Positions 1 through 64,000 of a stretch of 64,000 nucleotides of DNA are shown piece by piece. Origin of the DNA: Skermania sp. ID1734 (GTDB lineage: Bacteria; Actinomycetota; Actinomycetes; Mycobacteriales; Mycobacteriaceae); NCBI RefSeq assembly GCF_007489285.1, contig NZ_VLIY01000002.1, forward strand, positions 248,001 to 312,000. The letters are read 5' to 3'. A program made the translations under genes and the position numbers. Under the pieces are notes generated by a model that was given only the letters and a program-made list of their open reading frames with translations, had not been told where the DNA came from and ran no database searches. Numbering within the stretch: position 1 is the first letter of the stretch; the number at the start of each line of letters is the position of its first letter.

Positions 1-333
1 CATCCGCAGAATCAGCAGCACGGTGAAGTTGGGCGCGAACGCGCAGAGGAAACCGACCACCGAATAGAAGGCCACGTCTGCCATCAGCGGAATTCGGCGA
101 CCGATCCGGTCAGCCAGCAGCCCGAACAACAGGGCCCCGACCGGACGCATGATGAGGGTCGCCGTGGTGATGAAGGCGACTTCGGCCTTGTTCATGTGGA
201 ACGTCGCGGCGATATCGGCGTAGACGAATACCACGAGAAAATAGTCGAACGCGTCCATGGTCCAGCCAAGTTGGGCTGCGATAAAGGAACTGCGCTGGTC
301 AGCTGTGAGGCGTTGCCGTCCTGCGGTGGCCAT
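1..333 (-). CDS. MFS transporter, N-terminal part (runs off the window)
   Basis: The reverse strand encodes 111 residues from an ATG at 333 and continues past the window edge. Residues 25-45 (GWTMDAFDYFLVVFVYAD) form the first membrane helix, and GLLADRIGRR at about 71-80 is the classic MFS loop motif between helices 2 and 3. The pattern resembles the sialate/carboxylate or aromatic-acid proton symporters. Its position beside benzoate, phenol and catechol genes suggests uptake of an aromatic or related acid, but this is inference because only three helices are visible. Substrate cannot be assigned. Confidence 0.85.
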   Translation of the reverse strand, partial: MATAGRQRLTADQRSSFIAAQLGWTMDAFDYFLVVFVYADIAATFHMNKAEVAFITTATLIMRPVGALLFGLLADRIGRRIPLMADVAFYSVVGFLCAFAPNFTVLLILRM

Positions 334-445
334 TTCGGTAGCCAATCACACCGCCAATCCCCAGCGCGCGGTTACGAGCGGTGTTTCGCTTTTCGCGGTG
401 CTGGGTAGACGGGAGCGACCACAGCGCAGAGACAGGAATTGGGCA

Positions 446-625
446 ATGACGAGTGACGCGGTAACGGCGAGAACGCCCGACCCATCGATGGCCTCGCCGG
501 TCGGGCAATTCCCTCAGGTGATCGGGCGGTCGCTCATCGCCGTCTGCCGGTCTGTCGCACCGGGAATGCTGGTGATCGTCGCTATTGCCCTCGGACTCCT
601 GATCATGCTGATACCGACGAGGTAG
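446..625 (+). CDS. Possible small membrane protein (59 aa)
   Basis: The ATG at 446 opens a 59-residue frame that ends in one strongly hydrophobic segment (SLIAVCRSVAPGMLVIVAIALG and following) before a short basic tail. A weak purine-rich stretch (acagga) lies upstream. It lies divergent from the MFS gene and upstream of the acyl-CoA ligase, so it could be a small single-pass membrane protein. I do not recognise a family. The frame may simply be non-coding, so confidence is low. Confidence 0.3.
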   Translation: MTSDAVTARTPDPSMASPVGQFPQVIGRSLIAVCRSVAPGMLVIVAIALGLLIMLIPTR

Positions 626-643
626 CCAGTAGCGCGCTTGGAA

Positions 644-659
644 GCCCGTTGTGACGGGC
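644..659. terminator. Small GC hairpin
   Basis: GCCCGT, a 4-base loop, then ACGGGC form a 6-bp stem downstream of the small reading frame. There is no T-tract. It may be a weak terminator or chance. Confidence 0.25.
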
Positions 660-763
660 CACACCCTTGCGGGGTCGGTGTTGTTCTGGTGACCATCGTC
701 TTCGGATCTGGTTCACATCACCATGGATAACAGAAACCGACAGAACCGTCCGAAAGGGTCCCC

Positions 764-2275
764 GTGGCCACCTTGAGCTCAAATCTTGTTGCCTCGAAAA
801 GCGCTCATCCTGACCGCATCGCGCTGCGGTGCGACGATCTGACCTTTACCTACGCGCAATTCCACGCTGCCGCGGCACGCGTTGCCACCCTGCTGGAACG
901 TGCCGGCGTCGAACCGGGCGACCGGGTGGGGATCATGCTGCCGAACACACCAGCCTTCGGGATCGTCTTCTACGGCATCATGCACCGCGGCGCGGTGGCG
1001 GTACCGATGAACCCGCTGCTCAAGGCACGGGAAGTGGAGTTCTATCTGTCCAACACCAGCGCCAAGGCGTTGTTCGCCACCTCTGCCTTCGCGGAGGAAG
1101 CCAACGAAGGCGCGGCGGCGGTTGGGGCGCACGCCTGGATCATCGATGACGCTGCGCTCGCGGAGCTTATTGCCGATCTGCCCGAACAAGGGGAACCGGT
1201 CGAGCGTGACGACAACGACACCGCCGTCATCCTGCACACCTCCGGCACCACCGGCAAGCCCAAGGGTGCCGAGCTCACCCACGGCGGCCTCGGCCGCAAC
1301 GCCGAAGTGACCGGGCGGACCCTGGTGCACCTCGGCCCCGACGACGTGGTGATGGGATGCCTGCCGCTGTTCCACGTCTTCGGTCTGACCTGCGGACTGA
1401 ACACCTCGGTGCTGGCCGGAGCCACGCTCACCCTGCTACCGAGATTCGAACCGGGCAAGGCGCTCGAGGTGATCGAACGGGACGGCGTCACCGTCTTCGA
1501 GGGCGTGCCCACCATGTATTCCGCACTGCTCAGCGTCGCCGGAACCGCCTCGCCGACCGCGACAAAGACTCTGCGTGTCTGCGTGTCCGGCGGCGCGGCG
1601 ATGCCGGTGCAGGTGATCGGCGACTTCGAAAAGGCCTTTGGCTGCGTGGTTTTGGAAGGATATGGACTGTCGGAGACGTCGCCCGTCGTGTCCTTCAACC
1701 ACCCGGACAAGCCCCGCAAGGCCGGATCGATCGGTACTCCGATCGAGGGCGTCGAAATGCGCGTGGTGGCCGCCGATGGCGCGGAAGTCCCCCAGGGCGA
1801 GGCCGGTGAAATCCAGGTTCGCGGGCACAACGTCATGAAGGGCTACTGGAATCTTCCCGACGCCACGCTGGCGACCATCGACTCCGACGGCTGGTTGGCT
1901 ACGGGCGACATCGGTCGCGCCGACGAGGACGGCTACTACTTCATCGTCGACCGAAAGAAGGACTTGATCATCCGCGGCGGATACAACGTGTATCCCCGCG
2001 AGATCGAGGAAGTGCTCTACGAGCATCCGGCGGTGGCCGAGGCCGCGGTCGTGGGCATCGCCCATGATTCGCTCGGCGAGGAGGTGGGCGCTGCCGTTGC
2101 GCTGAAGGAAGGCGCGAAGGCAGAGGCAGCCGAACTGCGTGACTTCGTCAAGGCCCGCGTCGCCGCGTATAAGTACCCGCGGCGCGTGTGGCTGGTGGAT
2201 GCGTTACCGAAGGGGCCGACCGGCAAGATCCTGCGCCGCGAGGTCACCATTCCGGCCGACGAGAACGCCAAGTAG
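764..2275 (+). CDS. Acyl-CoA ligase (AMP-binding, fatty/aromatic acid--CoA ligase)
   Basis: This 503-residue ANL-superfamily enzyme would activate a carboxylic acid to its acyl-AMP and then the CoA thioester. The P-loop motif HTSGTTGKPKG lies at 158-168, the GYGLSETSP motif near 296-304, a YPREIEE hinge-region motif near 408, and the C-terminal catalytic lysine in GPTGKILRRE (K488). The GTG at 764 follows a good ribosome-binding site (gaaaggg). The gene starts a co-directional trio, 9 bp before the aldehyde dehydrogenase, followed by a thioesterase-like gene. Length and motifs match long- or medium-chain FadD-type ligases; an aromatic substrate is possible from context but not provable. Confidence 0.88.
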   Translation: MATLSSNLVASKSAHPDRIALRCDDLTFTYAQFHAAAARVATLLERAGVEPGDRVGIMLPNTPAFGIVFYGIMHRGAVAVPMNPLLKAREVEFYLSNTSAKALFATSAFAEEANEGAAAVGAHAWIIDDAALAELIADLPEQGEPVERDDNDTAVILHTSGTTGKPKGAELTHGGLGRNAEVTGRTLVHLGPDDVVMGCLPLFHVFGLTCGLNTSVLAGATLTLLPRFEPGKALEVIERDGVTVFEGVPTMYSALLSVAGTASPTATKTLRVCVSGGAAMPVQVIGDFEKAFGCVVLEGYGLSETSPVVSFNHPDKPRKAGSIGTPIEGVEMRVVAADGAEVPQGEAGEIQVRGHNVMKGYWNLPDATLATIDSDGWLATGDIGRADEDGYYFIVDRKKDLIIRGGYNVYPREIEEVLYEHPAVAEAAVVGIAHDSLGEEVGAAVALKEGAKAEAAELRDFVKARVAAYKYPRRVWLVDALPKGPTGKILRREVTIPADENAK

Positions 2276-2284
2276 GACTCCGAC

Positions 2285-3673
2285 ATGACCATCGAATCCG
2301 TCACCGCTCCAGCTGATTTGGCCGAGCAGGTGAATCGTGTGAAGGCTGTGTTCGCCAGCGGGCGCACCCGTAGTTATGAATGGCGGCACCGCCAGCTCGA
2401 GGCTATTGCCCGCTTGTGTGACGAGTGCGAAGACGACATTGTCGCGGCACTGGACGCCGACCTGGGCCGCCAGCGCGCCGAGGCCTGGCTGGGTGACGTC
2501 GCTTCCACCAAGGGCGAAGCGGAATTCGCCCGGAAGCACCTGCGTAAGTGGATGAAACGCCGCAAGCGTGGTGTCCCGATGGCGCAGCTACCGAGCTCGG
2601 CGTGGGTGCAGTACGAACCGCTGGGAACGGTGCTGATCATCTCGCCGTGGAACTATCCGGTCTACCTCGCGCTGGGACCGCTGGTGGCCGCAGTCGCGGC
2701 GGGCAATTGTGCGGTGATCAAGCCGTCCGAACTGGCGCCGGCAACCTCGGCGCTGCTCGCGCGGGTGGTGCCGAAGTATCTGGACCCGGAAGCGGTCGTC
2801 GTCATCGAAGGCGGCGCCGAAGCAACCCAGGAGCTGTTGTCGCTGGGCTTCGACCACGCCGTGTTCACCGGCGGCACCGCCATCGGCAGCAAGATCATGG
2901 CCGCGGCGGCGGCGACGCTGACGCCGGTCACGCTCGAACTCGGGGGCAAGAGCCCGGTGGTGGTGACCGCCGATGCCGACCTCGATGTCGCTGCGCGGCG
3001 GATCGCCTGGGGTCGGTTGCTCAACTCCGGCCAGACGTGTGTGGCGCCGGATTACGTGCTCGCGGAGAAGTCGATCAAGTCCGACCTCGTTCGGCGAATC
3101 ACCGAAAACGTCACCGCTTTCCGGGCCGGCAACGACATGGGCATGCGCGTCATCAACGATCGGCAGTTCGACCGTCTTACCGGCTACCTGGAAGCGACCA
3201 AGGGCGACATCGCCATCGGCGGCGGTACCGACCGCGCCGCCCTGACAATCGAGCCGACGGTGATCGTCGACCCGGATCCCAGTGAGCCCGCAATGACCGA
3301 CGAGATCTTCGGGCCGATCCTGCCCGTACTGGAGATCGAATCTGCTGAGCAGGCAATACGGTTCATCAACGGTCGGCCCAAGCCGCTTGCCCTGTATGTG
3401 TTTTCCAATTCGAAGTCAACCAGTCGCGAGATCATCGACGCCGTTCCGGCCGGTGGTGCGGTGGTCAACCACGTCGCGATGCACTTGCTGGTGCCGCAGT
3501 TGCCGTTCGGTGGCGTCGGCGCCAGCGGAATGGGTGCCTACCACGGCGAGTGGGGATTTCAGGCGCTCAGCCACCGCAAGGCGGTGCTGGCCAAGCCCGC
3601 CAAGCCGGACCTGAAAATGATCTACCCGCCCTACACCGACAAGGCGATGCGGATGCTGCGCAAGCTGCTGTAG
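2285..3673 (+). CDS. Aldehyde dehydrogenase, class 3-like
   Basis: This 462-residue NAD(P)-dependent aldehyde dehydrogenase has the short length and the motifs of the ALDH3/coniferyl aldehyde dehydrogenase type. Visible are SPWNYP at 120-125, the cofactor-binding region with KPSE at 146-149, catalytic glutamate E218 in LELGGKSP, and catalytic cysteine C252 in NSGQTC. It would oxidise an aldehyde to the acid that the upstream ligase could then activate. The ATG at 2285 lies 9 bp after the ligase stop, indicating one transcript. The natural aldehyde is unknown. Confidence 0.9.
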   Translation: MTIESVTAPADLAEQVNRVKAVFASGRTRSYEWRHRQLEAIARLCDECEDDIVAALDADLGRQRAEAWLGDVASTKGEAEFARKHLRKWMKRRKRGVPMAQLPSSAWVQYEPLGTVLIISPWNYPVYLALGPLVAAVAAGNCAVIKPSELAPATSALLARVVPKYLDPEAVVVIEGGAEATQELLSLGFDHAVFTGGTAIGSKIMAAAAATLTPVTLELGGKSPVVVTADADLDVAARRIAWGRLLNSGQTCVAPDYVLAEKSIKSDLVRRITENVTAFRAGNDMGMRVINDRQFDRLTGYLEATKGDIAIGGGTDRAALTIEPTVIVDPDPSEPAMTDEIFGPILPVLEIESAEQAIRFINGRPKPLALYVFSNSKSTSREIIDAVPAGGAVVNHVAMHLLVPQLPFGGVGASGMGAYHGEWGFQALSHRKAVLAKPAKPDLKMIYPPYTDKAMRMLRKLL

Positions 3674-3706
3674 AAAGGACGGCAGCACTGGAGAGGAGCT
3701 CGCGAC

Positions 3707-4513
3707 GTGGCTGAGGTACCGGTGGACGCCTTCTACCTGCCCGATCCCTCCGATTCGAGTCGCTTCACCTCCACCGAGCTCACTCGCGGTCCGTGGTCGC
3801 CGGACGCGCAGCACGCCGGCCCGCCGTCGGCGCTGCTGGGTTACGCGATCGAGCGATGCGAGCCGCGGCCCAGATTCCAGGTCGGTCGTGTTGCGGTCGA
3901 GATTCTCGGTCCGGTGCCGCTCGCGCCGCTGACGGTCGACGCCAAGGTCACCCGGAGTGGAAAGAGTGTCGAGCTGATCGAGGCCGTGCTCAGCAGCGAC
4001 CGGGGGCCGGTGTTGAAAGCCAACGCCTGGCGGTTCCGGCTCGCCGAGCCGCCGCTGGACATCCCGCCGCCGGCGATGCCGACAGGGACCCGTCCCGGAC
4101 CGGATACTGCAATGGGCCGCAACAGCTTTCCGTCAGCACATGCCGTCGGGTTCCATACGGGCGTGGAATACCGGTTTGTCACCGGCGGGTTCGACGAGCC
4201 GGGTCCGGCGGTGTGCTGGATTCGGCTGCGCTACCCGATCGTTGCGGGGCAGACCCCGAGTCCGCTGCAGCGCGCGCTGGCTGCCGCGGACTCGGGCAAT
4301 GGCGTCAGTGCGGTACTCGACTGGAGTCGATACCTGTTCATCAACACCGACCTGACGGTCACGCTCTATCGGCAGCCGGTGGGGGAGTGGGTGTGCCTCG
4401 ACGCGGTGACGTACCCGCAACCGCACGGCATCGGGATGGCGGAATCGGTGCTGTTCGATGAGCAGGGACCGATCGGCCGCAGCACCCAGACCCTGTTCAT
4501 GGGGCCGCGTTGA
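3707..4513 (+). CDS. Thioesterase family protein (double hot-dog, TesB-like)
   Basis: This 268-residue protein matches the actinobacterial acyl-CoA thioesterase-like family with two hot-dog halves. The N-terminal half contains TRGPWSPDAQHAGPPSALLG (about 27-46). The C-terminal half contains the strand pattern around DLTVTLYRQPVGEWVCLDA near 220-240. It would hydrolyse or bind acyl-CoA thioesters. The GTG start at 3707 follows the ligase and dehydrogenase on the same strand, and its 3' end converges with catC. The link to aldehyde and acid activation suggests release or proofreading of an acyl-CoA, which is inference. Confidence 0.78.
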   Translation: MAEVPVDAFYLPDPSDSSRFTSTELTRGPWSPDAQHAGPPSALLGYAIERCEPRPRFQVGRVAVEILGPVPLAPLTVDAKVTRSGKSVELIEAVLSSDRGPVLKANAWRFRLAEPPLDIPPPAMPTGTRPGPDTAMGRNSFPSAHAVGFHTGVEYRFVTGGFDEPGPAVCWIRLRYPIVAGQTPSPLQRALAAADSGNGVSAVLDWSRYLFINTDLTVTLYRQPVGEWVCLDAVTYPQPHGIGMAESVLFDEQGPIGRSTQTLFMGPR

Positions 4514-4516
4514 CCG

Positions 4517-4797
4517 TTATGCGATGGCGCTCGGATGACGGGTCAGCGCATTGATCTCGACTGTCATGTACGCGAACAGCGGTAGATTCCACAGTATTTC
4601 GTGCAGCTCGTCGGCGGAGTCGACGTCGAAGATGCTGATGTTGCTGTACTTGCCGACGATCCGCCAGATATGCACCCACTTGCCTTGGCGCTGCAGCTCC
4701 TGCGAGTAGGCCTTCTCGCGCGCGATGGTGTCATCGCGCACTGCGGGATCGAGATCGTGCGGAAGGTTGACGTCCATCCGGACGTGAAAGAGTGCCA

Positions 4798-4798
<1 letters not shown>
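4517..4798 (-). CDS. catC: Muconolactone delta-isomerase
   Basis: This 93-residue protein has the full length and signature of CatC. The N-terminal strand is LFHVRMDVNLPHDLDP, followed by the helix with EKAYSQELQRQGKW (about 28-41) and the conserved IFDVDSADELHEIL (about 56-69). CatC converts muconolactone to beta-ketoadipate enol-lactone in the catechol branch and forms decamers in characterised homologues. Its ATG overlaps the catB stop by one base, so translation is coupled. It is the last gene of catABC and is convergent with the thioesterase gene only 3 bp away. Confidence 0.95.
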
Positions 4799-6833
<2,035 letters not shown>

Positions 6834-6886
6834 ACCACTGTGCGCGCAGTCACAGGCCGTTGTCAACAGGCACCGTGGGAGGAATT

Positions 6887-7669
6887 GTGAGCGAGCAGCC
6901 GGGCGAGAACGACCGCGATTACATTCAGAGCATCGAACGGGGATTTGCAGTGTTGCTCGCGTTCGACGCGGAACATCCCAACCCGACCCTGGCCGAATTA
7001 GCAGTCAAGACAAGTCTTTCCAGGCCGGCGGTGCGCCGAATCCTACTGACGCTGCAGCGACTCGGATACGTGACCGGCAGCAACGGACGGTGGTCGCTCA
7101 CGCCTCGGGTCTTGAGCATCGGCCAGCATTACTCCGCCTCCCACGCGCTGCTCGAGGCCGCGATGCCGCGGTTGGTGCGGGTGGCCGAGACGACGGGTGA
7201 ATCGGCGTCGCTGGGTGTACTCGACGGCACCGACGTCGTCTACGCGGCGCGCGTGCCGGTGCGCCGAATCATGAGTATCAACGTCTCGGTCGGTACCCGC
7301 GTGCCGGCATTTGCGACATCGATGGGCCGAGCCTTGCTCGCGTGGGCACCCGCCGACGTAGTGGCGCCGGTGCTGGCTCAGGCGCCGTTCGAAAGGCTGG
7401 TGGAGGGCACCATCAGCACTGCCGACGAGCTCGAGGCCGAGCTGGCCAAGGTCCGCGAACAGGGTTACGCGTTGACCGCAGAAGAGCTGGAGCCCGGCCT
7501 GATCTCGTTGGCCGCGCCGGTCCGCGACGCCTCCGGCACGGTGGTGGGCGTGGTCGCCTGCTCCACGTCGACTGCCCGAAACACCCCGGAAGAGTTTCGC
7601 GTGCAAGCGGTTCCATGCGTGCTGGAGGCGGCGGCCGCGCTCAGTGCAGACATGGGGTATCGGGGGTAG
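6887..7669 (+). CDS. catR: IclR-family regulator of catechol catabolism
   Basis: This 260-residue protein has an N-terminal winged helix-turn-helix ([19 protein letters not shown], about 37-55) and a C-terminal effector domain ending with a conserved [16 protein letters not shown] segment. In Rhodococcus opacus the catABC regulator is known to be IclR-type rather than LysR-type, and this gene sits in the same divergent position. The GTG at 6887 is preceded by a perfect GGGAGGA ribosome-binding site. An upstream TTG in frame at 6860 has none, so the shorter start is preferred. Effector is probably muconate or a related acid. Confidence 0.9.
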
Positions 7670-7677
7670 CGACAAGA

Positions 7678-7746
7678 CCCCCGCCCCCGGCTGTGCGTGA
7701 ATTTCCACCGCCCGCGGTGAAAATTCACGCACAGGGGAGCGGGGGC
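7678..7746. terminator. Long hairpin after catR
   Basis: Nearly complementary arms of about 33 bases end the catR unit. The inner stem pairs CTGTGCGTGAATTTCC (7691-7706) with its complement ending at 7734, and an outer GC stem pairs CCCCCGCCCCC with GGGGAGCGGGGG. No long T-tract follows, so it may block read-through in both directions. Confidence 0.55.
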
Positions 7747-7782
7747 GCTAGGCGGTTGGGCCAGTGGCCAGTCCTAACCAGT

Positions 7783-7800
7783 ACTAGGCAAATGCCTAGT
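7783..7800. promoter_or_regulatory. Palindrome upstream of the ben operon
   Basis: ACTAGGCA-AA-TGCCTAGT is a perfect 8-bp-arm inverted repeat 60 bp upstream of benA. It is the best candidate operator for the ben operon, plausibly read by the LuxR-type protein encoded downstream. Confidence 0.6.
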
Positions 7801-7860
7801 GTGACTGCCGCCACAGGCTGCGAACGTGGACGTCATCGCCCCTATCTCCAGGAGTTCCCG

Positions 7861-9249
7861 ATGACCGAAACTTTGGACCGAGTCAGCGCGCAGTTGGCAA
7901 ACGCGTTGGTGGAGAACGCCGATGCCGGCCGCTATCAGGTGCGGCGGTCGATCTTCACCGACGAGGAGATCTTCGAACTCGAGATGAAATACATCTTCGA
8001 GGGCAACTGGATCTACCTGGCCCACGAGAGCCAGATCCCCAACCCTGGCGACTACCTCACGACGACCATCGGCCGCCAGCCCGTCGTCATCACGCGAAGC
8101 AAGGACGGCACGCTCAACTGCCTGATCAACGCCTGTGCGCACCGCGGGGCGATGATCTGCCGCCGCAAGACCGACAACCGGATGACGCTGACCTGCCCCT
8201 TCCACGGCTGGACGTTCCGCAACGACGGCACGCTGCTCAAGGTCAAGGACCCGGACGGCGCCGGCTACCCCGAATCGTTCGACACCGCCGGTTCGCACAA
8301 CATGATCAAGGTCGCGCGCTTCGACAGCTACCGCGGATTCCTCTTCGGCAGTCTCAACCCGGACGTCAGCACGCTCACCGAGCACCTCGGCGACACCACC
8401 AAGGTCATCGACATGCTCGTCGATCAATCGCCGGACGGCCTGGAGGTGCTCCGCGGTTCATCGACCTACACCTACGACGGCAACTGGAAGCTGCAGGCGG
8501 AAAACGGCGCCGACGGTTACCACGTCACCGCAACGCACTGGAACTACGCGGCCACGACGTCGCGCCGCAACACCGGCGAGTCGGCGAACGCCACCAAGAC
8601 TCTCGACGCCGGCAGCTGGGGCAAATCCGGCGGCGGCTACTGGTCCTACCCCAACGGCCACCTGTGCCTGTGGACGTGGGCCGGCAACCCGCAGGACCGG
8701 CCGCTGTGGAACCGGATGGATGAACTGAAGCAAAAGTTCGGCGATGCCAAAGGCGAGTTCATGGTCAAGGGTTCGCGCAACCTGTGCCTGTACCCGAATG
8801 TCTATCTGATGGACCAGTTTTCGACGCAGATCCGCCACTTTCGGCCGATCGCGCCGGACAAGACCGAGGTCACCATTTATTGCATCGCGCCGAAGGGGGA
8901 GAGCGCGGAGTCCCGGGCCTGGCGAATCCGCCAGTACGAGGACTTCTTCAACGCTTCCGGGATGGCCACACCCGATGACCTCGAGGAGTTCCGCTCCTGC
9001 CAGCTCACCTTCCGCGCGACGGCCGCGCCCTGGAACGACATGAGTCGCGGCGCCACCCACTGGCTTACTGGGCCCGACGAGGTCGCGAAATCGCTTGGCA
9101 TGGAGGGAGTTATCTCGGCGGGCGTGAAGAACGAAGACGAGGGCCTCTATCCCGTCCAGCACGGCTACTGGCGCGAGACGATGTTGGCCGCCGTGGCCCG
9201 CGAGGAGGCAGCTGCCCGCCACAACGCTGCGAACGGAGACCGGAAATGA
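7861..9249 (+). CDS. benA: Benzoate 1,2-dioxygenase large (alpha) subunit
   Basis: This 462-residue Rieske oxygenase subunit carries out cis-dihydroxylation of benzoate to the 1,2-dihydrodiol carboxylate. The Rieske [2Fe-2S] ligands are C92 and H94 (ACAHRG) with C112 and H115 (CPFHGW). The mononuclear-iron region is visible in [13 protein letters not shown] (about 218-230). The frame continues upstream of 7861, but the ATG there has an AGGAG site 7 bp before it and begins the family N-terminus. It overlaps benB by 4 nt. The palindrome at 7783-7800 precedes it. Confidence 0.95.
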
Positions 9250-9770
9250 CCACCACGAATGAGACCACCGCGAGCACCCGCCTGATCACCCAGAACGCGA
9301 TCGAGCAGTTCCTCTACCGCGAGGCCCGCTACCTCGACGACCGCGAATACGAGAAATGGCTCGAGTGTTACGCCGACGACGTCGTCTATTGGATGCCCTC
9401 GTGGGGCGACGACGACCTGCTCGTGCAGAACCCGCAGACCGACATCTCGCTGATCTATTACCCCAACAAGGGCGGCCTCGAGGATCGGGTGTTTCGTATC
9501 CGCACCGAGCGGTCGTCGGCGACCTCGATCCCGGAACCGCGCACGAGCCACAACATCACCAACGTGGAGGTCATCGACCGGCGCGGGGACATCGTCGACG
9601 TGCGGTTCAACTGGCACACAATGTATTTCCGGTACAAGACAATCGACCCCTACTACGGCACGTCCTTCTACACGATCGACTTCTCCGGTAAGCAACCGCT
9701 GATTCGGCGCAAGACCGTCGTGCTGAAGAACGACTACATCCACCACGTCGTGGACGTCTACCACTTCTAA
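9246..9770 (+). CDS. benB: Benzoate 1,2-dioxygenase small (beta) subunit
   Basis: This 174-residue protein is the NTF2-fold beta subunit of the aromatic-ring-hydroxylating dioxygenase. Typical motifs are [20 protein letters not shown] (about 20-39), the DVVYWMP strand near 51, and the C-terminal [19 protein letters not shown]. It stabilises the alpha subunit in the hexamer. Its ATG overlaps the benA stop (ATGA), so both are made from one message. The reductase fusion follows 23 bp downstream. Confidence 0.95.
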
Positions 9771-9793
9771 CGGGCGCATCGGAGCAGCAAGCC

Positions 9794-12442
9794 ATGACTA
9801 TCGAGACTGCCGCTGGCGTCACCACGCATCAGGTGGCGCTGGCCTTCGAAGACGGCGTGACCCGGTTCATCACCTGCCGCGCCGACCAGACCGTCGCCGA
9901 CGCGTCGTATCGCCAACGGATCAATATCCCGCTCGACTGCCGGGACGGTGCCTGCGGCACCTGTAAGGCGTTGTGTGAGTCGGGGTCCTACGACGGTGGC
10001 ACCTATATCGATGACGCATTGTCGGCAGACGAGGCCGCTCGCGGCTATGTGCTGCCGTGCAGCATGCGCCCGCAATCCGACCTCGTGCTGCAGATAGCCA
10101 GCACCTCGGAGGTGGCAAAGACCCGGGCCGCCTCCTACACGGCTACCGTGACCGATCTGCGGCGGCTGTCTGCGACCACCATGGAGTTGGCCGTAGAGAT
10201 TCCGAGCCGTGGCGAGTTGTCGTTCTTGCCCGGACAGTACGTCAACATCGCCGTCCCGGGCACAGATGTGACCCGGTCCTACTCCTTCAGCAGCGCACCG
10301 CACGAGGAGCGGTTGACCTTCCTCATCAAGATCAGTTCCGGCGGTGCGATGTCGAGCTACCTCACCGAGCGTGCGAAGGTGGGCGACGAGTTGACCTTCA
10401 CCGGTCCGCACGGCTCGTTCTTCCTGCGGGAGACCGAACGGCCGGTGTTGTTGCTGGCCGGCGGGACCGGGCTGGCGCCGATCCTTTCCATGCTGCGTAA
10501 GTTGCGCGCCGACGGCAGCACCCGTGCCGCGCACCTCATCTACGGCGTCAGCACCGACGAAGACCTGGTCGCGCTGGACCAGATCGAGGCGGTCGCTTCC
10601 GCGCTGCCAGGGCTCACCTGGGATCACTGCGTGTCCGACCAGGCGAGCGCCGCCGCCAACAAGGGCTACGTGATGAGCCTGATCCGGCCCGAGCATCTCT
10701 ACGACGGTGATGTGGCGATCTACCTGTGCGGTCCGCCGCCGATGGTGGAGTCGGTGCGCGCGCACGTCGCCGACGCGGGGATCGAGCCCACCGGCTTCTA
10801 CTACGAAAAGTTCGCGCTCGCGCGCCCAGCAGCCGACACGGATTCGCTTGCCGGAGTGGATAAACCGGTCGAGGACCTCATCACGAATGGTGACGCACGG
10901 GCGATCGCGGGCCAAACCGTCCTTCCGGCAACCGAAATCGAGCGGTGGCAGGGCGCGACACCGACAAGCGAGCCGACGGACCTGGCACGAAGAGTCGCGG
11001 GTCAGCTGATTCTGCCGGGCGACAACACATCCGGCGCTATCGACCTCGACCCGGACGGCGACGTCCTCGCCGGATCTGCGTCCCGCACGGTCGCCGGCCA
11101 GGAAATGTTCCCCGCCGCTGTGCAGTCCGAGGCCCCGCGCGACACCGACGAGCCAGAACCGCCGACCACCGCACCCGACGGCTACCAGATCGGCGAGGAG
11201 CACCCGGACGTGCGGTCTTCGGATGCTCTCTTCGAGGCTCGGGAGGCGCTGGAACTCGGAGCGCTGGAGGTGACCATCGGACGGATGTCCTCGCAGCAAT
11301 TGGCCGGTTATCGGTTGCTGGCCGATGCGACGCTGCCCTATGTCGAGGGCGAGCATTTCGTCGACGCCGCTGCCTACACCGAAACCAACGCCGCGTTCCA
11401 CGACTACCTTTTTGTCCAGACCCGCAATTCGCATCTGTTGCAGGCGTATCAGGCGCTCGGGGTCAAGGGTCGCATGACCGACGTGCTGCGCAACGCCACC
11501 TGGTGCCACCCCCGCTGCGCGACCGACCATGTCGAGATCGTGGAGGCATTCGCCGCTGGAGACCGCGAGGCGGCCAGGGCGTTGATCATCGCCCACGCCG
11601 AACGGTCGAAGCAGACGATGCGCCGGGCCATGGCCGATGCCACCCGCCCAAAGTTCGTGACTCCGGGCCGGTTCAGCGGCAAGGTCGTGATCGTCACCGG
11701 TTCAGCGCAGGGCATCGGTGCCCAGGTCGCGCGCCGGATCGCGGCTGAGGGTGGCAACCTCGTCCTCGCCGACCGGTCACCGCTGGTGGCCGAGATCGCC
11801 CAGGAACTTGCGCGCCACGGCTCCGACGCAATCCCGGTCGAATGTGATCTGGAAACGTTCACTGGCGCTGCATCTCTCGTGGCTGCCGCAATGGCGCGGC
11901 ACGGCCGGGTCGACGTGTTGATCAACAACGTCGGCGGTGCGATCAACTTCAAGCCGTTCACCGAGTTCACCGCCGAGGAGATCCGCGCCGAGGTGGATCG
12001 CTCCCTCCTCACGACGCTGCTTGCCTGCCGGGCCGTGCTGCCCGACATGGTCGAGGCGGGGTCGGGTGTGATCGTCAACGTGTCCTCGGCGGCGACCCGA
12101 GGCATCCATCGGATCCCGTACTCCGCGGCCAAGGGCGGCATCAACGCGATCACGGCCTCGCTCGCCCTCGAGTACGCCGAACACGGTATCCGGGTGGTTG
12201 CGACCGCGCCGGGCGGCACCGAGGGGCCGCCGCGCCGGATCTCGCGGGGGACACCCGAACCCCGTACTGATCAGGAGCGCGCCTGGTATCAGGCACACAT
12301 CGACCAGACCATCGCTTCCTCGTTGATGCGGCGGTACGGGACGCTCGACGAGCAGGCGGCGGCCATCACGTTCCTCGCCTCGGATGAGGCGTCGTACATC
12401 ACCGGAACCGTGTTGCCCGTTGCCGGCGGCGACCAGGGCTGA
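9794..12442 (+). CDS. BenC-FCD-BenD fusion: benzoate dioxygenase reductase, ligand-sensor-like domain and dihydrodiol dehydrogenase
   Basis: One 882-residue frame contains three modules. Residues 1-345 are BenC: a plant-type [2Fe-2S] domain with C49, C54, C57 and C89, then FAD-binding RSYSFSS (161-167) and NAD-binding LLAGGTGLAPI (220-230). Residues 370-445 are a Pro/Glu-rich linker with three VAGQ-type repeats. Residues about 470-610 resemble the FCD effector domain of GntR regulators (FHDYLF 535-540, DHVEI 578-582, H601) but without any DNA-binding domain. Residues 622-882 are BenD, a short-chain dehydrogenase with TGSAQGIG (635-642) and YSAAK (776-780). BenC feeds electrons to BenAB; BenD oxidises the dihydrodiol to catechol. 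No stop or frameshift is seen. In described systems benC and benD are usually separate. Confidence 0.9.
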   Translation: MTIETAAGVTTHQVALAFEDGVTRFITCRADQTVADASYRQRINIPLDCRDGACGTCKALCESGSYDGGTYIDDALSADEAARGYVLPCSMRPQSDLVLQIASTSEVAKTRAASYTATVTDLRRLSATTMELAVEIPSRGELSFLPGQYVNIAVPGTDVTRSYSFSSAPHEERLTFLIKISSGGAMSSYLTERAKVGDELTFTGPHGSFFLRETERPVLLLAGGTGLAPILSMLRKLRADGSTRAAHLIYGVSTDEDLVALDQIEAVASALPGLTWDHCVSDQASAAANKGYVMSLIRPEHLYDGDVAIYLCGPPPMVESVRAHVADAGIEPTGFYYEKFALARPAADTDSLAGVDKPVEDLITNGDARAIAGQTVLPATEIERWQGATPTSEPTDLARRVAGQLILPGDNTSGAIDLDPDGDVLAGSASRTVAGQEMFPAAVQSEAPRDTDEPEPPTTAPDGYQIGEEHPDVRSSDALFEAREALELGALEVTIGRMSSQQLAGYRLLADATLPYVEGEHFVDAAAYTETNAAFHDYLFVQTRNSHLLQAYQALGVKGRMTDVLRNATWCHPRCATDHVEIVEAFAAGDREAARALIIAHAERSKQTMRRAMADATRPKFVTPGRFSGKVVIVTGSAQGIGAQVARRIAAEGGNLVLADRSPLVAEIAQELARHGSDAIPVECDLETFTGAASLVAAAMARHGRVDVLINNVGGAINFKPFTEFTAEEIRAEVDRSLLTTLLACRAVLPDMVEAGSGVIVNVSSAATRGIHRIPYSAAKGGINAITASLALEYAEHGIRVVATAPGGTEGPPRRISRGTPEPRTDQERAWYQAHIDQTIASSLMRRYGTLDEQAAAITFLASDEASYITGTVLPVAGGDQG

Positions 12443-12460
12443 CGGCGTTACGGTGGGTGC

Positions 12461-15103
12461 ATGACCGCGAGTGGCCCACTGGTCGGGCGGCGCCACGAAT
12501 TGGACCGGCTCGAAGCGATGCTCGGTTCCGGTTCCGCGCTGATCGCCGTGGTGGGCGCAGCCGGAATGGGCAAAACCGCTCTCCTCGAATACTTTCGGTC
12601 CACCCACGCCGAGCTGCCCAGCGCTGCGGCGGTGGGCACCGCGTGGGAGGCCGATCATCCATTTGGGGTTATCGAGCAGCTGACTAAGCGCTCAACCGCG
12701 GGCGCGGTCGATCGGGTCGCACGGGAACTCGTCGCCGACGGGATGCCGGCCCTGATCCTCGTCGACGATGCGCATCGGGCGGATGTGGAATCGATGCAGG
12801 CGCTCGCCTCGGCGGCCTGGCTCACCGACCGGCCGCTGCTGGTCGTGGCTGCCTACGATGCGGGCGCAGCGATGCCCACTGCGCTTCGCGGGTTGTTGGA
12901 CGGCGTGGCCGATCGAATCGTGTTGCCGCCGTTGACCGTGTCGGATGTGCTGGAACTAGCACACCGCACGGCGCGGATCGAGTTGTCGCCGCCGAGGGCA
13001 CGTGCACTGGTTGACCACACGTCGGGAATTCCGCGCCACCTGGTGGCAATTCTTACCGAAACACCGCGGAGAGACTGGGAAGGCTGGCAATCGGCGCTGC
13101 CGGTGCCGAAAGGTGTTGCGGCAGAGATCGAGTCCGGGCTAGCGGAATGCTCCGCGCATTCGCGTGCGTTGGTGGAGGCCGCCGCGGTGCTCGGAGAGCC
13201 GGCCTCGTTGGCTGAGGTGGCGGAACTGGGCAAGCTGGACGATCCGATCGCCGCCGCCGACGAAGCTGGGCAGCATTTTCGGATCATTCTGCGCGAGCGC
13301 AACGGCGACAACGTCATCGAATTCAGAAGCCCGCTGCAGCGTGCGGCCGTGCTGGCGGCGATGGGCCCGATTCGACGCCGCGAACTGCATCTGCGCGCGG
13401 CAAAGCTCACCACTGACCACGGCGCAGAGTTGCGGCACCGGGCCGCCGCGCAGGCGCTGCCCGACGCTGCGCTCGCCGCAGAGTTCGAGCGCCATGCCGC
13501 CGAGCAGGCAGATGTCGGCGCCTGGTCCGCTGCCGCCGATGCTCTGATCACGGCCAGTCGGCTCAGCACCGATCGCGCGGACCGTGAGCGACGGCTCATT
13601 CGCGCGGTGGATGCGATAGTCGGTGCGGGAAACCTACCGCGGGCAAAGGAATTTGCGCCCGATTTGGAGAGGTTCGCTTCCGGTCCGCTGCGCGATGCTG
13701 TGCTCGGTTACTTGGCGATTCAACTCGGCCGCAATACCGAAGCGGACGCCCTGCTGCGACAAGCGTGGGCGAAATGTGATCCGGACGCCGATCCCGAGAT
13801 CGCGGCGATGATCTGCCAACGCCGGGTGCTGGACGCCCTGAGTCGCTGTCACGCAACTGATCTCGTCGAGTGGAGTCGGCGTGCGATCGCGCTGGTGAAA
13901 CGCGACGATCCCGCGGCGGTCGAGTCCGCCGCTATCCTCGGCTTGGGGCTGGCCGCGTCGGGCCGCGCTGACGAAGCGCGCGTGGCCTATGCGGACCTGG
14001 CTGTGGTGCGTGGCGCGCAAACCCAACGCTTCCGAATGGGTAAGGGCTGGTTGGATCTGGCCTTGGACGATCCCGAGGCGGCCCGTCATGAACTGGAGTA
14101 CGCCGTGCCGACGGTCTTTCGGTCCGGATCGGTGCGCATCTCGGTGTGGGCGGGAGCGTGGTTGGCGCGCACCTACTTTGCGCTCGGCGGCTGGGACGAT
14201 GCCCTGCGGACGGTCGAGCGTACCGCTCGCTTGCTCGATGACGTCGGGATGGACTTGGTTCGCCCACTTGTGCACTGGACCGGCGCACAGATCAACGCAC
14301 TGCGCGGCAACTGGGATGCGGCCGATGAGCACCTACGACGGTTGTCGGCGGATCGACACGATTACCAGATCATGTTCATCCCCGCCGCAATCGCGCGTGC
14401 CCAGTGCGCCGAGGTGCAGGCGGACTACGCGGGCGTGATCCGTGCGCTCGAGCCGGTGACGCGGCTAGAAATGCGGGACGGCATCGACGAGCCCGGATTC
14501 TGGCCATGGCCGGACATTTACTGCAACGCGCTGGTGATGGTTGGCCGAGTCGACGATGCCGACCGCTTTCTGCGGCCGCACGAGGCAACAGCGCAGGCAC
14601 GGCAGCATCGTTCCGCGAGCGCGCGACTCGGCTACGTGCGCGGCCGGATCCTGGGCGCGCGCAACGATATCGACCGCGCGCGAAAAGTTTTCGAAGGCTC
14701 GTTGCAGGCCATCGCCGACCTGCCGCTGCCGTACGACCGCGCGCGAATCAACTTCGCCTACGGGCAGACCCTGCGTCGGGCCGGGAAGCGTCGTGCGGCG
14801 GACGCGGTCATGCACGCAGCGCGTGACGCCTACGCGTCCCTCGGCGCGACGTCGTACGTGCAACGGTGTGACCGCGAACTCAAGGCCGGCGGTCTCAACA
14901 TGAAACGCAGCGCCGACCCGCTGGCCGACCTGACTCCGCAGGAGCAAGCCGTGGCCGCTCTGGTAGCGCGGGGCGCCAGCAACAAGGAGGCCGCGGAAGA
15001 ACTGTTCCTGTCGGTGAAGACGGTGCAGTATCACCTGACCCGGGTGTACGCAAAAGTCGGCGTGCGGACCCGCAGCCAGCTCGCCACGGTGTTGAACGGT
15101 TAA
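12461..15103 (+). CDS. benR: LuxR-family LAL-type regulator of the ben operon
   Basis: This 880-residue protein has an N-terminal ATPase domain with Walker A GAAGMGKT (32-39), a long alpha-helical TPR-like middle, and a C-terminal LuxR helix-turn-helix (LTPQEQAVAALVARGASNKE, about 818-837). Large LuxR-type BenR proteins control ben genes in Corynebacterium glutamicum and rhodococci, and this gene sits 18 bp downstream of the BenC-BenD fusion on the same strand. It probably activates benAB from the palindrome at 7783-7800 in response to benzoate (inference). The ATG at 12461 was taken. Its 3' end overlaps the convergent AraC gene by 4 nt. Confidence 0.88.
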   Translation: MTASGPLVGRRHELDRLEAMLGSGSALIAVVGAAGMGKTALLEYFRSTHAELPSAAAVGTAWEADHPFGVIEQLTKRSTAGAVDRVARELVADGMPALILVDDAHRADVESMQALASAAWLTDRPLLVVAAYDAGAAMPTALRGLLDGVADRIVLPPLTVSDVLELAHRTARIELSPPRARALVDHTSGIPRHLVAILTETPRRDWEGWQSALPVPKGVAAEIESGLAECSAHSRALVEAAAVLGEPASLAEVAELGKLDDPIAAADEAGQHFRIILRERNGDNVIEFRSPLQRAAVLAAMGPIRRRELHLRAAKLTTDHGAELRHRAAAQALPDAALAAEFERHAAEQADVGAWSAAADALITASRLSTDRADRERRLIRAVDAIVGAGNLPRAKEFAPDLERFASGPLRDAVLGYLAIQLGRNTEADALLRQAWAKCDPDADPEIAAMICQRRVLDALSRCHATDLVEWSRRAIALVKRDDPAAVESAAILGLGLAASGRADEARVAYADLAVVRGAQTQRFRMGKGWLDLALDDPEAARHELEYAVPTVFRSGSVRISVWAGAWLARTYFALGGWDDALRTVERTARLLDDVGMDLVRPLVHWTGAQINALRGNWDAADEHLRRLSADRHDYQIMFIPAAIARAQCAEVQADYAGVIRALEPVTRLEMRDGIDEPGFWPWPDIYCNALVMVGRVDDADRFLRPHEATAQARQHRSASARLGYVRGRILGARNDIDRARKVFEGSLQAIADLPLPYDRARINFAYGQTLRRAGKRRAADAVMHAARDAYASLGATSYVQRCDRELKAGGLNMKRSADPLADLTPQEQAVAALVARGASNKEAAEELFLSVKTVQYHLTRVYAKVGVRTRSQLATVLNG

Positions 15104-16002
15104 GTTCGCCCGCGACGCAAGGTGTCCGACGGTGATTCACCGAACTTGCGACGGTAGGCCGCGGCAAAGCGACCGGTGTGCGTGAAGCCCCAGCGCATGG
15201 CGACCTCGGCGACGGTGAATCCAGTCGCGTCGCGCAGCAGATCCTCGTGCACGCGCGAAAGACGCAAATCCACGAGGTAGTCCCGCGGGCTCACACCTAC
15301 GTAGTCGCGGAAACCCTCCTGCAGGCGTCGAACGCTCACGCCGGCAACCTCGGCCATGTCTGCCGCGGTCCAGGGGCGTGCTGGATCGTCATACATCTCG
15401 TCGATAACCCGCTTGACGATGCGCGGCCGCAGCGCCGCGGGCGGCTCCTCGGGGACCGCAGCGAGCACAAACGCCGCCGTCACCGCACCGGACAACTGCT
15501 CGTCCACCAGCGGGTTCCCGAAAGACTGCCCGGCCAGCGCCTGCACCAGTCGCAGCCAATTCACTCCGTTCCCGCGCAGGTCCAGATGGTCAGGAAGGCA
15601 GGTGGGTCGGGCCAGGATTCGCGTCACTTCGCGATCGAGGTATTCGCGTTCGAACCGCACACCGACGATCCGGCAGGATTCTGTCCACCGGGTGATGCTC
15701 GCTTGGGTATCCGGCGGATAGATCGTCGCCCGTTCGGGAGTCGCGACGAGTTCGCTGCGGCCTATCCGCGACTCCAGCGTCCCCGATAGCGGAATGTTGA
15801 CGGCATATCCGCCGGGATGGTCGGTGTCGACGGTAACCGGTGCGCCCCAACTGATGTGGGCGATGCGAACTGGGCCGATGCGCGCACCGTCCACCGCGAC
15901 ACCCGCCGCCGTCGACGGCTGCTGCGGATGCAGCTGGTGCGGAAAATACGCATCCGACACCGCGTGCGATGCCTCGTCCCAGTCAGCTGTCACCTCGATC
16001 AC
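15100..16002 (-). CDS. pheR: AraC-family regulator of phenol hydroxylase
   Basis: This 300-residue protein has an N-terminal effector domain and a C-terminal double helix-turn-helix of AraC type. The first is seen in WTAADMAEVAGVSVRRLQEG; the second helix region is AEVAMRWGFTHTGRFAAAYR followed by KFGESPSDTLR. It is divergent from a flavin reductase and an HpaB-type oxygenase, which is the arrangement known for pheR-pheA2-pheA1 in Rhodococcus. The GTG at 16002 follows a GGGGATGAG site. The frame extends further upstream, but those residues look non-family. Inducer is probably phenol. Confidence 0.85.
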   Translation of the reverse strand: MIEVTADWDEASHAVSDAYFPHQLHPQQPSTAAGVAVDGARIGPVRIAHISWGAPVTVDTDHPGGYAVNIPLSGTLESRIGRSELVATPERATIYPPDTQASITRWTESCRIVGVRFEREYLDREVTRILARPTCLPDHLDLRGNGVNWLRLVQALAGQSFGNPLVDEQLSGAVTAAFVLAAVPEEPPAALRPRIVKRVIDEMYDDPARPWTAADMAEVAGVSVRRLQEGFRDYVGVSPRDYLVDLRLSRVHEDLLRDATGFTVAEVAMRWGFTHTGRFAAAYRRKFGESPSDTLRRGRT

Positions 16003-16130
16003 CTCATCCCCAGTGTGACCCCGATCTCGAGCCGCCGCGCAAAACGGATCGAAACCGCGCTCACCGGATCGACGTCGCGTTCGCGCCGTCCTACGTTCGG
16101 TTCCCACGAAATATCGAAAGGAGGCCGACC

Positions 16131-16691
16131 ATGGTCGAGCAGCGCGAGCTCCGAAACGTCTTCGGGCAGTTCGCCAGTGGTGTCACAGTCATTACCTGTC
16201 GCAACGGCGATGGAAGCCCGCACGGCGCTACGGTGACCGCGTTCACCGCGGTGTCGATGCAACCGCGGCTGTGTCAGATCACCATGACCCGAAAATCCAA
16301 AGCCTGCACGTACCTGCGCAACGCGCCGTTCGCCGTGAACGTACTCGCCGCCGACCAGGTCGACACCGCCATGCACTTCGCGGGTCGCCCGTGCATCCCG
16401 GAACCGAGCTGGGCCGAGGGGCCCACGGCGCCGATCATCTGCGGCGCGGCGGCGACCTTCTCGTGCGAGCCGTGGGCTGAATACGACGGCGGTGACCACA
16501 TCATCTTCATCGGCCACATCGTCGACGCGGTCGCCACCGGCAAGCAACCGTTGATCTTCTACCGCAGCACCTTTCACGAGCTCGGCGTGCCGTCCGCGCA
16601 CGTGCCGTGGAACGGGTCGTGCGATGACCCGCTCACCGGCTGGTTCGGCGCCACCGCATCTTTCACGCCCATGTATTCGCACACCCATTGA
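16131..16691 (+). CDS. pheA2: Flavin reductase component of two-component phenol hydroxylase
   Basis: This 186-residue protein has the flavin reductase-like fold: FASGVTVITC (13-22), HGATVTAFTAVSMQPRLCQI (30-49) and DHIIFIGHIVDA (about 121-132). It would use NAD(P)H to make reduced FAD for the oxygenase encoded next. The ATG at 16131 has a strong AAAGGAGG site 7 bp upstream, which fixes the start; a longer in-frame start at 15969 would overlap the divergent regulator. The oxygenase gene begins 18 bp downstream. Confidence 0.87.
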   Translation: MVEQRELRNVFGQFASGVTVITCRNGDGSPHGATVTAFTAVSMQPRLCQITMTRKSKACTYLRNAPFAVNVLAADQVDTAMHFAGRPCIPEPSWAEGPTAPIICGAAATFSCEPWAEYDGGDHIIFIGHIVDAVATGKQPLIFYRSTFHELGVPSAHVPWNGSCDDPLTGWFGATASFTPMYSHTH

Positions 16692-16709
16692 TCCAGGAAG
16701 GAAATCGAC

Positions 16710-18275
16710 ATGACCATCACCGAACCCGCACCGACCGCTGGGCGCGAGCACTACGCGAGCAGGCCGATGATCGGCGACGAATACATCGAGTCGCTGCGCG
16801 ACGGTCGCGAGATCTGGCTGCAGGGCGAAAGAGTCGCCGATGTCACCACGCATCCCGCGTTTCGCAACCCGATCCGGATGACGGCGCGACTCTACGACTC
16901 GATGCACGCCGGTCCCTACGTCGACGAGGTGACCGCTCCCACCGACACTGGAAACGGCGGGGTCACTATGCCCTTCTTCAAGGCCCCGACCAGCGCGGAC
17001 GACCTGCTCAAGGAGCGCGACGCCATCGCCCGCTGGGCGCGGATGACCTACGGCTGGATGGGCCGCAGCCCCGACTACAAGGCCAGCTTCCTCGGCACCC
17101 TGCACGCCAACAAGGAGCTGTACGCGCCCTTTCAGGACAACGCCGAGCGCTGGTATAGAGAGTCGCAGGAGAAGGTCCTGTACTGGAACCACGCGATCAT
17201 CAACCCGCCGGTGGACAGGCAGTTGCCGCCCGACGAAGTCGGTGATGTCTACATGAAGGTGGAAAAGGAGACCGACGCCGGGCTGGTCGTCTCCGGTGCG
17301 AAGGTGGTGGCCACCGGTTCGGCGATCACCAACTACAACTTCATCGCCCATTACGGCCTGCCGATCAAGAAGAAGGAATTCGCGCTGATCTGCACCGTGC
17401 CGATGGATTCGCCGGGCATCAAGCTGATTTGCCGGTCGTCGTTCACTCAGAACGCCGCGGTCATGGGCAGCCCGTTCGACTACCCGCTGTCGAGCCGGAT
17501 GGATGAGAACGACACCATCTTTGTCTTCGACAAGGTGCTGGTGCCGTGGGAAAACGTGTTCATGTATGGCGATGTGGACAAGATCAACGCGTTCTTCCCG
17601 CAGTCGGGCTTCTTGCCACGCTTCACCTTCCAGGGCTGCACACGCTTGGCGGTCAAGCTGGACTTCATCGCCGGCCTGCTGATGAAGGCCCTCGAGGCCA
17701 CCGGCGCGGGTGGTTTCCGTGGCGTCCAGACCCGCGTGGGCGAGGTGATCGGCTGGCGAAACCTGTTCTGGTCGCTGTCGGAATCGATGGCCCGCGACCC
17801 GGAGCCGTGGATCGGTGACACGGTGATCCCGAAGCTCGAATACGGTCTCACCTACCGGATGTTCATGATCCAGGGCTACCCGCGGGTGAAGGAGATCATC
17901 GAGCAGGATGTCGCGTCGGGACTGATCTACCTGCCGTCGAGCTCGCTGGACTTCAAGAGCCCGCAGGTGCGGCCGTACCTGGACAAGTATGTGCGCGGCT
18001 CGGACGGCATGCCCGCTGTCGAACGCGTGAAAATCATGAAGGCGCTGTGGGATTCGGTGGGCACCGAGTTCGGTGGACGACATGAACTCTACGAGCGCAA
18101 CTACTCCGGCAACCACGAGAACGTCAAGGCCGAGTTGCTTTTCGCGGCGCAGAACCGTGGCGGCGTAAGCGCGATGAAGGGGCTGGCCGAGCAATGCCTG
18201 GCCGAATACGACCTGGACGGCTGGACCGTTCCCGACCTCATCGGGAACGACGACGTCTCCTACTTCACGCGCTGA
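16710..18275 (+). CDS. pheA1: FADH2-dependent phenol / 4-hydroxyphenylacetate 3-monooxygenase oxygenase component
   Basis: This 521-residue protein belongs to the HpaB family of two-component flavin monooxygenases with an acyl-CoA dehydrogenase-like fold. Recognisable stretches are [20 protein letters not shown] (13-32), [13 protein letters not shown] (about 51-63) and [21 protein letters not shown] near 290-310. In rhodococci such PheA1 proteins turn phenol into catechol. Catechol would feed catA in the same window, supporting phenol over 4-hydroxyphenylacetate, but the latter cannot be excluded. The 3' end overlaps the convergent pcaF by 11 bp. Confidence 0.87.
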
Positions 18276-19479
18276 CATTCTCGAAGACCGCCGCGAGGCC
18301 CTGGCCACCGCCGATGCACATGGTCTCGAGCCCGTAGCGCGCCTCGCGGCGCTGCATCTCCCGCAGCAGCGTCGCGAGGATGCGGGCACCGGTGGCCCCG
18401 ACGGGGTGCCCCAGCGAGATACCGGAGCCGTTCGGGTTGACCCGGGGATCATCGGCCTCGATGCCCCAACAGCTAAGCACCGCAAGGGTTTGCGCGGCAA
18501 ACGCCTCGTTGAGTTCGATCACGTCCATGTCGGTGAGTTTCAGGTTCAGCCGCGACAGTGCCCGCTCGGTGGCGGGCACAGGCCCGATCCCCATGGTGGC
18601 TGGCGGGACACCTGCGACCGCCCAGCCGGCAAGCCTCGCCAGCGGACGCAACCCGAGTTCCTTCGCGCGTTCGGGAGTGGTGACGATACATACGGCGGCA
18701 CCGTCGTTCTGCCCACTGGCGTTGCCAGCGGTGACGGTGGATTCCGGGTCGATCTTGGCGCGGATCGGGCGAAGCGCCGCCAGCGACTCCAGGGTGGTGT
18801 CCGCGCGCGGATGCTCGTCGGTGCTGACGATTAATGGGTCGGATCGACGTTGGGGTACCGGCACCGGCACGATCTCCTCGCCGAACCGTCCGTCGCGTTG
18901 CGCGGCGACCGCGCGCTGATGGGATTGCAGCGCGAGCGCATCCTGGTCGGCGCGGTTGATGCCGTATTCGGCGCGCAGGTTCTCAGCGGTCTCGATCATG
19001 CCGCCCGGCACGGGAAAGTCCTTGCCGCCGGCGGTCACCCGCGCTCGGGCCAGGCGGTCGTTGAGAGCGACGCCGTCCCCCTTGACGCCCCACCGCATAC
19101 CGGTGGCGTAGAACTCGACCTGACTCATCGACTCGACCCCACCGGCGAGGACGAGGTCGCTGGCGCCGGTAGCAACCTGCATGCACCCCTGCACCACGGC
19201 CTGCAGTCCAGCGCCGCAGCGCCGGTCGACCTGCATGCCTGGGACCGTCACCCCGAGGCCGGCGTTGAGCGCGGCGACCCGCCCGATCGCGGGCGCCTCG
19301 CCGTTGGGGGAGCCCTGGCCGAGAATCACATCATCGATCTGGCTGCCGTCGATCCCGGTGCGCTTGACGATCTCGGCAATCACGGTCGATGCCAGCGTCT
19401 CGGCCGGAATGTCTTTGAACACGCCGCCGAAGCGGCCTACCGGAGTGCGCAGTGGTTCACAGATGACGGCGTCAGGCAT
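18265..19479 (-). CDS. pcaF: Acetyl-CoA acyltransferase, probable 3-oxoadipyl-CoA thiolase
   Basis: This 404-residue thiolase has the nucleophilic cysteine C88 (DRRCGAG), H358 in [10 protein letters not shown] and the second cysteine C388 in CIGGGQG. It would cleave 3-oxoadipyl-CoA to succinyl-CoA and acetyl-CoA, the last step of the beta-ketoadipate pathway. Assignment to PcaF rather than a general thiolase rests on its place directly after pcaR and pcaD and near pcaIJ. Its ATG lies within the pcaR 3' end (8-nt overlap). Confidence 0.9.
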
Positions 19480-20263
19480 GGTCGGTCCTTGTGGAGTTGA
19501 TGCGGATCAGGTCTTGGTGGATGGCTTCGACGGTGGCCAGCAGCGGCGGCAGCAGGTCTTTGCGCACCGCCGCGGCCGGGTATCGCGCCGCCTGGGTCGA
19601 GATGTTCGCGGCCGCCACGACGGTGCCGGTGTGGTCGCGGATGGGGGCGGCCAGTGAGCGCAAGCCGGCCTCGAGTTCCTGGTCGACGATGCAGTAACCG
19701 TGGTGTCGAACCCGGGAGAGCTCCTCGCGCAGCGCCTTCGGGCTGGTAATGGTGCGGCCGGTGAGGGGGCTCAGTTCGACCTTCGCGAGGTAATCGGCGA
19801 GATCCGGCGCACTGAGTCCGGCGAGCATCACTCGGCCCATCGAGGTGGCGTAGGCGGGGAAGCGGGTGCCGATGGTGATCGACACCGTCATGATCCGGCT
19901 GACCGGGACCCGAGCGACGTAGACGATGTCGGCGCCGTCGAGGATCGACACCGACGCTGACTCGTTGACCTGTTTAGTGAGCGCCTCGAGGTGCGGGCCG
20001 GCTACCTCGGGGAGGGTCAGGCTGGACAGATAGCTGTAGCCGAGGTCGAGAACCTTGGGGGTCAGCGCGAACAGGGGACCGTCGGCGCGCACGTAACCGA
20101 GCTCGGAGAGCGTGAGCAGGAATCGTCGAGCGGTCGCCCGGGTCAGCCCGGTCACTTTCGCCACGTCGCTGAGTGTCTGTTGCGGATGCTCGGCGTCGAA
20201 CGCGCGGATCACCGACAGACCCCGCGCAAGCGACTGAACGTAATCCGGTGTCGGATCGGTCAT
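19472..20263 (-). CDS. pcaR: IclR-family regulator PcaR
   Basis: This 263-residue protein has an N-terminal winged helix-turn-helix (LSDVAKVTGLTRATARRFLL, about 31-50) and the effector domain signature QELEAGLRSLAAPIRD near the C-terminus. It closely resembles CatR in the same window but sits inside the pca cluster, between pcaD and pcaF with 4- and 8-nt overlaps. PcaR/PcaU-type proteins respond to beta-ketoadipate or protocatechuate. The operators between pcaD and pcaI are the likely targets. Confidence 0.9.
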   Translation of the reverse strand: MTDPTPDYVQSLARGLSVIRAFDAEHPQQTLSDVAKVTGLTRATARRFLLTLSELGYVRADGPLFALTPKVLDLGYSYLSSLTLPEVAGPHLEALTKQVNESASVSILDGADIVYVARVPVSRIMTVSITIGTRFPAYATSMGRVMLAGLSAPDLADYLAKVELSPLTGRTITSPKALREELSRVRHHGYCIVDQELEAGLRSLAAPIRDHTGTVVAAANISTQAARYPAAAVRKDLLPPLLATVEAIHQDLIRINSTRTDHA

Positions 20264-21033
20264 CGACTGTCAGCCTCCTGGACATGCTCGGTGATGAGTT
20301 TCGAAACGTGTTCGGGCTGTTCGACATTCACAAGATGGGCACCGGGATCGAGGATATGCAGTTTTGCATTGGGGATCGCGTCGGCGATGGTGGCGAGATC
20401 CGCCGGCGTGGTGGCTGGGTCCTGCCCACCGGCGATGACCAGCGTCGGCGCCGTGATCCGCCCCAGGTCGCCGCGGCCGTCCCAAGCGGCCAACGCCTCA
20501 CAGCAGCGCGCATAGCCCTCGTTGTCGGTGTCGGCGACCATGGCTCGCGACCTGGCTATCAGGTCCTGGTCGTTCGCGGCCAACCCGGCGCTGAACCACC
20601 GGTCCACCACCGCGGCTGCCAGTGCCGCGGTGCCGTTGGCGCGCACGAACGCCGCGCGGTCGAGCCAGCCCTGCGGCTCGCCGAAGCGGGCGGCCGTGCA
20701 CAGTAGCGTCAGGCTCGACAGCCGGTCGGGCGTATGGCTGGCGAGCCATTGTGCAATGGCTCCGCCCAGCGACAGCCCCACCACATGGGCTGCTTCGAGC
20801 GCGAGTTCGTCGAGCAACGCGAGCACCTCGGAACCGAACGTCGCGATGGTGGAACCGACCGGGGGAAGCGGAGATTCGCCATGGCCGGGCAGGTCGATGG
20901 CAACGACATCGTGCTCGCAGGCCAGGGATTCGACCTGCGGATCCCACATAGATCGCGTCGAGCCGAGCGAGCCAATCAAGACGATCGGCGTGCCCGATCG
21001 CGGCCCGGCGCGGTGGAAGGCAAGGTAAGTCAT
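20260..21033 (-). CDS. pcaD: 3-oxoadipate enol-lactonase
   Basis: This 257-residue alpha/beta hydrolase has the nucleophile S88 in VGLSLGG, an acidic residue in GGQDPAT and the catalytic histidine in GAHLVN near the end. It hydrolyses beta-ketoadipate enol-lactone, the CatC product, to beta-ketoadipate. The family-typical N-terminus includes IVLIGSLGSTRSMWDPQ (17-33). It leads the minus-strand pcaD-pcaR-pcaF unit and is divergent from pcaIJ. The overlap with pcaR is ATGA. Confidence 0.92.
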   Translation of the reverse strand: MTYLAFHRAGPRSGTPIVLIGSLGSTRSMWDPQVESLACEHDVVAIDLPGHGESPLPPVGSTIATFGSEVLALLDELALEAAHVVGLSLGGAIAQWLASHTPDRLSSLTLLCTAARFGEPQGWLDRAAFVRANGTAALAAAVVDRWFSAGLAANDQDLIARSRAMVADTDNEGYARCCEALAAWDGRGDLGRITAPTLVIAGGQDPATTPADLATIADAIPNAKLHILDPGAHLVNVEQPEHVSKLITEHVQEADSR

Positions 21034-21043
21034 GAAACCTCGT

Positions 21044-21132
21044 GTTCGCTATAAGGACTTTCATGCGCAATGCGTACAGAATAGCCGAGGATGTATGTGT
21101 TCGCTATACGAACGATAGTTCATATTACGTAC
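21044..21132. promoter_or_regulatory. Cluster of IclR-type operators between pcaD and pcaI
   Basis: GTTCGCTATACGAAC at 21099-21113 is a 15-bp inverted repeat with perfect 5-bp arms. GTTCGCTATAAGGAC (21044-21058) matches it at 13 of 15 positions. Two weaker copies lie at 21063-21077 (ATGCGCAATGCGTAC) and 21118-21132 (GTTCATATTACGTAC). The layout fits PcaR control of both divergent units. Confidence 0.75.
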
Positions 21133-21142
21133 GACACGAGGT

Positions 21143-21913
21143 ATGCTTGGTTCCATGATGGACAAGGTGATCTCCTCGGCCGCTGAAGCGGTCGCCGACG
21201 TACCGCACGGTGCGTCCCTGGCGGTCGGCGGGTTCGGGCTCGTCGGGGTGCCGGAAGTGCTCATCAACGCGCTCCTTGCTCAGGGCGCCAGCGACCTCGA
21301 GGTCGTCAGCAACAACTGCGGCACCGCCGGATTCGGTCTCGGGGTCTTGCTCGATGCGCACCGGATTCGTCGCACTATCAGTTCATACGTGGGGGAGAAC
21401 AAGGAGTTCGCCCGGCAGTATCTGTCGGGTGAGCTGGAGGTCGAACTCACCCCGCAGGGCACGCTGGCCGAGCGGATGCGCGCCGGGGGCGCCGGTATTC
21501 CGGCGTTCTTCACACCGGCGGGCGTCGGAACCCAGGTCGCCGACGGCGGACTGCCGCTGCGTTACGACGGTAATGGGGGAGTAGCGGTGGCAAGCAAGCC
21601 GAAGGAGACCCGCGAGTTCGACGGCGTGACATACGTCCTCGAGCGAGGCATCGTGACCGACTACGCGCTGGTACACGCATGGAAGGGCGACCGGCACGGC
21701 AACCTCGTATACCGGCGCAGCGCACGGAATTTCAATCTGCCGGCCGCGACCGCCGGTCGAATCACGATCGCCCAGGTGGAAGAACTCGTCGAACCGGGAG
21801 TGCTCGACCCCGACGAGGTGCACACCCCGGGCATCTTCGTGCAGCGGGTGGTTCACGTCGGCAAGGTGAACGTCGGAATCGAGAAGCGGACGGTGCGAGG
21901 AGGCGAGCGGTGA
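21143..21913 (+). CDS. pcaI: 3-oxoadipate CoA-transferase subunit A
   Basis: This is the alpha subunit of a type I CoA-transferase that moves CoA from succinyl-CoA to beta-ketoadipate. The glycine-rich [14 protein letters not shown] stretch near the N-terminus and [14 protein letters not shown] (about 55-68) are typical. The start is uncertain: ATGs at 21143, 21155 and 21158 are all in frame, and a GAGG motif at 21137-21140 is too close to the first, so 21155 or 21158 may be used. It overlaps pcaJ by 4 nt. Confidence 0.9.
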
Positions 21914-22560
21914 AAAAGCTCACGCGTGACGAAATGGCGGCCCGCGTTGCGCGGGAACTGTCCGATGGGCAGTACGTCAACCTGGGCATCGGGATGCCCA
22001 CCCTCGTGCCGAATCACCTGCCGTCCGACATCGCCGTCGTATTGCATTCGGAGAACGGCGTTCTCGGCGTCGGACCTTACCCTTACGAGGACGAACTCGA
22101 CCCGGAACTCATCAACGCCGGCAAGGAGACCATCACCGTCCTACCCGGTGCGTCCTACTTCGACTCGGCCACCTCGTTCGGCATGATCCGCGGCGGTCAC
22201 GTGGACGTGGCCGTGCTCGGTGCCATGCAGGTCAGTGCGCGAGGTGACCTGGCCAACTGGATGATTCCCGGTCACATGGTCAAGGGGATGGGTGGCGCAA
22301 TGGATCTCGTGCATGGCGCGCGGAAGGTCATCGTGATGATGGAGCACGTCTCCAAGCGCGGTGAGCCGAAAATTCTGCAGCAGTGCACGCTGCCGCTGAC
22401 CGGAATGCGTTGTGTGCAAAGAATAGTCACCGACATGGCGGTTCTAGATGTCACGGCTGACGGATTGCGGCTCGTCGAAACAGCACTCGGTGTCACCGTC
22501 GACGAGGTGCTCGCAGCCACCGGCGCGCCCGTCGACACGAGCGCGCTCATCGCTGCTTAA
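21910..22560 (+). CDS. pcaJ: 3-oxoadipate CoA-transferase subunit B
   Basis: This 216-residue beta subunit carries the catalytic glutamate E48 in HSENGVLG, which forms the glutamyl-CoA intermediate. [16 protein letters not shown] (23-38) is the family N-terminal signature. The GTG at 21910 overlaps the pcaI stop (GTGA) and follows an AGGCGAG site. With PcaI it activates beta-ketoadipate for PcaF. The 3' end overlaps a convergent gene by 14 bp. Confidence 0.92.
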
Positions 22561-23074
22561 CGGGGTTTACTCCCAGCCGCTCGAAGTAGTTCGAGATCGC
22601 GGTGGCAGTCCAGCCGTGCGTTTCCGCCAACCCAGCGGCGATCGTGTGCAGGTAGGGCTGTGATGGCCGTCGCCAGGCCACCGATTTTCGGCCGTGCTGG
22701 CCGGTGAAGGTGAGCATCGGAAATCCTTGATGCATACCGATTTCGAGCAGCCGGTCATAGACGGGTGGCTCTTGGGCACGGAGATCCGCGAACTGCTCGT
22801 TGGTGATCAGGTAGGCGCGCGCGGGCGTGGGCCCGGGGATTTCGGGATCATAGAAGGCGCGGCCGCCACCCCATGCGCGCGATTCGCCCGCGAAGAACAG
22901 CGACCCGGGCAATGTGATCGGGAGCGATGCCCGGGGTGGACTCGCATCGCGGGCACCTACGTAGGTCAATGTCGCGCCCGGCGGGCAGCCGCCCTCCAGA
23001 TAGCACGCGAACCGGGCTATCGACATGTTGGAGGCGTAGGCGACGTACCAGGTGTAGTCGCCGTTGGTCCGCAT
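22547..23074 (-). CDS. Gamma-glutamylcyclotransferase-like protein
   Basis: The 175-residue protein has an early [10 protein letters not shown] motif (residues 9-18), followed by [13 protein letters not shown]. It also carries [13 protein letters not shown] and the [11 protein letters not shown] stretch. This YASNM plus GG pattern resembles small gamma-glutamylcyclotransferase-like proteins, which in actinobacteria are often labelled histone deacetylase without support. The ATG at 23074 was chosen because it lies just before the conserved motif; GTG codons upstream are possible. Substrate is unknown. It is convergent with pcaJ and divergent from the DUF1990 gene. Confidence 0.65.
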
Positions 23075-23251
23075 CACCTCAACGTAGACCACGCCTGCTC
23101 TATGGTCATAGCAGCCGAAGCGACGACAAATGAAGGGGGAGTGGGTGCCCAGTCTGGGAAGCCGGATGATTCCGGTGGTGACCCCGACATCGGAAGGTCG
23201 GCAGGCACGTGCGGTGATCGTTGACCGCCTGACCGAGGCAAAGGGGTCGTA

Positions 23252-23809
23252 GTGGCTAGCCGTCGAAGCGTCACGCCGCTCGACCCCACTGCGATTGCGA
23301 GGCTTCGGGCCGCCGACTTCACCTACTCCGGGGTCGGCGCAACGAAAATCCAATTCCCCGTTGGCTATCACCATGCACGCCGCGAGGTATCCGTCGGCGC
23401 GGGCGAGCGGCGGTTGCGTGACCTGGGCGAAGCGATTCTCGGTTGGCAGGTTCAGCTGGGCTCGGGGTTGCGAGTTGCCAGTTCGGCGCCGCGAGTCGAC
23501 ACCGACGAAGTGGCTCTAGTTGGGATCGGTTTGGGACCGCTGCAAGTGATGGCTCCGGTGCGCGTTGTGTACGTCATCGACGAACCGGGTCAACGGTACG
23601 GATTCGCCTACGGCACGCTGCCCGGTCATCCGGTGGCCGGTGAGGAGATGTTCTGCGTCGAACGTCAACCGGACGACACCATTGTCTTTGTCGTGACCGC
23701 ATTTTCGCGTCCGGACACGCTGCTGACAAAGGTCGCGGGACCAATGGGCAGGATCGGGCAGCGCGTGATGGCGGCGCGGTATATACGCGCCATGCGCTAC
23801 TGGCACTGA
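23252..23809 (+). CDS. DUF1990 family protein
   Basis: The 185-residue protein fits DUF1990. The N-terminal part contains DFTYSGVGAT (22-31), and the family hallmark AYGTLPGHPVAGEEMF lies at about 119-134, followed by FVVTAFSRPDTLLTKVAGP. The fold of this family is thought to be START-like, but its function is not known. The start is a GTG at 23252. Its 3' end is 7 bp from the convergent methyltransferase gene. Confidence 0.8.
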   Translation: MASRRSVTPLDPTAIARLRAADFTYSGVGATKIQFPVGYHHARREVSVGAGERRLRDLGEAILGWQVQLGSGLRVASSAPRVDTDEVALVGIGLGPLQVMAPVRVVYVIDEPGQRYGFAYGTLPGHPVAGEEMFCVERQPDDTIVFVVTAFSRPDTLLTKVAGPMGRIGQRVMAARYIRAMRYWH

Positions 23810-23816
23810 TCAGGGG

Positions 23817-24632
23817 CTATCGGCGACGTGCGGTCATCGCCAGAGTGGTGAAGCGAACCGTGATGTGATCTCCGATGGCGTCGATGGCCGCTCCGACGCC
23901 GTCGGAGATCTGAGCCAGTGCGTCCGTCGAAAGTCTCGTGAGCATGCCGGTGGTCGCGAGCAGATCGAGCCACTCGTCGCGGGTGTAGGCGCGTTCCCAC
24001 TCGAGCTGGAAATGCTCTGGTTCCCCAAAAGCGTTCGTCTGCCCAACCGCGTCGCCGAAGTGGATGTACATAGCGCGGTAGGCATTGGCTGGGGTCGGTG
24101 GGCGCTCGTCGCCGGTCACTTGTGCAGCACCAAAAGGCAGATCTGGTGCAACGCGCTGCAACACCGTTCGGAGGGCATCCGAGACCGGGGGCGGTGGTTC
24201 GAAGACATGCGCAAACAGCGCGAGAATGCCATGCGGACGCAGTAACTGGGCGGCCTTGACCGCGCCCGCAACCGGGTCGACCCAGTGCCAGGCCTGGCCG
24301 GAAACCACAGCGTCAAAGCTGCGGTTAGCTGGGTCCCACTCCTCGAAACGACTCACTTCGACGTCGATGCCCGTGGTCCGCGCGAACTCGGCCATGCGTC
24401 GGTCGGGATCCACACCGAGGACGCGACATCCGGCGGCGTGGAACTGTCGGGCCTCGATCCCCGTCCCACAGCCCACATCGAGAACGTCGCGACCCGGAAA
24501 CGTGCGCACGATGCGGTCGATCAGTCCCGCGGGGTACGCGGGTCGGGCGCGGTTGTATCGCTCCGGATCGACGCCGAACGACTCCGCAATCTCGCGGGCG
24601 CGATGCGATTGGTTCGACTGGGGCCCCGTCAC
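23817..24632 (-). CDS. Class I SAM-dependent methyltransferase
   Basis: This 271-residue protein has the Rossmann SAM-binding motif DVLDVGCGTGIEA (about 50-62), followed by the acidic VDPD at the end of strand 2. GQAWHWVDP near 113-121 is typical of the UbiE/Coq5-like group. It starts in overlap (4 nt) with the upstream sirtuin gene, so the two are probably co-transcribed. The methyl acceptor cannot be read from the sequence. Confidence 0.85.
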   Translation of the reverse strand: MTGPQSNQSHRAREIAESFGVDPERYNRARPAYPAGLIDRIVRTFPGRDVLDVGCGTGIEARQFHAAGCRVLGVDPDRRMAEFARTTGIDVEVSRFEEWDPANRSFDAVVSGQAWHWVDPVAGAVKAAQLLRPHGILALFAHVFEPPPPVSDALRTVLQRVAPDLPFGAAQVTGDERPPTPANAYRAMYIHFGDAVGQTNAFGEPEHFQLEWERAYTRDEWLDLLATTGMLTRLSTDALAQISDGVGAAIDAIGDHITVRFTTLAMTARRR

Positions 24633-25315
24633 GGGTTCACCTGCGCGAGGAGTGCCGGCAACGCGGTGGCCGCGGTGGCCCGCCAGCGAATGTCCACCTG
24701 ACTAGATGCTTCCGTCTCTGCTGGATTTATTTCGGCGACGCTCGCGCCATTGCTTTGGGCGAGCTGAGCTAAACCTGCTGCGGGATAAACGATTCCGGAT
24801 GTCCCAACGACAATCATCAGATCACACCGCTGCGCGGCATCGATCGCTCGTGCGAACGCGTCTTCCGGCAACATCTCGCCGAACCACACCACGCCCGGCC
24901 GAATGAGACCGCCGCAGGCGCACTTCGGGGGTGGTACGCGTTCGCCCGTGGGTTCTTCGACGTCAGCGGGATACGGGGTATGGCAGGAGTCGCAGTATGG
25001 GGTGAGGAGGCTGCCGTGCACGTGAATGACGTTGGTGCTGCCCGCGCGCTCGTGCAGATCATCGACGTTCTGAGTGACTATGCGAATGTCTTGAAACTTC
25101 GACCATGTGGCGAGTGCGAGGTGACCGGCATTGGGCTCGGCCGTCTGCAACATGGCACCACGCTTCTGATACCAGGCCCACACGAGCGCCGGGTCTTCTC
25201 GCCATGCTTCCGGAGTGGCTAGCGTCATCGGGTCATACCGCGCCCACAGTCCGGTCTGGGCGTCCCGGAAGGTCGGCAGACCGCTTTCGGCCGACATTCC
25301 CGCGCCCGTGAGCAC
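24629..25315 (-). CDS. NAD-dependent protein deacylase (sirtuin)
   Basis: The 228-residue frame carries GAGMSAESGLPTFRD (about 4-18), TQNVDDLHERAG, the catalytic histidine in HVHGS, a zinc site of two Cys pairs (CDSCH and CACGG), and VVGTSGIVYPAA. These fit a class III/SIRT5-like sirtuin that removes acyl groups from lysine using NAD. The GTG at 25315 is the only standard start after an in-frame TAG, yet 12 further in-frame residues (LVEKARTARSIT, from a CTG at 25351) look like the normal beta-strand lead-in. A rare start may therefore be used. Confidence 0.88.
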   Translation of the reverse strand: MLTGAGMSAESGLPTFRDAQTGLWARYDPMTLATPEAWREDPALVWAWYQKRGAMLQTAEPNAGHLALATWSKFQDIRIVTQNVDDLHERAGSTNVIHVHGSLLTPYCDSCHTPYPADVEEPTGERVPPPKCACGGLIRPGVVWFGEMLPEDAFARAIDAAQRCDLMIVVGTSGIVYPAAGLAQLAQSNGASVAEINPAETEASSQVDIRWRATAATALPALLAQVNP

Positions 25316-25378
25316 GGTGATACTGCGTGCGGTGCGGGCTTTCTCGACCAGAGTGGGCGGGACCTCTATAACCGCAGA

Positions 25379-25543
25379 CTAATCCTGTGTCGGCGCTGCT
25401 GTTCGGACGTGCGTCCATCGGCCGCCGGAAGTCAGTCGCCATTCCGTTGGATTGTCCTCGACGATGATGTGGTCATCGCGCAGCCAGAAGGTGGCATCTG
25501 GATCCCAGCCGCCGAGAACGGTGGCGCCGGGTTGGATGGTCAT
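25379..25543 (-). CDS. Possible small protein (54 aa)
   Basis: The ATG at 25543 opens a frame with a plausible composition (GGWDPDATFWLRDDHIIVED within it) that ends just upstream of the sirtuin. There is no clear ribosome-binding site and I do not recognise a family. It lies between the sirtuin and rox on the same strand. Treat it as a hypothetical protein. Confidence 0.35.
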   Translation of the reverse strand: MTIQPGATVLGGWDPDATFWLRDDHIIVEDNPTEWRLTSGGRWTHVRTAAPTQD

Positions 25544-25649
25544 TAGCGGTCGAGTATCTGGGAGAACCGCACTGGATGTCCAAGAATGAGGCCGCACGCG
25601 CCGAATCCCTCGCGTCGGCGGCGAAGAGTGGACACCGAGTGCACAGAGG

Positions 25650-27095
<1,446 letters not shown>

Positions 27096-27149
27096 TCAAC
27101 GGATTTCGCAGGCATTTCACCTTGGTCCGCAGATTCTGCCGCAGGACCC

Positions 27150-27168
27150 GGGTCTTGCCGCAAGGCCC
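27150..27168. promoter_or_regulatory. Rifamycin-associated element (RAE)-like inverted repeat
   Basis: GGGTCTTGCCGCAAGGCCC is a 19-bp imperfect palindrome in the 115-bp gap between rox and a divergent monooxygenase gene. Its reverse complement, GGGCCTTGCGGCAAGACCC, fits the RAE described upstream of rifamycin-inactivating genes in actinomycetes. Confidence 0.75.
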
Positions 27169-27201
27169 CGGTTGCGTTGTATGGTGAAGAAGGGAGGGAA
27201 A

Positions 27202-28350
27202 GTGCTGGGCAGTGCAGTAGTTGTCGGCGGCGGCATCGGCGGCTTGTCGACAGCGGTCGCGTTGCAGCGGCGGTCGTGGCAGGTCACGGTGTTCGAACGC
27301 CGGCCGGCGCTTTCCGAGTCTGGCGCTGGAATCACTCTGTGGCCCAATGCATTACGTGCGCTAGATGCACTCGGCATTGGAACGCGTATCCGTGGACTCG
27401 GACTGGCGCAAAGCTCGGGAGGGATGCGCGACAGTGATGGCCGCTGGCTTGTCCGCACCGACACAGCCGCACTTGCCAAGCGGTTCGGAGACGGAATCAT
27501 CGTTCTGCAGCGCAGTGAGCTACTGACCGCGTTGCGGCAGGCTTGTACCGACATAGACGTCCGAGTGTCAACCGAAGTGCGCGGCGTTGACGCAAACGGC
27601 ACTGTGACGCTTGGCTCCGGTGATCGGATGCAAAGCGATGTCGTCGTGGGCGCGGACGGTGTGTGGAGTGTTGCACGCCAAGCAGTTTGGCCCGATGCAG
27701 CCGTTCGTTCGACCGGCATGCTTGCTGCACGGCTGGTCGGTCGGGTTGGCGATCCCGCGTCAGTTGAAGGTGGAGAGAGCTGGGGCGCAGGGGATTACGC
27801 CGGCGTGGCACCATTGCCCGACGGCCGATTCTATGCCTACCTCGTCGTGCCGGTTACTGCTGAAGTGCCCACAGAGGCCGATGCGGCTCTGTGTTGGTGG
27901 CAGCGGCGATTTTCCCGCTGGCACGCCCCGTTCCCAGAGCTATTGGCAAACTTAGAACCGTCACAGTTGCTCTGCAACGAGATCTTTGAGTTGAAGCAAT
28001 TGCCGACGCTAGCGCACGGTCGGGTCGCGCTCGTTGGCGACGCCGCGCACGCCATGACTCCGAATTTGGGGCAGGGCGCATGCCAGGCACTGGAGGACGC
28101 CGTAGAACTCGGCTCTGCTCTCGGCGTCCCGGGCGGCGTGGACGTCATGCACAAACTGGCCGTATACAACAAGCGGCGGCTCGCCCGTGTGCACAAGATT
28201 GCCAGGCGGTCGCATAGCGCCGGGTTAGCTGCGTCGTTGCGGGGACGCGTACCGACCTCAATTCGCAACACAGTTGTCAGGGCGTTGCCCGCTGCCGCGA
28301 CCATGCGCGCTTTCGACACGGTCGTTGACTGGCACCCGCCGTTGGACTGA
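27202..28350 (+). CDS. FAD-dependent monooxygenase (salicylate hydroxylase-like)
   Basis: This 382-residue class A flavin monooxygenase has VVVGGGIGGLSTAVALQRR near the N-terminus, VVGADGVWSVARQ in the middle and LVGDAAHAMTPNLGQGACQA near 285-304. The pattern resembles salicylate/6-hydroxynicotinate-type hydroxylases and other small-molecule monooxygenases. The GTG at 27202 has a GGGAGGG site directly upstream and is preferred to the ATG at 27181. It is divergent from rox and shares the RAE-containing gap, so rifamycin-linked expression is possible. Substrate is unknown. Confidence 0.85.
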   Translation: MLGSAVVVGGGIGGLSTAVALQRRSWQVTVFERRPALSESGAGITLWPNALRALDALGIGTRIRGLGLAQSSGGMRDSDGRWLVRTDTAALAKRFGDGIIVLQRSELLTALRQACTDIDVRVSTEVRGVDANGTVTLGSGDRMQSDVVVGADGVWSVARQAVWPDAAVRSTGMLAARLVGRVGDPASVEGGESWGAGDYAGVAPLPDGRFYAYLVVPVTAEVPTEADAALCWWQRRFSRWHAPFPELLANLEPSQLLCNEIFELKQLPTLAHGRVALVGDAAHAMTPNLGQGACQALEDAVELGSALGVPGGVDVMHKLAVYNKRRLARVHKIARRSHSAGLAASLRGRVPTSIRNTVVRALPAAATMRAFDTVVDWHPPLD

Positions 28351-28379
28351 CGGCACGCCGCAAACTAGGCGCCCTCGCG

Positions 28380-29018
28380 TCAAAGATCAGGACGGACGGT
28401 GCGGATCGCCGCGGCCACCAAACGAACGATTTCCTCGACCAGCTCGGCTCGCGACAATTCGATTCTTCCGTCCAGCCAATCACTGATGGCCTGTGCCGCC
28501 CCGACGATGAGAACCACCGCGGCCATGTCCAGACGAATGCGTTCTTTTTGACTCACTCGGATGTCTGCGACGACGCCGTCGATGAGCATCGCTGCGATCG
28601 CGTGCTCAGTCCGGTCGACGGTGTCGGTGCGTTCGTCGCCGCCCATCATGTCGACAAACAGCCGGGCGTTACGCGGATCCGAGATGAGAACCGAGACAAC
28701 GCTTTCGACCACCTCTTGCACCCGGCTGAGCATGTCGGTGGCCGGCGTCGTCAGCGCCGTCCGGGCGGCCGCCGTGACTTGCTCGACAAGCCGATCGCCG
28801 AGGGCGACAAATAAATCATTGCGGGTATGAAAGTTCTCGTAGAAGTATCGCTTCGACAAACCGGCTCGTGCGATGACGTCATCAACGGTGACCGAGGCTC
28901 GACTTCCTTCCGCGAGCGCGCTCAGACCTGCGTCGAGCAGAGCATCGCGACGCTGCCGCACCCGCTCCGCTGCACTGACTCCCCGGAACGGTCGGACCAC
29001 GGCTACTGAATCGTTCAC
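28380..29018 (-). CDS. TetR-family regulator next to the P450 gene
   Basis: This protein of about 212 residues has a TetR N-terminal helix-turn-helix. The motif reads VDDVIARAGLSKRYFYENFH and is preceded by RRDALLDAGLSALAEG. The rest is a variable ligand-binding domain. Start options are the ATG at 29051 and the GTG at 29018; the latter gives the more usual N-terminal length. A perfect palindrome lies just upstream (29059-29078) in the gap to the divergent P450 gene. The protein probably represses itself and perhaps the P450. Confidence 0.83.
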   Translation of the reverse strand: MNDSVAVVRPFRGVSAAERVRQRRDALLDAGLSALAEGSRASVTVDDVIARAGLSKRYFYENFHTRNDLFVALGDRLVEQVTAAARTALTTPATDMLSRVQEVVESVVSVLISDPRNARLFVDMMGGDERTDTVDRTEHAIAAMLIDGVVADIRVSQKERIRLDMAAVVLIVGAAQAISDWLDGRIELSRAELVEEIVRLVAAAIRTVRPDL

Positions 29019-29058
29019 TGTTTCATGTTGACACACGGCTTCGAGCAGCATAGCTTTT

Positions 29059-29078
29059 TAGGAACTGATTAGTTCCTA
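29059..29078. promoter_or_regulatory. Palindromic operator for the TetR/P450 pair
   Basis: TAGGAACT-GATT-AGTTCCTA has perfect 8-bp arms with a 4-bp centre. It lies between the TetR gene and the P450 gene, the usual position for a TetR operator. Confidence 0.7.
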
Positions 29079-29345
29079 GTATTGCCCTGCGGGGGCGCAG
29101 GGGAGTAGGTCGCGCGGAAATTGGTGAGCACCACAATCTTCGAGCAAGGAGTTAGGACGTGAGAAAGATCATCGACGGCGCACGCCGAATTACGATGACG
29201 AGATGGTTGGCATGACGCCTGAGTGCCCGGCGGCGCCTGGCGTGCCAGGTCATGTCTTGTCGCCGAACGCGGGTGCCGATCGATCTCCCTGAATTCCAGC
29301 TATGACCCAGGACATCTTCACATCATCAGAAGGCGGACGAACCCC

Positions 29346-30731
29346 ATGAACGTTCTCGATCAAGTAATCAACAAGGCCCAGGCAACCATCCCGATGGACC
29401 GGCAGGTTCAGGGTCTGCATATGTTCCAAAAGGCCAAGAAGCTGGTGCTCGGCGACAACCAGCCGGTCTTCGTCGAAGAGCCGATTCCCGACGTCAACGA
29501 TGTGCCGCTGACCGCAATCGACGTCAGCAATCCGTTCATGTATCGGCAGGGACAGTGGCTGCCCTACTTCAAGCGCTTGCGGGACGAGGCGCCGGTGCAC
29601 TACCAGGCGAACAGCCCCTTCGGCCCGTTCTGGTCGATTACCCGCTATGACGACATTGTCGCTGTTGACAAGAACTTCGAAGTGTTTTCTGCCGAGCCGC
29701 AGATCGTGATCGGCAATCCACCCGACGGCCTCGACATCGAGATGTTCATCGCCATGGATCCCCCGCGTCATGATCAGCAGCGAGGCGCCGTGCAGGGCGT
29801 GGTGGCACCCCAGAACCTCCAGGAAATGGAGGATCTTATCCGTTCGCGGGTGCAGGAAGTGCTCGATAACTTGCCGATCGGGGAGCCCTTCGACTGGGTC
29901 GATAACGTCTCGATCGAGCTGACCTCACGCATGCTCGCCACCCTGCTCGACTTCCCGTACCAGGATCGCCGCAAGCTGGTGTATTGGACCGACCTGGCAG
30001 CGGGCAGCGCCTCGGCCACCGGCGGTCAGAACGACCTGGACGAGATGTACAAGGGCATCGCCGAAATGGCGAAGAGCTTCAGTGCTCTCTGGCATGACAA
30101 GGCCGCTCGCTTGGCGGCGGGCGAGGCGCCCGGTTACGACCTCATCTCCATGATGCAAATGTCCGAGGACACCAAGGATTTGATCCATCGGCCGATGGAA
30201 TTCCTCGGCAACCTCATCCTGCTCGTGGTGGGCGGCAACGACACCACCCGCAACTCGATGTCCGGCGGCGTGCTCGCGCTGAACCAGTTCCCGGACGAGT
30301 TTGCGCGACTGAAGGCAGACCACAAGCTCATTCCTAAGTTGGTCAACGAAATCATCCGCTGGCAGACACCGCTTGCCTACATGCGCCGCATCGCCAAGGA
30401 AGACACCGTCCTCAACGGGCAGTTCATCCGGAAGGGCGACAAGCTCGTCATGTGGTACGCGTCGGCCAACCGGGACGAGCGCAAATTCGAGAATCCGGAC
30501 GATTTCATCATGGGCCGCTCCAACGCACGGCATCACCTCTCGTTCGGCATCGGCGTTCACCGCTGCATGGGCAGCCGTCTTGCCGAGTTGCAGCTGAGGA
30601 TCCTCTGGGAGGAGCTGCTCGCGCGGTTCGACGACATCAAGGTGGTGGGGGAGCCGGAGTACTTGCAGTCCAACTTCGTTCGTGGATACACGAAGATGAT
30701 GGTCGAGCTCACCCCGAAGCAGTCAGCCTGA
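29346..30731 (+). CDS. Cytochrome P450, CYP153-like alkane/fatty acid terminal hydroxylase
   Basis: This 461-residue P450 has the I-helix motif GGNDTTR (296-302), ExxR at E335-R338 and the haem-binding cysteine C407 in SFGIGVHRCMG. The stretches DVSNPFMYRQGQWLPYFKRL (59-78), MFIAMDPPRHDQQR (133-146) and NDTTRNSMSGGVLALNQFPD (298-317) agree with CYP153 enzymes, which hydroxylate the terminal carbon of medium-chain alkanes and acids. The ATG at 29346 begins this family's N-terminus; the longer open frame is not needed. No ferredoxin or ferredoxin reductase gene lies beside it. A strong terminator follows. Confidence 0.88.
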   Translation: MNVLDQVINKAQATIPMDRQVQGLHMFQKAKKLVLGDNQPVFVEEPIPDVNDVPLTAIDVSNPFMYRQGQWLPYFKRLRDEAPVHYQANSPFGPFWSITRYDDIVAVDKNFEVFSAEPQIVIGNPPDGLDIEMFIAMDPPRHDQQRGAVQGVVAPQNLQEMEDLIRSRVQEVLDNLPIGEPFDWVDNVSIELTSRMLATLLDFPYQDRRKLVYWTDLAAGSASATGGQNDLDEMYKGIAEMAKSFSALWHDKAARLAAGEAPGYDLISMMQMSEDTKDLIHRPMEFLGNLILLVVGGNDTTRNSMSGGVLALNQFPDEFARLKADHKLIPKLVNEIIRWQTPLAYMRRIAKEDTVLNGQFIRKGDKLVMWYASANRDERKFENPDDFIMGRSNARHHLSFGIGVHRCMGSRLAELQLRILWEELLARFDDIKVVGEPEYLQSNFVRGYTKMMVELTPKQSA

Positions 30732-30738
30732 TCGACGC

Positions 30739-30779
30739 AAAACTCCGCCAGCCTGCAGCCGCAAGTTGGCGGAGTTTTT
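30739..30779 (+). terminator. Rho-independent terminator after the P450 gene
   Basis: AAAACTCCGCCA (30739-30750) pairs with TGGCGGAGTTTT (30767-30778), a GC-rich stem running into a short T-tract 8 bp after the stop codon. Confidence 0.8.
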
Positions 30780-30897
30780 CGCGTTCCGGAGACGACGTAC
30801 AGGTTGCCGACACCGATCACGGTCGCGAACTCGAGTAGGCCGTGAGATGTGACATCGCTGCGGTCGGTTCATCGCGCGGTGGGGTTATCGTGGATTT

Positions 30898-31062
30898 GTG
30901 GGCGTTTTCGGTGAGATGTTCCCGAGTAAAAAGCTGACGGATGAGTCGGGTGAGGACCAAGACGGTCAGACGCACCGCCCGCGCGTCGAACTCGATCTCG
31001 ACGCCGGAGTGATCCGGGTGTCGGATCCGGCGGCGTCGCCCGAGAGCGTTGATCATCGCTGA
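30898..31062 (+). CDS. Small hypothetical protein (54 aa), DUF6191-like
   Basis: A GTG at 30898 opens a 54-codon frame that starts MGVFGEMFPSKKLTDE and ends in an acidic stretch with VELDLDAGVIRVSDPA. The N-terminal hydrophobic-then-charged pattern resembles small actinobacterial DUF6191 proteins. It has no strong ribosome-binding site, though the composition looks coding. No function is known. Confidence 0.45.
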   Translation: MGVFGEMFPSKKLTDESGEDQDGQTHRPRVELDLDAGVIRVSDPAASPESVDHR

Positions 31063-31285
31063 GCTGCGTCGTGAGTATGGACAACGCAGCTCAGCCGGAC
31101 GGCAGGGGAACGTCCCAGTGAGCGGCGGCCCAGACAGGTCCTGCCTAAGCGGCTTTCACTCATAGCCGGGTTATCCAAGTTCGGTCGTATTCATCCACCG
31201 ACAGTGATCGCGGATCGCCAGCGTCAATTCGCGCTGGGTTCGAGTGTGTGACTTAGCCAACTGGCTGCCCGGCTAACCTTTTAAT

Positions 31286-31299
31286 AGAGCACCTGCTCT
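31286..31299. promoter_or_regulatory. Operator upstream of TetR/enoyl-CoA hydratase unit
   Basis: AGAGCA-CC-TGCTCT has perfect 6-bp arms and ends 14 bp before the TetR GTG start. It is likely the autoregulatory site. Confidence 0.6.
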
Positions 31300-31313
31300 G
31301 TTATGTTCTGGTC

Positions 31314-31961
31314 GTGCCCCGCCCACGCATCCATGACCTCGAACAGCTGATGGACGCTGCCGAGAGGCTGGCGGTCGAGTCCGGCGCTTCTGCCGTGACA
31401 GTCCGTGCGCTGTCGGAAGCCACCAACGTGTCCAATGGTGCGATCTATCACGCCTTCGGTTCGCGGGCGGGCCTCGTAGGGCGGGTCTGGCTGCGGGCGG
31501 CGCAACGCTTTCTCGACCTCCAACGCGAGGCTGTCGAACAGGCTTTTCGGCTAGGGGAGAACCCTCAGGCCAGCGCGGTTGATGCGGTTGTCGCTGCGGC
31601 TGACAGCCCCGCGAGATTCTTACTGGAGTTCCCGGTCGCAGGACGATTTCTACTGACCGTCCGCCGGGATGAACTGCTGGGGGCGAGCGAAATCCCGGAC
31701 GAGATTGCCGTCGATCTCCGCATGCTCGACAGAACCCTCGTCGAACTCTTCGTCCGTCTGTCGCGGGCGCTGTGGGACCGGTCCGACCGCGAAGCGGTCG
31801 CGGTTGTTCGCGATTGTGTCGTCGAACTGCCCGCCGCTCTGCTGCTACGCGGGCGCCGTACACCCGACCCTGCGGTTCGTGAACGTCTTGCCGCGGCCGT
31901 GCGCGCAGTCGTCACACTTCCTCCACCGACCAGGACCCCTCGAGAAAAGGAACCCAAATAA
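31314..31961 (+). CDS. TetR-family regulator
   Basis: The 215-residue protein has a TetR helix-turn-helix, TVRALSEATNVSNGAIYHAF (about 29-48), followed by GSRAGLVGRVW. The rest is a ligand-binding domain with several Arg-rich helices and the tail PPPTRTPREKEPK. The GTG start lies directly after a palindromic operator. Its stop overlaps the start of an enoyl-CoA hydratase gene by one base, so they form one unit. The ligand may be an acyl-CoA (inference). Confidence 0.82.
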   Translation: MPRPRIHDLEQLMDAAERLAVESGASAVTVRALSEATNVSNGAIYHAFGSRAGLVGRVWLRAAQRFLDLQREAVEQAFRLGENPQASAVDAVVAAADSPARFLLEFPVAGRFLLTVRRDELLGASEIPDEIAVDLRMLDRTLVELFVRLSRALWDRSDREAVAVVRDCVVELPAALLLRGRRTPDPAVRERLAAAVRAVVTLPPPTRTPREKEPK

Positions 31962-32620
31962 TGACTGCCACAGTCGAATACCGCGACAAGATCGCCGTGC
32001 TGAGTCTCGGAGACGGCGAAAACCGCTTCTCACCCGAGTGGCTGGAAACCGTCAACACCCTTCTTGACGGAGTGGAGAAGAACGCGCACGGCCTGGTCAC
32101 CGTCGGGACCGGCAAGTTCTACTCCAACGGTCTCGACCTGGATTGGCTCATGGCCAACGGCGATCGAGCAGACTGGTACGTGGGCGAAGTTCAGGGTCTG
32201 TTCAACCGAGTCCTCACCTTCCCGCTACCGACAGTGGCCGCGGTCAACGGACACGCCTTCGGAGCCGGTGCCATGCTCGCGATCGCCCACGACTACCGGG
32301 TGATGCGCGAGGACCGCGGCTACTATTGCTTCCCCGAGGTCGATATCCACATCCCGTTCACCCCCGGAATGGCCGCTCTGATCCAGGCCAAACTCATGCC
32401 GCAGACCGCGATCACCGCCATGGCGACAGGGCACCGCTACGGCGGCAACGAAGCCCTCCTCGCGGGCCTGGTCGACGGCACCGCAACCGAAGCAGAGATC
32501 GTCAACACGGCGGTCGAACGATTGACTCCTATCGTCGGCAAGGACCCCGGCACGCTGGGCGCGATCAAGGCCACCATGTACCGCACCGTCACCGAGGCCT
32601 TGCGCCAGGGCCGGTCGTAA
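31961..32620 (+). CDS. Enoyl-CoA hydratase/isomerase family protein
   Basis: This 219-residue crotonase-fold protein has the oxyanion-hole stretches VTVGTGKFYSNGLDLDWL (46-63) and VAAVNGHAFGAGAMLAIAHD (92-111). The catalytic region FPEVDIHIPFTPGM follows. At 219 residues it is shorter than the usual 250-260, resembling the small plant-type delta-3,delta-2-enoyl-CoA isomerase group. It is transcriptionally coupled to the TetR gene upstream. Exact reaction (hydration or isomerisation) is not clear. Confidence 0.85.
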   Translation: MTATVEYRDKIAVLSLGDGENRFSPEWLETVNTLLDGVEKNAHGLVTVGTGKFYSNGLDLDWLMANGDRADWYVGEVQGLFNRVLTFPLPTVAAVNGHAFGAGAMLAIAHDYRVMREDRGYYCFPEVDIHIPFTPGMAALIQAKLMPQTAITAMATGHRYGGNEALLAGLVDGTATEAEIVNTAVERLTPIVGKDPGTLGAIKATMYRTVTEALRQGRS

Positions 32621-32914
32621 AAGCCAGAAATCCAAGGAATTGATCATCACATCCCCGAATTCACCGATGAACCCACCGAACTAACAGTTCCGGTCGACGT
32701 TGCCGACTCCGACGGAAACGTCGTTGTCAGCGCCGAAATCACGATGCACGTGTCGAAGAAGCGCGCGAAATAGGTCTCGCTGCAAGCTTTTTCGCGCTTG
32801 TCCGCCGGGTCGTTCAGATCGATGTCCGCAGTCCGCCCGACGATCGCCGGCGAGGAACTCGCCTGAGACGGCGAGGAGTCGCGCCAGAATGTCGATTAAG
32901 CAAGAATCCGAATT

Positions 32915-33745
32915 GTGAAGACAGCGAGGAACTCAGCCCCAAAGCCCTTCCGGTTTGGAGTCGTTGCCCCGGTGCTCACAAGCATGCAGGTATGGCGAGA
33001 CGAGGTACGTCGGATCGCCGACAACGGATATTCGACATTGCTGATGCCCGATGTGCCGGCCATGCAACCTGCGCCCGCTCCCACGCTTGCCGCAGCGGCG
33101 ACCGTGGCCGACCTACGCGTCGGTACGTGGGTGTACGCCGCTCCGGTACGTCCTGCATGGACCACCGCTTGGGAAGCACATTCCCTGTCCGTCCTGACCG
33201 AGGGGCGCTTTGAACTGGGCATCGGCACCGGCAGGCCAGGCATCGAAGATCAATTACGTGAACTCGGGCTGCCGGTGGTCGCGTCCGGCCAGCGCCTAAC
33301 GGAGATTCGCAAGACAGTCACCGCATTACGGGAGCTCGACGGTCCGGAGCGGTACACGCCAGTGGTCATGGCTGTGCGCGGGCCGAAGGCTCAAGCGTTG
33401 GCGGCAGAACTGGCCGACACGGTCACCTTCGTGATTCCGCCGGGGGAGACAGGAGCCGAGAGCAGGCGATTGGTCAGCGGCTTCGGGGCTAACCGCGACA
33501 TCGAGCTTGCCCAACACGTATCGGTTGTTGGAGATAAAGTCGCGCCATTCATGGCACCTCCATGGACTGACCCGACTGCGCTTCGCGCCGTGGATTCATT
33601 GCTTGTGTTGCCGAGCGACCCAGCAGCCGCAGCGGATGAGATTCTGCGCCGTCGGGAAGAACTCGGCTTCTCGTACTTCATCGTCGGCTCCAACGCTGCA
33701 GACTTGCTTGCGGACGTCGTCGCCGATCTTGTGGGCAGACCTTGA
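32915..33745 (+). CDS. LLM-class (luciferase-like, possibly F420-dependent) oxidoreductase
   Basis: The 276-residue protein has the luciferase-like TIM-barrel pattern: FGVVAPVLTSMQVWRDEVRR near the N-terminus, LGTWVYAAP-like VGTWVYAAPVRP (68-79), and RFELGIGTGRPG (about 97-108). Related actinobacterial enzymes use F420 or FMN. It begins with a GTG at 32915 and stands alone on the plus strand. Substrate is unknown. Confidence 0.82.
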   Translation: MKTARNSAPKPFRFGVVAPVLTSMQVWRDEVRRIADNGYSTLLMPDVPAMQPAPAPTLAAAATVADLRVGTWVYAAPVRPAWTTAWEAHSLSVLTEGRFELGIGTGRPGIEDQLRELGLPVVASGQRLTEIRKTVTALRELDGPERYTPVVMAVRGPKAQALAAELADTVTFVIPPGETGAESRRLVSGFGANRDIELAQHVSVVGDKVAPFMAPPWTDPTALRAVDSLLVLPSDPAAAADEILRRREELGFSYFIVGSNAADLLADVVADLVGRP

Positions 33746-33864
33746 AGTCCGCCTGCGAGAACCAAGGCGTCATCAGCACTGGGGGCGCTCGGTCGTCGTG
33801 TGCTTGCGCGAGCAGGCGCTCGACGATGTTCCCTAAACCCCGCTGAGGTGACAGGTGTGGACGG

Positions 33865-34509
33865 TCAGGTCGTGTCGTCGCGCAGGAGGGTGTTGATGAG
33901 GAGGTTACGAATCTCGGTGCGGTAGCGCCTGGGTGACCATCCGCGTTCGGTCACGAGTAGCCGGTACAGGTCCGTGCTTTCCAGGGTCCAGAGCAGATCG
34001 GCCGCCTCGCGGACGGTGCGGTCGTCCCGGAGGTGTCCGCGTTCGGCCAGCTGCTGGATGACTGCGATATTGCCGCGCAGTCGGCTGGCTTCAGCGCTGT
34101 GCCAGGCCGCCGCGACGTCGGCATCGGAGCCGGACTCGGCGCGAACGATATCGACCAAGTCCGCGCCGGCCTCTGCCCATCGCTGGGTGAGCTGGACCGT
34201 GAGATCGAGCTGGCGGCGCGGGTCGCTTTCGGCCATCAGTTGGTCGAAAGCGGGGCCGACGTCGGCCGAAGCCTTGGCGCGGGAAACCAGCTCCAGCAGG
34301 ATTCCCCGTTTGCTGGTGAAGATTGCGTACACGGTCTGTACGGCGACCCCGGCGCTCTCGGCGATGGCGGTCATCGTGGTGCCGCGGTACCCGCGTGCCC
34401 GGAACAGGTCGGCTGCGGCGGTGGCAATCACTGTGCGGGTCGACTCTGCGCCGGCCGATCGCGTCGCGGAACGGTAGCGGCGCGGGGTGGGCTTGACGTT
34501 CTGAGTCAC
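33865..34509 (-). CDS. TetR-family regulator
   Basis: The 214-residue protein has an Arg-rich N-terminus and the TetR helix-turn-helix TMTAIAESAGVAVQTVYAIF (about 45-64). The C-terminal domain contains LTQRWAEAGADLVDIVRAE. It starts with GTG at 34509 and is divergent from a SnoaL-like gene 53 bp away. It probably represses that gene and itself. A direct repeat of ATCTAT is visible in the gap. Confidence 0.82.
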   Translation of the reverse strand: MTQNVKPTPRRYRSATRSAGAESTRTVIATAAADLFRARGYRGTTMTAIAESAGVAVQTVYAIFTSKRGILLELVSRAKASADVGPAFDQLMAESDPRRQLDLTVQLTQRWAEAGADLVDIVRAESGSDADVAAAWHSAEASRLRGNIAVIQQLAERGHLRDDRTVREAADLLWTLESTDLYRLLVTERGWSPRRYRTEIRNLLINTLLRDDTT

Positions 34510-34562
34510 CGTTGTAGAGTAGCATCTATCGAATTAGAGCCTGATCTATTTGGAGGTCGGCC

Positions 34563-34955
34563 ATGTCCACCGCACACACTCTCGCCCGTCGCTTCGTCGA
34601 GGAGTTCCTCAACACTGGCGACCCCGCCGCCTTGGACGACCTCGTCGCGCCGGGCTACCTCGATCACAACCTGCCCAGCGGCGTGACCCCCCGCGACTCC
34701 ATCACGGCCTTCCGTGCCGGCTTCCCGGACGCCAACTTCCAGGTCCGCGACATCGTCGCCGAAGCCGACCGGGTCGCCGTCCGCTACAGCATTGACGCCG
34801 TCCACACAGGCAGCTTCTACGGAGTGCCACCGACCGGTCGCGTCGTACATATCGAAGGAATTTCGATCTACCGCATCATCGATGGCAAGCTCGCCGAAGC
34901 CTGGGTCCAGTACGACCAGGCCGGCCTGATGCACCAGATTGCACCCGCGCAATGA
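34563..34955 (+). CDS. SnoaL-like polyketide cyclase/ester cyclase family protein
   Basis: This 130-residue NTF2-like protein contains RRFVEEFLNTGDPAALDDLV (about 9-28), GYLDHNLP and FRAGFPDANFQVRDIVAEAD. These patterns match SnoaL family members, which act as cyclases or have unknown roles. A TGGAGG site precedes the ATG at 34563. It stands alone, divergent from a TetR gene. Substrate not assignable. Confidence 0.82.
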   Translation: MSTAHTLARRFVEEFLNTGDPAALDDLVAPGYLDHNLPSGVTPRDSITAFRAGFPDANFQVRDIVAEADRVAVRYSIDAVHTGSFYGVPPTGRVVHIEGISIYRIIDGKLAEAWVQYDQAGLMHQIAPAQ

Positions 34956-35087
34956 CCGGTGCATAGATCGGCTACTTCACTCAGTGCCACTCATAGGCGT
35001 TACTCACATGTGGTGGCGTTATCGAAATGCCAATGCCAGGTGGAAGACGTTGCAAGACAACGGTTGTAGCCGACATCGTCCCGCGGA

Positions 35088-35690
35088 TCAGGACTCGAGC
35101 ATCCGGAGGAGCTCCCGCCGGGTTGCCAGCCAGCGGTCGGGCATGGGGGCTTCGCCCGGTTTGTAGGTCTCCAGGAGGCTGAGGCCGCGGATCGCGTCGA
35201 GCGCTACGTTCACCCGCCGTATCCAGTCGGCGGCGCCCAGGCCGGCAGGCGCGAACGGCGGCAATACTCGCGCGAGGTTCTCCGACATCCGCCGATCCGC
35301 TGCCGCGACCGCCACATGGAGGTCCGGGTCGGCGGCGGCGGCGAGCCAGACCCGCACCCAGACGACGAACGACTCGCCCGTGAAGTTGCGCCACAGGACG
35401 TCCAGGAGCGCCCCGAGGTCTTGGGCGCCGCCCTCGAGGGCTGCTGCCTCCTCCTTGATGGCGCCGACCACGCGCGTGGCGACATGGTCGAGTGTTGCTG
35501 CGATCAGGTCAGCCCGTGTCGGAAAGTGGTGCGCCACTGCGCCCAGCGATACCCCTGCGTACTCGGCCACCCGGCGCGTCGTTGCCGCCTGGTAGCCGTC
35601 GTCGCGGATGGCGCGGATGGCCGCCTCGACGAGGAGGCTTCGCGTGCGCTCGGTGCGTTCGGCCTGAGTGCGGCGGGTGAGCTGCGGCAT
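35088..35690 (-). CDS. TetR-family regulator of the acyl-CoA dehydrogenase region
   Basis: The 200-residue protein has the helix-turn-helix ATTRRVAEYAGVSLGAVAHH (about 36-55), preceded by RSLLVEAAIRAIRDDGY. The C-terminal domain is of the usual TetR length. It is divergent from an acyl-CoA dehydrogenase gene; the gap contains a CCGGTAA/TTACCGG inverted repeat that is probably its operator. The effector may be an acyl-CoA. Confidence 0.83.
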   Translation of the reverse strand: MPQLTRRTQAERTERTRSLLVEAAIRAIRDDGYQAATTRRVAEYAGVSLGAVAHHFPTRADLIAATLDHVATRVVGAIKEEAAALEGGAQDLGALLDVLWRNFTGESFVVWVRVWLAAAADPDLHVAVAAADRRMSENLARVLPPFAPAGLGAADWIRRVNVALDAIRGLSLLETYKPGEAPMPDRWLATRRELLRMLES

Positions 35691-35720
35691 GAGAAGACTA
35701 TAGACAAACAGATCACGCGA

Positions 35721-35743
35721 CCGGTAACATTCTCACTTACCGG
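35721..35743. promoter_or_regulatory. Inverted repeat upstream of acyl-CoA dehydrogenase
   Basis: CCGGTAA (35721-35727) and TTACCGG (35737-35743) form perfect arms with a 9-bp spacer. A third ACCGGT copy follows at 35751-35756. It lies between divergent TetR and acyl-CoA dehydrogenase genes. Confidence 0.6.
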
Positions 35744-35843
35744 ACACATGACCGGTTTTGTTCGAGCGAAGCGCGTGCCGCTTGGAGCGCCTTCATCGAG
35801 AAGCACCGCCCCGTTCCATGCCGGGCGCTGAGGGAGGACTGAA

Positions 35844-36995
35844 GTGAAGCGCACCATCTACGACACCGACCACGAGGACTTCCGGGCGATGATCCGTGAT
35901 TTCCTTGCCGCCGAAGTGGTCCCGCACTACGAGGACTGGACCCGGACCGGGACGCCGCGGGAGCTGTTCAACAAGCTGGGCGACCTGGGGATCATGGGCT
36001 TCGGCATCCCGGAGGAGTACGGCGGTCCCGGGGCTGTGAGCTACAAGTATCAGGCGATCATCTCCGAGGAGACGACGCGTGTCGGCGTGGAGCTCGGCCA
36101 TTACATGGTCACCACCGGGATCGTTCTGCCGTATTTCCTGAACCTCGCCACCGAGGACCAGCGGAAGGCGTGGTTGCCGCGGATCGCGAGCGGCGAGATC
36201 GTGCTGGCTATCGCCATGACCGAACCGGGTGCGGGATCCGATCTCGCGGGCATCCGCACCACCGCGACCCTCTCGGCTGACGGCAGGCACTATCTGCTCA
36301 ACGGAGCCAAGACATTCATCACCGGTGCACGCAACGCCGACCTGACAATCGTCGTAGCGCGTACGTCGCCTGCCACCGACGACCGGCGCGCCGGGCTCTC
36401 GCTCCTGGTGGTGGAGAACCGGTCCCCGGGCTTCGAGGTCGGGCGTCAGCTCGAGAAGATCGGGCAGCACGCGATCGACACCTGCGAGCTGGCGTTCTCG
36501 GACGTCGTCGTACCGGTGGAGAACGTGCTCGGTGAGGAGGGCCGCGGCTTCTGGTATCTGGGTCAGAACCTGCCACGCGAGCGCCTCGCCATCGCCAACC
36601 ACGCAGTGGCCAGTGCGGCGGCCGCTGTGGAGTTCGCCCGGACCTATGTCCAGACCCGCGAAGTGTTCGGTCACTCGCTGGCCGAGTTCCAGAACACGAA
36701 GTTCGTCCTCGCCGAGTGTGCAACCGAGGTGGAGGCCGCCCAGGCGCTCGTGGACAAGGCGCTCGAGTTGGACGACGACGAGGAACTGGGAGTCGCGGAC
36801 GCGGCACGAGCCAAGCTCTTCTGCACCGAGGTCGCCGCACGCGTGATCGACAAGTGTCTGCAACTGCACGGTGGCTACGGCTACATTACCGAGCACCCGA
36901 TCGCCCGGCTCTACGCCGATACCCGGGTCAACCGGATCTACGGCGGCACGAGCGAAGTGATGAAGACGATCATCGCCAAGGAACTCGGACTCTGA
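35844..36995 (+). CDS. Acyl-CoA dehydrogenase
   Basis: This 383-residue flavoenzyme introduces a 2,3-double bond into an acyl-CoA. It has the signatures AIAMTEPGAGSDLAGI (about 126-141) and QLHGGYGYITEHPIARLYAD. The C-terminal active-site loop reads YGGTSEV, with glycine where short/medium-chain enzymes have glutamate. The base is therefore probably the glutamate in PRERLAIANHA, as in isovaleryl- and long-chain enzymes. The GTG at 35844 follows GAGGGAGG. A GAF/Fis regulator gene begins 13 bp downstream. Confidence 0.88.
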   Translation: MKRTIYDTDHEDFRAMIRDFLAAEVVPHYEDWTRTGTPRELFNKLGDLGIMGFGIPEEYGGPGAVSYKYQAIISEETTRVGVELGHYMVTTGIVLPYFLNLATEDQRKAWLPRIASGEIVLAIAMTEPGAGSDLAGIRTTATLSADGRHYLLNGAKTFITGARNADLTIVVARTSPATDDRRAGLSLLVVENRSPGFEVGRQLEKIGQHAIDTCELAFSDVVVPVENVLGEEGRGFWYLGQNLPRERLAIANHAVASAAAAVEFARTYVQTREVFGHSLAEFQNTKFVLAECATEVEAAQALVDKALELDDDEELGVADAARAKLFCTEVAARVIDKCLQLHGGYGYITEHPIARLYADTRVNRIYGGTSEVMKTIIAKELGL

Positions 36996-37008
36996 GGCCC
37001 GCGATTCG

Positions 37009-38655
37009 ATGACTGCCGTTCCCCAGTCTCCACCCGGACCCGGCCTCACCACTCCCTCGGGCGTCGACCGCCGGCAGGCGATCGAGTTTTCGTGGAAGCG
37101 GTCGTGGCTCAACGGCATCCAGCCGGCCGGGCCGCAACCCGCGGAGGTCACGGTCGAGCAGGTCGACCCTTCCAACCACCTCATGCGAGCTGCCGGGCCG
37201 GTCCTCGACATGTTGACGAGCAAGCTCAGCGGTACCCGTTACAGCCTGCTCCTCGCCGATCGGGACGGCCGGATCCAATGCCGCTGGTTCGACGACCCCC
37301 GGCTGGAAACGGTCCTCGACTCCCTGGGGATCCGTCCCGGTGCCAGTGCGTCCGAGGACGTGCTGGGCACCAGCGCGATCGGCATTGTGCTCGAGACGCG
37401 ACGCGGGATCGCCGTACACGGCGAGGAGCACTTCATCGAGCCGTTCCAGGCGTTCTCCTGCTACGCACACCCGATCATCCATCCGGTGTCGAAGCGGTTG
37501 GTGGGGGTGCTCGACATCAGTGGCACGACTCGCGACGCCAACCCGCTCCTGGCTCCTTTCTTGGTCCGGGCGGTGGAGGACATCGAGTTCCGTCTCCTCG
37601 ACCAGGCCCGGGCCTCGGAACGATTGCTGTTGGCTGCGTTCCAGGCCGAGTCACGCTACCGAGACCGTGCCGTCGTGGCGCTGGGCGACGACGTCGTCCT
37701 GACGAACCGTGCTGCCGGTGATCTCCTGGCGCCGGCCGACTTCGCAGCATTGCGCCTTCTCGCGAACGACCTGGACTCTGCGGAGGAACAGCGGACACGA
37801 CTGACCCTTGCGTCCGGGACCGACATCGAGGTCTGTCTGGCTCCGGTGCAGGGCGCGCGAGCGGCCACCCTGTTCCGTTTCGCACGGCCGCACGGGCCGG
37901 TGCGCAGGCGTACGGCGTCCTCGCGTCCGGAGCCGGTCGACCGACCGCTCCTCATCGAGGGCGCAACGGGCACCGGCCGGAGTACCGAAGCACGGCGGAT
38001 CGCCCCGGATGCCGTCTTCCTGCATTGCGGGGAGGGCTCGTTAAGGGACGAAGCGGAGTGGACGGCTCGGTTGCGTGACCAGTTGTCCGGCTCGGGCGCC
38101 TTGTGCGTGGAGCACATCGAACTCCTCTCCGATGCCGCGGCTTGTGCCCTCGTGGACGCGATCGCGAACGGTAGGTCGATGGTGCTGACGTCGAGCCCGG
38201 TAGACGAGCTGACGGGACCTCGGGCGGCCCTGGCGGCGATGGTAGTCGACCGCATCTCGCTCCCGCCCCTTCGTGACCGCTGCCGCGAGATCGGAACCCT
38301 GGCGATGAGCATCATCCGAGAGGTCGATCCCGCGGCCGACGTTCGCCTGATCCCCCGTGTCGTCGAGGCGCTGGCCAGCCACTCGTGGCCGGGGAACTTC
38401 CACGAACTGCGCGCCGTGCTGACGCATGTCCTTCGCAACCGCACTGCAGGCGATGTGACGCTTCGAGACCTGCCGGAGGAGTACCGGACCGTCCGCCGAG
38501 TACGGCTGCTCGCCGGGCGCGAGCGCGCCGAGCGCGAAGCGATCGTCGAGGCCCTTCGGGCGCACGACGGCAACAAAGCGCGCGCGGCAGGCGAGCTCGG
38601 GATCAGCCGCACCACCCTCTACGCCCGGATGCGAGCGCTGAAGATCATGCCCTGA
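37009..38655 (+). CDS. GAF-domain / Fis-type activator with degenerate AAA+ domain (AcoR/MimR-like)
   Basis: The 548-residue protein begins with a GAF-like sensory region (about 60-205, with EDVLGTSAIGIVLETRRGIAV). The middle is a reduced AAA+-like module with an altered Walker A, GATGTGRSTEA, holding Arg in place of Lys. I see no GAFTGA loop for sigma-54 contact. The C-terminus is a Fis helix-turn-helix (KARAAGELGISRTTLYARMR, about 525-544). This architecture matches actinobacterial AcoR-like regulators that act without sigma-54. It lies before the phaZ-phaC operon and probably controls it through TGTTC-N7-GAACA sites. Confidence 0.83.
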   Translation: MTAVPQSPPGPGLTTPSGVDRRQAIEFSWKRSWLNGIQPAGPQPAEVTVEQVDPSNHLMRAAGPVLDMLTSKLSGTRYSLLLADRDGRIQCRWFDDPRLETVLDSLGIRPGASASEDVLGTSAIGIVLETRRGIAVHGEEHFIEPFQAFSCYAHPIIHPVSKRLVGVLDISGTTRDANPLLAPFLVRAVEDIEFRLLDQARASERLLLAAFQAESRYRDRAVVALGDDVVLTNRAAGDLLAPADFAALRLLANDLDSAEEQRTRLTLASGTDIEVCLAPVQGARAATLFRFARPHGPVRRRTASSRPEPVDRPLLIEGATGTGRSTEARRIAPDAVFLHCGEGSLRDEAEWTARLRDQLSGSGALCVEHIELLSDAAACALVDAIANGRSMVLTSSPVDELTGPRAALAAMVVDRISLPPLRDRCREIGTLAMSIIREVDPAADVRLIPRVVEALASHSWPGNFHELRAVLTHVLRNRTAGDVTLRDLPEEYRTVRRVRLLAGRERAEREAIVEALRAHDGNKARAAGELGISRTTLYARMRALKIMP

Positions 38656-38665
38656 CGCGAGCGCT

Positions 38666-38682
38666 TGTTCGCTTCCTGAACA
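38666..38682. promoter_or_regulatory. TGTTC-N7-GAACA operator 1
   Basis: TGTTCGCTTCCTGAACA has perfect 5-bp arms. It lies in the gap between the Fis-type regulator gene and phaZ. A copy with the same spacing occurs at 44021. Confidence 0.6.
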
Positions 38683-38763
38683 GTCGTTCGCCTACGGGAC
38701 TTTCTACGGTGAGGCACGGCGCATGTCCCTGTGCAGACGCTCGGCACCGACCACCCGCCGCAC

Positions 38764-38780
38764 CGTCCAGAAACTGAACA
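38764..38780. promoter_or_regulatory. TGTTC-N7-GAACA operator 2 (degenerate)
   Basis: CGTCCAGAAACTGAACA keeps the GAACA half and the 17-bp length but has a weaker left arm (CGTCC). It lies about 95 bp upstream of the leader reading frame before phaZ. Confidence 0.45.
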
Positions 38781-38856
38781 CCGGCGCCGCCGAGACCTCA
38801 CTAGCGTGGCTAGCGCGACCGACGATCGGCTCGCAGGATCCCGGCGAGGAGACCCC

Positions 38857-38904
38857 ATGACGGAAGTACTCGAGACCGCGTTCAGCGCGCTGGACGAGCA
38901 GTGA
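38857..38904 (+). CDS. Possible 15-residue leader peptide upstream of phaZ
   Basis: ATG at 38857 follows a CGAGGAG ribosome-binding site and encodes MTEVLETAFSALDEQ before a TGA. Its stop sits 8 bp ahead of the chosen phaZ ATG and overlaps an upstream in-frame GTG of phaZ, as in translational coupling. It may be a leader peptide or the remnant of a lost gene. Confidence 0.35.
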   Translation: MTEVLETAFSALDEQ

Positions 38905-38912
38905 AGGCAGCC

Positions 38913-39731
38913 ATGACAGAGCCGGGGAGAACGTCGTACGTCGAGCAGGTCGATCTCCTCGGTTGTCGCGTGACGGTCACGCGATGGCCCGGCGGTGGCG
39001 ATCGCACGCCCATCCTGCTGCTCAACGGCGTGGGGTCAGGCGCCGACCTCCTCGCGCCGCTGGCGGAGTCCCTCAGGGACGTCGAGGTCATCACGTTCGA
39101 CTTCCCGGGCGCTGGATCATCGCGTCCGCCGCTGTTGCCCTACCCGATGGCGGCGGCGGCCGCCTTCACCGCCGCGCTGCTCACCCGGCTGGGATACCCG
39201 CGTGTCGACGTGTTCGGGGTCTCCTGGGGAGGAACCCTCGCGCAGCAGTTCGCAATCCAGCACCCCGCCCGCTGCCGGAGGCTGGTCCTGGCCGCGACCG
39301 CGGCGGGGATCCCCTCGATGCCGGGCCGCCCCCGCACGATTGCGCGGATGCTCACGCCCCGCCGCTTCAACGATGCGGACTACCGCCGCCGGATCGCCGG
39401 GAGCCTGTACGGCGGCTCGGCCCGCAACGACACGAGCGTCGTGGAGAACCTCGACCACGCCATGGCGTCGATCAGCTGGCGGGGCTACCTCTACCAGGTG
39501 CTCGCGGTCCTCGGCTGGAGCAGCCAGCCCGCCCTTCCGCTCCTGCGCCAACCGACGCTGATCCTCGCCGGCGACGACGACCCGATCATCCCGCTCGTCA
39601 ACGCCCGCTGGATGGCCCGGCTGATCCCCGACAGCACCCTGCACGTCATCCACGGCGGCCACCTGTTCGCGGTCTCGGACAGCAAGCACGTCGCGGAGAT
39701 CATGAACGAGTTCCTCCAGCAGGAAAGGTGA
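38913..39731 (+). CDS. phaZ: Poly(3-hydroxyalkanoate) depolymerase-like alpha/beta hydrolase
   Basis: This 272-residue alpha/beta hydrolase has the lipase box GVSWGG with nucleophile S104, then LAQQFAIQHPARCRRLVLAA (108-127). The DDDPIIPL stretch holds an acidic residue, and HGGHLF holds the catalytic histidine. The GVSWGG box and following RCRRLVLAAT pattern match intracellular medium-chain-length PHA depolymerases. GAAGG lies 5 bp before the ATG at 38913, which is preferred to the GTG at 38901. The PHA synthase gene follows 5 bp downstream. Confidence 0.83.
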   Translation: MTEPGRTSYVEQVDLLGCRVTVTRWPGGGDRTPILLLNGVGSGADLLAPLAESLRDVEVITFDFPGAGSSRPPLLPYPMAAAAAFTAALLTRLGYPRVDVFGVSWGGTLAQQFAIQHPARCRRLVLAATAAGIPSMPGRPRTIARMLTPRRFNDADYRRRIAGSLYGGSARNDTSVVENLDHAMASISWRGYLYQVLAVLGWSSQPALPLLRQPTLILAGDDDPIIPLVNARWMARLIPDSTLHVIHGGHLFAVSDSKHVAEIMNEFLQQER

Positions 39732-39736
39732 GACCG

Positions 39737-41395
39737 ATGGCGATCGATGTCGAAGCAGCAGGTGAGGCGATCGGTGGCGGCATCGCCACCGCACTGGATC
39801 CCCTGGAGTTCCGGGAGGTCGCGCGACTGCTCGTGCGTCCCGGGGCTGTGCCGCGAGAGGCGGCCCGGTTCGCCGCAGACCTGCTGACCGTCGCCCTCGG
39901 CGTCTCTGACATCGACATCCCGGCCAAGGATCCCCTCTACCGCGATGAAGCCTGGCGCCGGCATCCGCTCTTCCGGCGGCTCGCGCAAGGCCACATCGCC
40001 TTCACCCGGGCGCTCGAGCGGGCGACCGAGGACAGCGAAGCCGACTGGAAGGCGGCGGAACGAACCCGCTACGTCCGCGAGATCATCGGCGGCGCGCTCT
40101 CCCCGGCCAACCTGCTCTTCACCAACCCGACGGTGTGGCGCCGGACCATCGAGTCTGGCGGCCGGTCCCTGGTGCGGGGAGCGCTGAACGCCGTCCACGA
40201 CTTCCGGCACAACAACGGCATGCCGCAGATGGTCGACTCGAGCCCCTTCAGGGTCGGGGAGAACCTCGCGTGCTCGCCGGGTTCCGTCGTACACCGGGAG
40301 GAGATGTTCGAGCTCCTGCACTACCAGCCGGCCACCCCCGAGGTGCGCTCGCGACCGCTGGTGTTCATCCCGCCCGTGGTCAGCCGCTACTACGTGCTCG
40401 ACCTCGCCCCCGGGCGATCCATGGTCGAGTACGTCGTGGCGCAGGGCATCGAGACGTTCATGGTCGTCTGGCGCAACCCCAGCCTCGACCCCGCTCAGGG
40501 ACACGGCGCCTGGGGCATCGAGGACTACCTCGACGCCCAGATCCGGGCCTACCGAATCGTCAGCGAGATCACCGGCTCCGAGGACGTGAACGTCGTCGGC
40601 GTCTGCTCCGGCGGCGCAACCACGGCGCTGACCCAGGCCCACCTCGCAGCCAAGGAGAGCAAGCTCATCCACGCTGCGACGTACCTCGTGACGATGCTCG
40701 ACGCTCGGCAGCCCAACATGGTGACGATGTTGGCCACCGAGGGTGCGGGGTCGGTGTTGGCGGAGCGGGCGCAGACGCGGGAGGTGATCCCGGCGCGGGC
40801 GATCTCCCGGAACTTCGCGCTGATGAGGCCGCGCGACCTCGTCTTCAGCTACGTCGTCAACAACTGGTTGCTCGGCCAGACGCCGCCGGCCTTCGACGTG
40901 CTCGCCTGGAACTGTGACGGCACGAACGTGTCGGCGACCTTCGCGCGCGACATCAACGCGCTGCTGGCCGACGGCAGCATCGCCGAACCCGGCGCCCTCG
41001 AAGTCCTCGGCACGCCGGTCGACCTGACGGCGGTAAAGGAGGACACGTTCATCGTCGCCGGCCTGACCGACCACATCACGACCTGGCGACCCTGCTACCA
41101 GACGACCCAGCTGATCGGCGGGAAGTCGGAGGTCGTCATCGTGAACAGCGGCCATATCCAGAGTCTCGTCAACCCGGTCGGCTCCTCCCGCTACATGTAC
41201 TGGCACGGGCCCGGAGACACCTCCGACCCCGACGCGTGGCGCGCCGGCGCACAGAAGCAGCAGGGATCCTGGTGGCCGGCGTGGTCAGACTGGCTGATCG
41301 AGCGCTCCGGCCGGTTGAAGGTGGCACCGACCGAGCTGGGCAGCGCCGAGTACCCGGTGATCGCCGAGGCACCGGGGAGCTACGTCCATGAGTGA
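39737..41395 (+). CDS. phaC: Poly(3-hydroxyalkanoate) synthase
   Basis: This 552-residue enzyme polymerises (R)-3-hydroxyacyl-CoA into PHA. The catalytic cysteine is C290 in the lipase-like box GVCSGG. The aspartate is in VAGLTDHITTW and the histidine in NSGHIQSL. The N-terminal region has NPTVWRRTIESGGRSLVRGA (130-149), and the GSWWPAWSDWL stretch near the end is typical of class I/II synthases. The ATG at 39737 follows AGGAAAGG. With phaZ and two MaoC-type hydratases it forms one unit that links fatty-acid intermediates to PHA. Confidence 0.9.
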   Translation: MAIDVEAAGEAIGGGIATALDPLEFREVARLLVRPGAVPREAARFAADLLTVALGVSDIDIPAKDPLYRDEAWRRHPLFRRLAQGHIAFTRALERATEDSEADWKAAERTRYVREIIGGALSPANLLFTNPTVWRRTIESGGRSLVRGALNAVHDFRHNNGMPQMVDSSPFRVGENLACSPGSVVHREEMFELLHYQPATPEVRSRPLVFIPPVVSRYYVLDLAPGRSMVEYVVAQGIETFMVVWRNPSLDPAQGHGAWGIEDYLDAQIRAYRIVSEITGSEDVNVVGVCSGGATTALTQAHLAAKESKLIHAATYLVTMLDARQPNMVTMLATEGAGSVLAERAQTREVIPARAISRNFALMRPRDLVFSYVVNNWLLGQTPPAFDVLAWNCDGTNVSATFARDINALLADGSIAEPGALEVLGTPVDLTAVKEDTFIVAGLTDHITTWRPCYQTTQLIGGKSEVVIVNSGHIQSLVNPVGSSRYMYWHGPGDTSDPDAWRAGAQKQQGSWWPAWSDWLIERSGRLKVAPTELGSAEYPVIAEAPGSYVHE

Positions 41396-41861
41396 CACAG
41401 TCGGAACGATCGACCGCGAGGCAGCGTTGGCCCTCGATTTCGCACCCGTGCGGACGATCGTCGAGCGCGGCCGCCTTACCTTCTTCGCCCGCGCGACCGG
41501 GCAGACCGACCCGATCTGGACCGACGTCGAGGCGGCACGCGCCGCGGGATATCGCGACCTCCCGGTCCCGCCCACGTTCTTCTTCAGCCTCGAGCTCGAG
41601 CGCCCGGCACCGTTCGGCTACCTCGACCAACTCGGCGTCGACATCGGCCGCATCCTGCATGGCGGCCAGAGGTTCCGGCACCACGCGACCGTGTACGCCG
41701 GCGACGAGCTCGTCCTGCAGACCAGGATCGTCGACGTGTCCGTCCGCAAGGGCGGGGCGCTCGAGATCCTGGTCAAGGGCACGGACGTGTTGCGCGGGGA
41801 CGAGCTGGTCGCGGAGGCGACCGCTACCATCGTCGTACGCAACCCGGGCGCCTCTTCATGA
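41388..41861 (+). CDS. MaoC-like N-terminal (FAS1-type) dehydratase domain protein
   Basis: This 157-residue hot-dog protein matches the MaoC_dehydrat_N/HadA group. It contains FFARATGQTDPIWTDVEAAR (about 32-51), PVPPTFFFSLELE (about 59-71) and ILHGGQRFRHHATVYAGDEL. It likely pairs with the protein encoded next to form a heterodimeric (R)-specific enoyl-CoA hydratase, as HadAB does. It overlaps phaC by 8 bp and the next gene by 4 bp. The product would supply (R)-3-hydroxyacyl-CoA for PhaC. Confidence 0.85.
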   Translation: MSDTVGTIDREAALALDFAPVRTIVERGRLTFFARATGQTDPIWTDVEAARAAGYRDLPVPPTFFFSLELERPAPFGYLDQLGVDIGRILHGGQRFRHHATVYAGDELVLQTRIVDVSVRKGGALEILVKGTDVLRGDELVAEATATIVVRNPGASS

Positions 41862-42253
41862 GCCGCGCGCTACAGGTCGGTCAGGAGCTCGAGGCGCTGA
41901 CGCCCGGCCCGGTCACTCGCACCCAGCTGGCTTTGTTCGCAGGCGCGTCCGGGGACCACAACCCGATCCACATCGACCTCGACTTCGCCCGCGCCGCCGG
42001 CATGGAGGATGTGATCGCACACGGCATGCTGTCGATGGCGTACGTGGGCCGGATGCTGACCGACGCGGTGCCGATCGGGAACCTCCTCGAGTGGGAGGTC
42101 CGCTTCGTGGCGATCACCCCCGTGCACGCCCGGCCCACCTGCCGCGGGACGGTCACCGCCATCGAGGACGACATCGCGACGATCGACGTCCGGGTCGTCC
42201 TCGAGGACGGGACCACGACTTTGACCGGCACCGCGAAGGTCCTGGTGGCCTGA
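41858..42253 (+). CDS. MaoC-like (R)-specific enoyl-CoA hydratase subunit
   Basis: This 131-residue MaoC domain has the hydratase-2 motif FAGASGDHNPIHIDLDFARA, with the catalytic Asp and His in GDHNPIH (about 30-36). IAHGMLSMAYVGRML (about 51-65) follows. It is the catalytic partner expected for the preceding non-catalytic MaoC-N protein. Translation is coupled by a 4-nt overlap. Together they convert trans-2-enoyl-CoA to (R)-3-hydroxyacyl-CoA for PhaC (PhaJ-like function, inferred from context). Confidence 0.87.
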   Translation: MSRALQVGQELEALTPGPVTRTQLALFAGASGDHNPIHIDLDFARAAGMEDVIAHGMLSMAYVGRMLTDAVPIGNLLEWEVRFVAITPVHARPTCRGTVTAIEDDIATIDVRVVLEDGTTTLTGTAKVLVA

Positions 42254-42267
42254 CCCAAGACCGAAGC

Positions 42268-42294
42268 GGGGCCCGACTCGTCGAATCGGGCCCC
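42268..42294. terminator. Bidirectional hairpin between convergent genes
   Basis: GGGGCCCGA and TCGGGCCCC form a perfect 9-bp stem with a 9-base loop, midway between the MaoC gene and the convergent acyl-CoA ligase gene. Confidence 0.75.
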
Positions 42295-42307
42295 GGTGAT
42301 TCACCGA

Positions 42308-43960
42308 TCAGTCCGCGTAGACGTCCTTGTAGCTCTCCCGCATCACCTTCTTGTCGAGCTTGCCCACGCTCGTGCGAGCTAGGCTGTCGACGAATAGGAC
42401 CTTGTCCGGCATCTGCCAGGTCGCGAACTGGGGCGCGAGAACGTCCTTGATCTCGCTCAGGGGCAGTTCGACTCCGCCGTCGGTCACGACTACCGCGATC
42501 GGACGCTCCTGCCACTTGGGATGGGGAACGCCGATGACGGCGGCCTCTCGCACCAACGGGTGCGAGGTCAGCGCGTTCTCCATGTCGATCGAGGAGATCC
42601 ATTCGCCTCCGGACTTGATCACGTCCTTGATCCGGTCGACGATCTTGAGGTACCCGAAGGTGTCGATCGTCGCCACGTCACCCGAGCGCCAGTACCCTTC
42701 GTGGAACCGTTCCGGCTCGTTGAGGTCGTGGTAGCTGGCGGTGATCCAGGGGCCGCGCATCAGCAGTTCCCCCTGGGCCTTGCCGTCGAAGGGGACGTCC
42801 CGGTCCTCGCCGTCGACAAGACGGAAGTCGACGCCGGTCAGCATGACCCCCTGAGACCGCTTGCGGTCCCACTTCTCCTCCTCGGGCAGCTGGGCCAGCG
42901 AGGGCTTGATGCCTCGGTTCACACTGACCAGCGGCGTGGTCTCGGTGGCCCCGTATGCGTGGATGATGTCGGCGCCGGTCAGCTCGGCGTATCCGCGCAT
43001 GAGGCTCAACGGCGGCTCGGATGCGCCGCTGAGGAACCGTGCGCGGCTCAGATCCGGCTTCGTCTCAAGCGTTTTGATGTAGTCCAGCATCGGGCCGAAG
43101 ATCGCGGGTGCGCCGTTGGCGACGGTCACGGTCTCCTCGATAATCGCGTCCACCAGGGGGGAGAGCTCGCCGGCGGCGTAGCGCCCGGGGAGCACGACCT
43201 TGGCCCGGGCCTGAACCGCTGCCTGGGGCAGTCCCCAGCAGTTCGCGTGGAACATCGGAGTGATGAGCATGACGGAGTCGTAGGCGCTTATGCCGAGCTC
43301 GGCCACCATCGTCATCGTGTGCAGGTAGATGCAGCGATGCGAGTAGTAGACACCCTTCGGGCGTCCGGTCGTACCGGTCGTGTAGCAGGCGCTGTAGGCG
43401 GACGTCTCGTCGATCATCGGCCAGTCCGCCTCGGTGCTCGCTGCGGCCAGGAGATCCTCGTAGTGCAGCGGGTCCGGCAGGCTGGTCTCCACCTGCTCCA
43501 GCGGCTTGTCGGTCATGATGACCCATCGCACGTCGGGCACGGTGGGTGCGATCTTCTCGGCCACCGCGAGCAGGGTTTCCTCGACGAGGATCCATGACGT
43601 GCCGCTGTGCCGGACCACGAAACCGAGATCCTCCTCGCCCAGGCGCAGGTTCATCTGGAGCATGGCCGCTGCCGTCCCCGGGATCGACCAGTACAGCTCG
43701 AAGTGGCGTCTGCTGTTCCAGTCCAGGACGCCGACGACGTCGCCGGGCTGGATGCCCAGGTCACGCAGTGCGTTCGCCGAGCGAACGATCCGGCTGTAGG
43801 CATCCGCGTAGGTATAGCGATCCCACCTGCCGTCCGAGGTTCGGAAGACGATCTCCTGCTCGGGTGACGTCCGCGCCGCGTGCCGGATGAGGGTCGTGGT
43901 GTTGAGCGGGTAGCCGTCGCCCGATGTAGACGGCCGGCCCTTGACGAGTTCTGGGTTCAC
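42308..43960 (-). CDS. Acyl-CoA ligase (AlkK-like medium-chain fatty acid CoA ligase)
   Basis: This 550-residue ANL enzyme has the AMP-binding P-loop YTTGTTGRPKGVYYSH (about 191-206), the GATETTP motif, WRSGDVATID, and a C-terminal lysine in TSVGKLDKK. The length and the stretch PMFHANCWGLPQAA match the AlkK/FadD-like group that activates medium-chain fatty acids. It would provide acyl-CoA for the acyl-CoA dehydrogenase and PHA genes encoded convergently. A TGTTC-N7-GAACA site lies 60 bp upstream of its start, as before the phaZ operon. Confidence 0.9.
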   Translation of the reverse strand: MNPELVKGRPSTSGDGYPLNTTTLIRHAARTSPEQEIVFRTSDGRWDRYTYADAYSRIVRSANALRDLGIQPGDVVGVLDWNSRRHFELYWSIPGTAAAMLQMNLRLGEEDLGFVVRHSGTSWILVEETLLAVAEKIAPTVPDVRWVIMTDKPLEQVETSLPDPLHYEDLLAAASTEADWPMIDETSAYSACYTTGTTGRPKGVYYSHRCIYLHTMTMVAELGISAYDSVMLITPMFHANCWGLPQAAVQARAKVVLPGRYAAGELSPLVDAIIEETVTVANGAPAIFGPMLDYIKTLETKPDLSRARFLSGASEPPLSLMRGYAELTGADIIHAYGATETTPLVSVNRGIKPSLAQLPEEEKWDRKRSQGVMLTGVDFRLVDGEDRDVPFDGKAQGELLMRGPWITASYHDLNEPERFHEGYWRSGDVATIDTFGYLKIVDRIKDVIKSGGEWISSIDMENALTSHPLVREAAVIGVPHPKWQERPIAVVVTDGGVELPLSEIKDVLAPQFATWQMPDKVLFVDSLARTSVGKLDKKVMRESYKDVYAD

Positions 43961-44020
43961 GGGTGCTCCTGGGATCGGGGAAGTTGCCTTCCATCACACC
44001 GACCTTCGCGGCCAGCGGAG

Positions 44021-44037
44021 TGTTCAGGAATTGAACA
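44021..44037. promoter_or_regulatory. TGTTC-N7-GAACA operator 3
   Basis: TGTTCAGGAATTGAACA has 6-bp perfect arms, TGTTCA and TGAACA. It lies upstream of the acyl-CoA ligase gene. Same 17-bp layout as the site at 38666, suggesting one regulator for both units. Confidence 0.65.
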
Positions 44038-44289
44038 GACCTCCCGGCCATCTCGATCCGCCATGCCCTGTTCATGTGAGCACCGGAGTAGTAGTGGAGC
44101 GCGGGGAGCGCGCTAACGCCACTGCCGTAGTCGCACTGCTGCGAGCTTCTCGATGGCTCGTACGAGTGCTGCGGCGGAGGTTCTGCAGGTCGACGGCCAC
44201 TTCCTCGAGGTTGGCGGGGTAGTGGAGAGCGGTCCGCGTGGTTGATTCGTCTGATGCAATACGCAGACTAACACTGGATATCGGTGTTA
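44038..44289. other. Non-coding gap at the start of the mobile region
   Basis: No convincing gene is seen. It contains TCTGATGCAATA (44250-44261), which resembles TCTGATGCGAATA in the palindrome at 47461-47480 on the far side of the recombinase module. GTCTG/CAGAC arms (44249-44268) surround it. Confidence 0.35.
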
Positions 44290-45801
44290 TCAGTATCGGT
44301 CGTATTCCCTGTTCAGAGGCCGTTGGGTCGGGCGGTTGATGGCGGGGTAGGTGGCCATTGCCACTGCGGCTCGGGCGGCGTGGATGTTCATGACCTTGGT
44401 TGAGTAGCCGAGCAGATCGGCGAGTGAGGCCGGGTCTATTTCTTTGGTGAGGTCGTGCAACGCCGCGTTTCGGGCGGCTTGGATGTCGATGCCGAGGCCG
44501 CGTAAACGGTTCATCAGTACTTGTTCGGAGATGTGTTGTCCTGCATTGGTTCCGGGGAAGAGCCAGGTGCTGCCGTGGTTCATGGTCTGGTGGTTTCCCC
44601 GGCGCCCGAGGTGCTGGTGGAAGAGGGGGAGCAGGGCTTCTGGGATGGGGGCAGGGAGATCGCCCAGTGCGATGGTGGTTCTTGCTGGTGTTGCGTCGAC
44701 ATCGTCGAGTGTCAGCTGACAGATCCGGCTCACTGGGGTTCCGTAGAGCAGCAGGATCAACGCGGCGATTCTGGTCGAGAGTGCGACCTGCTCGGCTGCC
44801 ACGACGTTCTTGATCAGGTCGAGGCGCTGTCGCGATGAGGCCAGTGGGGTAGTGCGTGCTGTGCGATACCGCGTTCTGAACGGTGGCGCGATGCCGGCAC
44901 GTGCGCGCCATTGGATGAAGTTGCGGATGAGGGTGCGGGTCGTCGTTCCCTCGCTGAGATAGGCGTCCAGTTGGGCCTGCCGAAGGTCGTTGATGGTGGT
45001 GCTGTGTTCGTCAAGTAGCCAGCGTAGGAACTTGCCGGCTTCGGTGATTTCTTGTTTGGCGCAGCGCGTGGCGTTGTCCATATTGCGTGTGGGGTCGGTG
45101 TTTTCGCGCAATCGACGTAGGTGATGCCATCGCGCGAACTGCTCCAGCGGTGTTGCGATGGCGGGCTCGTCGCGCAGAGTCTCGAGCCGGTGGTCGAGCC
45201 AGCTTTCGAAGCGGGCCAGGCGTCGGTCTCCGCGGTTGGGCATCATGTGGTGATGAACCAGCATCTCGCGCAAGTGTTCCAAGCTGCGTGATGGCGGCAG
45301 GGCGTCGAAGGCTTCGTGGTTGAGTTGCAACTCGCGCGTGCCGATCTTGGTGAGCAGATCAGCGGTGACGGGGTGGCGCATCCAGGTGATGATGCTTTCC
45401 GGGCGGGGAACAGCCGCCAGCTCAGTGACCAGCCGTTTGATGCGCATGTCGGGCGGCGTGTGCGGTCTGAGGATCTGTTCAAGGTCGCTGGTGACGACGC
45501 AGCGAGCGCAGTGGTCGCCGCGTAGGCGTTCAGCTTCGCGCCCACAGTTGTCACATTCAAGATTGGTGGTGATGCCGGCACATTCGCGGCAGATGGGTTG
45601 CCCAGTCGGTGAGACTCCGGGCAGGAGTCGATCGGTTCCGCAGAATGCGCACTGGCCGTAGGTGCGTGCCGCGGTGGTGAAACACGGACCGCAGACCGGG
45701 CCCTCCGGCCACCGCACTCGGATCCGGGAGGGCTCATGGCATCGGCTGCATTCGGTAGTGCCGGCAGTGCGGGGCCGGCCACGTCTGCGTGGTTCAGTCA
45801 T
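44290..45801 (-). CDS. Tyrosine recombinase-like protein with zinc ribbons, catalytically degenerate
   Basis: The 503-residue protein opens with an AT-hook-like RRRGRPRTAG (5-14), then six CxxC pairs (18/21, 37/40, 51/54, 71/74, 83/86, 98/101), enough for three zinc ribbons. The C-terminal third resembles a phage-integrase core: LYGTPVSRICQLTLDD supplies one Arg. The second Arg and the His boxes are replaced (LHDLTKEID, LLGYSTK), and no nucleophilic Tyr is in place. It is probably a non-catalytic recombination subunit or DNA-binding factor. It is last in a unit with an XRE gene and a frameshifted recombinase. Confidence 0.75.
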   Translation of the reverse strand: MTEPRRRGRPRTAGTTECSRCHEPSRIRVRWPEGPVCGPCFTTAARTYGQCAFCGTDRLLPGVSPTGQPICRECAGITTNLECDNCGREAERLRGDHCARCVVTSDLEQILRPHTPPDMRIKRLVTELAAVPRPESIITWMRHPVTADLLTKIGTRELQLNHEAFDALPPSRSLEHLREMLVHHHMMPNRGDRRLARFESWLDHRLETLRDEPAIATPLEQFARWHHLRRLRENTDPTRNMDNATRCAKQEITEAGKFLRWLLDEHSTTINDLRQAQLDAYLSEGTTTRTLIRNFIQWRARAGIAPPFRTRYRTARTTPLASSRQRLDLIKNVVAAEQVALSTRIAALILLLYGTPVSRICQLTLDDVDATPARTTIALGDLPAPIPEALLPLFHQHLGRRGNHQTMNHGSTWLFPGTNAGQHISEQVLMNRLRGLGIDIQAARNAALHDLTKEIDPASLADLLGYSTKVMNIHAARAAVAMATYPAINRPTQRPLNREYDRY

Positions 45802-46129
45802 CGGTGATGATTCGCGCCTTCACCGGCCGATACGCATTGAGCAGCGGCACGTCGCTGGGCGCGTTTACGGCTTTCGTGCGGGTGTGACGGGCATCGCTGG
45901 CTGTGTAGGTGATCAGGTCGCCGGCCTCGATGCCGAAGATGTCGCATAGCGCCACAAGAACTTGGAACGAGATCCGTTCGGGTTCTTGCCCGACGATGCG
46001 ATAGATTTGCGACTCGGAGAGCGTGATGCCCCGCTCGCGCAGGGGGCCGACCAGGTCACGGCTATTCTTCATGCCAGCTCGGGCCATGAATTCTCCTACC
46101 CGCCAGTGGTATTGAATCTCGCGCCTCAT
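45794..46129 (-). CDS. XRE-family helix-turn-helix protein
   Basis: The 111-residue protein has a Cro/C1-type helix-turn-helix: NSRDLVGPLRERGITLSESQ then IYRIVGQEPERISFQVLVAL (about 41-60) and CDIFGIEAGDLI. It lies between two recombinase genes with a 4-nt overlap upstream and 8 nt downstream. Its place in this module suggests control of excision/integration gene expression, perhaps through TGAATGCA palindromes at 47261-47281. Confidence 0.8.
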   Translation of the reverse strand: MRREIQYHWRVGEFMARAGMKNSRDLVGPLRERGITLSESQIYRIVGQEPERISFQVLVALCDIFGIEAGDLITYTASDARHTRTKAVNAPSDVPLLNAYRPVKARIITDD

Positions 46130-47246
46130 TGCGATTCCTTTCGGGTAGTCCCGGCCAGGTCGGCGTTACTGCGAGTCAGAGTCGTGCTGAGCACCCGCTC
46201 GAGCTCGCGTGCCCGATAGTCGGGGGCTGCCAACGTGTAGATCGAGGTGGTCGCGGCGTGCTCGTGTCCGAGCTGCAGCTGCACAAAACTGACGTCGTAG
46301 CCGTACTCGGTTTGCAGGTTGGTCGCATACGAGCGGCGAACGAGTGCAGATCGAGGCCGGGCGGAAAACCCAGTTCGTCGACGAAGTTGCGCATGCGCTG
46401 CCACAGGTTTCGTTCGGGCACTAGCCCACCCTTCTCGGTGGGAAACAGGTCATTGACTGGCTGGCCGTAGCGAGGCAGCCCGCGCTCGACCCAGTCGGCA
46501 ACCGCCTCGGCGGCCCAGTCGAATACGGTCAGCACCGTGCGCTGTTTGGGTGGGGAACCGCGCATCGCTTTGCCGTGCCGGATGCGCACCAGGCCCCATT
46601 CACCGAAGAACGGAGCACGGGCATTGCGGGAGAAGTCGACCAGTTGCAGGTGTCGAACTTCGTTGCGGCGCAACCCCCATCCGTACAGCGTCTTGAACGC
46701 AACCGCATCGCGCCATGCCGCCAGAGCACCTTTTCGCCCGGCGTTGAGTATCCGTTCGGGTTCCAGGTCGGCGAGATCGAAGAACTGCTGCAGCTCGGTA
46801 AGAGTGAAGGGCCGTTTCAGCGCCCGCGAGTCGTCGACCTGGACATGCTTGGCCTTGTTGAACTCGGTGACGATTTGACTGAACACGGTGCCAAACAGCC
46901 GACCGCAGTGCTCATTCCAGTCGTAGGCCGGGTTGGTGGCGTAGTCGAGAAACACCTTCACGTCGGTCTGGTAGGCCCGCACCGTACTGTGTGCTCGATT
47001 GCGAACGCCGCGCATATGGCCGAAATAGTCGTCGGCGTCTACCGGTGTCCATTGCCAGGGGAAGGTACCGACGAAGTCCATCATCCGCATCACCGATGCG
47101 CTGCGGCGGGCGACGGTACCGCTCGAATGCCCCTGCGCCAGCTGCGCATGGCGCCAGCCGGTCAACACGTCGTCGAGAAAGGCGTCCGGATCCGGGCCCG
47201 ATGTACCGGCCGGCAGGTACACCAGCCGACCCATCGATTCGTCCAT
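46126..47246 (-). pseudogene. Tyrosine recombinase with one frameshift
   Basis: The gene begins at ATG 47246, directly after a strong GAGGAGG site, and reads as an integrase (N-terminal SAM-like domain, then TLYGWGLRRNEVRHLQLVDF with the first catalytic Arg). After LDLHS near 46341 the frame shifts. The second half continues in another frame to 46126 with RRSYATNLQTEYGYDV, LQLGHEHAATTSIYT (His and Tyr) and a terminal KESQ. Adding one C after 46341 would restore HSLRRSYAT, the usual H-x-L-R-R box. Either a true pseudogene, a programmed shift or a sequence error. The downstream XRE start overlaps its end by 4 nt. Confidence 0.8.
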
Positions 47247-47260
47247 CCGAGCCTCCTCGT

Positions 47261-47281
47261 TGAATGCATATTCTGCATTCA
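47261..47281. promoter_or_regulatory. Palindrome upstream of the recombinase
   Basis: TGAATGCA-TATTC-TGCATTCA has perfect 8-bp arms and lies 14 bp before the recombinase ATG. Further arms CGAATC/GATTCG and TGCAGG/CCTGCA follow within 50 bp. Likely operator for the XRE protein. Confidence 0.55.
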
Positions 47282-47460
47282 GACTGCGAATCTTGCAGGA
47301 GATTCGGGTAAACCTGCACGTCAGGCCGGTGTCGACGCCCCAGCGAGACACCCAAATCCAGCCCCAGCCGGCCCGTCGACGCACCAACACCATCGAGGCC
47401 AAATACGCTTTACGCCAACGCAACTCGCGCCTTGGTGGGGTGGTATCAGAAGTGGACCTA

Positions 47461-47477
47461 TTCGCATCTGATGCGAA
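47461..47477. repeat. Perfect 17-bp palindrome
   Basis: TTCGCATC-T-GATGCGAA is a perfect inverted repeat in an otherwise gene-free stretch (47282-47670) upstream of the recombinase module. It may be an attachment or protein-binding site; part of it (TCTGATGC) recurs at 44250. Confidence 0.5.
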
Positions 47478-47670
47478 TAACCAATTTACAAGATGACATA
47501 ATGTAGATTATCGGCGTAAACGCTAGGGCCAGTTAAGACGGTGAGATGACTCGCCTCGCGATGACAAAGCTCGTTCCTGCAGCTTGAGTGATTATTCGCT
47601 GACCTTGACTACCTCGCCGGTCGTCGGATGCATCTCTCATCTCGTGTGAGTTTTCGCCACTGGCAATCGC

Positions 47671-47758
47671 TGTCAGCGCTCTTTGAAAAATCGGCCACTG
47701 ACGCCGCGTGGCCGATTTTCCACAAGCGCTACTGGCCGAAATTCAAAGAGCGTCGACA
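47671..47758. mobile_element. Miniature IS21-like element (88 bp)
   Basis: The outer ends TGTCAGCGCTCTTTGAA (47671-47687) and TTCAAAGAGCGTCGACA (47742-47758) are inverted repeats matching at 15 of 17 positions. Inside, GAAAATCGGCCAC (47686-47698) and GTGGCCGATTTTC (47708-47720) form a second, perfect pair. TGTC.../...GACA termini and multiple internal repeats are typical of IS21-family ends. No transposase gene remains between them, so it is a deletion derivative or MITE-like remnant (inference). Confidence 0.5.
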
Positions 47759-47881
47759 ATCGCGCCGGCGCACCGTCACTTGTCCGGACTCGGCTCCCGT
47801 ATGGACTCTCAGCTGCCGGCTATCAATTCGTCACTGTGACGTTTATCCGCGTGAAGCGACGGACCTGAATCCAGTGGCTCT

Positions 47882-48515
47882 TCAGTTGAGTACTGCTCCC
47901 ATCAGCATGGCCGCTGTACCGATATCCATGACAACGTGCGGGACGACGCTGGCCCGGACTGGGAGGGTTGATCCTGGTGTCGACGCTCGACGATTGTCGG
48001 CGGGAAAATCCACGGTGGAGACGATCACAACTGTTGCCACCGCATCGATCGCAAAGAGGACAGCGCAGACGATTCCCAGCACCGGGAGGGGTAATTCCTG
48101 CGACTGGACAGATCCCATGTGACTCATGTTGTGTCCCGAGTGGCTATGTTGTGTAAACCATCGCCGCCGCGGCAAGTGGATGGTAGGTCGCAGCTGCCGT
48201 GCGTTCGGCTGAGAACCGGGCTGTCCGGCACTGGCGGAGCCTCACGACGAGAATGCACCCGTACAGGGCGGTAAGGATTGCGAAAACGGTGAACCAGAGC
48301 CGATGTGAAGCGCTCACCACGAGCATGAGCAGCATCGCGCCGGACATCGCTATGTGTGCAACCTCAGACTCTCGGTCAGCCACGTAGGACACGGCCGTAC
48401 CCGTGGGCAGCCGATGCCCTGATACGAGCAGCACGACCCCGAAACACAGGCCGAATGCCAGCAGGACCGCGAGCCCAACCCGCAGTGCGTCGTGGTGTTC
48501 GAAGAACTCCTGCAA
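47882..48515 (-). pseudogene. DUF5134-like membrane protein, frameshifted
   Basis: The 5' frame (ATG at 48515) encodes several hydrophobic helices with HIAMSGAMLLMLVVSASHR and ends TYHPLAAAAMVYTT at a TAG. The coding potential continues in a second frame to 47882 with HSHSGHNMSHMGS, then PLPVLGIVCAVLFAIDAVAT and a last hydrophobic stretch with VVPHVVMDIGTAAML. His/Met-rich helices of this kind are typical of DUF5134 proteins. A frameshift near 48150 probably split one gene. Two overlapping short genes are less likely. Confidence 0.55.
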
Positions 48516-48551
48516 GGTGCTACCCGGTGACGAGCTGCCGATGGTTTGTGC

Positions 48552-49979
48552 TCATGCCGCCGGCCAGACGCGAACCTCGCATCTGCCTGCAAGATCAACC
48601 TCAGCCAACGCGGTGCCGTCGGTTGCCGCAATGAGTTGATCCACCGTTGCCCCAGACACGTGGTAGGTCCGTCCCGGGGACAAGCGCGCAAACTTCAGCG
48701 TCGCGCGGGTTGGGCCGTTGCCTGGACGCAGAACCAGTTCCAGCGCGGCCCCATCGGTCACTGCCTTGGCGACGAGCACGTCTGGATAGGCGACTTGGGC
48801 AAGCAGTGGCCCGGTCCGCCATTCCAACGGGACGACGCCATTGACCAGATCACGCATACTGTTCCGTCTCCCCCACCGGCCGAGGGCATAGCTGCCGTAG
48901 CTCCACGGCGACAGACCCTTGAACTGCCGGGCCCCGTGTGACCAGATGACGTCATGGCGAGCTGCAATCGAACGGTCGAGTGCGTTCAGGGCTTCGTCAT
49001 CGCCGTGTTCGCAGGCGCCCATCATCAGGCAAGATCGCGCCTGGGCATCGCCACGGTTGACGTTGTAGTTGCCGGCGTCAATTCTGTCGAGCACACTGCG
49101 TTCGAGTTCGACGTCCTCCCCCGTTATCGTGATGCACTTATTTCGTAGGACGCGCCAAGTGTTTTCGGCGACATCCGGCATGGTTGGGTTCAACAGCGAC
49201 GCGATGGAGCCGTCGTTAAACAAACTGGGTGGCACGAGCGGGCGACCGCTGCGCGTGCCGCAGCTCAGGAAGCGCCCGTTCTTTCGGCGCCATCCGTCCT
49301 TGTCGTAGCTAAGACGGACCCGCTCGATCAGATCGCCCGTCAAGTTGGTTCCGTGCAGACGGTCGTGCAATCGCAAGGTGTTCAAGGCAAAGGTATTGCA
49401 CACGGGGTAGACCAGGCGCGGCTCGCACGGGTATTGCGGATGGTCCGGTTCCTGAAGCATGTTCACGCGGATCGCATTGGCGATGCCAGCAAACTCGTAT
49501 CGATAGCTCTTTCGCTCGTTCCAGCGAAGTGTCAGCGACCCGGGCGCGCTGAAGCGACGATCGTCGTTCAGCGTTTCGTATAGCCCGATCATCATTCCGA
49601 AGTAGGCGGTGTACATGATGTTGTGGAAGACGATGGGGTCGGGATTCCACCGACCGTAGCCGACCAGGCGTTCGATCGCCCAGTAGCTCCAGACTCGGCG
49701 GTTGGTCATCTTGAGAATGGCGTTCCGTTGAGCCTCGGCGAGATAGCCGGTGAAAGCCGGCGTGCGGGTGTACTGCGCCATAGCCAGCGCGTACTGGCTG
49801 AAGTTGAGCTCGTACCGTATCCCTGAGAGGCCGAACTGCTCGATTACCTGGAACCCCCGCCACTCATCCAGTGGTTGCAGGAGAAGGTCGAGAAAGTAGC
49901 ACTGAGTGGCCAGGTCGTCGGCGTTGGACTCCGCGACTGGAAGGTTTGCGGGTACCGGAGAAGTGTTGGCGGAGTCCAT
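48552..49979 (-). CDS. Linalool dehydratase/isomerase-like protein
   Basis: From the ATG at 49979 (AGAAAGG site upstream) the protein is 475 residues. RYELNFSQYALAMAQYTRTP and the following Trp/Tyr-rich VWSYWAIERLVGYGRWNPDP resemble the (alpha/alpha)6-barrel linalool dehydratase/isomerase family. NIMYTAYFGMMIGLYETL and MMGACEHGDDEAL are further family-like stretches. Such enzymes hydrate or dehydrate tertiary or allylic terpene alcohols. No signal peptide is evident from this start. It ends an operon whose first gene is split by a 10.7-kb insertion. Family assignment is from memory of motifs, so substrate remains open. Confidence 0.7.
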   Translation of the reverse strand: MDSANTSPVPANLPVAESNADDLATQCYFLDLLLQPLDEWRGFQVIEQFGLSGIRYELNFSQYALAMAQYTRTPAFTGYLAEAQRNAILKMTNRRVWSYWAIERLVGYGRWNPDPIVFHNIMYTAYFGMMIGLYETLNDDRRFSAPGSLTLRWNERKSYRYEFAGIANAIRVNMLQEPDHPQYPCEPRLVYPVCNTFALNTLRLHDRLHGTNLTGDLIERVRLSYDKDGWRRKNGRFLSCGTRSGRPLVPPSLFNDGSIASLLNPTMPDVAENTWRVLRNKCITITGEDVELERSVLDRIDAGNYNVNRGDAQARSCLMMGACEHGDDEALNALDRSIAARHDVIWSHGARQFKGLSPWSYGSYALGRWGRRNSMRDLVNGVVPLEWRTGPLLAQVAYPDVLVAKAVTDGAALELVLRPGNGPTRATLKFARLSPGRTYHVSGATVDQLIAATDGTALAEVDLAGRCEVRVWPAA

Positions 49980-50013
49980 TTTTGCCTTTCTGCGTGTGAA
50001 CCGTATGCCGGTG

Positions 50014-50568
50014 TCAGACTCGGTCGTCCATTCGGTAGCGCGGTTGCGCGTCCTCGACAATGACGCCGGGCGGTGCGCTCGAGATGGCGGCAGCGGCGTC
50101 GACGACAGCGCAAACCGTCGCTGCCTGCGTGTCCGCGCCTCGGTCGAACCCGATTTGTGCACGCCACGCGGCTGGTGCGCCGGTCACCTTCAGTTCGAAT
50201 GCGGTGCCCCGCTCGATGAATTCGATGCCGATCACGCGATCAACCATCTGTGAAATGGTGGCACCGATACGGTCGATGAGCACGGTCGAATGGTCGGTGG
50301 CATGGAACGACACGCCATTTCGGCGGCAGGCCGAATCGATCTGTTCAATAGTGTCGTCAGCGAATTGACTTAACGGACCAACAAGAACGACATTCTTTTG
50401 GGCCTCGATCAGGGCAATGGCGTGGTCCAATCCGCCCTCGCCCGGGATGACGATCACGCTCGTCCCGTTTGCGATCGCTTCGTCCGTGGTGGCAACAGGT
50501 GAACATCCAAGCGCTGACGCGATCGCCTCCGCGAGTTGGCCTTCGCCCAGGACAACAGTTTTCGTCAT
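50014..50568 (-). CDS. Short dihydrodipicolinate reductase-like protein (184 aa)
   Basis: The N-terminus TKTVVLGEGQLAEAIASALG looks like a Rossmann nucleotide-binding start. The C-terminal 40 residues (ATVCAVVDAAAAISSAPPGV and following EDAQPRYR) closely parallel the end of the upstream neighbour (ASVHALVDSVASVCAAEPGV, then DDAAPYYR). It therefore looks like a shortened paralogue of the split reductase, with the middle region missing. It overlaps that neighbour by 4 nt and lies 34 bp before the linalool dehydratase-like gene. It may be a second, possibly non-catalytic, subunit. Confidence 0.65.
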   Translation of the reverse strand: MTKTVVLGEGQLAEAIASALGCSPVATTDEAIANGTSVIVIPGEGGLDHAIALIEAQKNVVLVGPLSQFADDTIEQIDSACRRNGVSFHATDHSTVLIDRIGATISQMVDRVIGIEFIERGTAFELKVTGAPAAWRAQIGFDRGADTQAATVCAVVDAAAAISSAPPGVIVEDAQPRYRMDDRV

Positions 50569-50891
50569 TTGGTGCTCTCCAGGAGATTCCGGTAGTAAGG
50601 CGCGGCATCGTCGATCAATACCCCTGGTTCGGCCGCGCAGACTGACGCGACAGAGTCGACGAGGGCATGCACCGAAGCAGTGGTGATCGGATTGCCGGTG
50701 GATTCGGTCAGCTCAGTGGTTAACTGCATCGACAGCCGTCCCGGGTCTCCCTCGATTTCCAGGGTGTAGGTGGCTTCTTTGTCGCCCGGGTCGAAGGGCA
50801 GGGCATCGCCGCGGTAAGCGTGTTTTGCGCCGAGGTACCAGCACTCTTCGTTGGTGAAGAAACAGTGTTCACCGAGGTAACCACGATGCAT
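50565..50891 (-). pseudogene. 3' fragment of a dihydrodipicolinate reductase-like gene
   Basis: The 108-codon frame from ATG 50891 encodes HRGYLGEHCFFTNEECWYLG and continues to a DPGRLSMQL stretch and the PGVLIDD tail. It matches only the C-terminal domain of diaminopentanoate dehydrogenase/dihydrodipicolinate reductase-like proteins. The matching 5' part is at 61605-62546 on the same strand. A TGCA at 50887-50890 marks the junction with the inserted element; joining it to the TGCA at 61606-61609 gives one in-frame 420-codon gene. The ATG may still allow the fragment to be translated from the element side. Confidence 0.8.
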
Positions 50892-50957
50892 GGCTTTCCC
50901 TATTGAATGATACGTGTTGGGGTCGGTTGTGTTGCGTCGGAAGGATGAGGTGGGCGA

Positions 50958-52457
50958 TTGTTGGGGTCCTGGTCGGTGCACTGGGTGACAGGTTCGGTAC
51001 CGGCGATGGATGGGAATCCGATTCTTGCCGCGTGGACCGATCTTGCCGATCGTGAGGTGGCGGTGGGGATCGGTCGTGGGGATCCGTTCATGGTGGGTCC
51101 GGATGGGCGGGTGGATCCGCGGCTGACCAGGTTCTTCAGCAGATCGTCGTTCGCGCGCCTTGCGCCGGCGACGAAGGTTTCCTACACCAACGACTATCGG
51201 GTGTTTTTCAACTTTTTGTGGATGCGCGGAAAAGTTTGGGATGCAACCGATTACGATGACCTGTTCGATTTCGAGGACTGGCGACGACGAGCACCGCACA
51301 ATCCGGCACGGATCAGCGGAGCGAAGTGGAACCGCGAACTGGCCGCCCTGCAACGACTGTTCGGCTGGGCGGTATCGCAGCGGTTGCTCGACGCTAATCC
51401 GGTGCAGGTGAAGACGGTTCGCAACCGCTACGGTGATCCGATCGAAGTTGCCCAGGCGCGAGCCAAGGATGTGCGCTCGAGCAATGTGCGCTGGTTGACA
51501 CCGCGGGCCTACCGGTTGTGGCGTGACGTCGGTCTGCGGGGTTACACGGGCGAGGATCGACGCGATCCGTCCTGGCGCGGACGTCACGACGACCGCAATG
51601 CGGCGTTCGCCGATGTGCTGTTCTGCAGCGGTCTGCGGCGCACCGAGGCGGCCTCGCTGCTGGTCACCGAGCTACCGCAGGCCACCACGATGGATCGGCG
51701 CTATGTCGATGCGCGCCTGGCGTCGGCGGTCGCCAAGAACGGGCGGGCGCGGACGTTCTACCTGTCGGCGCAGGTGGTGGCCGATGTTCAGACCTATGTC
51801 GCGACGAGTCGCCGTGCGGTGGTCAGGCTTGCTCAACAGACCGGCCGCTACGAGGACCTGCCCGAGATCCGGGTGCTCACCCATCAGTCTGGGCGGATGG
51901 GGCGGGTTTTGCACTGGAAGGACCGTCGTGGCCAGCTCGGGCAGGCTGGTCTGGACAACCTCGACCCCGACGAACGCCGTCTGCTGTTCGTCACCGGACC
52001 CGACGGGATCGAACCGCTGTGGTTGTGGCTGGCCCAGGACGGTAGCCCGTCCCGGCCGCACTCGTGGGAGGCGGTGTTCCGTGCCGGATCACAGCGTTGC
52101 GCAACGATGTTGGCGGGAAAGGTGACTGATCCACCGTTTTGCACTCCGCACATGTGCCGGCATTCCTTCGCGTTGCACATGCTCGTTGCGTTACACCACG
52201 CGATGGATCGCAAATTCGGCCTCACCGCCGAGGAACGCCGTGACTACCGGCTGCTCTACGGCGACCCGTGGCGAATGGTCAAAGACCTCCTCGGCCACGC
52301 CAGCGAGCAGACAACCCGAGACATCTATCTCGCGCCGGTCGCTGATCTGCAGATTCGCTCACTGCTCACCGGTGACGACGATCCAGATGTTGCCGAGTTG
52401 TTGACGCGGATCGCGGCGGCCTCCGAGCGCATCATCGACCGCGAGGACATCGCGTGA
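50958..52457 (+). CDS. Tyrosine recombinase 1 (catalytically complete)
   Basis: This protein of about 480-499 residues has the full integrase set: Arg in FCSGLRRTEAASL, the H-x-x-R box PHMCRHSFALHML, and LLGHASEQTTRDIYLAP with the second His and the nucleophilic Tyr. The N-terminal part contains a SAM-like core-binding domain (SYTNDYRVFFNFLWMRG). The start is uncertain: TTG 50958, GTG 50976 or ATG 51006 are in frame. It opens a four-gene operon with 4-nt overlaps and lies 67 bp inside the left end of the element. Equivalent to TnpA of Tn554-type systems (inference). Confidence 0.85.
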   Translation: MLGSWSVHWVTGSVPAMDGNPILAAWTDLADREVAVGIGRGDPFMVGPDGRVDPRLTRFFSRSSFARLAPATKVSYTNDYRVFFNFLWMRGKVWDATDYDDLFDFEDWRRRAPHNPARISGAKWNRELAALQRLFGWAVSQRLLDANPVQVKTVRNRYGDPIEVAQARAKDVRSSNVRWLTPRAYRLWRDVGLRGYTGEDRRDPSWRGRHDDRNAAFADVLFCSGLRRTEAASLLVTELPQATTMDRRYVDARLASAVAKNGRARTFYLSAQVVADVQTYVATSRRAVVRLAQQTGRYEDLPEIRVLTHQSGRMGRVLHWKDRRGQLGQAGLDNLDPDERRLLFVTGPDGIEPLWLWLAQDGSPSRPHSWEAVFRAGSQRCATMLAGKVTDPPFCTPHMCRHSFALHMLVALHHAMDRKFGLTAEERRDYRLLYGDPWRMVKDLLGHASEQTTRDIYLAPVADLQIRSLLTGDDDPDVAELLTRIAAASERIIDREDIA

Positions 52458-54190
52458 CCCCGCCACCAGGTTCGCCGGCCGCCTTGCCCAGCGACGGTCA
52501 CCGACGTCCATCGACGCTGGACCATACCGGACTGGTGGTGACCCACATCTGCGAAAAGGGTGACACCAGCATGGTTTACGACTTCGCCACGCTGCCCGTC
52601 CCGACCGCGCTGCAACGATCGTTGGCAACGGCGTTCGCCACCCAGGCAGCGGCGGGCGGACCGTGGCGCTCGGTGGTGACCAGCCAGGAGGTCTGGAGGC
52701 TTTTGAAGATATTCACCAAATTCCTTGCCGCCCAGCCGCATCCGACCGGCGATATCACAGACCTCTCGGTTGCCACGTGGAACACCTGGCGGATCAGTCG
52801 TCCCGACACCGCATCGGGACGGCGGCAGATCACGAAAATCGGGGCACTGCTGAGGACGCATCCAGACCTGCCGCAGCAGACGCACACCGCAACCCTGAAA
52901 CGCATCAGATCCGTCGACAGCACTCAAGCCCCGTATTCGGGCCGAGAGCTGGAAGCGATCAGGTCGGCCGCGGCGGAAATGTTCGAGCAAGCCTGGTGGC
53001 GGGTCGTCGACAACAACAGACACCTTCGAGACTGGCAAGCCGGCCGATTCTCCCCTGACAGCACCAACGCACGGCTCGGGGAGGCATTGGAACACCTCGC
53101 CCGCACCGGTGATGTTCCACTCCACCCGACATTCCGGCGCTACGGAAGCCGGGTGCTACCAGACCGATACAACCGCGCCGTAGGAGGAACCGATCCTGAA
53201 TCAAGCTGGCAGAGACTGTTTCTCACTCATGTCGAGATCGTCTCACTGGCTGCGTTGATGGTGATCTCCTACGGGTGGAACTCCACCGCCATTGCCGAAC
53301 TCAACGTTCCCGACACCACGAGCGACCCCGGTGCCGATGGCGCCACGATCTACCGCGTCGAGCTCGAAAAACGCCGGCGCCGGCAGCCGCTGCGCTACGA
53401 AACACGCAACCTGACCGATTGGGGAACGAACTCGCCGGGCCACCTCATCGGCAAAGCGGTCCAAGCGACCGCTCCGGCACGAAACCTGCTCGCTGTGCAT
53501 GGCACGGTGTCAACGCGATTGATGCTGTGGCACGTGCACTCGCCGCTGCTCGTGGACGACCCTACGACGATGATCCGCAGCGGATTCGACTCCGAGTCCC
53601 TCAGGAGGTGGCGCATTGTTACCGGCTTGGAGCTCAACTTGCGCCGGCTGCGCCGAACAGTGGTCGTGCAGCACCGCCGCACCCCCACCCAACACAGTCA
53701 GGATGTGCACGACAGCCTCTACGTGCTGCCGGACCCGGCCACACACGACAACGCGGCCCCGATCATCACCGCCGGAATCGACGCCGCCATCGAACAGGCC
53801 CGCGCGAGTGTGAAAGCCACGGTAACCCGTGAGGAAGGCGACGACGGACACGACACTGCCACCGCCACCTGCAGCGACTATCACCACAGTCCGTTCGGCG
53901 CGCACGGCTCGCCGTGCCGTGCCTCGTTTCTGTTGTGCCTGGCTTGTCCGAACGCCGTGGTGACACCGCGGCACCTGCCGCGGCTGGCCTACTTGCACCG
54001 TGCAATCGACAGCCTGCAAGACGTGCTGCCCGCCGCGGTATGGGATCACGACTGGCGCGAGCACCACGCCAGACTGTCGGCGCTGCAAGAATTCTCGTTC
54101 ACACCCACCGAGTGGTCCGACGCTCTCGGTGAGCTGGACGCCACCGACCGAACCGTCATCGACGCACTATTACGCAGGGAGTTGGAGTGA
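52454..54190 (+). CDS. Recombinase-associated protein 2 (degenerate tyrosine recombinase-like)
   Basis: The 578-residue protein lacks a clear set of integrase catalytic residues. LNLRRLRRTVVVQHRRTP near 395-412 could be a worn R-box. The C-terminal part has CSDYHHSPFGAHGSPC followed by SFLLCLACPNAVV, a Cys/His cluster able to bind zinc. The position between two recombinase genes, with 4-nt overlaps on both sides, suggests an obligatory partner in strand exchange or end recognition. No function can be proven from sequence. Confidence 0.72.
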   Translation: MTPPPGSPAALPSDGHRRPSTLDHTGLVVTHICEKGDTSMVYDFATLPVPTALQRSLATAFATQAAAGGPWRSVVTSQEVWRLLKIFTKFLAAQPHPTGDITDLSVATWNTWRISRPDTASGRRQITKIGALLRTHPDLPQQTHTATLKRIRSVDSTQAPYSGRELEAIRSAAAEMFEQAWWRVVDNNRHLRDWQAGRFSPDSTNARLGEALEHLARTGDVPLHPTFRRYGSRVLPDRYNRAVGGTDPESSWQRLFLTHVEIVSLAALMVISYGWNSTAIAELNVPDTTSDPGADGATIYRVELEKRRRRQPLRYETRNLTDWGTNSPGHLIGKAVQATAPARNLLAVHGTVSTRLMLWHVHSPLLVDDPTTMIRSGFDSESLRRWRIVTGLELNLRRLRRTVVVQHRRTPTQHSQDVHDSLYVLPDPATHDNAAPIITAGIDAAIEQARASVKATVTREEGDDGHDTATATCSDYHHSPFGAHGSPCRASFLLCLACPNAVVTPRHLPRLAYLHRAIDSLQDVLPAAVWDHDWREHHARLSALQEFSFTPTEWSDALGELDATDRTVIDALLRRELE

Positions 54191-56295
54191 CCGCGCCATT
54201 GTCTGCTGGGCCGGCGCCGGGACCGGGACCCGACGATCTCCTCGTCGATCCGTCGACCGTCGAGGAAGCTCGCCGTGAACTGATTCCGCGCTACGGCGCG
54301 GCGAGCTGGCGGATCACCTTCGCCAGCGCGAACCCGTCGGTGGGTACTGCCGACCTGCATTGGGATACTTTTCCCGATGCACTGCGCGAGCAACTCCGTC
54401 ATGCAGGCTGGGTGCTGCTGAAGTTTCCCGTTCCCGATCACCTTCTGAACGGCAGCACGCGCATGCGTGGGCACCTCAGTGCCTTGCGCAATCACCACAC
54501 CCTGATTCATTGGCGGTGCTTCGCGCATTGGTTGGATCGTCGGGGAATCACCGAGCTGGCCCAGGTGTCCGAAAGCGTCCTGGGCGACTACAGCATCCAC
54601 CTCGTCAAAGAACGTCGACTGCACCGCAACACCGTCGCGAGCATCCTCGGTGGGCTGACACGCCTGCACGCACATGCACCGTTGCTGCCTGAATCGGCCC
54701 GCATCCGACAACCACCGTGGGAGACAGAAGGCGTCGATGACTACCTGCCCGCAGCGACCCCGACCGGTGAGAACGCCTCGGAGGCCATCAATCCGGCAAC
54801 GATGGGTCCGTTGCTGGTATGGGCGCTGCGGTTCGTGGAGATGTTCGCCACCGACATCCTCGCCGCCGATGCACAAGCCGCCCGTCTACGCGCCGCCACC
54901 GCCGCGGCAGCATCCGATCAGCGTTCCCGCGCCGCGGTCGCGGCCTATCTCGCCGATCTCGAAGCACGCGGCTTGCCGCTGCCCGCGCACAACCGTACCG
55001 GCACGGTATGGGCGGCCAAAACCTACATCGCCGCAATCACGGGCGCGCCGCTCGGAGTGGTCAGCTACGCGCTTCGCGCGCCCCGGTGGCGGCAATATCT
55101 GGCCGAGAACCCGGGACCGTGTCCCCTCGACGTCCCGATCACCGCGACCGTCGACGGACAGAAATGGATCGACGGGATCGACTTCCATGACGTGGCGGGG
55201 CTTGTGCAGCATCTCGACACCGCCGCGTTCATCGTCATCGCCTATCTCACCGGCATGCGGCCCAGTGAAGTCCTCGGACTACAGGCCGGGTGCTGTCCAG
55301 ACCCGCCGGCACGCCAGGGCGGGACCCGCCGGCACCTCATCCGCGCCCGAGTGTTCAAAACCGCCTATGACGAGGACGGAAATCACCTCTCGGCGGGAGA
55401 GATCCGCTGCGCGCCGTGGGTGGCTGTCCCGCAGGTGGTCACGGCCATACGGCTGCGTGAGGCGCGGGTGGACGCCACCGGACTCTTGTTCGCCGGAGAC
55501 CCAACCAATCAGCGTCCCGGTGGCCGCGCAGCGTCGTACGCCACACTGTCCAGACGCATCGAACAGTTCGTGGCCTGGGTCAACACCCATCACGGCGAGG
55601 ACGCCATTCCCGCCGATCCGCACGGCAACATCGGCACCCGCCGATTCCGGCGCACACTGGCCTGGCACATCGCCCGGCGACCGGGCGGGCTGGTCGCCCT
55701 CGCAGTTCAATACGGACACCTGCGGACCATCATCAGCGAGGGCTACGCCGGGCGGCAGCGTGAGGGTATTCACGACATCCTCGACCTGGAAACCGCTCGC
55801 GCGGTCGCCGAACATCTCAGCGATGTCGAAGAATCCCTGGCCGACGGCGGCAAGGTGTCCGGCCCCGCAGCGCGTCGTCTCATCCTCGCCGCACACGAGC
55901 AACACCGCAGATTCGGTGGCATGGTCCTCAACCAGCGCCAGGCCAAGGCGCTGTTGTCCGACCCCGCGCTCACGGTGTTCCACAATCCCGAGGCCTACCT
56001 CAGCTGCAACTATGACCCGGCGCAGGCGCAATGCAATCCCGAAAATCTTGCATCGCAACGAAAGCGACCGACCACGCCGAGTCTTGACCGGTGCCGACCC
56101 AGCTGCGCCAATATCGCCCGCACCGACAGTGATGCAAGTCAGCTACGCGAGCGAGCTCAACACATCCGCTACCAGGCAGATACTGCCCTGACACCCGAGC
56201 CGATAGCCGAACGGCTGCGCCATCACGCGCGAGAACTCATCGAAATCGCCGACCGGCACGAACGCACTCGACTGGGCGACAAGGAGCCATCGTGA
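54187..56295 (+). CDS. Tyrosine recombinase 3 (TnpB-like)
   Basis: The 702-residue protein is a large integrase-type recombinase. YLTGMRPSEVLGLQ holds the first catalytic Arg. IGTRRFRRTLAWHIARRPGG replaces the usual H-x-L-R-H box, with Phe for the His. QYGHLRTIISEGYAG supplies the second His and the likely nucleophilic Tyr. A Cys cluster (SCNYDPAQAQC, then CRPSC) follows near the C-terminus. The size and order match the longer TnpB protein of Tn554-like trios. It overlaps both neighbours by 4 nt. Confidence 0.8.
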   Translation: MTAPLSAGPAPGPGPDDLLVDPSTVEEARRELIPRYGAASWRITFASANPSVGTADLHWDTFPDALREQLRHAGWVLLKFPVPDHLLNGSTRMRGHLSALRNHHTLIHWRCFAHWLDRRGITELAQVSESVLGDYSIHLVKERRLHRNTVASILGGLTRLHAHAPLLPESARIRQPPWETEGVDDYLPAATPTGENASEAINPATMGPLLVWALRFVEMFATDILAADAQAARLRAATAAAASDQRSRAAVAAYLADLEARGLPLPAHNRTGTVWAAKTYIAAITGAPLGVVSYALRAPRWRQYLAENPGPCPLDVPITATVDGQKWIDGIDFHDVAGLVQHLDTAAFIVIAYLTGMRPSEVLGLQAGCCPDPPARQGGTRRHLIRARVFKTAYDEDGNHLSAGEIRCAPWVAVPQVVTAIRLREARVDATGLLFAGDPTNQRPGGRAASYATLSRRIEQFVAWVNTHHGEDAIPADPHGNIGTRRFRRTLAWHIARRPGGLVALAVQYGHLRTIISEGYAGRQREGIHDILDLETARAVAEHLSDVEESLADGGKVSGPAARRLILAAHEQHRRFGGMVLNQRQAKALLSDPALTVFHNPEAYLSCNYDPAQAQCNPENLASQRKRPTTPSLDRCRPSCANIARTDSDASQLRERAQHIRYQADTALTPEPIAERLRHHARELIEIADRHERTRLGDKEPS

Positions 56296-56702
56296 CGCCA
56301 AACCACCGCGCCGAGATCCGCGCCGCCATGGACCGGTTACTGGCCGGCACCCCGCTGCGATCCGACGGTGCCCTCACCATCGTCTCGCTCGCTGCCGAAG
56401 CCGACATCAAAAGACACCTACTGACCCACCGGCACACCGACCTCAAAGACGAGTTCTACGCCCGCGTCCGAGCGCAGCATCACATCCCGGCCAGCGAACA
56501 GCAGCTCCGCACGGAACTGCAGGCGCTGAAAACCAAACTCGCCCGGGTCAATCGGAGCAACGCCGAGCTACGCGAAACCATCGAAGCTTTCGCGCGAATC
56601 ATCAACGTCCTGACCACCGAGAACACGCAACTGACCCACCGACTCCACCAGGACACCCACAGCGTCACACCGCTGCGTCGAGGCGACGCGTCCCGGGTGT
56701 GA
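56292..56702 (+). CDS. TnpC-like small coiled-coil protein (DUF6262-like)
   Basis: The 136-residue protein has an N-terminal helix-turn-helix-like segment (VSLAAEADIKRHLLTHRHTD, about 31-50) and a long coiled coil (about 70-118) with EQQLRTELQALKTKLARVNR. It begins with GTG in a 4-nt overlap with the large recombinase gene. Its size and position at the end of a recombinase trio match TnpC of Tn554-like elements, an accessory factor for orientation or efficiency of transposition. Confidence 0.75.
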   Translation: MTPNHRAEIRAAMDRLLAGTPLRSDGALTIVSLAAEADIKRHLLTHRHTDLKDEFYARVRAQHHIPASEQQLRTELQALKTKLARVNRSNAELRETIEAFARIINVLTTENTQLTHRLHQDTHSVTPLRRGDASRV

Positions 56703-56805
56703 TGGGTACCGACCAAACGAAGCGAGGGTGCCCAGAACGTTGGCACCCAGGAAACGATGCGGGATAGCGGTGCCGGGACTCATGTTCCACGCTACGGTCG
56801 AGGCC

Positions 56806-57036
56806 ATGTGGATGCGCTTGACCGAGCAGCCGTGGTTCGGGCCTCAACCCGACTCGGGCTTCGGTTGGGCCCCTCGGTCATGGCAAGGCTGGCTCGTCGC
56901 CGTGGGATTTCTGGCGCTGATGGTCGCCAGTTGCTTCGCCTTCTCTGGTACAGCCACGACCGTGGCAATCATTGTCCTGGCGGTGACACTCTGTGGTGTC
57001 TGTGCCGTGACCGGTGATCCGCCCGGGATTACTTGA
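56806..57036 (+). CDS. Small membrane protein (76 aa)
   Basis: From the ATG at 56806, preceded by GAGG, the protein starts MWMRLTEQPWFGPQPDSGFG and continues WAPRSWQGW. Two hydrophobic segments follow (LVAVGFLALMVASCFAFSG and TTVAIIVLAVTLCGVCAV). A W-P-x-S/T-W-Q-G-W pattern before two helices is common in small actinobacterial membrane proteins of unknown role. An in-frame ATG at 56728 is less likely. It could be an accessory or immunity-type protein of the element, but this is speculation. Confidence 0.6.
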   Translation: MWMRLTEQPWFGPQPDSGFGWAPRSWQGWLVAVGFLALMVASCFAFSGTATTVAIIVLAVTLCGVCAVTGDPPGIT

Positions 57037-57126
57037 GTCACCACCCGCCCGCAAAGGCGCAATGCCGAACCATCACACCCCGTATCACGGTAGGAAGCCT
57101 GCCGATTTTCCCAAAAAATGCGCTAT

Positions 57127-58419
57127 TCACGAATTTCCCTGCGTTGTCAGCCATGTAGCGATGTCGTCGACCACGACCGGGTCCATGTGCTGGTCGGGTT
57201 GTCGGTATTCGGCGGGCGAGGATGGCCCAGCGCCTGGAACGAACAGGTGATTGTGCTGTGGATATACCCGGATTGTGACGTTCGGGCGATCAGCCAGTGC
57301 CGCCTGCCAGCCCGCTAGATCCTCGGCCACGGTGGCCTGATAGTCGCGACCCCCTTGGAGCACCAGGATGGGTTTATTCAGATCTGCCGCTACCGCCGGC
57401 GAGTCGTAGTGGCGCAGGTCGAGCCAGTAATGGGCGGGCACGCCGAACGGCAACTCGTTGTCGGGTGTCTGCGGCGACAGTTCAAGACTGTCAACCAAGG
57501 CGGCCTGATTCGACATCGACTCGATGCTCGCCTGCGCAGCCGCACTAGTTTCCGGGTTGAGCGAGGATAGATAACGAGCCTGCCGTAGTGCAGCCCGGTG
57601 CAGTGGGTAGGTCCCCCCCGCCATGATCACCAGGCCTGCGATCGATGGCTCGGTCGCCCCGACGCGCGGAGCGGCGGTGCCTCCCAGGCTGTGGCCCAGC
57701 ACGAAGACCCGCGCTGGATCCACATGTTCGGATAGCGATTGGAGCAGGCGGACAGCGGCCACGGCGTGATCGACGTATTCGTTCGTCAACGAGAACTTTT
57801 TGATCTCGGCGATCTCGCGCGGGTGGGCATAGGTCACTTTGTCGAAACGCAGCACGACAATGCCCCGCGTGGCCAATCCCCACGCCAGGTCTTTGAACGG
57901 CTTGTTGGGGCCGATTGTCTCGTCGCGATCCTGCGGTCCGGATCCGGCGAGCAGAACCACAGCCGGACATCGATGCGGCAGTCGAGGCATGGTCAACGTG
58001 CCGGCGACCGCGAGCTGGCCGGAACCGACGGTCACCTCGCGCTCATCGAGCATGTCCGGGTCCGCGTACTCCGGTACGTGCCAATCCGGTTGCGGCCCGT
58101 CCTCAGCGATCAGCGCCAGAGCGACCAGTTGTCCGGAGTCGTCGACCGATACGGCGACGTTCGTTGCGCCCTTTTCACCGGCGACGGGAAGCACGACCGT
58201 CGATGCTCCCGGCGGGCCTGCTGGTTGGCGCAGTGGATCCCCGACGCCGCGGATACGGCCGATTCGTTCGATCTCCGTGATCCATCCTGCTCGCAGGGCA
58301 TCGACAGACAACAAGCCTCTGAGATTCGGCGCGAGCATGTCATAGACGTCCGAAAACTGTTCCCCCGCCAGTTTTTCGAGCACGAGCACCGCGGTTGCCG
58401 TCGGTTCAACCTCTGACAT
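57127..58419 (-). CDS. Alpha/beta hydrolase with N-terminal NTF2-like (DUF3887-type) domain
   Basis: The 430-residue protein starts with a domain of about 110 residues typical of DUF3887 (EQFSDVYDMLAPNLRGLLSV). A serine hydrolase domain follows: LLAGSGPQDRDETIGPNKPF, nucleophile box VLGHSLGGTAAP, acidic residue in LQGGRDYQ and His in YPQHNHLF. It belongs to the S9/S33 peptidase-esterase group that includes putative acetyl-xylan/dienelactone-type hydrolases. It lies on the element, opposite in strand to the recombinase genes. Substrate unknown. Confidence 0.82.
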   Translation of the reverse strand: MSEVEPTATAVLVLEKLAGEQFSDVYDMLAPNLRGLLSVDALRAGWITEIERIGRIRGVGDPLRQPAGPPGASTVVLPVAGEKGATNVAVSVDDSGQLVALALIAEDGPQPDWHVPEYADPDMLDEREVTVGSGQLAVAGTLTMPRLPHRCPAVVLLAGSGPQDRDETIGPNKPFKDLAWGLATRGIVVLRFDKVTYAHPREIAEIKKFSLTNEYVDHAVAAVRLLQSLSEHVDPARVFVLGHSLGGTAAPRVGATEPSIAGLVIMAGGTYPLHRAALRQARYLSSLNPETSAAAQASIESMSNQAALVDSLELSPQTPDNELPFGVPAHYWLDLRHYDSPAVAADLNKPILVLQGGRDYQATVAEDLAGWQAALADRPNVTIRVYPQHNHLFVPGAGPSSPAEYRQPDQHMDPVVVDDIATWLTTQGNS

Positions 58420-58746
58420 CGCCTACCCCCTTCTTGTTGCCGGCACGTCTTCGGATCACCATCGCATACCCCTCGACGCATTCAGCGGGTTCAGCGAAAA
58501 TCTTCTGCCAATTACGCTCTTCGCTCCGTTCGAAACACCCTCCTACCCAATAGTCGTTCACTGATAACTAATGTTCGGTATGGAAATACGGGGAAAACAG
58601 ACTGAAAGTTCGTTCACCGCTCAATTAAATTGTTGGTAATATTTACGGAAATTCCGCTAGTTCTGATGCTTGGTCCTCGATGGTGATGTAAGTTCCGATC
58701 AAACGTCGGTCAACCAGGCGGCGGCCAATATATAAGGGGGGTCAAA
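58420..58746. promoter_or_regulatory. AT-rich promoter region of the sdp-like operon
   Basis: No gene is seen. The gap between the divergent hydrolase and sdpC-like genes is markedly AT-rich for this genome (e.g. CAATTAAATTG, a palindrome near 58622, and TATATAAGG just before sdpC). The strong ribosome-binding site AAGGGGGG precedes sdpC. Confidence 0.4.
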
Positions 58747-59418
58747 ATGAATTTGCGGTCTCGTAAGCTGGGTGTTGCGGCGGCTTTGGCCATATCGATC
58801 GCGGGGTTTGCGACATGGAATGAGATATCTCCATCGTCGTCCGCACCCGAGCGCTCGGCGAAGGCGAGCTCCGCCCCGTCCGCGGAGGTCAAAGGCACTC
58901 GCGACGATGGAGAGAAAATCTTCCGCGCCCTCGCGTTCGGGCAGGGTGACATGGCCTACGCCTTGGGAGCCGAACCGATTCTCTCCACCTACCGCACAAC
59001 CTATTCACTTAACAACCGCCCCGACCGCAAGGCTCTGGCTGACCGTGTCATTCACGATATCGACACGGCCGATTCCAACTTCTTCGCGACTTTCTCTATA
59101 CAGATGCGCTCCGGCGACCCGTTCAAGGTCGGTACCGCAATCGACCGAGCGGAGTCAACTGCCGTTAGTCACCTGGCCGCCCAGCCGATTCCCACGCCTC
59201 CGGTCACGCCTCAGGGTATATACATCAACTTTCAAACGAACTTCAACTTGGTATTCAACATCAATACCTTCGTAAACGAGAATCTCGCATTCAATCTCAA
59301 CATCTATCGCGCCCCCGTTGCACCGGTGCCCAACACGAACAATCTCGACTACAACAACTTCACTCGCGAGACAGCAGTAGCAGCGATAACCTCCGACCTC
59401 GGATCCAACCGGATTTGA
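58747..59418 (+). CDS. SdpC-family antimicrobial peptide precursor-like protein
   Basis: The 223-residue protein has an N-terminal signal/TM segment (KLGVAAALAISIAGFATW, about 7-24) and the SdpC-type stretch DDGEKIFRALAFGQGDMAYA (53-72). The C-terminal region 157-187 alternates Asn with aromatic or aliphatic residues (INFQTNFNLVF, NINTFVNENLAFNLNIY), presumably part of a released toxin. In Bacillus subtilis, SdpA and SdpB process SdpC into a 42-residue toxin with a disulfide. This protein contains no cysteine, so any product would lack that bond. A strong AAGGGGGG site fixes the ATG. Base composition is less GC-rich than surroundings. Confidence 0.72.
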   Translation: MNLRSRKLGVAAALAISIAGFATWNEISPSSSAPERSAKASSAPSAEVKGTRDDGEKIFRALAFGQGDMAYALGAEPILSTYRTTYSLNNRPDRKALADRVIHDIDTADSNFFATFSIQMRSGDPFKVGTAIDRAESTAVSHLAAQPIPTPPVTPQGIYINFQTNFNLVFNINTFVNENLAFNLNIYRAPVAPVPNTNNLDYNNFTRETAVAAITSDLGSNRI

Positions 59419-59449
59419 AAGTTTATCCAGGCGTCATTTGATCTTTCAG

Positions 59450-60127
59450 ATGCAGATTTCATCGGTTGAGACATGCGCGCGTACTGGCGATGAGCAGGGC
59501 CCGGGCGAACTCGGGGAACGGTCCGATCTGGTGGCGGAGCCAGCGCGGTCTTCACCACCAGCGCCGCCGCAAACCGTCCCCGTGCCCTTGAAGACACTCG
59601 TCGTTCTCATGATTCCCGTGGTACTCGTAGCGCTGTGGGTTGCAGAAGCCCAGTTGCCCGCCAACGTGCTGAGCATCCCGCAGCAGCTTGCGGGCGGAAC
59701 GCGTGCTCTGGTCCACCTGTTTCCGCAAGGATGGGCGTTCTTCACGCGTACGCCGCGAGAAGAGCAATTCAACGCCTACGCGCCCGACGGCCCGCGATTG
59801 GTGGCGCTCGACAGAACCCCGCACTCGGAGATCAGAAATATTTTCGGCTTGAATCGCCGCTCGCGAAAGCAACTCGCCGAACTGACACTGATATTGGATC
59901 GTGTGACCGACAAAGACTGGCAATCGTGCACAGCATCGGACCTCGACTGCTTCCGATCCCTACAATCCACAACGTCAGTCGATAATCCACAGCCGTTCCC
60001 GAACTACTGCGGAACGGTGATCGTCATCGGCCGAGAGATGGTGCCTTGGGCATATCGTCAGATGACGCAAAGTACGCTCACAAACAAGCGCGTAGTGCGA
60101 TTGGACGTTCATTGCAAGGCAAAATAG
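59450..60127 (+). CDS. SdpA-family protein
   Basis: This protein of about 225 residues has a Pro-rich N-terminus, one TM helix (LKTLVVLMIPVVLVALWVAE, about 47-66), and the SdpA-like LFPQGWAFFTRTPREEQF. A C-terminal YCGTVIVIGREMVPWAYRQM follows. SdpA is required, with SdpB, for maturation of the SdpC toxin in Bacillus. The start is probably the ATG at 59450; a TTG at 59438 is in frame. It lies 31 bp after sdpC, and its 3' end overlaps sdpB. Confidence 0.75.
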   Translation: MQISSVETCARTGDEQGPGELGERSDLVAEPARSSPPAPPQTVPVPLKTLVVLMIPVVLVALWVAEAQLPANVLSIPQQLAGGTRALVHLFPQGWAFFTRTPREEQFNAYAPDGPRLVALDRTPHSEIRNIFGLNRRSRKQLAELTLILDRVTDKDWQSCTASDLDCFRSLQSTTSVDNPQPFPNYCGTVIVIGREMVPWAYRQMTQSTLTNKRVVRLDVHCKAK

Positions 60128-61155
60128 CGGCATGGAGCAAACGAACCGTTCGCATCCCGATTCCATGGTCGAATTGGTACGGCATAGCGCGCTCCACATT
60201 GGCATTGAGCCCGCTTCTCACTTTAATGTGCACGCGACCCGAAAACCTCTTTTTTCCAACCGAAGGCATGAACCAGGCAGTTCATTGCGACGGGTTGTCA
60301 CGATACGGGTTGTTCTGCCTGGACCATGGTGACCATCTGGACCTGCTGCGATGGATCTCGATTCTGACCCTGATTCTCGTCGCCTCCGGTTGGCGACCAC
60401 GAATAACGTGTATCCCGCACTGGTACGTCGCCATAAGCTTCTTCACCAACTGCGTTATCCCCGAAGGCGGCGATCAGATCTCCGCGATCATGGCTTTGCT
60501 GCTCATACCCGCGTGTTTGTCAGATCCGAGGCGCTGGCATTGGGTCGCGATGGCGTCGACTGATGGCGACAGAAAGCAAAGTACAGTCGCGAAGCTGTCG
60601 ACGACGGCCGGTGCTATAGCTATCGGCGTCGCGAAGCTGCAGGTCTCTTGGGTATATCTGCAGAGCGGGATATCGAAGCTTAGTCACGATGTGTGGATCG
60701 ATGGCACAGCGATGTATTACTGGTTTCGGCACGCCTATTTCGGCGCACCGGGTTGGTCGCGACCGGTATTGCTTTCGCTCTCGTCACAGCCCGTTACAGA
60801 GGCGGTTATCACCTGGTCGCCGATCGCATTGGAAGTCACTTTGGGAGTCAGTCTGCTCCTCCCTCGACGTCTCAAGGTCAAGTTTCTGCTTCCAGCCGGG
60901 ATCACATTTCATTTCCTGATCGGACTGTCAATGGGGCTGTGGAGCTTTGCCTTCGCGATGTGGGGCGCCCTGATCATCTTGCTGATTCCAGCAGGGAGCC
61001 AAATCCAATCGGCGCACATAACGCGCCGCCTGCGAGGAGTCCTAAACCGCGCGAAACCACAGAGCCACGACAAGGACAAAGCCCAACACGTCGAAAACAT
61101 CGACCGGGGTCGCGATACGAGTCGACGAACCGACGAACACGTCACGGCCTGCTAA
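60046..61155 (+). CDS. SdpB-family (HTTM-like) membrane protein
   Basis: This polytopic membrane protein of about 350-369 residues begins near NWYGIARSTLALSPLLTLMC and has several further helices: ISILTLILVASGW, HWYVAISFFTNCVIPEGGDQ and GITFHFLIGLSMG. It also contains QVSWVYLQSGISKLSHDVWI and DGTAMYYWFRHAYFG. SdpB resembles the HTTM/vitamin K carboxylase-like membrane domain. The N-terminus is uncertain: TTG 60046 overlaps sdpA by 82 nt, TTG 60112 by 16 nt. It completes the sdpC-sdpA-sdpB order. The last 40 residues are charged and low-complexity. Confidence 0.77.
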   Translation: MGISSDDAKYAHKQARSAIGRSLQGKIAAWSKRTVRIPIPWSNWYGIARSTLALSPLLTLMCTRPENLFFPTEGMNQAVHCDGLSRYGLFCLDHGDHLDLLRWISILTLILVASGWRPRITCIPHWYVAISFFTNCVIPEGGDQISAIMALLLIPACLSDPRRWHWVAMASTDGDRKQSTVAKLSTTAGAIAIGVAKLQVSWVYLQSGISKLSHDVWIDGTAMYYWFRHAYFGAPGWSRPVLLSLSSQPVTEAVITWSPIALEVTLGVSLLLPRRLKVKFLLPAGITFHFLIGLSMGLWSFAFAMWGALIILLIPAGSQIQSAHITRRLRGVLNRAKPQSHDKDKAQHVENIDRGRDTSRRTDEHVTAC

Positions 61156-61261
61156 ATAGCGCAGTGCCCTGCAGTGTTCTCCTTCGCCCGCTCGAGCGAC
61201 AGCTAAGAAAAAGTCCGCTCACTGATCCTCTCCAGTGTTCTCGAGGCATCCTCGGGACTGC

Positions 61262-61495
61262 CTATGCCTTGGCTGGGCGCCCGCGCGGCTTCCGCGCGGG
61301 CCAATGCGGTGAAAGTTCGGTGAGGAAGCGATCCGGATCCTCCGCGAAAGCCGACAGGCACGCCTCAACGAACCCCCTCAATTCGAGATCTCGAGCCATC
61401 AATTCCCCGTGCGCTCGACGCTTGATTTCGGCCGGCACCCGCACGGTCAAAGCAGGATCGGCGTGCTGACTGCTCACCCTTGAAGAGCTTGCCAT
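61262..61495 (-). CDS. Small putative DNA-binding protein (77 aa)
   Basis: The protein contains ALTVRVPAEIKRRAHGELMA (about 15-34), which resembles a ribbon-helix-helix start. A helix follows (LELRGFVEACLSAFAEDPDR), and the basic C-terminus RKPRGRPAKA includes an AT-hook-like RGRP. It is convergent with sdpB. Two palindromes with TGGC/GCCA arms lie directly upstream (61499-61546), as expected for an autoregulator or antitoxin-type protein. No toxin partner is adjacent. It may regulate the element. Confidence 0.55.
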   Translation of the reverse strand: MASSSRVSSQHADPALTVRVPAEIKRRAHGELMARDLELRGFVEACLSAFAEDPDRFLTELSPHWPARKPRGRPAKA

Positions 61496-61498
61496 AAA

Positions 61499-61546
61499 TG
61501 GCTTGCCACTAACAAAAAGTCAAGATAGAATAAGTGGCAAGCCACT
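61499..61546. promoter_or_regulatory. Paired palindromes near the right end of the element
   Basis: TGGC-TT-GCCA (61499-61508) and AGTGGC-AA-GCCACT (61533-61546) are each palindromic. Together TGGCTTGCCACT (61499-61510) and AGTGGCAAGCCA (61533-61544) form a 12-bp perfect inverted repeat. They may be operators of the small gene at 61262 or subterminal recombinase sites. Confidence 0.6.
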
Positions 61547-62546
61547 TAACCACCCATCGAGGTTGGTGGAGGCACAACACGGCAGGAGTTGGCAGGGAAG
61601 TCATGTGCAGAGCGGCGGCCGTGCCCTTCGCAATACGGGTGGACCCGACGGTGAAGTCTTGCTTCGCAGGGATAGCGCGCAAAGACCGCTGTACGCGGAT
61701 ATCCGACGTTCCGGCCCCGAACAATGCGTGGCCGACATTTCCCGTGAGATCGCCGTAGTAGAAATCTCCCGCTTTGGCGAGGAAGAACGTCTCGTCGATG
61801 TTCTTGGTTAGCTGTCCGAAGCCGAGTGCGTTCAGTCCACCCCACATGCCGTCCGGGGACGAACTGAAGTCGAGCGCCTCGATGAATCGAACGTGTCTGA
61901 CGCCAGGCATCAGTCGGGCCATTCGGAGCGCGAGTCTTTCGACCATGAAGGTCGGGTGGGCGCCGGTTCCGTGCAGCGTCACGTTCCCTGCCCGGCAGGC
62001 CGCCATTAATCGCTGTGTCGTTGCCCGAGGGGGAAACCGCTTGTCGACCCGATTACCGATGACGGCATCGGTAATCGGGTCCATCGGCTTGACCGCGGTG
62101 AGCAACCGGGCCGCGCGTAGGGTCCACTTTTCTGCATCATTGCGTGCTGCACCACGTGCCTGGGATAGCTCCCGCAGCCGGGCCGTTGGTGATTGGGCCT
62201 GATTGAGCCAGTTCGGCATTGCGACGTTGTGATAGGACGCGGTGCTGACGACATTCTTGCCGGACTCGAGAATTGCGATCACATCATCGTCGAGACCCTC
62301 GGGGATTGACTGGGGTCTCGGAGTGACGATGACGCAGTCGGCATCGAGCGCGAGTATGTCTGTCTTGGACGTGGTCGCCGGGACCCCGATCGGATCGAGT
62401 CCGATGAGTTCGCCGGCATCCCGTCCATGCTTGTGCGGACTGAAGACCTTCATGCCGACAAGTGCCATGTCGTCCCGAGAATGAACGGCTCGGGCGACGG
62501 CTGAACCGACCTCCCCCGGTCCCCAGACGACCACACGTATAGCCAT
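61509..62546 (-). pseudogene. 5' fragment of a dihydrodipicolinate reductase-like gene
   Basis: The frame starts at ATG 62546 with a Rossmann motif (VVVWGPGEVGSAVARAV) and continues to SADCVIVTPRP-like DADCVIVTPRP, GTGAHPTFMVERL, and IAKGTAAALH. From about codon 314 it runs into the inserted element, where 31 unrelated residues end at 61509. Its missing C-terminal domain is encoded at 50565-50887 on the same strand. Related enzymes reduce imines or act as amine/diaminopentanoate dehydrogenases; the intact gene would head the linalool dehydratase-like operon. Divergent from a TetR gene. Confidence 0.82.
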
Positions 62547-62561
62547 CAGCGGCTCACCTTC

Positions 62562-62605
62562 CCTAACTTACAAGATGCAAGTTAACTTATTGAGTGTAAG
62601 TTAGG
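62562..62605. promoter_or_regulatory. Operator between TetR and the split reductase operon
   Basis: CCTAACTTACA (62562-62572) and TGTAAGTTAGG (62595-62605) form a perfect 11-bp inverted repeat. AAGTTAACTT lies between them (62579-62588). It lies in the 67-bp gap between divergent genes and overlaps their likely promoters. Confidence 0.75.
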
Positions 62606-62613
62606 ATGTCAAC

Positions 62614-63180
62614 ATGCCTCCTACACAGACTCGAATGCCGGGACCGGCGCGGCAGGCGCAGATCCTCGACGTATGCCGGCGCCTCGCGGTCACGGAGGGA
62701 TACGAGGACGTCACCTTGGAGCGCGTGGCGCGCGAGTGCAACATCACGCGCACGGTCATCTACCAGCAGTTCGGCGGTCGAGAAGGCATGCTCACGGCCC
62801 TGATCGATCGGGAGATCGCGAACACGGCGGCTGGATTCGCCGAAGCGACGAGCGGTGTCCGAGATGGCGATGTCGCCACGGCCGTGCGGCGTGTGCTCGA
62901 GGCGGTCGATGCCGATGCAGACACCTGGCGACTGTTCATGTTGCCGGCGATTGGGGCACCGCCGGAGTTATACGACCGGCTCGAGCGCGGTCGTTCCCTT
63001 GTTCGGCGCTATCTCGCCGAGTCGGCACGTCGCCTCGCAGTTGGCGACGCTGTCGACACAGAGATCTTTGCGCGGTTGGTCCACGCTGCCGCGGACGAAG
63101 CGGTCCGGCTGCGACTCACCCATCCCGAGGTCTACTCGATAGATCGACTGGTCAAGCAAATAGTCCGGCTAACCGAATGA
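62614..63180 (+). CDS. TetR-family regulator of the reductase/dehydratase operon
   Basis: The 188-residue protein has the TetR helix-turn-helix TLERVARECNITRTVIYQQF (about 33-52) followed by GGREGMLTALID. The rest is a compact ligand-binding domain ending KQIVRLTE. It is divergent from the split reductase gene, with an 11-bp-arm operator in between. It probably represses that operon until a terpenoid-like or amine substrate is present (inference). Confidence 0.85.
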   Translation: MPPTQTRMPGPARQAQILDVCRRLAVTEGYEDVTLERVARECNITRTVIYQQFGGREGMLTALIDREIANTAAGFAEATSGVRDGDVATAVRRVLEAVDADADTWRLFMLPAIGAPPELYDRLERGRSLVRRYLAESARRLAVGDAVDTEIFARLVHAAADEAVRLRLTHPEVYSIDRLVKQIVRLTE

Positions 63181-63517
63181 CCGTGTCCACCTGGTCGCGA
63201 GATTCTGCCGGTGACCGAAATCCTTATCGTGTTCGCGAAATTACAGAAGAATTGGGTCAACTATTTCGGCCCGGCAAGAATGGAGGCAACGGTGCCCTGC
63301 TGTATTGCATTAACGTACCTAGTCGAGTGCATTCGGCGTCTACTGCCGACTTCAGGGCGATCGAAGATGGCGGTTCAGGATTTCGCACCGACAGCAAGCA
63401 GGCCGGGTCCAGTAGGTACGACTCCTCGACAAGCCGCATGACGTCCCCGGCATCCATTCGGATCTGCTCAGCGAATAGCGTCGACGCCCCAATATCGGGT
63501 TGGAACTCAGGAATCTG
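63181..63517. other. Gap without a clear gene
   Basis: Short reading frames exist on both strands, but none has a good start site or recognisable motif. A minus-strand frame (63257-63500) has coding-like composition (SVRNPEPPSSIALKSAVDAE) and may be a gene remnant. Otherwise nothing definite is seen. Confidence 0.3.
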
Positions 63518-64000
63518 ATGTCAGATAACAACAATCGTTACGCCGCCGTTCGTCGCGCATGGATGGCACGCATTTCCGCCCTACTATCGGTCGGTGTTCT
63601 CGCTGCCCTGAGCCCAACCGCCCTGGCCGCTGCCGATCCTGGTCCTTCGCCGTCGCCGAAGGTCACCGCCGACAGCGCCGAGACACTGCTCTCCGCGGCA
63701 CAAGGCGGACAACTGCTCGGAGTACCGCCGCTGCGCGACCTCGTCGCCGGCGCAGGCGCCAAGTTCGCGTCACCGGAGTACTGGAACAACTGGGTGTATG
63801 AGGCACTGCAGCATAACAAGTACCTCCTCCCCGACTCGGTGGATCCGGTGAAGCCGGACGTCTTCCTGCCGCATGCCCAGATCGACGCCGGCCCCACCGC
63901 GTCTCCCCTCCTCTCCGCTTTCGTGGACCTACGCGACGTCACCTACCAGTACGACGGCCGGACCAAGAAGCTGGCGGACTTCCTCAACGACGACGAAACC
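63518..64000 (+). CDS. Secreted protein, N-terminal part (runs off the window)
   Basis: The ATG at 63518 follows a CAGGA site and encodes 161 residues to the window end. Residues 1-40 form a signal peptide (basic YAAVRRAWMARIS, hydrophobic ALLSVGVLAALSPTALAAA, cleavage near ALAAA-DP). The mature part is Pro/Ser-rich, then has PEYWNNWVYEALQHNKYLLP. It also contains LRDVTYQYDGRTKKLADFL. The family is not recognised from this part; a secreted hydrolase is possible but unsupported. Confidence 0.7.
   Translation, partial: MSDNNNRYAAVRRAWMARISALLSVGVLAALSPTALAAADPGPSPSPKVTADSAETLLSAAQGGQLLGVPPLRDLVAGAGAKFASPEYWNNWVYEALQHNKYLLPDSVDPVKPDVFLPHAQIDAGPTASPLLSAFVDLRDVTYQYDGRTKKLADFLNDDET

Follow-up and report, generated by a model that had tools for sequence, protein, structure and literature searches.

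The locus considered here raises the question of whether a gene encoding a relative of linalool dehydratase/isomerase, located in a 64,000-nucleotide stretch of DNA from Skermania sp. ID1734 (the window in what follows), works in concert with the two reductase-like genes that precede it or belongs with some other partner. A preliminary description of the DNA had read the region as an operon in which a TetR gene with a clear operator stands before a reductase split by an insertion, a shortened paralogue of that reductase and an (alpha/alpha)6-barrel protein of the linalool dehydratase/isomerase kind, and had taken the pairing of reductases with Ldi as the possible mark of a pathway for terpenoids or amino-substituted alkenols. 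The layout itself was sound, each of these elements being recovered at or near where it had been placed, and the region is organized as follows.

47901 to 48515, minus strand: DUF5134 gene, frameshifted, downstream of ldi (PF17197, 32.3 bits)
48552 to 49979, minus strand: ldi, encoding a 475-residue Ldi-family protein with an ATG start (PF18566)
50014 to 50568, minus strand: shortened reductase paralogue, 184 residues (matches the second gene in L104 and L105 by tblastn)
about 50565 to 50888, minus strand: split DapB-type reductase, C-terminal piece (52-53% identical to the equivalent C-terminal stretches in the intact L104 and L105 orthologues)
50889 to 61598, no strand assigned: GInt-like mobile island of about 10.7 kb, its ends certain to within a few bases
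about 61599 to 62546, minus strand: split DapB-type reductase, N-terminal piece (PF01113 DapB_N, 36.7 bits)
62562 to 62605, no strand assigned: probable TetR operator (11/11-bp inverted repeat with a 22-bp spacer)
62614 to 63180, plus strand: divergent TetR-family regulator (PF00440, 40.6 bits)

The 475-residue protein belongs to the linalool dehydratase/isomerase family. The Pfam profile Ldi (PF18566) matches it with 268.6 bits against a cut-off of 26.1, covering profile positions 1-315 of 318, and a whole-genome search returned this match as the single one in its own genome. Its best sequence relative of solved structure is LinD of Castellaniella defragrans (phmmer E 2.4e-9; profile E 1.9e-30), and LinD is also the top structural match (5i3t_B, Z 38.0, rmsd 2.2, 328 residues aligned) of the predicted model, which has a mean pLDDT of 93.2; the next different entry in the list is at Z 22.6. 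The proposed (alpha/alpha)6-type barrel is borne out by the model, where it occupies residues ∼13-383, and the comparison points to LinD and not to an unrelated family. A C-terminal beta domain (∼392-475) falls outside the LinD match.

In the profile alignment C185 and C194 correspond to C170 and C179 of LinD, key active-site residues of that enzyme (PMC12455561), and the pair is Cys in 102/102 Ldi homologues. The position of the LinD active-site His128 is filled here by Tyr126, and by W, F or Y in 101 of the 102 homologues, so that the mechanism may differ in detail from that of LinD; LinD Cys101 aligns with a non-cysteine, and the active-site residues D38 and Y44 lie outside the alignment, which begins at LinD residue 63. 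Identities to characterised enzymes are low, 26% over 283 columns to LinD and 34% to L192, a sequence of Thauera sp. Sel9 that we read as the Thauera Lis type from 18 bases of a published primer at its start, two further primer-derived patterns sought in L192 not having been found. No membrane segment, and hence no Lis-type N-terminal anchor, is predicted in the 71 residues of open frame before the Ldi domain, and no signal sequence is seen by eye.

Enzymes of this kind had been called rare outside terpene degraders, a statement that does not fit their distribution: of 401 genomes from the family Mycobacteriaceae, 34 contain PF18566, at 40 places altogether, and relatives among the best 80 of 120 loci come from Nocardia, Gordonia, Williamsia, Mycobacterium, Nocardioides, Aeromicrobium, Pseudonocardia and some proteobacteria. 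The tree set began with 122 Ldi matches scoring 150 bits or more, taken from the window, from 38 stretches of the family and, out of the 120 loci of a named-genome scan, from the best 80. Removal of 3 short sequences and 17 near-duplicates left 102 rows, a set biased by the two peptide patterns used in that scan; alignment A1 excludes L050 and L045. In a tree of the 102 rows, computed by a quick method with SH-aLRT support alone, the window Ldi groups with L123 (an Acidimicrobiia MAG) and L124 (an Actinomycetes MAG) with support 100, at identities of 72% and 69% that make these the closest relatives among those compared. The three nest in a 28-member actinobacterial clade, again with support 100, and by a simple hydropathy rule none of the 28 is predicted to carry a membrane segment ahead of the domain; the same rule scores 57/102 of all rows as anchored. 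LinD sits on a long branch, loosely with L046-L048 (4 rows, support 97), and its placement is unsure. A literature search of partial coverage for actinobacterial Ldi returned nothing on the unanchored subgroup.

What does accompany Ldi in this clade is a gene for a small membrane protein, either DUF5134 or a second type, which adjoins the Ldi gene in 27 of the 28 members (43/102 over all rows, with adjacency scored at no less than 60 bits using profiles built in this analysis). Gene calls for the neighborhoods were mechanical, with starts that are often wrong, and some contigs are short, so that a missing neighbor there is weak evidence. The window Ldi is an ordinary family member in kind, but one from an unstudied, unanchored subgroup with a conserved and equally unstudied partner. 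PF17197 lies within 1.2 kb of an Ldi match in 7 of the 34 Ldi-bearing genomes (G000, G015, G030, G214, G271, G289 and G300), two of the seven belonging to a divergent LDI-like group, and by our own arithmetic (∼215 Mb, ∼35 matches) far fewer than one such case would be expected by chance. Both L123 and L124 carry DUF5134 near Ldi, with no reductase on the available stretch.

The DUF5134 gene beside ldi, absent from the preliminary description, is broken in the window. Its N-terminal part is at 48144-48515 and its C-terminal part, in another frame, at ∼47882-48175; a whole-genome PF17197 search likewise gives DUF5134 in two pieces, one with an internal stop. A near-tandem 20-bp repeat (48113-48154) is located at the break.

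Among 16 aligned DUF5134 proteins Met124 and Asp162 are invariant and H56, M59, M66, H117, H194, M197 and M204 nearly so. We have counted DUF5134 and the second small protein as two separate types; hhalign finds no homology between them, and the 36-50 bits that an iterated second-type profile gives on DUF5134 genes may reflect shared membrane composition. As for the idea that the Ldi membrane anchor and the small membrane protein are parts of one split protein, profile comparison of the two yields no homology, the alignments spanning few columns, and the upstream small gene occurs with some anchored Ldi genes as well. The DUF5134 model (pLDDT 84.4) has no match in the PDB at E ≤0.001, and its best structural Z of 7.5, at an rmsd of 6.3, is uninformative; a likeness to copper storage proteins at Z 6-7 was rejected as lying within the background of the tool. 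No mention of DUF5134 was found in a literature search of partial coverage.

LDI uses no cofactor, is sensitive to oxygen and requires a mild reductant (PMC6013536), and a need for reductant has been reported for Lis too (PMC4791888). Taken together with the 27/28 adjacency and the conserved His, Met and Asp residues, these requirements suggest a proposal that we put forward as speculation and consider quite improbable as it stands, namely that the Ldi of aerobic actinobacteria and the His/Met-rich small membrane protein form a two-part system in which the partner docks the enzyme and keeps its oxygen-sensitive cysteines reduced. Were this so, a function could be assigned to DUF5134 for the first time, and it would become understandable how an enzyme that depends on reductant operates in aerobes.

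The reductase genes present a different picture. That they are reductase-like, and that the first was split by the insertion, agrees with the DapB_N match of the N-terminal piece and with the way in which the two pieces match, consecutively, uninterrupted orthologues of 422 residues (L104) and 423 residues (L105); the open frame of the N-terminal piece runs on to 61509, inside the insert. The start of the paralogue overlaps the C-terminal piece by 4 bp and its end lies 34 bp before the Ldi start. At 184 residues it is to be compared with 262 in L105 and 232 in L081, and it has no match in Pfam or NCBIfam at 0.001. The clear operator claimed for the TetR gene is supported by the statistics, its inverted repeat being equalled in 0/200 mononucleotide shuffles, and related palindromes are found in the same TetR-reductase gap of L104 and L105 (0/200 and 3/200 shuffles), where the adjacent TetR proteins are 54% and 46% identical to that of the window.

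Intact counterparts of the operon were found in relatives in a form that lacks Ldi: in L104 and L105 the orthologous reductase is flanked by TetR on one side and by a second reductase on the other, with no Ldi gene. The L104 contig ends after the second reductase, and the third gene of the module varies elsewhere, L081 having a member of the FAD amine-oxidase family and L105 an unrelated frame. Genomes outside the 34 with Ldi supply the nearest orthologues of the split reductase, G245 at 63% and G161 at 61%. Elsewhere, in L114-L119, homologues of the split reductase are seen beside DUF1214 and sulfotransferase genes and the dnaK operon (by Pfam for L114, with the same clusters in its neighbors).

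Seen from the Ldi side, a DapB-type reductase is within 1.5 kb of 2 of the 102 non-redundant Ldi genes. In all six other genomes of the family that have both an Ldi gene and a close reductase homologue, defined for this comparison at E 1e-40, the two are on separate contigs or at least 32 kb apart (G015, G030, G156, G236, G288 and G351). The 34 Ldi-bearing genomes hold 130 DapB_N genes by our own sum, and near the 40 Ldi places there is one at 1.9 kb (G300) in addition to the window's own, 12.4 kb off across the island. In Nocardia jejuensis (L163) a divergent DapB-type reductase lies 780 bp from the Ldi match, and in M. gordonae (L177) a reductase of the window's type is ∼5 kb from Ldi, an arrangement that leaves room for a functional link between the two. 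A conserved reductase-Ldi operon was a candidate that we rejected on the 2/102 count, the Ldi-free orthologous modules and the lack of a reductase in L123 and L124.

The suggestion of amino-substituted alkenols as substrates fares no better. Glutamate is the catalytic residue of native amine dehydrogenases (PMC11164908), and at that position (P3; E102 of AmDH4) the L105 reductase has Ala and that of the window, aligned by eye, has Ser, so that amine chemistry is not indicated; according to a review, moreover, LDI shows no activity towards linalyl amine (PMC6013536).

The limits of the island that now separates the reductase pieces were obtained from the alignment of these pieces to intact orthologues together with the junction sequence. 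Its genes are listed below.

50958 to 56702, plus strand: recombination operon, made up of 50958-52457 (PF00589), 52454-54190, 54187-56295 and a small gene at 56292-56702
57127 to 58419, minus strand: esterase-like hydrolase, cargo
58747 to 59418, no strand assigned: SdpC-like cargo (model below cut-off)
59438 to 60127, no strand assigned: SdpA, cargo (model above cut-off)
60046 to 61155, no strand assigned: SdpB/HTTM, cargo (model above cut-off)

Each of the four recombination genes overlaps the next by 4 bp. PF00589 is above its cut-off in the first recombinase-type gene and absent from the second and third, the last of these being present once at full length in the genome, with weak relatives located on a different contig. 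A+T content reaches 58% over 61480-61560, at the far end of the island, a value equalled by 3 of 799 80-bp windows. The gene order matches the published GInt layout (PMC5385486) and the island is probably of the GInt class by that layout, an assignment that goes no further than probable because flanking repeats were not found, the best direct repeat at its ends being a 7-bp match with nothing longer. The genes at 58747-61155 make up an SdpC/SdpA/SdpB-like antimicrobial-peptide operon carried as cargo.

The island has cut the reductase in two and put ldi at a distance from the operator, but the ldi frame stays open. The view that the insertion likely makes the operon non-functional in this strain is correct for the first reductase and need not extend to Ldi, whose frame is intact. 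It is reported that GInts drive the transcription of genes located 5' to them (PMC5385486), and since ldi is on the 5' side the insertion need not silence it. A scan of 50400-51400 with the sigma-70 consensus found no promoter where 0.4 were expected, a result of little weight in an actinobacterium. Across ldi from the island, at 44290-47423, there is a second group of recombinase-like genes with an HTH gene, which places ldi between two mobile-element remnants.

The wider neighborhood is more varied. Within 7 kb of the 28 clade Ldi genes we find, with labels assigned by eye, an acyl-CoA-ligase-like gene in 7/28, an acyl-CoA-dehydrogenase-like gene in 3/28 and an aldehyde-dehydrogenase-like gene in 3/28, and this recurrence makes a catabolic setting possible for some clade members. 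The window's own acyl-CoA ligase is AMP-binding by Pfam. It is part of a region (34563-43960) with an acyl-CoA-dehydrogenase-like gene, a MaoC-type hydratase (41388-41861) and hydrolase/synthase-like frames that looks, mostly by eye, like a polyhydroxyalkanoate or fatty-acid cluster. Outside the window's clade an mpaB/rubber-oxygenase-type gene adjoins Ldi in 19 of the 102 rows, among them L038 (7899-10195), in which PF09995 was found; in the window's clade there is none. The Ldi genes of these 19 rows are anchored and their ends are often overlapped by a few bases (Williamsia, Rhodococcus, Nocardia), and the two proteins are possibly an isoprenoid-chain-processing pair.

The reading that we favor, at a probability of roughly 60%, is that the window encodes a cytosolic Ldi of the unanchored subgroup, an allylic-alcohol isomerase/dehydratase with a membrane partner, that the reductases are a separate module, and that the island later broke the first of them. 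Most likely, by analogy with LinD, the C185/C194 pair would shift or remove the hydroxyl of an acyclic isoprenoid allylic alcohol of the linalool or geraniol type without a cofactor; the two cysteines would protonate and activate the allylic hydroxyl, allowing its departure or its return at the opposite end of the allyl system. The small polytopic membrane protein, DUF5134 in this case, may place or service Ldi at the membrane, where hydrophobic substrates are found. As to the order of events, we infer that the conserved TetR-operator-reductase-reductase module came to lie before ldi in this lineage and that the first reductase was afterwards hit by a GInt-like island, which broke the gene and cut ldi off from the operator.

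A single TetR-controlled pathway of two reductases and Ldi for a terpenoid or amino-substituted alkenol, as put forward at the outset, would account for the spacing at the locus, where the paralogue lies so close to ldi on the same strand, and is itself overlapped by the C-terminal reductase piece, that co-transcription is likely; the conservation of operator and TetR together with the reductases and the cases of N. jejuensis and M. gordonae can be added in its favor. We nevertheless hold it to be unlikely in view of the scarcity of reductases close to Ldi genes, including those of the closest relatives over the available stretch, the separation of the two in six of six other genomes, the changing third gene of the reductase module and the missing catalytic glutamate. 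Somewhat less unlikely is that the whole locus is decaying, with the island and the DUF5134 frameshift the signs of a dead operon in which ldi has yet to be struck. The split reductase, the DUF5134 gene in two frames, a paralogue shorter than its orthologues and the second recombinase cluster at 44.3-47.4 kb all fit such a course, to be set against an Ldi frame that is open across 475 codons with its conserved residues retained and against the chance that the DUF5134 frameshift is a sequencing error. It is highly improbable, finally, that Ldi shares the barrel fold alone and acts on a carbohydrate or other substrate, as glycosidases and sugar epimerases of that fold do: GH105, GH76 and cellobiose 2-epimerase structures do come next in the fold list (Z 20-22.6), but LinD scores far higher, the match to Pfam Ldi is a specific one and every one of the 102 homologues keeps the LinD cysteine pair.

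With the reductases probably no part of the system, the starting pair for experiments becomes ldi and DUF5134 rather than ldi and a reductase. Ldi-type enzymes are of interest for the production of dienes and terpene alcohols, and a 2018 review (PMC6013536) lists two that were characterised, both from betaproteobacteria. The present locus indicates a distinct unanchored actinobacterial group in which one active-site position is altered, a C-terminal domain is added and an unstudied membrane partner is conserved.

Several known systems can be compared with those of the window. The island resembles GInts in its three consecutive recombinase-type genes with a small fourth gene, its cargo and its A+T-rich far end, and may differ from them in its ends, where no flanking direct repeats >7 bp were found. 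The reductase shares DapB_N with native amine dehydrogenases, 2,4-diaminopentanoate dehydrogenase and DapB (NF040740, 53.6 bits against a cut-off of 400), and is unlike these in lacking the catalytic glutamate at the aligned position, in its longer C-terminal part and in being paired with a shortened paralogue. With LinD the window Ldi has in common the Pfam family, the barrel fold and the cysteine pair, and is set apart from it by an identity of ∼26%, Tyr in place of His128, the lack of a Cys101 equivalent and the extra C-terminal beta domain; LDI is, in addition, described as exported (PMC6013536), whereas the window protein has no visible signal sequence by eye. Lis of Thauera linaloolentis, compared by way of L192, is similar at ∼34% identity over nearly the full length, C-terminal part included, and in having the cysteine pair and an aromatic residue where LinD has His128 (by eye for L192), and the gene of the characterised linalool isomerase is likewise set apart from its neighbors (PMC4791888). 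Lis carries four N-terminal membrane helices in one chain with the enzyme (PMC4791888), in contrast to the window Ldi, which has none and is instead adjoined by a separate membrane-protein gene.
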